Assembly (NCBI GenBank): GCA_026770595.1
Contig: MU633655.1
Location: forward strand, 1-32,583
Length of the DNA: 32,583 nucleotides
DNA from: Ochromonadaceae sp. CCMP2298
Taxonomy: Eukaryota; Sar; Synurophyceae; Ochromonadales; Ochromonadaceae
Reading direction: 5' to 3'
How positions within the stretch are numbered: position 1 is the stretch's first letter; the number at the start of each line of letters is the position of its first letter. Shown piece after piece: positions 1-32,583 of the stretch. The translations under genes and the position numbers were made by a program. Under the pieces are notes generated by a model that was given only the letters and a program-made list of their open reading frames with translations, did no database searches and was not told the origin of the DNA.

Positions 1-139
1 CCTTTCCTAATTGGCAGTATACACTGCAGTTCAACAACTCTCTTTCTTCAATCAACCCTTCTTCCGAGCTAACAGCACTCAGAAATGTTGACAAATATTA
101 TCAGTCCCTTTTCTAATATTATACAGCATCTTAATAGCA

Positions 140-619
140 CTAATCCACATAATCGTCATCACTCGAATCATCACTATCAGTAAATTCATCATCCGATTTA
201 CGGGCTATCCGTCACAATTTCTGAGTGGCCTGCCTGCACATATCGATTGCCACGTCAGCACCCGGAGTAATGAAGCATCCGCTAGTAGAAGACTCAGGCA
301 TCTTATTTCTGTTCGCGGTCCAGTCCTCCAACACCAAACCATGGGGCTTGTGCTGCTTCTTCATCATCACAGCCAATTCTTCCAAGTTATAAGCTTTACC
401 ATACTCGATTATCCACTCGATTATCCACTCCCCGACGATGGAGATGAATATATGTATTTGAGGATCACCTGTCTCCACCATGACGCAGTTAAAAGGTTTG
501 TACTCATCTTTCGAGCTGGCATGGTTGCAACAGTTGATGAACCGTCCCCAGCAAGAGCCTATGTCTGATGCGTCGATGCTGAGTCCACCTGTCCCTTAAG
601 CAAACAGATAACAGTTGGT
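140..619 (-). pseudogene. Decayed SET-domain-like gene remnant
   Basis: Not an intact gene. Reading the minus strand in one frame from 619 to the TAG at 142-140 gives a protein-like sequence broken by an in-frame TAA (598-596) and an in-frame TGA (214-212). Between the stops it resembles the core of a SET methyltransferase domain: a SIDAS motif, then GRFINCCNHA (SET usual form: RFINHSC.PN), then PFNCVMVE, and finally IEYGKAYNL (usual form: DYG..Y near the end). After the TGA the same frame continues into an acidic tail, SDDEFTDSDDSSDDDYVD, ending in TAG. The repeated WIIEWIIE comes from a 12-bp tandem duplication (ctcgattatcca) around 409-435. The frame staying open through the tail suggests recent decay, or an intron I did not resolve. 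Family assignment is by pattern memory only; another family is possible. Confidence 0.38.
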
Positions 620-1049
620 ACTCTGCGCACCTTATACCAGGCGGTTCATCAAAGGGCCGCGATACGTTATTCCAGCAGAAAACGGAGCGAAATATTGGGT
701 CGCAAACAGCCCCAATTGAAGGTGGAGTGGTACGTCGGCCATTCTAACCTCCAACCCAACCTCACCACCAAGCAAGCCATTAGCCAACCTAAAACAAAAC
801 TGCAAAGAAAGGAGGGGAGGGGGTGGGGGGTTAAATAGACAAATTTAATAAAATTTGCGAGAGTTAAATACAAATAATGATCGCAGCAGAAAAAGATTTA
901 GTGCAAATATTGGACATGGGTAAAATTCGCATATTTGGGCAGAGCTGGAGGGTTAAATGCCAAAATTGGGAATAGAATCAACGTAATAATAGGCGCAATT
1001 TATGCATAGTACGAGAGTGTTGGACAGTGAAACAATAGTATTGAATTAC
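620..1049. other. AT-rich spacer without a supported gene
   Basis: Low-complexity, AT-rich sequence with a G-rich purine run at about 808-831 and several scattered ttaaat words. No reading frame here has protein-like composition, and I see no RNA gene. Confidence 0.5.
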
Positions 1050-1376
1050 CTAGCCAGCCAACAGAGAGTTCAAAAAACCCAGTGAATAACGTGCTTGTAT
1101 CTCATGCTTCTTGCCATATGCGTCAGTCCAGCAGTTGTGCTCCTCGTAACGCCCTAGGTTATTATTCCGCGTCCAGGCTGACAGATTATCGTCGGTAATC
1201 TCTACGCCACACTCAATAAAGATTGCTTCTATAGCCGAAGGCGCGGGGAGGCGAAAGTAGTTTTTAAGGAAGGCGACGACACACCGACGCTTCGTGTCGA
1301 CGCCGAAGTTAACACGGGTCTTCCTGACGCGTCCAGCCTTAGCCTTAGTCTCGGCTGGCCTGGATCGGAGACTCAT
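1050..1376 (-). CDS. Doubtful small hypothetical protein (108 aa)
   Basis: I do not recognise this one. Starting at the ATG at 1376 (protein begins MSLRSRPAE) the frame runs 108 codons to the TAG at 1050. The N-terminus is basic (many K and R up to about residue 35). The rest looks like a mixed alpha/beta or helical fold (AIEAIFIECGVEITDDNLSA) rather than random translation. A longer version beginning upstream adds a Phe/Leu/Cys-rich stretch from AT-rich DNA that looks non-coding, so I prefer the shorter start. It lies beside the decayed SET-like remnant on the same strand and could be another fragment of the same lost gene or mobile element. Codon use is AT-richer than in the large genes. 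No function can be given. Confidence 0.3.
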   Translation of the reverse strand: MSLRSRPAETKAKAGRVRKTRVNFGVDTKRRCVVAFLKNYFRLPAPSAIEAIFIECGVEITDDNLSAWTRNNNLGRYEEHNCWTDAYGKKHEIQARYSLGFLNSLLAG

Positions 1377-1793
1377 GAGAAACATACAAAAAAAATAGTT
1401 ACAAAAGCAAACACGAACAAACAAAAGAGAGAATGAAAAATAGTGTGTTAAAAGTGAAATAAAAAGCATACGCTTAACGCACACAAATCAGGGATTGGGC
1501 GTACCTAGGGAAGCAAAGTGCCAAAAAGTTCCGTTTTCTTTAGGGTTTTGCGCGCTTTGCGGGTTTATCGCGGCGCACCGCTGCTTCTGAGAGGGAGATA
1601 GAAAAAGCATTAGGTTTGGCGGTTTCATATAGGAGACAGGTTTTGCCATCAGCAAACTCACCACGCCCACGAAGATCTAGATTCGGGATGAAGCTGTCAC
1701 ATCGCCACATTGAAGCGCTTGGGTGTTGCCGCAGTGAGTGGCTTTGGCTTCTCTGCTCGCCTGTGGGCTTCGCTGAAGGAGGAGCGCAGCGGC
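1377..1793. other. Spacer upstream of CFAP47
   Basis: AT-rich poly-A/T tracts up to about 1460, then mixed sequence. It presumably carries the CFAP47 promoter, but I see no recognisable TATA or initiator element that I could defend. Confidence 0.4.
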
Positions 1794-1878
1794 AGATACC
1801 TTGCCTATACCTTGCAGGATCCCCATACCTTGAGGATTTCCAGCAGATACCTTGCAGGAGTCCCCTTGCAGGATGGAC
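1794..1878. repeat. ~19-bp minisatellite ending in the CFAP47 start codon
   Basis: Four to five imperfect copies of a unit close to ATACCTTGCAGGATCCCC. The clearest copies begin at about 1795, 1807, 1826 and 1848, with a final partial copy, CTTGCAGGATGG. The last partial copy contains the first in-frame ATG of CFAP47 (1873); where other copies read GGATCC or GGAGTCC, this one reads GGATGG. Confidence 0.7.
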
Positions 1879-4800
1879 AGCCCGATGAGGACCCCCGCAA
1901 AGATGAAGACAAAGTCGTTTCTGTCCCAGTCAAACCCTTGCTTCTCCATGTCCAAAATGGACGTGGGCGATCTGGTCGTCGAGCCTGGGGAGATCCGTTT
2001 CGAGTCCGTGGAGCCCGGGGTGCTGTACATCATGACCTTCAGCGTGCGCAACAACACCAAGGTGGCTCAGCGGATCCGCATCCAGTCTCCCAGCACGGGC
2101 TTCTTCGCGCTCAACTACGTGCCCACCGGCGCGGTGGCGCCTGGGCTGGACGTCCGTGCGGAGATCGAGTGCCAGCTGCCGGACAGCTCGGAGGTGTTTT
2201 TCCACGACCGGGTGGTGTGCACCATGGGAAACTTCCGCATGGAGCTGCCCCTCTTCGCATGCAGGCCCTTCACGGATGTGCACTTCAGCAAGGCCGTAGA
2301 CAGCGGCGACATCGTGCTGCACTACCCCTTGGTGGTGGACATCCCATTCGAGAACAGGGGCGCGGTGGTGGGGCGGGTGAAGATCGCACCTGCGGCTGGT
2401 CCGGGGGTGGCCTCGTGCATCAAGGCCATCACGCCCAACAAGTTCGACCTAGAACCCAAAGGCATGCCCAGGAGCAAGATGACCATCCGTGTGAGTGTGG
2501 ACGCGAAGGAGGCGGGCATGTGGACGGAGCTGCTGAAGGTGAGCGTGGCTGGGCAGGACGACCAGCTGCTGGAGCTGTCCGCCAACTTCATAGAGCCGAA
2601 GCTCACCCTCATCACCAGCGATCAAAACGGCCTCCTGGAGATGGTCAACTTCGGAGACGCGTTCTACGGAGAGACCAAGACAGTGCAGGGGCTGCTGGTG
2701 AATGCGGGGCCGCATGCGTTGAACTTCACCTCCACCTACGCGGACGAGGAGGAGGACAGCGGGGAGGCCCCGCAGACTGACGAGGCCACTGCGCACTACA
2801 CGCGCACGCTCACGATCAGCCCCTCGGACGGGATGGTGAAGGCCTTCTCGCAGGTGGTGCTGACAATGACCTACCGGCCTGTCATGTTTCTGCCGCACAA
2901 GGGCTTCGCTAGGCAGCACGTAGACGAGAACAAGGGGCCTAGAGTGATGAGCCGAAAAGTGTCCATCGATTGCTCAGAGGTAGAACAGCGCCTCTCCCTC
3001 ACAGTGTCGGGCCAAGCTACCTCGCCAGATGTGGTGGTCAGCCCCACTAATCTGCGCTTCGGCGAGTGCGCGGTGAACGACCGTCGCGACATACTGCTGC
3101 AGGTGAGCAACAGAGGTCCGCACGCCACTGCCTTCGACTTCCCCTCCATCGCCAACTTCAAGTTCGTGCCTGCCAAGGGCGTGCTGCGGGGTAAGGAGAC
3201 GCTCTCCGTGGTGGCCACCTTCGTGCCCCCGCAATTGGGCGCCTTCAAGGCCGCGGTAAAGCTGCAGCTGGCGGGGGGGCTGGTGTCCCTGGAGTTGCAC
3301 TGCATGGGCCACTCGGCCAACGCAGGCGCGCCCAAGCACCTCACAGGAGGCACCGAGCTGCTGCCCGACGACTTCTCCAAGGCTCTGAAGTACGTGAACC
3401 CCGAGGAGGAGGCGGCTGCGCGGGTGGGGCTGGTGCGTGCGAGGGAGCTGGGGGAGGTGCGGGCGGAGCAGTCTGTGCGCTCAAGCCTCAAGGGCCGCAT
3501 CGCAGGCACCTCCTACATCGCTATGCCTCGCAACCTGTTCGACCAGATGGGGCAGGTGGGGGATTCCTTCGAGGGGGGGAGTATGGGTAGTATGGGTATG
3601 GAGGCGCTGTCTCTGGCCTCCAGCGACCTCGTGTCCACGGCCAGCAGGGGCAGCCAGATGAGCGGCTCCTCCTCCACAGGCAGGCCGCGCAAGGTGAAGC
3701 CCCTAGACCCTAGCCACCCAATGATGGTGCGGCGCGAGCACAACCAGGGCTACAACGACTTCTTGCGGCAGTCGCACGCGCTGCGCAGGGACGGCGAGAG
3801 CAAGGCTGAGCGCGCAAGGCTGGTGCGATATGCGGGTGTGGATGCCCTGGATAGGGACGGACCCAGCATGGGCATGGAGCGTGGTCTGGACGAGCCGCAG
3901 TTGAAGATGCCCTCAGCAGGGGAGCCGCTGTGGCTGGCCAATGGGGCATCTGAGGGCGAGGGGGCGGGGGCTGGTCGGCGCATCCCCGCGGACGAAAACC
4001 GCCTCATCGTGAAGAAATACGCCAGCACGCCCGCCACACAGGCCGAGCTGCGCGACTGCTCTGTGGAACTGACCCAGGACGAGCTGAAGCTGGTGCAGGG
4101 CTCGCACAAGCTGCTGGACTTCGGTCGGGTGAGTGTGGGCTCCACCAGTGCCAAGAGCTTCTCGGTTGCCAACGACCTCAACCAGTCTGTCGTAGTGAGG
4201 GTGGAGGAGCTGGAGGCAGAATTGTCGCAGTCCAAGCACCTGTGCCAGGTAGTGCCGCAGGGCTGCCTGGCGGGGTTCGACATCTGCTTCATCAGCCGCC
4301 ACGTGGGCAAGGTGAAGAAGGTGTTCCAGTGGAAGATCAACAGCATGCACGTCTCCAAGGTGGTGGTGACAGCAGAGGTGGTGCCCATCGAGCTGATCAT
4401 GGGGGTTGCAGAGCTGCTGATGGAGTTCCCCTTCGACTCACTGGAGCCCTCCCTCTGCGCCGACCTCACTCTGTACAACCCAGGCAACGCGGCTGCAGAC
4501 TTCCTGTGGGGCAGCGCGGGCGCCTTCCGCTGCAGCCCCGAGACGGGCAGTATCGGCGCAGGCGACACGTCGGTCATCACGGTCACGTGGAGCCCGCTCT
4601 CCGGCAAGCGCAACGAGGAAGAATTGGGTCTGCACATAACGGGGGGCGTGGACCAGACGCTCAGGGTGCGGGGGGTGATGAAGGAGACACGGGCGGAGTT
4701 CGCAGAGAAGCGCATCAGTCTCGGCACGATGGCAGTGGGCACGGAGAAGGTCGTGCACGCCACTGTCAAGAACACCGGAGAACACCCCCTTGTCTACTTC

Positions 4801-7800
4801 CTCAACCCCCTAGACGAGCGACTGGGTATCAAGGCCTCCCCAGAGGAGGAGCTGGTGCTGCCCGGGGAGAGTGCCACCATCACCCTGCGCATCACTCCCG
4901 CCAGCGCCACCACATACGATAACGTGCAGATCTCAGCAAGGGTGCGGGGCGGCAAGCAGATAACTCTCAAGCTGACCGGCTCCTCCATCGTGCCTGAGCT
5001 GACCCTGTTCGAAGAGAGCTTCCACTTCGGCACAGTGACAGTGGGCGGGGAGCAGCGCCTGCCCCTGACCATCCAGAACAACACGCCCATCCTCACCACC
5101 ATGATCCTGGACCTCACGCAGCACCCAGACTTCACGCCTTACATCAGAGGTGCGGCGGACGAGGAGGATGCGCTTGATCTGGCCTGTGTGCTGGGCACGG
5201 TGCGGCCAGAGCAGGAGGACGTGGCGGGCAACCAGGTGCTGCTGGCTAAGGACTTCGACAGCGCAGCATACGACACGGGTGGAGACAAGCGTCGCGGGGG
5301 GAAGAAGCAGAAGCCTAACGTGTGGCACCTGCTGCTGCTGCCCAACGCCACGCTGCGGGCAGACCTGGTCTTCCGCCCCTCCGCCGCCAAGCAGAAGGGC
5401 TTCCGGCTGCCTCTGTTCCTGCAAGGCATTCCGGAGAATAAGTCGTTCACGCGCGATGTGACGGGCACCGCTGAGACCTCCCTGCTGGCAGTGACCTCGG
5501 TGGTGGTGGACTTCGGGGACAGAGTGGTGTCCCGGGACCCCCTCAGCCGCATCTCCTACTTCCTCGAGACCACCATCAAGAACATCACTGGGACCAGCAG
5601 CAGGCGAGCACTGACCTTCGAAGTCAGAGAGGCAGAGGAGGTGGTGAGGGAGTTCGGAGACGCAGACCCCACCACGCCCGCCCCCACTCCCAAGGGTCCC
5701 AGGTCCACGGAGCCAGCTGAGGCCAAGGACAAGATCTTCTTCGTGGCGCCCACCAAGGGGGACCTGGGACCCGGAGCAGGCATCCCCATCCGCATCACCT
5801 TCCAGCCCCAGAGCAGCGCCAACTACTCCAAGAGGCTTGAGCTGTACATAGAGGGGCAGACTGACCCCTCCCGCCCCTACCTCACCCTGCTCTGCCAGGG
5901 CAGCGGCGTCTACCCGCGCCTCACCTTCTCCAGCCAGCACGTGTCCCTGCCCAGCGTGCCCCTGGGCGTGACCTCCCGTGCCTGCTTCACGATCTTCAAC
6001 AACGGCTACAACAGCCTAGACTTAGACCACCGCACCTCCCCCAACGTGCCCCTGCCCCTGGACGTGAGCTACCCAGACGGCCAGAGTGTGGGCATCATGG
6101 TGCAGCAGATCCGGGTAGTGGTGGCCTTCAGATCAGACACGCCCGTCTCCTTCGCAGGCAAGGTGGAGTTCTTCGACAAGGAGGGGGAGAGATTCTGCGC
6201 GTCGGTCAGCGGCTGCGCGGACGGCTGTCTGCTGACCAACTACCCCTTTGTGCGGGACTACGCGCACGAGTACGGGTTCATGGGGGCGGACGAGCAGCCA
6301 GTGAAGTACCTCAAGAAGGGCGTCATTGCGGAGCTGAGGCAGCTGGAGGCCAAGCGCAAGGAGGAGCAGAGGCGCCTGCGCTCTCTGGAGAGGAAAAAGG
6401 CAGTGGAGGGCAAGGACAGGGGCAAGAAGGGAGACAAGGACAAGGGGGAGGGGGTGAAGAGCCCTGAGGGCAAGAAGGCTCCCAAGTCTGCCAACCTGCT
6501 CTCTTTCGTATCTGCCGCCAGCTACGAGCCCGAGGGCGTGGACTACACCCTGCCCCCGCCCGCAGCCTTCGGTGAGTACGAGCCTGTGTTCCTGCTGCGC
6601 TGGCTGAACAAGAACATCTGCAGGAAGAAGTTCGACCCAGAGGCCTTCCCCCACTGCGTGCTGCAGGGCGGGGGGGAGGCGGTGCTGGAGTGCGTGGAGC
6701 TGATGTGCTCGAAGAAGATCCCGGGGGTCAAGGCGAGCGACTACGTTGACCCGCATGCCCCCTCCCCCCACAGAGGTCACTCCGCAGACGACCGGCGTAA
6801 GAAGGGAAACAACAAGGCCAGCGCGGCCAACCGCCTAGTGTTCAAGTTCCAACAATTGCTGAACTTCCTGATCGGCAATGGCGCCCTGCTCTCACACGTG
6901 AGTGCTGTGTCTATGCTGGGGCTGGAGGGACACTTGCTGCTGCAGGAGGCGGATCTGACCTCCGACAAGAGCAAGAGGTTCACTCCTGCGATGCTGGCAG
7001 AGAGGCGGGCGGACTGGGAGGCGCACTGGCTGAGGGGCTGCAAGCACGCGTGGCTGGAGGTGCTGTACCAGTCAGTGAAGGTGTTCGTGCTGGCCAGGGT
7101 GCACTACAAGGCCTTCTCCACCATGCCGGGAGTGGTGCTGGCCAGCCCCGCAGAGGAGGCCTCCCCCAACCCCAAGGCCAAGAAGCCCGCCCACCCCAGA
7201 GACTTCGCCCCCTCCAACGTGTTCACGCATGCAGAGGCCGTGCTGCTGCAGTGGGGCACCTACCACCTAGCGCACGCGATGAAGCTCAAGGACGAGGGAG
7301 CCTCCAGCAGCGGCAGCGCCACAGCAGACGGCGCTAGGCAGCTCAGCTTCGCGAGGCGCGTTACAGATCCGGACGATTTCAAAGACATGGTGGGTTTCTG
7401 CCAGCTCATACACTCCCACGTGCAGGGGGTCACTGCGCCGGGCAAGCCTCTCAGCGGGTACTCGGTGATGGAGCGGGGCAAGGGCGAGGACCTGTACACT
7501 ATGCTGGAGGATCAGCTGGGGCACATGCGCATGGAATTGGACACGCACTACGAAGAGGTAGCCTCCAGCTCTCGCTCTCTGCTGTTGCTGCTGCTGCACC
7601 TGTTCCTGCACCTGCCCAACCTAGTGCCCAAGACCAGGGTGCTCTTCGTGGGGGACCTGGGCACGCCCATCATGCAGCAGGTGGAGCTGCGCAACCCCTC
7701 CAAACGACCCATCGAGTACTCAGTCAGCCTCACAGGCAGCGCCGACTTCACCGCGCAGGACACGACCCTGGTGGTGCCTGCCGAGTCCTCTGCGCACTTC

Positions 7801-10800
7801 GTGGTGACGCTGACCAGCAAGTTCGTGGAGGAGGTGCAGGGCATGCTGACCTTCTGGAGCCAGCGGGACGCCGGCCTGTCTGGCACCACTATGTGCTTCG
7901 AGCTGGTCAGCAAGATAACAGGGCGGAGGCCGGTAGACGTGCAGTCCAAGGAGATGCACTTGTACGAGCTGGAGTCCTTCCAAGTGCCCCTCAAGAGCAG
8001 CTCCCCCAAGGACACCACCTACCAGGTCACTCTGCAGATAAAGAGCATCCCCCTGACTGCGGACGAGCAGATTGCCATCAGCAGAGGGGACACATCTGTG
8101 TGGGGGGGGGGCAAGAGGGGCAGGCCGAAAGAATTCAAGCCCGTGCTGCCTCTGCTCAGCAACGTGGATGTGAGCATCATGTCGGGGCCTGAGCGCAAGT
8201 CCCGAGAGGAGGAGAGCGACCTGGAGTTGACCTTCAGACAGCCCTTCTGGTGCAACGAGGAGTCGCTAGCGGTGTCCAGAAACCACCCCCGCACTTTGAC
8301 TATCTACGTGCTGCCCTTCGTCATGGGCCGCTACTCGTGCCAGGTGGTGTTCACGGAGAAGGAGAGCGGGGAGTTCTGCCACGAGCTGGCGGTGGACGTA
8401 GGCCTGCCCAAGCCCTCCGACAGGCTGGACTTCAGCGGGTTCAAGGACACTAGGGTGCACCTGGCCCTGCGCATCGCCTCCAAGAACACGGCCTTCGAGA
8501 GGGCCTTCGCGGCGCTGGCAGACATGCGCATCAAGAACAACACGAAGAAGGTGCGCGCCAGGAGCATATTCCAGACCCTTGTCTCGTCAGCGGTGGTGAA
8601 CGAGGAGACCGGCCAGTCCCACTTCTTGATCGAGTTTCTGCAGCAGTTCTTCGAGTACAGCAAGGCTGTGCCCTTCGTGTCCGAATACATGAAGTCGGCG
8701 AATGAGGACTTCCCCTCCTCGCCCTCCCCCTCGCCTGCCAAGAAGGGTGCAGTGGCGAAGTACAAGAAGATGCTGAAGACGTTGGTGGAGCCCCTGCCCG
8801 CAGAAGAGTACAATTCTCTGGACACGCTCAACACCACCTCCATCTCCTTCGTGCCCCCGCATGCGGGCCACTACCACTCCCTGGCCGTGGTGCGCTCCAA
8901 GGACAACGCGCTCGACGTGAGGGTGCTGGAGCTGTCAGCAGCCGTGGCCATGCCCGACTCCAAGATGGGTCTGGAGTTCGTAGGGCCCGCCAGGCAGCGG
9001 CTGGTGCAGCAGATACCGGTCTTTAACGCCTCGCAGAAGGACTGGAATTTGCTGATAGTGGTGGCGGGCAAGGGCTTCACTGTGCCCAAGAGTCTGCAGG
9101 TGCCTGCGGGGCAGACGGCAGCAGTGGAGGTGGGCTTCAACGCGCCCAAGGCGGGGCACTACGCGGGCACGCTGACCCTGCGCAACTCCTCAGAGAGCAG
9201 CGACGCCTTCGAGTACAAGCTGAGCGGCGAGGCGGACGACCCCCTGGCAGAGGACGACCTGCACTTCGAGGCCACTGCTCGCAAGAAGGTCTCCCTCTCC
9301 TTCAAACTGCCCGCATCCGCCCTAGCCCCCTCTGCCGCCAACACGGCCCCGCCCTCCTCGCCCGCCCCTCCGGACAGCAGCCGCAGCAAGGCTCGTCGCT
9401 ACGAGGTGGAGAGCGACCTGCCCTACGCGAATTTCAGGGAGAGCGTGTCTGTGGAGGCGGAGAGCCCAGAGTTCTTCTTCACCATGCGCGCTCCCATAGG
9501 CGGCTCCTTCTCCGGCACCTTCGCCTTCACGGACGCGGACACAGGCAGCCTCTTCTGGTACACAGTCACTGTAGAGGTGGCCGCACCCAAGGAGGAGCGG
9601 GTCATACAGGTCACGGCGCAGGTGCGTAAGGCTGCAGCGGTGGACATCACACTGGAGAACCCCACCCAGGAGGCGCTGCTCTTCAAGGTGCAGTTCCAGG
9701 GGGAGGGGCTGCTGGGGGAGGAGTCCATCGAACTGCCCCCCAGCTCGGGCAAGAAGGCGGGCGACGGGTCTGCCGTGTACGAGCTGATCTACTCCCCCCT
9801 GCTGGCGGGCAGCTACCAGGGCCGCATCAGCTTCACGCACGAGCTGGTGGGCGTGCTGTGGTACAAGCTGGATCTCACCGCCATACCCGCAGACCCCACG
9901 CGCCTGCCGCCCATCTACAGCATGATGGGGGCTAGGGGCAGCGCGGCCGCACCAGTGGAGAACCCCAGCGCAGAACCTGTCGTCTTCTCGGTGTACGTGG
10001 AAGACCCGGAGCACTTCTCAGTCACTCCCGAGGTGGTGTCTCTGGGCCCCTATGCGCAGCAGCACTTCCAGATCCACTTCACGCCCTCCAGCCTGTCAGA
10101 GGGCGCTTCCAGCAGAGTCTTCCTGCAAAACGCGCGCTTCGGAGAGGTGGTCTACGAGGTGGAGGGGGTTCCACTCATGCCCGGGGTTATGCCTGCGCTG
10201 CACATCGACGCGCCTCTGGCAGAGATCGGGTCGCAGACGCTGGTCTTCAGAAACCCCTTCCCTTTCCCCCTACCATTGGAGATCACCCTCACGCACGCAG
10301 AGCCCCCCACAGACCCCAAGGCGCAGCGCAACCGACCGGCTCTTCTAGCGCAGCTGCAGCAGATGCAGACGGCTTTCGCCCTGCTGAGCCGCAAGAACAG
10401 CGACGTCGTTGTACCCGCCAAGACCGCGCACCACATCGCCTTGAGCTTCTCCCCCCTGAAGATGGGCACCTACGAGGCCCTGGTGCAGGTGCGCTCAGAG
10501 GTGGGCGGCCAGCAGCTGCTGTGGAGCTACCCGCTGCAGGGCATGGCGGAGGCGGGGGTGGCGCAGCGTCTGCCGCAGATGCGCACGGCCTGCAAGACCA
10601 CCCTAATGCGCGAGTTCCTCATCCACCTGGACGGCGTCCACTCCTCCGACCTGCAGCCCGGGGAGGAGCTGCAGCTGTCTGACTTCTCGGTGGAGGTCAG
10701 CAGCGACGAGTCAGTGCAGGGGCAGGTGAAGCGCGCCTTCCGAGTGCAGCCCCTGGAGGTGGTGCGCATGAACCACTCCCCGCCAGGCAGCAGCCCGCAG

Positions 10801-11307
10801 CTCCTGGCCCCCAAGCAGGGCAGCTCTGACTTCTCCCTCAGGTGCAGGCTGCTGTTCGAGCCCCTGCGCACCTTCGTGGCATCTCTGGACGTGGTGCTGC
10901 TGTGTCGCAACAGGGGCAAGTGGCGCGCCCTGGTGGACCTGGACGCTACCGACCCCGAGCCAGACGATATCATCAAACTGGTGGCGCCTGTGGCCGGCTC
11001 TGACCGCGTCTCCTTCCGGCTGAACAACCGGTTCCTGGGCCACTCATCGTTCCAAGCCTACTACTCCGCCAAGTCCTCGCCGCACTTCACAGTCACCCCC
11101 GCCACGGGTGTGCTGGCCCCCCACGGCGCAGAGCCCACCACCTTCACGGTCACCTTCGCGCCCACGGAGTACGGCACCATCGAGAGCGGCACGCTGATCA
11201 TCGTAACGGAGGACGCCCTGTGGTCTTATAGAGTCGATGGCTCCTACCCCAGCAACACTCTGAACCACTCCGCCATCAAGAGCAAGATAGACACGGGCAA
11301 CCACTAG
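1873..11307 (+). CDS. CFAP47: CFAP47-like cilia/flagella central-apparatus protein (3144 aa)
   Basis: Uninterrupted frame from the first in-frame ATG (1873, context aggATGg) to TAG at 11307; length is close to human CFAP47 (about 3,190 aa as I recall it). Visible architecture: repeated Ig-like ASH/HYDIN-type beta modules (starts near residues 36, 387, 745, 946, 1048, 1212 and 1348, each with an LxFGxVxVG-like strand then a VxNxxxxP turn). A linker follows with the flagellar signature RREHNQGYNDFLRQ near residue 620. Next come a Lys/Glu-rich charged linker (about 1493-1540), the CFAP47-typical helical block LLRWLNKNICRKKF (about 1569), a calponin-homology-like region (about 1785-1855), and more Ig-like modules from about 1923 to the C-terminus. 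Family knowledge: CFAP47 is a microtubule-associated structural protein of the motile 9+2 axoneme central apparatus, and its loss causes abnormal sperm flagella in humans. HYDIN and other ASH proteins are the main alternatives; length plus the helical/CH block favours CFAP47. The 3' neighbour is convergent. Confidence 0.9.
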   Translation: MDSPMRTPAKMKTKSFLSQSNPCFSMSKMDVGDLVVEPGEIRFESVEPGVLYIMTFSVRNNTKVAQRIRIQSPSTGFFALNYVPTGAVAPGLDVRAEIECQLPDSSEVFFHDRVVCTMGNFRMELPLFACRPFTDVHFSKAVDSGDIVLHYPLVVDIPFENRGAVVGRVKIAPAAGPGVASCIKAITPNKFDLEPKGMPRSKMTIRVSVDAKEAGMWTELLKVSVAGQDDQLLELSANFIEPKLTLITSDQNGLLEMVNFGDAFYGETKTVQGLLVNAGPHALNFTSTYADEEEDSGEAPQTDEATAHYTRTLTISPSDGMVKAFSQVVLTMTYRPVMFLPHKGFARQHVDENKGPRVMSRKVSIDCSEVEQRLSLTVSGQATSPDVVVSPTNLRFGECAVNDRRDILLQVSNRGPHATAFDFPSIANFKFVPAKGVLRGKETLSVVATFVPPQLGAFKAAVKLQLAGGLVSLELHCMGHSANAGAPKHLTGGTELLPDDFSKALKYVNPEEEAAARVGLVRARELGEVRAEQSVRSSLKGRIAGTSYIAMPRNLFDQMGQVGDSFEGGSMGSMGMEALSLASSDLVSTASRGSQMSGSSSTGRPRKVKPLDPSHPMMVRREHNQGYNDFLRQSHALRRDGESKAERARLVRYAGVDALDRDGPSMGMERGLDEPQLKMPSAGEPLWLANGASEGEGAGAGRRIPADENRLIVKKYASTPATQAELRDCSVELTQDELKLVQGSHKLLDFGRVSVGSTSAKSFSVANDLNQSVVVRVEELEAELSQSKHLCQVVPQGCLAGFDICFISRHVGKVKKVFQWKINSMHVSKVVVTAEVVPIELIMGVAELLMEFPFDSLEPSLCADLTLYNPGNAAADFLWGSAGAFRCSPETGSIGAGDTSVITVTWSPLSGKRNEEELGLHITGGVDQTLRVRGVMKETRAEFAEKRISLGTMAVGTEKVVHATVKNTGEHPLVYFLNPLDERLGIKASPEEELVLPGESATITLRITPASATTYDNVQISARVRGGKQITLKLTGSSIVPELTLFEESFHFGTVTVGGEQRLPLTIQNNTPILTTMILDLTQHPDFTPYIRGAADEEDALDLACVLGTVRPEQEDVAGNQVLLAKDFDSAAYDTGGDKRRGGKKQKPNVWHLLLLPNATLRADLVFRPSAAKQKGFRLPLFLQGIPENKSFTRDVTGTAETSLLAVTSVVVDFGDRVVSRDPLSRISYFLETTIKNITGTSSRRALTFEVREAEEVVREFGDADPTTPAPTPKGPRSTEPAEAKDKIFFVAPTKGDLGPGAGIPIRITFQPQSSANYSKRLELYIEGQTDPSRPYLTLLCQGSGVYPRLTFSSQHVSLPSVPLGVTSRACFTIFNNGYNSLDLDHRTSPNVPLPLDVSYPDGQSVGIMVQQIRVVVAFRSDTPVSFAGKVEFFDKEGERFCASVSGCADGCLLTNYPFVRDYAHEYGFMGADEQPVKYLKKGVIAELRQLEAKRKEEQRRLRSLERKKAVEGKDRGKKGDKDKGEGVKSPEGKKAPKSANLLSFVSAASYEPEGVDYTLPPPAAFGEYEPVFLLRWLNKNICRKKFDPEAFPHCVLQGGGEAVLECVELMCSKKIPGVKASDYVDPHAPSPHRGHSADDRRKKGNNKASAANRLVFKFQQLLNFLIGNGALLSHVSAVSMLGLEGHLLLQEADLTSDKSKRFTPAMLAERRADWEAHWLRGCKHAWLEVLYQSVKVFVLARVHYKAFSTMPGVVLASPAEEASPNPKAKKPAHPRDFAPSNVFTHAEAVLLQWGTYHLAHAMKLKDEGASSSGSATADGARQLSFARRVTDPDDFKDMVGFCQLIHSHVQGVTAPGKPLSGYSVMERGKGEDLYTMLEDQLGHMRMELDTHYEEVASSSRSLLLLLLHLFLHLPNLVPKTRVLFVGDLGTPIMQQVELRNPSKRPIEYSVSLTGSADFTAQDTTLVVPAESSAHFVVTLTSKFVEEVQGMLTFWSQRDAGLSGTTMCFELVSKITGRRPVDVQSKEMHLYELESFQVPLKSSSPKDTTYQVTLQIKSIPLTADEQIAISRGDTSVWGGGKRGRPKEFKPVLPLLSNVDVSIMSGPERKSREEESDLELTFRQPFWCNEESLAVSRNHPRTLTIYVLPFVMGRYSCQVVFTEKESGEFCHELAVDVGLPKPSDRLDFSGFKDTRVHLALRIASKNTAFERAFAALADMRIKNNTKKVRARSIFQTLVSSAVVNEETGQSHFLIEFLQQFFEYSKAVPFVSEYMKSANEDFPSSPSPSPAKKGAVAKYKKMLKTLVEPLPAEEYNSLDTLNTTSISFVPPHAGHYHSLAVVRSKDNALDVRVLELSAAVAMPDSKMGLEFVGPARQRLVQQIPVFNASQKDWNLLIVVAGKGFTVPKSLQVPAGQTAAVEVGFNAPKAGHYAGTLTLRNSSESSDAFEYKLSGEADDPLAEDDLHFEATARKKVSLSFKLPASALAPSAANTAPPSSPAPPDSSRSKARRYEVESDLPYANFRESVSVEAESPEFFFTMRAPIGGSFSGTFAFTDADTGSLFWYTVTVEVAAPKEERVIQVTAQVRKAAAVDITLENPTQEALLFKVQFQGEGLLGEESIELPPSSGKKAGDGSAVYELIYSPLLAGSYQGRISFTHELVGVLWYKLDLTAIPADPTRLPPIYSMMGARGSAAAPVENPSAEPVVFSVYVEDPEHFSVTPEVVSLGPYAQQHFQIHFTPSSLSEGASSRVFLQNARFGEVVYEVEGVPLMPGVMPALHIDAPLAEIGSQTLVFRNPFPFPLPLEITLTHAEPPTDPKAQRNRPALLAQLQQMQTAFALLSRKNSDVVVPAKTAHHIALSFSPLKMGTYEALVQVRSEVGGQQLLWSYPLQGMAEAGVAQRLPQMRTACKTTLMREFLIHLDGVHSSDLQPGEELQLSDFSVEVSSDESVQGQVKRAFRVQPLEVVRMNHSPPGSSPQLLAPKQGSSDFSLRCRLLFEPLRTFVASLDVVLLCRNRGKWRALVDLDATDPEPDDIIKLVAPVAGSDRVSFRLNNRFLGHSSFQAYYSAKSSPHFTVTPATGVLAPHGAEPTTFTVTFAPTEYGTIESGTLIIVTEDALWSYRVDGSYPSNTLNHSAIKSKIDTGNH

Positions 11308-11673
11308 GGAGCCTCCATTGCCTGCAAATATGTATTAGAGCTATGCGATCAGTTCTACACTGCGATCAGTTGTACACAGTAAGGCAACGCCGCATTTCGG
11401 CGTATTTGCGTTAGATGCTTACACAGATGTAAATTAACGGGAGGTTGAAGCGGAGGGGAATTCTATTCAAAACTTTTTCAAGTGATCAACCAAGAAATAG
11501 CAAAAGATTGGCAATGTCTGAGTTGTTAAGTTATTACCTTTACTACCTCAAGGCCTGAAAAGGCTGACACATATTAAGCCCGGGCTCAACTCAGTAGAGT
11601 GAGGTTTCTAATAGACTCTGGCTAATGCGTGTGAAAAAAGACTCTGCTCGGCGCATCCTGTTTGCCTGTCTGC
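11308..11673. other. Convergent intergenic spacer (3' ends of CFAP47 and the kinase gene)
   Basis: Holds the 3' ends of two genes that face each other. Apart from a short tandem duplication at 11344-11377 it shows no gene, no canonical AATAAA signal that I would assign, and no RNA-gene structure. Confidence 0.5.
11344..11377. repeat. 17-bp tandem duplication
   Basis: Two adjacent copies, TGCGATCAGTTCTACAC and TGCGATCAGTTGTACAC, differing at one base, lying 36 bp after the CFAP47 stop codon. Confidence 0.9.
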
Positions 11674-14358
11674 TCAGTCGTACACGACCATGACTGCAGT
11701 GAGAGCGGCGATCTGCTTCAGCAGCTGCCTCTTGCCCAATTCCAAGGCGTTGCGCTGCTGCACCGTCTGGTTCCACACCTCTGGCAGGAACCAGTTCACC
11801 GAGGGGTGGCTCATGAAAAACTCCCCGGGGTAGGCGTAGTAGTCCTCGGGACCAGGCCCCTTGGCCATACGCATACGGCTCTTCAGCACATCGTTGCCCT
11901 TGTAGTGCTGCCGCACATTGCGCAGCCACCTGCAGAAGTGCTCCACCTCTGGCAAGGGGTAGGGGTCTTGAGTATCGTTGAAGAATTCGATCTTTTGAAG
12001 GGGTAGGGCGCGACCGGCATCGTAGTCGAACAGCCCGGCGTCCGCCAAGGGAGTCGCCCAGTCGCTGTGATCGTTGGCGTCGCCGCCACTCCCCTCGGGA
12101 AGTGGCCCTTTCCCCTGCTGGAGCATGAGCTCGATGGGTTGCAGGATGGGCAGCAGTTTAGTGAAGGCCTCGCTTCGCTTGGGCTTGTGGTCAAGGCAGA
12201 CGATTTGCTCGATGCTGTCTATGAAAATCCGGCCGAAGTTGTAGGACTGGTTGCAGAAGAATGGGTGCAGCAGGACCATCTGTATGGACGGCCGCTTCTC
12301 CTTGTCGTGGCTGAGCATAAGACTCAGAAGGTGCTGCAGCCATGCCGCGCGGGGCTCACCGGGCATATTAGGCAGAGTTGGCTTTTCTTGGTTCCAGATG
12401 CTCGACTCCTGTAGAAAGGGCCGGGTTCCAGCGTAGAGTTCCCACAAGACAACCCCCAGCATAAAGATGTCTCCCACCTGCTCCAGCGGCACGTCCATCT
12501 TCGCATTATCTGGGAGCGCCCTGAACAGCACCTGCACCTCGTAGGGTTGCATAGTCGTTAATGGGATCTTGGTTCTTGCAGTATTTCCATCGCGCTTGAT
12601 AATGCGCGCCAGGCCGAAGTCTGTTAGACGCAGGACGCCGTTCTGCATAATCAGCACATTCTCAGAGCGCAGGTCGCGGTGCACGAGAATCCCGTCATCC
12701 CTGAGTACACCGGGAGCGAAAGTAAGTGAGTACGAATAGAAGGTAATATGATGCAGGTAACATGATATGCATGAATAGAAGTGGACCGTACGTACACCTC
12801 ACATAGCACACTGGTCACACATACTGCACCCACCTGCTGTGAAGCGCTTTCACCGCCTGGCAGAGGGACTTGGCGAGCTTGAACTTGTCATCGGCGTCGA
12901 GGAAGGGGGCCATAGTGTTCTGCGTCATGAGATCTCTCAGGGTCATCGAGCCGACGTCCAGCACAAGCACATCTCTTTCCTCGGGCCCATATTCGGTTGT
13001 GAAGTGGGTGTGATATCTCACCACACCAAGCATGCTCCCGTCGGTGATGTGCTCCAAAATCTCAGCCTCCTTGGAGTTGTAGGGGTTCGCGCCTCTGAAG
13101 CGCAGGTGAGGAAGGGGTTGGTTGAGTTTAGTTGTAAAATATACGAAGTGATGGGTTTGGCGTGGGCAATAACAACTTACTTGCTGACTTTCACAGCCAC
13201 GTGCTTGCTTGATCTTGTGCCTGGTTTAGTGTAGATGCCGTAGTAGACTGTAGCTTCGGTGCCGTCGCCTAGCTGGTATGCAGCGTCAACTACAAGGGTC
13301 ACTCCTCTGTCAGAATGCAGCTTTTTGATTAGCTTTGAATTCTGCGCAGCGCCAGCGGGGCTTTGCAGAGTCGCGATCATCGCGGTCAGTTCCTCGAACT
13401 TGTCCTTCTTCTCCTTGTTCTTTGCGACGAGGAAGTCCAGTGTTTCTTTGAGCACACTTTCACCCTCGGTGTTGTATGCACACTCGGGAGGCCAGTCCTG
13501 CTCTGCCGCGACGAGCTGAAGATCTTGATGTTGAGCCCTGACACCGCCAACGCCACCACGGCCACCACCAGCGCCACGGCCAGCGCCAGCGCCACGGCCA
13601 CCACCGATTACGCCAACGCCACCACCACGGCCACCAACACCAACAACCATACCACCACCGCCACCACCAACGTCGTTTCCCCACGGATCCGTTAGAGGGG
13701 GGTTCACCATAACAGCATTTCCCCACGCATCCGTTGGAGGGGGTCTCACCGTAACAGCAGGACGAGGGGGGCTCACCACAGCCGGCTGAGTATTTCCTTT
13801 CCTTGTCTCTTTGCGATAGTCCTTTAAGCATTCGTCGAACCCAGTGACGAGGGGACTCAGCCCCACCATGAATAGCCCAAGCCTCTCGTTACGTAGATGG
13901 AGCTGTCCATCCACCACGTCCTGGATGAGCTGATTGATCGCACCCACTGCACCTGCCCCTTTAGAGCCAGCAGCGCAGATCATCACCGTGGCGGAAGTAT
14001 ACTCTGGCTTGTAGAAGAACTTCCCCTCAGCGGGGGGGGGGGCTACAAATACCTTAACCTTGAGGTGGGGGTACTTATAAAGCAGCGTCTCCAACAGATC
14101 TTGCCGAGTAACACCCTGTTGCACATTGCTCAGCTTTACGGTCATACGAGCCAGCTTGTTATACACAGCATCGTACTCGCCCCGTTTGATGCCGGGGCCT
14201 GTTATGTTCATTCCATTCTTCAGTCTGTTCTCCCAAAACTGATCTCGGAAAGTATCTATATCAAGGCCACGTCCGTCATCCCGTTCGCAGAATTTATCGC
14301 GGTCGTCGAACGAGCGCCAAAGATTATTCTCCTCAGACACAAGAAATTCCTCTGCCAT
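11674..14358 (-). CDS. Soluble protein kinase-KEN endoribonuclease (IRE1/RNase L-type), 3 exons, 821 aa
   Basis: Exons 14358-13181, 13094-12834 and 12700-11674 join in frame through GT-AG introns to 822 codons. Residues 1-200 form an unrecognised region; then come two 14-residue repeats (PPLTDPWGN / PPPTDAWGN), a Gly-rich stretch (about 224-275) and a kinase domain. Kinase motifs: loop LGDGTEATV (363-371), Lys390 in VAVK, HRDLRSEN (487-494), DFG (507-509). The C-terminal domain matches KEN nucleases: LRNVRQHY places Arg740, Asn741 and His745 where IRE1 has its catalytic Arg, Asn and His, and a YYAYPGEFF segment follows. Known for the family: kinase-driven dimerisation switches on RNA cleavage (HAC1/XBP1 splicing, RIDD, or RNase L decay). 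I see no signal peptide, luminal sensor, transmembrane segment or ankyrin repeats, so the input signal is unknown and the protein should be cytosolic or nuclear. Codon use is less GC-biased than in CFAP47 and NPHP4. Confidence 0.85.
12701..12833 (-). other. Intron 2 of the kinase-KEN gene (133 nt)
   Basis: Donor CAG|GTGGGT at 12833, acceptor TACTCAG| ending at 12701. Removal joins ALHSR to DDGILVHRDL, restoring the kinase catalytic loop. It contains repeated words (TTCTATTC twice, TTACCT twice). Confidence 0.85.
13095..13180 (-). other. Intron 1 of the kinase-KEN gene (86 nt)
   Basis: Donor GTAAGT at 13180, acceptor CTTCAG| ending at 13095. Splicing joins VAVKVSK to GANPYNSKEAEILEHI, a normal step from kinase strand 3 to helix C. 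Confidence 0.85.
13555..13690 (-). repeat. Gly-rich trinucleotide-type repeat within the kinase-KEN exon 1
   Basis: Imperfect GGN/GGC-type repeat (seen as cca/gcc on the + strand) encoding Gly with Val, Arg and Ala, about residues 224-268. It forms a flexible linker before the kinase and is likely length-polymorphic. Confidence 0.8.
13676..13759. repeat. 42-bp in-frame tandem duplication
   Basis: Two adjacent 42-nt units (13676-13717 and 13718-13759), 37 of 42 bases alike by eye, beginning tttccccacg and ending taacagca. Within the kinase-KEN reading frame they encode two 14-residue repeats ending in PWGN and AWGN. Confidence 0.88.
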
Positions 14359-14976
14359 TGTTTATCTGCGACAAGGTCAGACAGGGAGCAGTTGGGAGAA
14401 AAAGTTCAGAAAGGAGAGTTAGTGTATCAGAATATGGCCGGAGTTGGTACGGGATGTGGTATGCAATGGAGGCTGAGGGCAGGAGTGGAGTGCAGTGGAA
14501 TTTACCTCCTCCTCTTATCTCTCAAATCTATGGAGCCAGAATCGGGAACAGGTCTAGCCAATGCTCAGACTGTTATGATATGAATGAACTGATAAACGCC
14601 ACTGCAACCGCTTCAGCAAGCCACACCAATTAAAACCATTTGGCCTCAGGTCTGGTCTGCGTTTTGAGGCCTCCTGGATTTTCAGCGCATCATTCCTGGG
14701 TTTTTCGGCGGGAGTTTCGGCTGGGCCGGACTTTAGGTCCACACGCTGGAGAGAAATTGCAAATTGCATCGTGTATCAGGCAGAGTTGTGCTGAAAAAAC
14801 ATTGTCGGACAGAGTGCCACAGAGTAGCCCCCCAGCAGAGCCCCGCCACCGCCACCATGGCCCGTGCCCGAGCCGCAGGCGCCAGCGCGCCCTTCGTCTC
14901 CTGCCGTGCTGCCCCTACAGGGGAGGGGAGCACGCGCCCGCGCCGTACCGCCCCCTGCCCTACACACCACACACCC
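14359..14976. other. Spacer upstream of the kinase-KEN gene
   Basis: 5' flank of the minus-strand kinase gene. The part up to about 14840 shows no protein-like frame on either strand. From 14840 the sequence turns GC-rich and contains an optimal-looking start context (gccaccATGg at 14857), but its 94-codon translation is low-complexity Pro/Arg/Ala and lies antisense to the helical pseudogene region, so I do not call it a gene. Confidence 0.45.
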
Positions 14977-15850
14977 TCAGCGTCTCCAGCGCCCCCACGC
15001 AAGCAGCATCCGCTTAGCCCTGGTAAGATACTTGCGGCGCACCAGCCTGCCCAGCTCCCCCAGCCCCAGCAGCGCCTCCTCACGAGCGACTCTGCCGCCC
15101 GCAGGTCACCCCCCAGCTGCACAGGCACAGTTCTGCGGTAACCACTGCCAGTCCGCGCGCAGCCTTAGCACCTCGAAGGGGGCAGCGGCCACTGCGTGTA
15201 GGAGCGCGTCTCTGACGATGCGCTGGAAGGCGTTGCGCAGGGCCACGAAACGCCAGCGGATATCGCCCAGCGCGAGGGTGTTGTGCAGGTTGTCGTGCAG
15301 CACGCGTATGAGCAGCCAGCCTCTCCTGCGTGTGAAGCGCTGCTGCGCCGCCTCCAATGCTGTACAGTGCCGGGTCACCAATGCTGTGCAGGGCTCGCTG
15401 CTTGACCGTCTGCAGCATAAGCAGCGTCTGCTCCGCCGCACGCCGGCCGTGCATCAGCCCACTCTGCCCGCATGCGCTGCAACTGCGCCTGCAGCTCGGA
15501 GGAGCCAGCTTACATCTCTGTGCGCTCACCGAGCAGCCCCTCCATCGCCCCGTCGCGTAGGGACTTGGCGCTCCACTGCATCTGCGCCAGGGAGACGGCG
15601 TCGGTGTCTGACCACTGGGGCCTCATCTGCGTGTCTGCCTGCGGCCGCGGTGTCCTCTTCTCGGTCTGTGGCTACGGTGTGCTCGGGGCGTTATGCGCGG
15701 TCGGGCCGAAGCTGGCGTCTAGCTGCTGCAGGACGTTCTGTATGGCGCAGTTCTGCTTGTCCAGAGACAGCTCCTGCTCGCGCAATCTGGAGAGCGCCGC
15801 CTGCTTCCCAGGGGACAGGACATGCCCTTGGCATCTGGGCGTCTGAAACT
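14977..15850 (-). pseudogene. Frameshifted helical/coiled-coil protein remnant
   Basis: On the minus strand, successive blocks in different frames read as one helical protein. In 5' to 3' order: KQAALSRLREQELSLDKQN plus NVLQQLDASFGP (about 15815-15705); SLAQMQWSAKSLRDGAMEGLL ending in an in-frame TAA (about 15600-15510); ELQAQLQRMRAEWADARPA; AEQTLLMLQTVKQRALHSI; then IRWRFVALRNAFQRIVRDAL (about 15270-15205); and finally LVRRKYLTRAKRMLLAWGRW with a stop at 14977. Amphipathic, Gln/Glu/Arg/Leu-rich content is typical of coiled coils. Trp-containing helices (WRFVALRNAF, LLAWGRW) faintly recall SFI1/IQ-type centrin-binding repeats. At least three frame changes and one stop separate the blocks and I found no intron set that fixes them. 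So it is a pseudogene or an error-rich assembly patch. No function is assigned. Confidence 0.48.
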
Positions 15851-15888
15851 TCTGCTCTGCTGCTGCAGGTTAGGTAGCGCCGCTGCAC

Positions 15889-15973
15889 GCAACGTTGTCA
15901 CCCATGCCCCTGGCCTCGATTGATCTCAGCAAGAAAGCAAGAGCGAGATCGCTGCCTCGGATCCTGGTCTGAC
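15889..15973. repeat. Direct repeat, copy 1 (~85 bp)
   Basis: Begins gcaacgttgtcacccatgcc, runs through aagcaagagcgagatc and ends ggtctgac. It matches the copy at 16028-16106 with a few substitutions and short indels. It sits just upstream of the helical pseudogene. Confidence 0.85.
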
Positions 15974-16027
15974 AGATATCCCCACATCCCTGCTGGCATC
16001 CAGATCGAGAGAAAGAGATCTCGGACA

Positions 16028-16106
16028 GCAACGTTGTCGCCCATGCCCCTGGCCACGACTGAACTCTACAAGAAGCAAGAGCGAGATCCCTGGGATCCTA
16101 CCTGAC
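16028..16106. repeat. Direct repeat, copy 2 (~79 bp)
   Basis: Begins gcaacgttgtcgcccatgcc, runs through agaagcaagagcgagatc and ends acctgac. It lies 139 bp after the start of copy 1, in the same orientation. Confidence 0.85.
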
Positions 16107-16728
16107 TGCTCCCCCAATCCTGGAATTCCACTCTAAATCGTGTTTCATTTTGGCGTCATTTTGACAGATTATGTATGTTAACCGCGCCATTATTATGGTA
16201 CAGTTCTTCGGTTTTGTCTCTCCCTAGTTTATGAGTCCACAGTTTTCAATTGTGAGACGATGGAGAGCTTCGTAGATGCCGTGGTGATGGGAGATCAGCC
16301 GGCATAGCACAGACAGTGCCGCAGATTGCGCGATCGGCCGCGGCAACTGGAGCTGGAGCTGGGAGCTGCGGGAGCTCATCTGAGCGGCGCTGGCGAGCCA
16401 CAAGGGGCAGTGGCAAACGCTGGGAGGCCTCAAGGAGTCCTCTAGGGGAGTGCTCATGGGACTCCTGCCCTCTTCTGCTGCCCCCAATGCCCTGCTGTGG
16501 CCTTGCACCACACTGTGGTTTTGGGTTCGCGCCGCCGAGGTAAGACCAGCTGGAAAAGGGTACCATTTCTTACTGCTGCACAAAATTCGCTTTCTACCAT
16601 ATCACTCACTGTTTTCATTACCTAGGCGCGCGGGGGACTGGGCTGGGAGGCCCTCTAGAGGGACCTAGTGGCGGGTGGCGGCGCCTCCGAGCTCTCGTCG
16701 GCGTGCCGTACTGCCACGCGCAGGATTG

Positions 16729-18765
16729 TTACGCAGTGCCGTTGGTACTCTGGGAGTACGCACTATGGGGGGGGGAGTACGTGCTGAGGGAGTACTTGGC
16801 GCGCAGGCTGTCCACGTACATCCACTCCAACACGCGCGCGGGCGAGAGCACCTTGCAGTAGTGCAGGCCGGACAGGGGCGGTAGGGGGATGTGCAGGGGG
16901 GTGCAGAGGCTAGGAGAGCGCACCTGCACCGTCTCCCCGTCCTCGCTCTCCGCATACTCCAGCTCGTTCCAGATCCAGCAGGGGCCGGACCGCACGTCCA
17001 TGTCGGGGCCGATCGTGTATTTCTGCCCGTAGGCGGTGTAGCGGGCCAGGGTGGCGGGGCCGGCATGCGCGTGGGCCCAGTCCACACTCTGCTGGTTGAT
17101 TTCTCCGCACACGCCCATGCCGCCCCCCACCTCATCCCCACAGAAGTCGATGCCTGCGAGCCTATGCAGACTCTGGCGCGATTTCATCTTGGTCTTGAGC
17201 TCGAAGGCGGACAGCGGGAGGGAGCCTGTGTCCAGGTCCAGACCCCTGCTGTGGAAGTGGAGGTCCCAGATCTGCAGGTCCTCGCCTGTGTGGTAGCAGC
17301 CCTGGGTGGAGGTCTGCGTCCTTACCCCCTCATCGCTCCTCTGGACCTTGGGCAGACGTGTGCCAAAGGAGTCGGTGTTGGTCAGAGGGATGCCCTGCAG
17401 TCCGCCCATGGTGGCCTGCGAGACCGCACTGAAGGGACAGCCCGCGGTGCAACTGGAGCACTCGGTGGAGCACCGGGACACACAGGGCGGGCGGAAGTTG
17501 TGGTATCCTTCTAGGTGCAGGGCCTCCAGGAGGGGGGCGACGAAGGCGTGGGTCTGCGCCAATCGCTCCTGCATGGCCTGCTCACCCTCTAGGGCCCCCA
17601 GGACGGAGAGTGTCTTGGCACTCAGGAAGGCAGAGAAGTCGCGTGCGATGAGGCGGTGCGCCTCCGCGTAGGTACGCTCAGGCACCAGGTCTAGGCGGTA
17701 GACGCGGCTGGGGGGCAGACCGCTCGCGAACTGCATATGGGTGACACCCTGCACCACCACCTGTAGGAGGGTTTGATACATACAGAGTGGATCGGAGGGT
17801 TTAATATACATATACAGTGTAGATAGGAGGGTTTAATAAACATAAAAAATATATAGAGAGGGGGTTTAACGCACACATATAGTGTAGATAGGAGGGTTTA
17901 CCACGGGGAAAGAACTGTTTTCGAACGCGTTTTCGCATATGACAGCGGGGTCCAGCAGCTGCGAGTAGAAGGCCTCGGCGAAGCGTGTCACGCGGGCGAT
18001 CCCGTCCAGCTCTCCGCCGATAGTGAGCGTGGGAACGTTGTAATTAAACACATAGTCTTGCTTCCAGGAGCGGGCAAGGAAGGAGCCCATCAGCACCTGA
18101 GCCGTCACCTTGTCTGCATTCTCCGCAGTGTAGGCCTGCACCATGGCGCCCCCCAGCGAGTGGCCCGCCATAATCAGGGTGGTGGTGTTCATGCCCTTCT
18201 CCCGCATCTTCAGCAAAATGCGGTCCACGCCGCTGCCCACCTCGAAGGCAAAGTTGCCCGGGAACTGGGGAATACCCACCCACACGCTCAGATCTTTGGA
18301 CTCCAGCTGTACTGCTTTCATAAGCGGGATGTACGCATAGGGCTCGATCTCCGCGCCCTGGATCATGAGCACGCACACCTGCTTGCCCGAGGTCGAGCTG
18401 GGCTCCAGGATTACGTCTCCCTCCTCGATCGCGTAATCGAACGCGAGCAGGCCAACGACCAGGATAGAGAAGAGCATCGCCTGGCTGATAAAATTGAGGG
18501 CACAAGCCAAGATCTCGCCGAGCTCGGACAGAGGCGCCAAACCGGCGAGCAACGCCAGTCTGCCGTGCCTGACCTCCGCCTCAGCCTTGATCCAGTAGAG
18601 GCCATTCTTGGCCTGGGGCAGTGCGAAGGGGTCGAATGCGTTCATGCGGGCCACACGGGTGCGGGGAGCGGGGGTCTCGCCCTCCATGTAGAGGCGGGTC
18701 TGGCGAGCCACGGAGCGCTGCACGTTGAACGCGACAGCGACGTTAAGCAGGGCGAGGAAGCGCAT
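16729..18765 (-). CDS. Plastid-targeted LHC-like helix / alpha-beta hydrolase fusion, 2 exons, 631 aa
   Basis: Exons 18765-17902 and 17760-16729 join in phase 0. Residues 1-12 form a short signal peptide cut before Phe (AVA|FNVQ), then a basic Ser/Arg transit region: the bipartite presequence of red secondary plastids. Residues 61-73 (AEAEVRHGRLALL) match the E..HGR chlorophyll-binding helix of LHC/ELIP proteins; a membrane segment follows at about 92-110. From about 130 an alpha/beta hydrolase begins: nucleophile Ser203 in GHSLGG, likely acid Asp254 in GGELDG, likely base His296 in GVTHMQ, just after the intron. The substrate is unknown; plastid lipid or chlorophyll ester is a guess (chlorophyllases carry GHS.GG). 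A Cys-rich segment (about 380-400) and an unrecognised C-terminal domain (to 631, with YTAYGQKYTIG and GPCWIWNEL) follow. A nearby upstream ATG (18770) is out of frame. Divergent from NPHP4. Confidence 0.85.
17761..17901 (-). other. Intron of the LHC-hydrolase gene, built of ~32-bp tandem units (141 nt)
   Basis: Donor CCCGTG|GTAAAC at 17901, acceptor CCTACAG| ending at 17761. The intron consists almost wholly of about five imperfect units, each starting (T)AAACCCTCC and continuing TATCTACACTGTATATGTAT-like. The first unit supplies the donor and the last, truncated unit supplies the acceptor. Confidence 0.88.
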
Positions 18766-19113
18766 TGCATTGGAGGAATCTGCTGATTGCCAGTACGCAA
18801 TTTTGGCGGAGTGGGGAAAGGAGAGGAGAGAAGAAAAGAAGAAGATATTTTCCTGACTTTTTGAAGTGGTTCCCAGTCCCAGGGGACCGACGTAACTACT
18901 TCCAGGAGTTACGTTCGTCCCCTGGGACTGGGGTGAGCTTTTTGAATCGATCGAGTCGTTGGGCAGTTGAGCAACCCGAGAGAGACTGTGCGTGCAGCCG
19001 CTCGAGCAGGGGGATCTCTGCAGACTAGAAGCCCCAGCGTTCAAATCGCAGCGTCGATTCATCACTTCCATCTGCTCTTGGCTTCCCCATTGCGGACTGG
19101 CGGTGCTTGAAGG
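18766..19113. promoter_or_regulatory. Divergent promoter region between the LHC-hydrolase and NPHP4 genes
   Basis: The two start codons face away from each other across 348 bp, so both promoters must lie here or overlap the genes. The region has a purine-rich AAG/GGAG stretch (about 18808-18846), a strong hairpin (18872-18932), and a mixed segment up to the NPHP4 ATG. I see no defendable TATA box. Confidence 0.6.
18857..18946. repeat. 26-bp inverted repeat (hairpin) flanked by 9-bp direct repeats; foldback/MITE-like
   Basis: Arm 1 at 18872-18897 (CCCAGTCCCAGGGGAC...ACGTAACT) is complementary to arm 2 at 18907-18932 at 24 of 26 positions, around a 9-nt loop. The 9-mer CTTTTTGAA occurs just outside on both sides in direct orientation (18857-18865 and 18938-18946). 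This is what a small foldback transposon with target-site duplication would leave; it could equally be a regulatory palindrome. Confidence 0.85.
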
Positions 19114-22100
19114 ATGTCCGACCTCGACGCGGACGAGAAGCCGTCCGACCGGACACGGAGGGAGCGAGATGAGAAATCTTCCTCCAAGGCGCTGCAGGTC
19201 AGGGAGCCTTCCAAGAAGGACGTGAAAGACGGAGAGAAGAAAAGGAATATGAAATGGACCGCGTTCACCCGGGCGAAGGTGTCTTTCGGCTTCCAGCACC
19301 TTAGCCCGGCCTACATCCCGGCCATGGTGGAGGACCCGCAGGGCTGGTGCATCTGCTTCGAGAAGGTCAGCGAGTGGAGCATCCCGGCCGCCGTAATGAA
19401 GGAGTTCGGAGACGGAGACTACGAGATCACAGCACAGCTCAGCCTCTCTTTGTTCCACCTGGCCTCCTCGACCTTCTACGGCACGACGTGGATGGGTCCC
19501 TCCGTCTCCCTGGCGCACGGGGACTCCGAGATCCCCAAGGTGTTCACCTTCGAGTACCCAGACATCGTCTACCTGCTCACACGCATCACAGACCCTACTT
19601 GCGTGGCCATCGTGGAGATCGTGGTCTCCAAGTTTGACCTGCGCAAGAACCTGACCGCCGCGCAGTTCGGCTGCGGCTGGACCATCCTCAACCTCTTCAA
19701 GAAGCCGCACCCGCCAGACATCGCAGAGGGCCACGAGAATGTGGACTTCACGAGCTGCGCGATCTTTGCGGGCAGTCCTCGCGACCTGATAATCAACACG
19801 GACATGAACGAGCTGCCCAAGACGCTGCAGGAGATCCCCGGCTGCTGCATCTACTTCAAGCTGTACCAGCACCGCAGACTGCTCAAGGCGCGCAACCTCG
19901 TCTCGGAGAACGCAGCCATGGGCAGGTTCGACACCGTAGCAGGCCTGGTGCCGCGCAGCGTGGTGCCCCCTGGAGCGCGCGGTCCCATGGACGTGTCGTG
20001 CATCGGAGACGAGGAGCACTTCGACAAGAGGGACGGAGTGCTCAGCCTGCCCGCCACCCCGCGTGTGGCCACAGGCATGCAGGTGAAGATCAGCAACTGC
20101 CAGCTGTACATGCCCAACAGACGTGCCATTGAGAACAAGATGATCGAGTCGTACGCGGCCATGGCGCAGATCCGGGACGTGTCTAAGGTGCAGATCCTCT
20201 CGAGGAGGCTTAGAGTGGGCCTGCACAACGGGAACACCGTGCTGGGCGGCGACTGGCAGACGCACAAGCTCATGGAGGACCCCAAGGCGCCCGACCTGCT
20301 GGACACAGAGGCGCGCGTGGTTGTGGTGGAGGGGTACACCCCTCACGTGTTCATGGCTTTGGCCTTCCTGGTGGAGTACGAGCTGGGCACACCTGCGCAG
20401 AAGATGACGCACTTCAACTCGCAAGCCATGGTGCGCTCCACCAGATGGCTGGACGGGCGCATGGTCACCACATTCACCGTCTGCGCCGCAGTGTACATCC
20501 CCTACGACGGGCGGCGGCTGCTTCTGCGCAACACGGGCGTGTCTAACCCGGACGAGGACGAGGTGGACATCAACCTGCCCCTGCTCAAGGACGAGGCATG
20601 CCGCATTCTCACAGGCCGCCCGCTGCTGGTCACCGAGCTGGGCAAGGACGCGGGCGGGAAGGAATCTGACAAGATGACGCTGCGTGCGGGCAACAAGGAG
20701 GGCGACGACGTGGCTGCGGTGCAGGGCAGTGGCGCGCAGCTGGAGGAGGACGACCCGGGCACCCCCCTGCTGGGCTTCGACCTGCGCGTGGTGCACCCAC
20801 TCAAGGGGGAGCTGGCGCACAACACGGACATGGCAGAGGTGCTGGAGATGGACAGGAACAAGAGCTCGCGCAGGCTGGAGGCGGAGCGGGAGGTGGACCG
20901 CAAGCATGCCGAGCTGGTGGACGCGGACTCCAAGGGCTCTGGGGACGAATTGGACGTGGACGCCACTGGCCGCTCCCGCACCTTCCGCCAGAAGTCTTTC
21001 GGCACCTTAGGCAAGACCGAGGACCGCGACATGCTGGTGCGCGAAAGTCTGCGCTCCACGCGCGAGCTGGGGGGAACCCTGCGCTCCCGCACGCGGGACC
21101 TTGACGACGACGCCGCCTCACTACCGGACAGCATCGTGACAGGGGACTCGCATCACTCCTCTCTGCGCCTGGACGCGCTCTACTACACCTCACAGGGCAG
21201 GACAAGGGACCCGCGCTCGCAGTCCGGGGCTGGCTGGGACGCGCTGTCGGAGCGATCAGACGAGGCGGGGGGCATGCGCGGCATGACGATGCGGGACACT
21301 CGGTTCTCAGTGCCCAGAGAGCGCACCTCTTTGCTGGCCCAGTCTCTGCAGAGCAAGCTGGTCTCGCAGGAGCACGCTGGCCAGAACCTGCTGCAGAGCA
21401 GAGAGCAGCTGCCTGCAGGGGCGGGCATCCCTCCGCAGCGCAGGGACGGCCCCATGACAGTAGCGCCCAAGACCATGGCCAGCAGCAACGCCGCGCACAT
21501 GCGGGAGATCAGCAGGGGCGGGCGATCTCGTCTGAACCGCCACGGCTTCGACGGGGCCATCGTGGACACTTCTCTGGCTGCGGGCGTGGAGGCCAGGGGG
21601 GAGCGGCGCGTGACTGACGGCCGCAACGTGGTGGTGGATGTGGAGCTGGAGGCACGCGACGAGCGCTCCCTGCACGAGATCAACATACAGTTCGCGGGAT
21701 ACCGCTCGGGCGCCAAGCCTCACCAGTCGGTAGCCCCGGACATGACGATGAACCACTACCTGCCAAGAGCTGTGTACTTCTCGTTCCAGTTCTACTCCTG
21801 CATGCCCACGCGCACAGAGGTCATGCGCCTGCTGCCTGCGGAGCCGGGGCAGCTGTGCGTGCTGGCCAGAGACGAGGCCTACGCGCGGGAGGAGACCCCG
21901 CTCACTTTGCGCTTCCTGATCGACTGCTCCACTGCGTCTCCCAACGAGGCAGCGGAGTTCGCAGAGTACCTGGCGGGCAGCGCGCTCTACGTGGACGTGT
22001 GGGACGCTAACTCGCTGCTGCACCTGGGCACCTGCGGCATCCCTCTGCGGCGCCTGATGCGGCAGGGGCAGCATGCGGTGAAGCAGGCAGTGGAGTGCGA

Positions 22101-25100
22101 CGTGATCAACGCAGAGGTGGGCGCGGGGCAGGCTAACGGGGGCATCAGCAGCACCTACGTGGCGGAGGGCGGGCCCTTCTCCGGCACAGTGGTGGGCGCC
22201 GTGCAGGTCATCATGTCCAACACGGGAGAGAAGGGCAGGGGCCCCTCACCTAGGAACGCACGCAGCTCCTCCTCTGGGAAGCCTCTCTACCACATCGAGA
22301 ACGACGACCTCTTCCCCATGGAGGGACTCAACTGGCGGGCGCTGGCGGAGGGGCAGGGCGCGGGGCCCTCTGGCGGCAGGATGCTGAGTCGGCCCAAGAA
22401 CTCTGTGCGCGCCAAGCCTCTGTCCGAGAGCTCACCCGAACTGCACAAGGCGCTCTCGGACGTGCGCCGATCCGCAGACCACTCGCGCGGTCCCTCCCTG
22501 CGCTCCCTGACGAGCCAGCGCGGCGCTCCTGGTGTGTGCACGCTGACGTACGACGAGGTGGCCATCATCTTCAAGCGCTTCAGAGGCGTGATGAAGGGCA
22601 CGGTGCAGTACTCGGGCGACCTGCTGTCTCTACTGGACATGCCTAGTCTGGGGGTTGCGCTGAAGAAACTGGTGCAGGCGTACAAGAAGTTTGGGGACCA
22701 CGAAGCCATGATGAAGGAGATACTGAGACACTCGGGTGCGGAGAGCTCGCTGGGGGCGCGAGACCTGGAGGAGTTCTTCCGCGTGCTGTTCGCCAAGACG
22801 TACCTGAAGTGCAGGCCGGAGGAGCTCACGCTGCTGGCACAGAGGTTCGTGACCAACGGGGGCGGGGAGCAGGTCACGGCGACGCAGGTGGCGGACTTCT
22901 GTGCAGAGGAGGCGGACCGCAGCGAGTGGGCGCTGGTGGGGCAGAGGCTGCGTCTGGCTGCGCAGAGGGCGGCTCTGGAGGGCGCAGACGCAGAGCAGAT
23001 GCTGTCCGAGCACGACGTGAGCGGGTCTCACCACATCAACAGCAGCCGCTTCAAGGACTTCCTGCGCGCGCTGAACAAGTTCGGAAACCTCTCCCCCAAG
23101 GACGTGAATCTATGCGCGCGCCACTTCTCGCGCAGGGCCAGGGGCGCGGACGTGGACAGGGACCCGGTCTCTCTGCGGGAGGTGACGGCCTTCCTGGGCA
23201 TCGAGTACGTGGGCAACCTGCAGCTGCGCGTGAGGAAGGTGGTGGCGGAGCGACCCAAGGGCCCCCCAGACGTGCAGGAGATGCTGCAGATGCTGGTGCA
23301 GGCTAGGGGCGGGCGCTCTGACACTGCTCAGCAGTACTCGTACGAGGAGGTGGAGGAGGCGATGGGGCAGCTGGGAGTGTACGCGGAGGTGTCGCACGAG
23401 CAGGCGAAGGGTCTGCTCAGGCGCATGGACGTGAAGGGCACTGGGCGGCTCAGTGCAGTGCAGGTGCTCAAGTTCCTAGACGTGCCGTTCAAAGCCAGCG
23501 ACCTAAGTGACGCCGCAGCGCAGGGACAGGTGGAGGAGGCGGCCCCTGTGGATGTGGAGGCCCTGCTGCGTCTGCTGCTGGAGAAGGTGCGGGGCAGTGG
23601 CGTGGACGTGGTGGAGGCCTTCAGGCACTTCGACGCTAACGGGGACGGCTCTATCTCCAGACAGGAGCTGACGCAGGGCCTCACCAAGCTGGCCATATTC
23701 GAGCAGGTGTCGGACTGGAAGAGGCAGATGCCCTCTCTCATACGCAAGTTCGACAAGGACGGCAGCGGGGACGTGTCTCTGAGGGAGTTCTTCGCCTTCC
23801 TGGGCATCGCGGACTACGCGCCCAACATCATTCAGCGCATGACGAAGATATTCGCATTCGCGGCGCAGAAGAAGGTGTCAGTGAGGGACATATTCGAGCA
23901 CCTGGACAGCGACAAGAGCGGCTTCCTGGACGCGGGGGAGATCGAGAAGGGACTGAAGGAGCTGGGGGAGTTCGGGGAGGTGACGCGCGCAGACGCAGAG
24001 GCAGTGGTGACTCACTTCGACGACAACGGGGACAAGAAGGTGTCCATCGACGAGTTCGTGGCCTTCTTCACAGCGAGGGTGAACCAGGCATTGAAGGAGA
24101 GGCGCAAGAAGCGCACAGACAAGGTGGCGGCCATTCTGCGCAAGACCATGACCGGCGCCATGCGCAAGGGCGGCGCCTCTCTGCGAGACATCTTCGGGCA
24201 CCTGGACAAGGACAGCAGCGGCAACATCGACACCGCGGAGCTGGTGCAGACGATCATCAAGCTGCCCACCTTCCAGAAGATGAAGCTCACCGACCAGGAC
24301 GCCAGTGACCTCATGGCCACGCTGGACGAGGACGGCAGCGGGGACGTGGCCTTTTCCGAGTTCGAGAGCTTCGTGGTGGGGGACGACTCTTTCGAGGACT
24401 CCATGGTCTCCCTAGGCACCAACAGCCCCGTGACGCTAGTGGACCGCATCCGCGCCACCTTCAAGCTGGCCCAGGAGAAGGGTTTGTCCTTCGAGCAGGC
24501 CTTCCAGCTGCTGGACGCGGACGGCAGTAATGGGGTGACCGTGGACGAGCTGCACGTGGCACTACAGAGGCTGCCCAACTTCAAGGGCGTGGGCCTACGG
24601 GAGGTGCAGGAGCTGTTCGAGGCCATGGACACGGACCGCAGCGGGCAGGTCACGGTGAGGGAGTTCGGAGACTTCATTAAGAGCGGGACCCTGCGCGCGG
24701 ACAAGCGCGCTGCCAAGGGCGGGGACAGGGACGGGGACAAAGGTGGGCCCATGGACGCTACTCGGGCCAAGGAGCTATTCGTACGACACCTGCACCGCAT
24801 CGCGCAGATCGACGGCAGCGTGAGTGCTCTGCTGGCCTACCTGGACGACGAGCAGGACGGGCTGATCAAGCTGACCTCCTTCCGGGCCCTGCTGCGCAGA
24901 GAGGACGTCTTCGACAGCGTGCCAGAGCAGGCTGTGGATCTCATGCTGGAGCCGCTGCTGCAGGACAGGCAGCACATACGCGCAGGCGCTCTGCTGCGCT
25001 TCATCGAGGGCAGGAAGGCTCTGGACGTGGGCTCGGGCGAGGGCAAGGAGGGCGAGGAGGGGGAGCTGACGGTGCTGCAGCGCGACTACGACTTCTCTCC

Positions 25101-27060
25101 CGACCCCGAGATCCGCACTCTGGAGAAGAAGGTCCGGGGCTTCGGGCGCATTTTGGCCAAGAAGGGCGTGGACGTGGAGGGGCTCTTCCAGTACTTCGAC
25201 CCCAAGGAGAGCGGGGCCGTGAGACGCACAGAGCTGCTGGAGGTCTTGTCTAGGCTGGGCATGTACCTGCTGGAGGAGGGCAAGGTGCTGCAGCAGGGGG
25301 CGGACGCGGAGAACGACATGGCTCGCATGCAGAAGACGCAGCTGTCGAGACTCATGGGCACGGGGGGCGCGTACGCGCAGAACGCGCCCCGTATGGCTCG
25401 CAAGCTGCTGATGAGCGCGGGGGAGCCCTCCGAGAGCGACTTCAAGGACCACCTGGAGTCGATGACGCTGGTGAACTGGTACCGGCAGAGCCAGAAGGAG
25501 ATGCTGCTGCAGAGGGTGCTCTCCCACTCGCTGGCACACACAGTGCGCATCTACCCGCGCTTCGGCCGCACCAGCTTCTTCGAGTTCCCCACCACCAACC
25601 CCTTCGCGCACGAGGAGAGGTTCCAGATCGAGGTGGGGGACCCGGAGCTGCGCCTGGTGACCGCCTTCGACGAGTGGCTGCACCTCAGACGCTGCTGCAG
25701 GCCCGCCCTGGGGGAGCTGGGGCCCGAGCCCGTGGAGGCGGAGATGTTCGACAGGGACGCTGCGGGCACGGTGCAGGTGGCACTGCTGCCGCACGAGACG
25801 CTGCACCTGCCCTTCACCTTCATGACGCTCACCCCCTACATGCCTGAGTCGCGCCTGCCAGACAAGCGCCAGCAGAGACAGTCCCTACAGGCGCAGCAGA
25901 GCAGCAGGTGGGACCGGGACCGGGACAGGGGGGAGGGCAAGGAGGGCGAGTCCAAGAGCGCAGAGCAGGAGGAGGACGTGCTTCAGGCAGAGGAGCCGCA
26001 CCGCACCGTGGAGGTGAAGGTGGTCTCCTGCACGCACGGGCACATAGTGGCCATCATCAAGGTGCTCGTCTGCCCACGACCCTTCGTGCTGCACCGCACA
26101 CTGCGCTTCCAGGAGCCTGAGAACACAGTGATGAAGAGGCGCATCCAGATTCTGGGCGCAGAGCACGCGCCCTCCTACCCCGGAGACTTCTCCACCGCCA
26201 ACAAGTACGTGCACTGCGTGGAGGGGGGTGCACCCGCACCGGGCACTGTCGGCGCCGCCGCCCCCTCTGGCGAGAAGGAGCAGAGCCGCGTGGTGGTGGA
26301 GTGGGGCCCCTCCTCTGGGGACCAGTTCGCATCCTCCGGTGCTCTGGATCTGCTGCTGCGCTACCGCTGCGGCGCCTTCCCCTCCACAGGCGCCTTCTAC
26401 CTGCTGATCTACAACGACCCCTACCAGAGCCAGCTGCACGAGGTGTGGCAGGTGGTGGTGCAGACACGGCAGCGCCTGGACCTGCACTGCAACCTGGGCT
26501 GCGCGGCCTCTGCGGACCTCGTAGTGAGGGGGGACCGCTTCGCCCGCAGAGTGCGCGCCTACGCTCTGAGCTCCCCTGCAGACTCTGTGGCCTTCAAGCC
26601 TGACAATGTCTTCCAACTGGTGCCTGGCGCATACAACCGCGTGGCGGTGACGGTGAGTCCTAGGGCGGTGGGCTTCCGCACGGTGCAGCTGAACCTGGTG
26701 GACGAGGACTCAAGGGAGCTGGTCTCCGCATGGCTGCTCGCAGTGTCCGCATCCAGTCCAGCAGTGCTGCGCAGCTACGACGTGGAGGTGCCTGCGGGTC
26801 GGTCTCTGCACAAGAAGATCGTGTTCAAGAACCCCTGGGACGTGCCCAGGCACTTCCAGCTGTCCTCCTCGGACCCGGCACTCATGCGCCCGCGCAGCGC
26901 ATCTGTGGAGGTTGCGGCCCTGGGCAGCGCCTACCTGCGCCTGTGGTTCAGCGGGCTGGAGTCGGGCGGGGCGGGCGTGCGCGAGGTGCACCTGTTCCTG
27001 AACGACTCCAAGGGGGGCCAGAACGAGGAGTGCTACCTGTTCCGCGTGAGGGACGTGTAG
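19114..27060 (+). CDS. NPHP4: NPHP4 (nephrocystin-4) with a central EF-hand array (2648 aa)
   Basis: Single exon, ATG context aggATGt. Both ends match nephrocystin-4. N-terminal half: a C2-like region with SLFHLASSTFYGTTWMG (about 112) and FGCGWTILNLF (about 185), RVGLHNGNTVLG (about 366), then INIQFAGY (about 857), YFSFQFYSCMPTRTE (about 889) and ALYVDVWDANSLLHLG (about 958). C-terminal half from about 2113: VRIYPRFGRTSFFEF, PRPFVLHRTLRF, VQLNLVDEDSRELVSAWLL, ending at NEECYLFRV. Human NPHP4 is about 1,430 aa; the excess is mainly residues 1136-2050. There I count eight canonical EF-hand loops (near 1504, 1545, 1597, 1634, 1697, 1735, 1799 and 1836, e.g. DANGDGSISRQE, DKDGSGDVSLRE) and about five degenerate ones. 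NPHP4 is a scaffold of the ciliary transition zone (NPHP1-4-8 module). The EF-hands imply calcium binding, which is my inference. Confidence 0.92.
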   Translation: MSDLDADEKPSDRTRRERDEKSSSKALQVREPSKKDVKDGEKKRNMKWTAFTRAKVSFGFQHLSPAYIPAMVEDPQGWCICFEKVSEWSIPAAVMKEFGDGDYEITAQLSLSLFHLASSTFYGTTWMGPSVSLAHGDSEIPKVFTFEYPDIVYLLTRITDPTCVAIVEIVVSKFDLRKNLTAAQFGCGWTILNLFKKPHPPDIAEGHENVDFTSCAIFAGSPRDLIINTDMNELPKTLQEIPGCCIYFKLYQHRRLLKARNLVSENAAMGRFDTVAGLVPRSVVPPGARGPMDVSCIGDEEHFDKRDGVLSLPATPRVATGMQVKISNCQLYMPNRRAIENKMIESYAAMAQIRDVSKVQILSRRLRVGLHNGNTVLGGDWQTHKLMEDPKAPDLLDTEARVVVVEGYTPHVFMALAFLVEYELGTPAQKMTHFNSQAMVRSTRWLDGRMVTTFTVCAAVYIPYDGRRLLLRNTGVSNPDEDEVDINLPLLKDEACRILTGRPLLVTELGKDAGGKESDKMTLRAGNKEGDDVAAVQGSGAQLEEDDPGTPLLGFDLRVVHPLKGELAHNTDMAEVLEMDRNKSSRRLEAEREVDRKHAELVDADSKGSGDELDVDATGRSRTFRQKSFGTLGKTEDRDMLVRESLRSTRELGGTLRSRTRDLDDDAASLPDSIVTGDSHHSSLRLDALYYTSQGRTRDPRSQSGAGWDALSERSDEAGGMRGMTMRDTRFSVPRERTSLLAQSLQSKLVSQEHAGQNLLQSREQLPAGAGIPPQRRDGPMTVAPKTMASSNAAHMREISRGGRSRLNRHGFDGAIVDTSLAAGVEARGERRVTDGRNVVVDVELEARDERSLHEINIQFAGYRSGAKPHQSVAPDMTMNHYLPRAVYFSFQFYSCMPTRTEVMRLLPAEPGQLCVLARDEAYAREETPLTLRFLIDCSTASPNEAAEFAEYLAGSALYVDVWDANSLLHLGTCGIPLRRLMRQGQHAVKQAVECDVINAEVGAGQANGGISSTYVAEGGPFSGTVVGAVQVIMSNTGEKGRGPSPRNARSSSSGKPLYHIENDDLFPMEGLNWRALAEGQGAGPSGGRMLSRPKNSVRAKPLSESSPELHKALSDVRRSADHSRGPSLRSLTSQRGAPGVCTLTYDEVAIIFKRFRGVMKGTVQYSGDLLSLLDMPSLGVALKKLVQAYKKFGDHEAMMKEILRHSGAESSLGARDLEEFFRVLFAKTYLKCRPEELTLLAQRFVTNGGGEQVTATQVADFCAEEADRSEWALVGQRLRLAAQRAALEGADAEQMLSEHDVSGSHHINSSRFKDFLRALNKFGNLSPKDVNLCARHFSRRARGADVDRDPVSLREVTAFLGIEYVGNLQLRVRKVVAERPKGPPDVQEMLQMLVQARGGRSDTAQQYSYEEVEEAMGQLGVYAEVSHEQAKGLLRRMDVKGTGRLSAVQVLKFLDVPFKASDLSDAAAQGQVEEAAPVDVEALLRLLLEKVRGSGVDVVEAFRHFDANGDGSISRQELTQGLTKLAIFEQVSDWKRQMPSLIRKFDKDGSGDVSLREFFAFLGIADYAPNIIQRMTKIFAFAAQKKVSVRDIFEHLDSDKSGFLDAGEIEKGLKELGEFGEVTRADAEAVVTHFDDNGDKKVSIDEFVAFFTARVNQALKERRKKRTDKVAAILRKTMTGAMRKGGASLRDIFGHLDKDSSGNIDTAELVQTIIKLPTFQKMKLTDQDASDLMATLDEDGSGDVAFSEFESFVVGDDSFEDSMVSLGTNSPVTLVDRIRATFKLAQEKGLSFEQAFQLLDADGSNGVTVDELHVALQRLPNFKGVGLREVQELFEAMDTDRSGQVTVREFGDFIKSGTLRADKRAAKGGDRDGDKGGPMDATRAKELFVRHLHRIAQIDGSVSALLAYLDDEQDGLIKLTSFRALLRREDVFDSVPEQAVDLMLEPLLQDRQHIRAGALLRFIEGRKALDVGSGEGKEGEEGELTVLQRDYDFSPDPEIRTLEKKVRGFGRILAKKGVDVEGLFQYFDPKESGAVRRTELLEVLSRLGMYLLEEGKVLQQGADAENDMARMQKTQLSRLMGTGGAYAQNAPRMARKLLMSAGEPSESDFKDHLESMTLVNWYRQSQKEMLLQRVLSHSLAHTVRIYPRFGRTSFFEFPTTNPFAHEERFQIEVGDPELRLVTAFDEWLHLRRCCRPALGELGPEPVEAEMFDRDAAGTVQVALLPHETLHLPFTFMTLTPYMPESRLPDKRQQRQSLQAQQSSRWDRDRDRGEGKEGESKSAEQEEDVLQAEEPHRTVEVKVVSCTHGHIVAIIKVLVCPRPFVLHRTLRFQEPENTVMKRRIQILGAEHAPSYPGDFSTANKYVHCVEGGAPAPGTVGAAAPSGEKEQSRVVVEWGPSSGDQFASSGALDLLLRYRCGAFPSTGAFYLLIYNDPYQSQLHEVWQVVVQTRQRLDLHCNLGCAASADLVVRGDRFARRVRAYALSSPADSVAFKPDNVFQLVPGAYNRVAVTVSPRAVGFRTVQLNLVDEDSRELVSAWLLAVSASSPAVLRSYDVEVPAGRSLHKKIVFKNPWDVPRHFQLSSSDPALMRPRSASVEVAALGSAYLRLWFSGLESGGAGVREVHLFLNDSKGGQNEECYLFRVRDV
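22520..25260 (+). other. EF-hand-repeat region inside NPHP4
   Basis: Domain-level annotation of the segment that separates the conserved NPHP4 halves (about residues 1136-2050). Paired EF-hands appear as three or four calmodulin-like lobes with spacers of about 40 residues. Eight loops keep Asp at position 1, Gly at 6 and Glu at 12, the calcium-binding pattern; those near 22561, 22990, 23413, 24836 and 25190 have lost ligands. Confidence 0.85.
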
Positions 27061-27424
27061 CGCCCTGCTGCTTGTAGATAGACTATTACATGTGTGTAGA
27101 AAAAGACTTTTAATCAGATCAATCAGATCATCGTTATGCAGGCATTAATACAACCGTTTTGCAGACCATTGGAGAGAAAAGGGGGATTAGCGCCATAATC
27201 CACATACCGTAACGTCCTCTGTCCACTCATTACAATTCCCAGGGGACCCCAAGACTTGACTGATCGAACAGACGCGAGGAGGATGAAAGTGGGAGAGACA
27301 GCGATCGTCGCCCGCATAATCGACACTCTTGCCCATCTGAAGGACTGCCAAACAGCGAGGACCCCTTCCCTATCTCTATCTCTCTCCGGCACTCGCCCTC
27401 CTGAACAGGGGTCACTGGTGCGGA
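27061..27424. other. Spacer between NPHP4 and RPAP2, with an overlapping upstream ATG
   Basis: Contains the NPHP4 3' flank (AT-rich, with a small aatcagatc direct repeat at about 27112-27130) and the RPAP2 5' flank. An ATG at 27283 opens a 62-residue frame ending at 27471, past the RPAP2 ATG at 27425 and in a different frame. If transcripts begin upstream of 27283 it would act as a start-overlapping uORF. Confidence 0.5.
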
Positions 27425-30379
27425 ATGAAGGGCAAGGTCGAGGCGAAGAAGGCCGCATTGGCGGTTTTTAGGGCGGTGGATTGGAAGCTGTTCGAGGTGC
27501 AGTCGCTGCTGATCGCGGAGGATGTCAGCGAGGAGGACGTGGAGGAGAGCGTGCGCTGGCTGCAGACGAAGCACTACGACGACGTGGTGGAGGAGCGTAC
27601 GAATGACGATAGGTGCGGCTACCCGCTCTGCACGCACCCCCTCACCAGAGCCGCCACCGGCCCCTACCGCGTCGCGTACAACGAAAAGAAGGTCTACGGC
27701 GTGGAGGTCAGCAGTCTTTACTGCAGCGCCGCCTGTGTGGAGAAGGCGCAGGTGCTGATGAGTCGCTTCGAGGCCACTCTGCCGCACTCCAGACCGGTCG
27801 CCAGGACATTGGACTTGGCTGCCTCCCAGGAGAACAACTTCGACGACGTGCTGGCTATGCTGGGACCAGGCACCAGCCCCACCAAGGACAGTGGGTCTGC
27901 CAGCAAGGCGGAGGACTTGCACGCGCCGCCCCCGCCTGCCTTCGAGAGCGCTCGCGTGTCTCTCACAGGCGCGGTGCCTCTGCAGCTGGTGGATGGAGTG
28001 CCGCAGGGATCACCTGCCCCCGCCCCTACAGCCCAGAAGACAGAAAGCTCTGCTGAAGGCGACAAGCAGGGCCGCGGCTCTCCTGTCAAAGGGTCTGGCG
28101 AGTCTGGCGAGTATGCCTACGCGTGGAAGGGTGAGGGCGAGGAGGGCGAGGAGGGCGAGGAAGGGGGGGAGGCGGGAGAGGCGGGGGAGGAGGGAGGGGA
28201 AGGGGATGATGGCGAGCAGGAGGCGATCTCTGCGCTACACAGATTTGTCTTAGCGCCCAGCGGTGCTCCCAGTCCCAGCAAGGGTGGCAGGGGCACAAGG
28301 CTGTTGGGGGCGGTGGCGCGGGCTGGGGAGGACGCGGAGGAGAGCGGGGACGCCACTGCCTCCCAACCCGCTCTCTCGGGCCCTCGGGGCGGCAGGGGCG
28401 GTGCGCGCGGGGGCAGCGGTGTCTTGGCGGAGAAGCCTGACGCGCAGAGCATGTCTGACATGTTCGCAGCCATGAGAGACATGCGGGCCAAGTACGGGGT
28501 GGGCGAGGGCAGCCCCAGCTCCAAGAAACAGACAGGGCCCTCCTCACCCGCCTCCTCCACTGGCAACGCACCGGAGCCAACGGGTGCGGGCACAGCGGGC
28601 AGCGCAGACAACCGGTTTCTGAACGGCAGCATCCTGCAGAAGGCCGCGGTGACGGAGCACCAGCACGCAGAGGTCAGCGACCTGGCTCAAGCAGTGGGCC
28701 TAACCAGACCAGACAGCGCCTCGAGCAGCACCAGCAGCAGCACGGGCAACACAGCCAGGAAAGGCGCGGGCAACTCGGGCTCCCGGCCGGGCGCCAAGAA
28801 TGTGTCGTGGGGTGCAAACGAGGTCTCCCTCATCTCCGCCGACGCCCCAGTCTCTGCCACGGCGGCACTCCCGGCACCAGCGCCCATCACAGTCGTCTCA
28901 CAGACAGGCCCCAGCAAACCGCCCACCCCCGTGCGCCGCACTAACAGCATGATGAGCACCACGGTAATGGAGCGTGTGCAGCCCAAGTACCTCTCCGCAG
29001 CAGCCATCATGCGCAAGCGAGAGCCCGAGAGAGACGAAGAGGCCGAGAGAGAGGCAGAGGCGGAGTTTTACAGCAGGAGGGGCCAGGGGATGGGCGCAGG
29101 GGCAGTGCCCACTCTCCGCTCTTCGGCTTCGGCGCCTCTGCTGCCCCGTGCGGACGATTATTCCCGCCCGGAGCCCCAGGGGCAGGAGGGTGCCCGCTTA
29201 GACGCAGGCATCGCAGGCTCCACTGCCACTGGTGCGCAGGAGGGGGGCGCGGGTTTGTACGCGGTGCTGGGCGGGTCGCCGGAGCTGGCTGCGGACGCTG
29301 CGGCTGCGTCCATGTCGATCGAGGGCTACATCGCGGAGATCAAGGACAGCATCAGAGTGGCCCCCTCCACCACTATGGCCAGCCTATCGCACCAGCCATT
29401 CCCGCCCAGGCAGCGAGAGGCAGGCACGAGCAGTGGGGGGGCAGAGGGCGAGCGCAAGGCTAAGGGCGACGGCAGCGGCGCTGCTGCCTCCGTGGAGGGT
29501 GAGGACGAGGAGGACGAGGAGGCTGTGGGTGCCTACGAAGAGGAGGAGGAGGAGGAGGAGCAGGGGCAGTGGGAGGACGATGACGCCGACGTCGGCTTTG
29601 ATCCGGACGAGGGCAAGGGGGCCTCTACTGCCCCTGCGCGCAGTCTGTTCATCACAGTGTGGGCGGTGATGGACGACCTGTTCGGATACTCAGCCAGCGC
29701 CTTCGACGACAGGGACACACAGGCGCCCGCACCAGCACCCAGCAGCGGCAGTGGTAGTGGGGCGAGCGACGCGGGCGAGGACGAGGGCAGGTCCGCCTTC
29801 GCGATGGAGCAGGAGCAGGCCGTGCAGTCCATGCTGCGTCTGCTGCAGAGGGGCCTCACCTCTGCGGAGCGTCTGCTGGATCTCAACCAGAGGCACCTGC
29901 AGCTGCGGGAGGAGCGGGAGCAGTACAACCGCACCAAGCACCGCCTGCTGGCTGCGGCCACCAAGCTGCAGCGACGTGTCTCCGCTTCGTCGAAGGGGGA
30001 TGCGGCTGCGGCTACTGGGCTGACGGGCAGCGGCTGGTCTCTGATCGGTCTGCTGATCGTGGACGCCATCGTGGTCAAGAAGAGGCTGGGGCCGCTGGCA
30101 GGGGCCAAGGAGGACGCCAGCAGCGACGAGAGCAAGGTCGACAATGGCAGTGGCAGCGGCAATCGCGAGATTAGCAGTGCAGGGGCCGGGGCATCGACAG
30201 CATCGGCATCGGGGGGCGCAGGGGCACGGCAGGGTGTGGCGGAGGCTGTCTGGGCGGCGCAGGTGGAGGCGCTGGCTGCGGGGTTGCTGGGGGGCGGGCG
30301 GGCGGTGCAGAAGGCGCAGCTGCGAGAGGGCGACCTGCAGATCCTTCGCAGCTTCTTCGACCACGTGGCCTCCCTCTGA
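27425..30379 (+). CDS. RPAP2: RPAP2/Rtr1-family RNA polymerase II CTD phosphatase-like protein (984 aa)
   Basis: The N-terminal 130 residues carry the Rtr1/RPAP2 zinc-binding fold: helices, YDDVVEERTNDDRCGYPLC, then VSSLYCSAACVEK. Cys64, Cys69, Cys100 and Cys104 fit the family's zinc ligands. Rtr1/RPAP2 proteins dephosphorylate Ser5 (and Tyr1) of the RNA polymerase II C-terminal repeat and help import and assemble the polymerase. After about residue 135 come long disordered stretches with two acidic blocks (about 235-262 and 693-735). A helical C-terminus holds a Leu/Gln/Glu/Arg coiled-coil-like segment (about 793-856) and a hydrophobic helix (WSLIGLLIVDAIVV, about 871). Single exon, ATG context ggaATGa. 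It is longer than human RPAP2 (about 610 aa), mostly through low-complexity sequence. The family call rests on the zinc module; catalytic activity is inferred. Confidence 0.85.
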   Translation: MKGKVEAKKAALAVFRAVDWKLFEVQSLLIAEDVSEEDVEESVRWLQTKHYDDVVEERTNDDRCGYPLCTHPLTRAATGPYRVAYNEKKVYGVEVSSLYCSAACVEKAQVLMSRFEATLPHSRPVARTLDLAASQENNFDDVLAMLGPGTSPTKDSGSASKAEDLHAPPPPAFESARVSLTGAVPLQLVDGVPQGSPAPAPTAQKTESSAEGDKQGRGSPVKGSGESGEYAYAWKGEGEEGEEGEEGGEAGEAGEEGGEGDDGEQEAISALHRFVLAPSGAPSPSKGGRGTRLLGAVARAGEDAEESGDATASQPALSGPRGGRGGARGGSGVLAEKPDAQSMSDMFAAMRDMRAKYGVGEGSPSSKKQTGPSSPASSTGNAPEPTGAGTAGSADNRFLNGSILQKAAVTEHQHAEVSDLAQAVGLTRPDSASSSTSSSTGNTARKGAGNSGSRPGAKNVSWGANEVSLISADAPVSATAALPAPAPITVVSQTGPSKPPTPVRRTNSMMSTTVMERVQPKYLSAAAIMRKREPERDEEAEREAEAEFYSRRGQGMGAGAVPTLRSSASAPLLPRADDYSRPEPQGQEGARLDAGIAGSTATGAQEGGAGLYAVLGGSPELAADAAAASMSIEGYIAEIKDSIRVAPSTTMASLSHQPFPPRQREAGTSSGGAEGERKAKGDGSGAAASVEGEDEEDEEAVGAYEEEEEEEEQGQWEDDDADVGFDPDEGKGASTAPARSLFITVWAVMDDLFGYSASAFDDRDTQAPAPAPSSGSGSGASDAGEDEGRSAFAMEQEQAVQSMLRLLQRGLTSAERLLDLNQRHLQLREEREQYNRTKHRLLAAATKLQRRVSASSKGDAAAATGLTGSGWSLIGLLIVDAIVVKKRLGPLAGAKEDASSDESKVDNGSGSGNREISSAGAGASTASASGGAGARQGVAEAVWAAQVEALAAGLLGGGRAVQKAQLREGDLQILRSFFDHVASL

Positions 30380-30548
30380 GGGGGGCTGGGGGAGGGACAG
30401 GAAGGGGGAAGTCCAAATCGGCATAGCCGTAACGCGATCGTGTATGTTGGTATGTGTACATAGAACTACTGATTAGGTGCAGCGTGCATTCTAACCCTAC
30501 TGTAATCAACCCTAAAGCTAATTGGGCTAACTATGGACCACTGTGGAC

Positions 30549-31196
30549 TCAATAGGCACACTCAGGGAATTTCGATGCATATTTCTTGCGCAGCTGTAGG
30601 TAGTAATAGGTTTTAAGAGGTAGTAGTAATAGGTAATAGGGAGTGAGTGATAGATAGAAAGTAATAGGTAATAGGTAATAGGTTATAGGCAGTGAGTTAT
30701 AGATAGTAAGTAACAGGCAATAGGTAGTAATATACCTGACTAAATAGCGACTTTTCCTTGCCGCGATACTTCTCCAGGATCTGGTCTAGCTCTGCCACCT
30801 TGGAGGGGTTCGCGGCATCGTAGCAGCGACGCACGCGGTCCCGCACCTCGCGCTCTGCCTTCAATGCTGGATAAAACCAGTCAGCGGCACCAAGCATCAA
30901 CGCGAAGAGGCCAGGCAACACAAACATGCACATGATGATGATGGCGCCCCAGTTGTAGCCTAAGAGAGACAGTGAGTGAACGGTAAGAGAAGCGGTAGCC
31001 CCAGAACGGTAGACACAACAGAGAGAGCGGTAAGAGAATGGGATGAGCTTCAGACAGTGAGTGAACGCGAACAAGAGCGGAACAATGGACACTCACCCTG
31101 CTTCTTGGCAGCAGTCTTGCCGCCCTTGCCACTCCTCTCCACCTCCTCCTCATCGCTGTCCTCCTTCTTCGAGGCTCTCCTCTCCCTCTTCGACAT
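30549..31196 (-). CDS. Small single-pass membrane protein, 3 exons, 122 aa
   Basis: Exons 31196-31097, 30959-30736 and 30593-30549 join in frame through GT-AG introns (137 and 142 nt) to 123 codons. Residues 1-34 are highly charged (RERRASKKEDSDEEEVE), about 39-59 form one hydrophobic membrane helix, and the tail reads DAANPSKVAELDQILEKYRG then LFSQLRKKYASKFP. I recall the pattern NP.KV..ld.iL.KY.G.E..LF..L..KY from small uncharacterised eukaryotic proteins, often algal; I do not know a function. No signal peptide precedes the membrane helix, so a signal-anchor or tail-facing topology is likely. The frame stays open upstream of the ATG, but with no further ATG. The start codon lies inside a 55-bp sequence that is repeated near the next gene. 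Confidence 0.78.
30594..30735 (-). other. Intron 2 of the small membrane protein gene (142 nt, tandem repeats)
   Basis: Donor AGTCAG|GTATAT at 30735, acceptor CCTACAG| ending at 30594. It is composed of CCTATTACCTATTACTAC-type tandem words, interrupted twice by CTATCTAT(A/C)ACTCACT. Splicing yields LFSQ|LRKKYASKF followed by a stop. Confidence 0.83.
30960..31096 (-). other. Intron 1 of the small membrane protein gene (137 nt)
   Basis: Donor CAGG|GTGAGT at 31096, acceptor CTCTTAG| ending at 30960. It contains GTTCACTCACTGTCT twice and TTCTCTTACCG twice. Splicing joins AAKKQG to YNWGAIII. Confidence 0.85.
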
Positions 31197-31247
31197 GTTC
31201 AACTCGATAAGACGGTGACTGACCCCTGGAAAGCGCAATCAAGTGCC
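31193..31247. repeat. 55-bp duplicated leader, copy 1 (start of the small membrane protein gene)
   Basis: acatgttcaactcgataaga... to ...gcgcaatcaagtgcc; 49 of 55 bases match copy 2 at 31711-31765, same orientation. On the minus strand it contains the ATG (31196) and the 5' leader of the small membrane protein gene. Confidence 0.9.
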
Positions 31248-31710
31248 TGGCAATGCCCTGATTGCAGTTGTGCTACGAGCAGTGCACCGTGCAAGTCTGG
31301 AACGACCCTCTAGATTTTAGCGGCGGTTGTGCCACCAAAGCCTCTTATTTGCAGGTCCGCCGTACCCCGATGCCCCTTATTTTGGTGCAACGCTCTAGCG
31401 CGCGCAATACCTAGGGCTCGAGCCTACACCCACCTTAGGGCTCGCGCCTATACCTACCCTCGGGCTCGCGCTCATTACGGGTGGGCCGTAGTCTTGAGGT
31501 CGCTTGTGCAGCACTGGCGAGTTGTGACTGGTGTCTCCCAGCAATTTGACGCCTAAATCCCAGAAATTCAGGTTTTGCCGAGCCCCCCCAAAAACTGAAA
31601 AATCATTCCATGATGGAAGATCTTTTGTGGAGGCGGCGGTGCAACAGTAGCAAGCTGACCTTGTGGAGCGACAGAGTTGACGTGCCGCGCGCATTGATGC
31701 ATTGAAAGTG
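31248..31710. other. Intergenic spacer between the membrane-protein and TrhO genes
   Basis: Divergent spacer lying between the two 55-bp repeats. It holds a 3 x 24-bp tandem repeat (31410-31481) and otherwise no protein-like frame or RNA gene that I can see. Promoters of both flanking genes must lie in or near it. Confidence 0.5.
31410..31481. repeat. Three tandem 24-bp units
   Basis: Units start at 31410, 31434 and 31458 and share the core (T/C)GGGCTCG(C/A)GCCTA with diverging ends; the third is the most diverged. Confidence 0.85.
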
Positions 31711-31765
31711 ACATGTTCAGTTCGATGAAACGGTGACTGAACCCCGGAAAGCGCAATCAAGTGCC
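31711..31765. repeat. 55-bp duplicated leader, copy 2 (just upstream of TrhO)
   Basis: Second copy of the 31193-31247 sequence, ending 11 bp before the TrhO ATG (31777). The two copies thus sit at the 5' ends of two divergently transcribed genes. Confidence 0.9.
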
Positions 31766-31776
31766 GACAACACAAA

Positions 31777-32583
31777 ATGAGAAAGGCTCGCTCGATCTCT
31801 CTCGTCGTCATCGCGCTGCAACTTGCCTTGCTTTGCTCCAGATTTGGCACTGCGTTCTTCTCGAGACACGCCTCAGGTCGAGTGGGAAGGTCCAGCAGAC
31901 ACTTTTACAGCAGCAGATTTGACCCTGCGGCTTCTATAGTGCCATCGGGGGGAAGTGTGTACACTTCCCTGTCTTTCTTCCGCTTTCTTCCTATTGCGGA
32001 TGTCGAATCGATCGTCAAGCTGGCGAAGGAAGCGTTGGTGTCACTGGGTGTGCGGGGGACGCTGTTGATCTCTACGGAGGGCGTTAATGGGCAGTTCGCA
32101 GTGCCCCCTGAGCTTGTGCAGAGCTTGGGGGGCGAGCTGGCCTCTCTGTTCGGGCAGCCTCTGGACCTGAACCTGGGCAACACTGTGGACTACTCGCAGC
32201 CAGACACGCTCTGTGAGTTCCCCTTTAAGAGGCTCATAGTCAGACAAAAGAGGCAAGTGCTCACAGACAACTTGGATCTGCCGCTGGACTGCGCAGACGC
32301 GGGGCCAGAGCTGTCTCCCTCGGACTGGCACCGAGCCCTTGCAGAGCAGCAAGGGCCCAGCGGAGGGGAGGCAGGGGAGGGAGGGGGGTCTGTCCTAGCT
32401 CCAGTGGTGCTGGATTGTCGCAACAGCTACGAAAGTGAAGTAGGCGGTTTCACAGGCGCGCTGCCCCTCAACACCGACGTCTTCAGCCAGAGCTGGGCAG
32501 CCCTGGACGAGCTGCTGAAGGACACGCCCAGAGACGCGCCCATCCTCACCTACTGCACGGGAGGCATCCGCTGCGTCAAGGTG
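31777..32583 (+). CDS. TRHO: Plastid-targeted TrhO/UPF0176 rhodanese tRNA uridine-34 hydroxylase, partial 3' end
   Basis: The frame is open from ATG 31777 (context aaaATGa) to the window end, 269 codons, with the C-terminus missing. Residues 1-27 form a signal peptide (LVVIALQLALL) ending GTA|FFSRH, followed by a Ser/Arg-rich transit-like stretch, so import into a red secondary plastid is likely. The mature part has the UPF0176 N-terminal domain (RGTLLISTEGVNGQFAVP, about 92-110) and then a rhodanese domain: VVLDCRNSYESEVGGF, and the active loop YCTGGIRC with catalytic Cys260 and a second Cys266, as in bacterial TrhO (YceA). Bacterial TrhO makes 5-hydroxyuridine at the tRNA wobble position with O2; plants have plastid rhodanese relatives. 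The insert between the domains (about 195-210, Gly/Glu-rich) is longer than usual. The loop reads RCVKV where bacterial forms have RCEK. Confidence 0.9.
   Translation, partial: MRKARSISLVVIALQLALLCSRFGTAFFSRHASGRVGRSSRHFYSSRFDPAASIVPSGGSVYTSLSFFRFLPIADVESIVKLAKEALVSLGVRGTLLISTEGVNGQFAVPPELVQSLGGELASLFGQPLDLNLGNTVDYSQPDTLCEFPFKRLIVRQKRQVLTDNLDLPLDCADAGPELSPSDWHRALAEQQGPSGGEAGEGGGSVLAPVVLDCRNSYESEVGGFTGALPLNTDVFSQSWAALDELLKDTPRDAPILTYCTGGIRCVKV

What the first reader, a model, noticed from the sequence alone, without database searches (positions are those of the whole stretch)
19114..27060. NPHP4 split by a large EF-hand array
Both halves of nephrocystin-4 are clearly present, but about 900 residues with eight intact and about five decayed EF-hand loops sit between them in one uninterrupted exon. 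I know of no such fusion in animals or Chlamydomonas. It would place a calcium sensor directly in the transition-zone gate, a possible link between calcium and flagellar protein entry.
Basis: partly seen in the sequence, partly recalled or inferred. Interest (0 to 1): 0.75.

Follow-up and report, generated by a model that had tools for sequence, protein, structure and literature searches.

The report
Ciliary gate protein with calcium-binding insert
In this alga, and in unnamed relatives, the ciliary gate protein NPHP4 carries a long string of calmodulin-like units in its middle, which might let calcium act directly on the gate at the base of the flagellum.

Summary
One open frame (19114-27060, +, 2648 aa) encodes both halves of nephrocystin-4, matching a named bird NPHP4 over three stretches (E 2e-50, 3e-18, 3e-11). 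An EF-hand array of about 910 residues lies where two plain NPHP4s have a linker of 112-118: eight canonical loops, plus about eight to ten decayed units by my reading of the predicted fold. Of 23 database proteins found besides the window's own, 14 have NPHP4 plus the same array and five more run from NPHP4 into its first 50-60 residues. Trees of N-half, array and C-half largely agree (r 0.90-0.97). It is the only NPHP4 found in this genome. The loop at aa 1507 is canonical in 13 of 13 fusion proteins and that at 1547 in 12 of 13; the others come and go. Most likely the array is a calcium-responsive spacer between the C2 and Ig/ASH halves at the transition zone. Calcium binding, location and function are inferred. 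The nearest precedent I found in print is Paramecium RPGRIP1L, whose EF-hands were dispensable for deciliation.

The parts
19114..27060 (+). NPHP4 with internal EF-hand array, 2648 aa, single open frame with stop
   Evidence: the only NPHP4 found in the assembly
19231..20403 (+). NPHP4 N-terminal part (aa 40-430), including the RRLRVGLHNG motif
   Evidence: BLASTP of aa 108-373 to bird NPHP4, 56 bits; precomputed Pfam set largely shared with bird NPHP4
21631..22233 (+). NPHP4 central C2-type domain (aa 840-1040)
   Evidence: BLASTP of aa 780-1039 to bird NPHP4, 79 bits; 51% mean pairwise identity among 8 fusion proteins
22540..25263 (+). tandem EF-hand array (aa 1143-2050)
   Evidence: Pfam EF-hand_7 5.6e-48; model read as eight EF-hand pairs; colinear, wholly or in part, in 14 relatives
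22540..23508 (+). decayed EF-hand units N-terminal to the canonical ones (aa 1143-1465)
   Evidence: model; loop at 1301 canonical in 5 of 13 fusion proteins but not here
23632..23667 (+). EF loop 1, aa 1507-1518
   Evidence: canonical in 13 of 13 fusion proteins, this one included
23752..23787 (+). EF loop 2, aa 1547-1558
   Evidence: canonical in 12 of 13 (not in P0014)
23905..23940 (+). EF loop 3, aa 1598-1609
   Evidence: canonical in 9 of 13
24019..24054 (+). EF loop 4, aa 1636-1647
   Evidence: canonical in 6 of 13, 11 aligned
24205..24240 (+). EF loop 5, aa 1698-1709
   Evidence: canonical in 9 of 13, 12 aligned
24325..24360 (+). EF loop 6, aa 1738-1749
   Evidence: canonical in 7 of 13, 11 aligned
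24514..24549 (+). EF loop 7, aa 1801-1812
   Evidence: canonical in 7 of 13, 9 aligned
24628..24663 (+). EF loop 8, aa 1839-1850
   Evidence: canonical in 11 of 13, 12 aligned
24766..25263 (+). decayed EF-hand units C-terminal to the canonical ones (aa 1885-2050)
   Evidence: model (with low confidence after about aa 1970); 41% and 57% mean pairwise identity among 8 fusion proteins
25426..27057 (+). NPHP4 C-terminal half: helix followed by tandem Ig/ASH-like domains (aa 2105-2648)
   Evidence: BLASTP to bird NPHP4 184 bits, 2e-50; predicted beta-sandwich chain, top 20 fold matches are central-apparatus chains

Best explanation
This is an NPHP4 ortholog whose short linker, between the central C2 domain and the C-terminal Ig/ASH domains, has been replaced by a chain of about eight EF-hand pairs; the fusion is conserved and most likely arose once (shared insertion point and matching trees shown; a single gain inferred). 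The most likely working: the protein sits in the transition zone as NPHP4 does elsewhere (inferred from orthology). The array forms a long jointed spacer between the two partner-binding halves (inferred from anatomy). When calcium rises in the flagellum, the well-kept pair at aa 1507-1558, and lineage by lineage some of the other pairs, bind calcium and change shape. This alters the spacing or tension between the halves, and so the gate, or less likely the shedding of the flagellum (inferred, not shown).
For: Both halves match bird NPHP4 and six of its seven precomputed NPHP4-type Pfam accessions are shared. The array stands where the two plain NPHP4s have 112 and 118 residues; ten fusion proteins have 953-1224 there. 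14 of 23 database proteins found have the same fusion, and trees of the three parts largely agree. The 1507/1547 pair is the best kept of the four canonical pairs (52% mean pairwise identity against 27-37%) and its loops are canonical in 13/13 and 12/13. A B9 domain and a CC2D2A-type domain, parts of the transition-zone MKS module (recalled), are in the same genome. In the literature, depletion of NPHP4 in Paramecium prevents Ca2+/EtOH deciliation (PMC7093003 abstract), and both the central C2 domain and the ASH-bearing C-terminus of mammalian NPHP4 bind KIF13B (PMC5290278 passages).
Against: Seven of the eight canonical loops are non-canonical in at least one of 13 fusion proteins, and about half of the EF units are decayed here, so much of the array may be only structural. 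EF-hands on the Paramecium partner RPGRIP1L were dispensable for deciliation (PMC7093003 section 14). In the same paper, cells depleted of CEP290, RPGRIP1L or NPHP4 did shed their cilia once permeabilised and given calcium (passages), so there NPHP4 acts before calcium entry and not as its reader. There are no RNA, protein, location or binding data for this protein. RPGRIP1L was not found in this genome (neither search had a positive control).
Confidence: 0.5

Rival explanations
1. The array is mainly a structural spacer or docking rod, like the tandem EF-hand proteins built into doublet microtubules; calcium binding is residual or constitutive and no signal is read.
For: About half of the EF units are decayed. 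The eleven best fold matches of the array are chains of Tetrahymena, Leishmania and Trypanosoma doublet-microtubule maps. Among the 60 sequence matches shown of 291, radial spoke protein 7 is the best that is not a calmodulin or a calmodulin fusion. Decayed units next to the NPHP4 halves are conserved at 57-58% identity. EF-hands of Paramecium RPGRIP1L were dispensable.
Against: The loops at 1507 and 1547 stay canonical in 13/13 and 12/13 fusion proteins, although eight of the relatives are only 35-46% identical to this protein; a purely structural role would not require that.
Confidence: 0.36
2. Ordinary NPHP4 and an unrelated EF-hand gene joined by assembly or by a mechanical ORF reading.
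For: The assembly is in 724 contigs; no transcript data. Five relatives lose similarity early in the array and P0022 before it.
Against: 14 relatives from four sources have the same fusion at the same point. The five short ones already run into the first 50-60 residues of the array and end at nearly the same place (reference aa 1194-1204), as expected of an intron.
Confidence: 0.02
3. The fused protein has left the transition zone and works elsewhere in the flagellum, for example on the axoneme.
For: The array resembles axonemal EF-hand proteins; the C-half fold resembles central-apparatus Ig/ASH proteins.
Against: It is the only NPHP4 found in the genome, the genome keeps MKS-module domains, and the ordered NPHP4 parts are conserved at 41-61% mean pairwise identity among 8 fusion proteins.
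Confidence: 0.1

Closest known systems
Nephrocystin-4 (NPHP4/POC10), animals and protists
   Same: N-terminal part, central C2 domain and C-terminal Ig/ASH half in the same order
   Different: Bird NPHP4 (P0024) and the plain P0015 have 118 and 112 residues where this one has 1064; a home-made EF-hand profile finds none in them. PF26173 is in the bird's precomputed list but not in this one
Paramecium RPGRIP1L with C-terminal EF-hands (PMC7093003)
   Same: A transition-zone protein that gained EF-hands in a protist; RPGRIP1L as a partner of NPHP4 is general knowledge
   Different: Different protein, EF-hands at the C-terminus and not inside; shown dispensable for deciliation
Tandem EF-hand proteins of the axoneme: Tetrahymena CFAP115 (four EF-hand pairs, PMC10105768 passage), radial spoke protein 7
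   Same: Long chains of EF-hand pairs in cilia; best fold matches, and best sequence match after calmodulins. Which chain of the doublet maps is CFAP115 was not established
   Different: Not fused to NPHP4; whole-length TM-scores are low (0.07-0.12 by query length), so only the repeat type is shared
Calmodulin / centrin
   Same: Single EF-hand pairs match calmodulin lobes (several rows with rmsd 1.1-2.2 A over 63-69 residues)
   Different: About eight pairs in tandem inside a scaffold protein

Membership tests
NPHP4 (nephrocystin-4) | N-terminal and central C2-type region homologous to a named NPHP4 | tested here: met
   56 and 79 bits to P0024
NPHP4 (nephrocystin-4) | C-terminal Ig/ASH-type half homologous to a named NPHP4 | tested here: met
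   184 bits, E 2e-50; profile comparison probability 100 over 468 columns; beta-sandwich model
NPHP4 (nephrocystin-4) | Same Pfam family set as a named NPHP4 | tested here: met
   6 of the bird's 7 precomputed accessions present (PF26186, 26187, 26189, 26190, 26015, 28126); PF26173 missing. The Pfam copy gave no NPHP4-named match
NPHP4 (nephrocystin-4) | Single NPHP4 of its genome (ortholog and not extra paralog) | tested here: met
   All four matches of bird NPHP4 in G000 lie in this gene; the assembly may be incomplete
NPHP4 (nephrocystin-4) | Location at the transition zone and gate function | not testable with these tools
   no expression or imaging data
EF-hand calcium-binding proteins | Canonical 12-residue loops in paired helix-loop-helix units | tested here: met
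   8 loops, Pfam EF-hand_7 5.6e-48, paired units in the model
EF-hand calcium-binding proteins | Measured calcium binding | not testable with these tools
   needs a binding assay
Axonemal tandem EF-hand proteins (CFAP115 type) | Whole-length structural match | tested here: inconclusive

The most novel reading that the evidence does not exclude
A lineage of algae has built a calcium sensor into the ciliary gate itself: NPHP4 there is a calcium-operated adjustable strut across the transition zone, with one obligatory calcium-binding pair and a set of evolvable extra pairs that tune length or sensitivity, coupling flagellar calcium directly to protein entry or flagellar shedding.
Probability: 0.33. 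Interest if true: 0.82.

Novelty: new variant of a known kind. Interest (0 to 1): 0.63.

Why it matters
Calcium triggers flagellar shedding, and NPHP4 is needed for Ca2+/EtOH deciliation in Paramecium (PMC7093003 abstract). Calcium is linked to the transition zone through centrin fibres in Chlamydomonas (PMC6070942 passages), but my searches listed nothing that ties it to NPHP4 itself through a built-in sensor. A gate protein that carries its own conserved calcium sites would make that link testable in one molecule by changing two loops.

Tried and rejected
Considered and rejected: assembly join or two genes (14 relatives fused at the same point). Chance motif matches (8 loops against at most 1 in 2000 shuffles). 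Repeated independent insertions (N, array and C trees agree, r 0.90-0.97, except for the place of P0004, whose support is 0.30 in the N tree, 0.97 in the array tree and, for the conflicting place, 0.81 in the C tree). The trees hold fusion proteins only, so an older gain followed by losses in plain NPHP4s is not excluded.

Led nowhere: the Pfam copy found no NPHP4 model; its best match to the C-half was E 0.18. phmmer of the N and C parts against solved structures gave nothing better than E 0.55, and of bird NPHP4 nothing at 0.01. The rRNA search of the genome did not complete. RPGRIP1L family searches of the genome gave nothing and had no positive control, so absence is not shown. A tRNA scan of the window found none.

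The first two scored only the 7992 and 7990 candidates sharing most words, so the spread of the fusion is a lower bound and plain NPHP4s of close relatives may have been missed. The third (P0015 query, 3320 candidates) found only itself and the bird protein. EukProt and metagenome hits bear no usable species names. Chlamydomonas NPHP4 was not returned. Rows dropped: the loop count used 13 fusion proteins, the 15 minus P0016 and P0017, because its alignment was made before those two were found; it allowed shifts of up to 4 residues and a looser motif (D or E at position 12) than the shuffle test. The trees used 10 full-length fusion proteins of 15, and the conservation table 8 of those 10 (P0011 and P0016 left out as near relatives of P0010 and P0014). 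P0006 covers only part of the array core, and P0014 and P0016 lack one pair.

Literature: searches listed no paper that describes an NPHP4 with EF-hands in its title or abstract start. I saw passages of PMC7093003, PMC5290278, PMC10105768, PMC6070942 and PMC8535419, section 14 of PMC7093003, and only listings of the rest, so 'not in print' holds for those searches alone.

Full report
What is in the sequence. The + strand frame 19114-27060 has 2648 codons without an internal stop. Bird NPHP4 (P0024, named 'NPHP4 protein' of Calyptomena viridis by its source) aligns to three stretches of the translation: aa 108-373 (56 bits), aa 780-1039 (79 bits) and aa 2105-2645 (184 bits, E 2e-50). The stored Pfam lists of the database show six of the bird protein's seven accessions in this protein as well; that these accessions are NPHP4 families is taken from the bird protein and from recall. 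The Pfam copy that I could run myself found only EF-hand families in the whole protein and nothing significant in the NPHP4 parts. When bird NPHP4 is searched against the whole 11.2 Mb assembly, its four matches all lie in this gene.

The array. Between the two NPHP4 halves lie 1064 residues, of which about aa 1143-2050 form an EF-hand array. Eight loops fit the strict canonical motif: aa 1507, 1547, 1598, 1636, 1698, 1738, 1801 and 1839. Shuffled sequence gave a mean of 0.02 and at most one. A profile built from such loops finds eight hands here and none in the two plain NPHP4s P0015 and P0024 (the eight were part of the profile's own training set). An AlphaFold model of aa 1140-2110 (mean pLDDT 70, pTM 0.36) shows helix-loop-helix units that I read from its secondary structure as eight pairs, four with canonical and four with decayed loops; one decayed single unit at each end is less certain.

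It is conserved. Three protein searches returned 23 proteins besides the window's own. Fourteen carry NPHP4 sequence plus the array, wholly or in part: P0002-P0012, P0014, P0016, P0017. Nine of these also cover nearly all of the C-half, and P0017 part of it. Five (P0013, P0018-P0021) run from NPHP4 into the first 50-60 residues of the array and lose similarity at reference aa 1194-1204; the shared break suggests an intron there, which this gene lacks. P0022 loses similarity before the array (reference aa 1021). P0015 and P0024 are plain NPHP4, and P0023 has EF-hands only. The sources of the 14 are labelled eukprot, jgi, ena and lgn. The linker is 953-1224 residues in ten full-length fusion proteins, against 112 and 118 in the plain ones. 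Genomic context of the relatives was not available.

Probably one origin. Trees of the N part, the array and the C part of ten full-length fusion proteins have the same groupings except for the place of P0004 (support 0.30 in the N tree, 0.97 in the array tree, and 0.81 for another place in the C tree). Patristic distances correlate at 0.97 (N-array), 0.96 (N-C) and 0.90 (array-C). With the shared insertion point this speaks for one gain and inheritance with NPHP4. Plain NPHP4s were not in the trees, so an older gain with later losses remains possible.

What is kept and what drifts. The loop at 1507 is canonical in 13 of 13 fusion proteins and that at 1547 in 12 of 13; the one at 1839 in 11 (12 aligned); the other five sites in 6 to 9. 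A loop that is decayed here (aa 1301) is canonical in 5 of 13. Mean pairwise identity among eight fusion proteins is 52% for the 1507/1547 pair, against 27-37% for the other three canonical pairs and 26-42% for the decayed pairs. The flanking decayed units next to the NPHP4 halves reach 57-58%, the ordered NPHP4 parts 41-61%, and the disordered stretch and linker 25% and 33%. P0004 has extra, nearly identical pairs (sequence, profile hits), so the array also grows by duplication. This looks like one near-obligatory calcium site pair, two conserved joints, and a tunable remainder.

Folds. The array's eleven best Foldseek matches are chains of doublet-microtubule maps of Tetrahymena, Leishmania and Trypanosoma. 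The best sequence matches are calmodulins and radial spoke protein 7 (60 of 291 rows seen). Whole-length superposition is poor (TM about 0.1), so the match says tandem EF-hand pairs and no more. The C-half is predicted as a helix followed by a chain of beta-sandwich domains (mean pLDDT 72), and its top 20 fold matches are chains of the ciliary central apparatus, as expected for Ig/ASH domains; unrelated Ig proteins follow.

The organism. The assembly holds 21 matches to the light-harvesting family. For one of them the best solved relative after multi-domain LHCI chains is VCPI-8; for the other one tried it is FCPI-7 of another entry. By recall of where such proteins occur I would guess an ochrophyte; this is not shown. 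A B9 domain (170 bits) and a CC2D2A-type C2 domain (58 bits) show that transition-zone genes are present.

How it may work. [quoted passage not shown] Its depletion there prevents Ca2+/EtOH deciliation, and the authors suggest defective calcium influx, since permeabilised depleted cells do shed (PMC7093003, abstract and passages). In mammals its central C2 domain and its ASH-bearing C-terminus each bind KIF13B (PMC5290278, passages). Calcium-driven contraction of centrin fibres in the Chlamydomonas transition zone is thought to help shedding, and Chlamydomonas nphp4 mutants have abnormal flagellar protein content (PMC6070942, passages). The array sits exactly between the C2 and ASH halves. A calcium-sensitive spacer there would change how far apart, or how tightly, the two halves hold their partners. 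That is inference. Against it stand two results from Paramecium: RPGRIP1L without its EF-hands still supported normal deciliation (PMC7093003 section 14), and NPHP4 acts there before calcium entry. A role in the gate is therefore likelier than a role in reading the shedding signal.

Verdict. The finding is confirmed and strengthened: a conserved NPHP4 with an internal EF-hand array, probably of single origin. It is a new variant of a known family. The calcium-gate idea is the best explanation but only moderately likely, the main rival being a largely structural rod.

Noticed in passing
window 1852-11307 (+): Open frame of 3151 codons with many HYDIN/CFAP65/CFAP47/ASH-type Ig domains: a second giant ciliary gene about 8 kb from the NPHP4 gene.
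   Followed up: no
window 27425-30379 (+): RPAP2/Rtr1-family protein with a long low-complexity tail, about 360 bases downstream of the NPHP4 stop.
   Followed up: no
window 17866-18762 (-): Alpha/beta-hydrolase reading frame preceded by a stretch weakly like chlorophyll-binding proteins (E 0.0048, below the curated cut-off); the same open frame continues antisense over the NPHP4 5' end, probably a GC-rich shadow frame.
   Followed up: partly
window 11677-12684 (-): C-terminal part of a protein kinase domain; its start lies outside this frame, so the gene probably has introns.
   Followed up: no
P0004 aa 1720-2069: Several nearly identical EF-hand pairs in tandem in this relative: a recent lineage-specific growth of the array.
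   Followed up: partly
P0013, P0018, P0019, P0020, P0021 C-terminal ends: Five relatives lose similarity at nearly the same point of the array (reference aa 1194-1204), suggesting a shared intron that the window gene lacks.
   Followed up: partly
P0023 (3556 aa): A very long EF-hand-rich protein without the NPHP4 accessions in its stored Pfam list, with a source name that looks like Tetraselmis.
   Followed up: no
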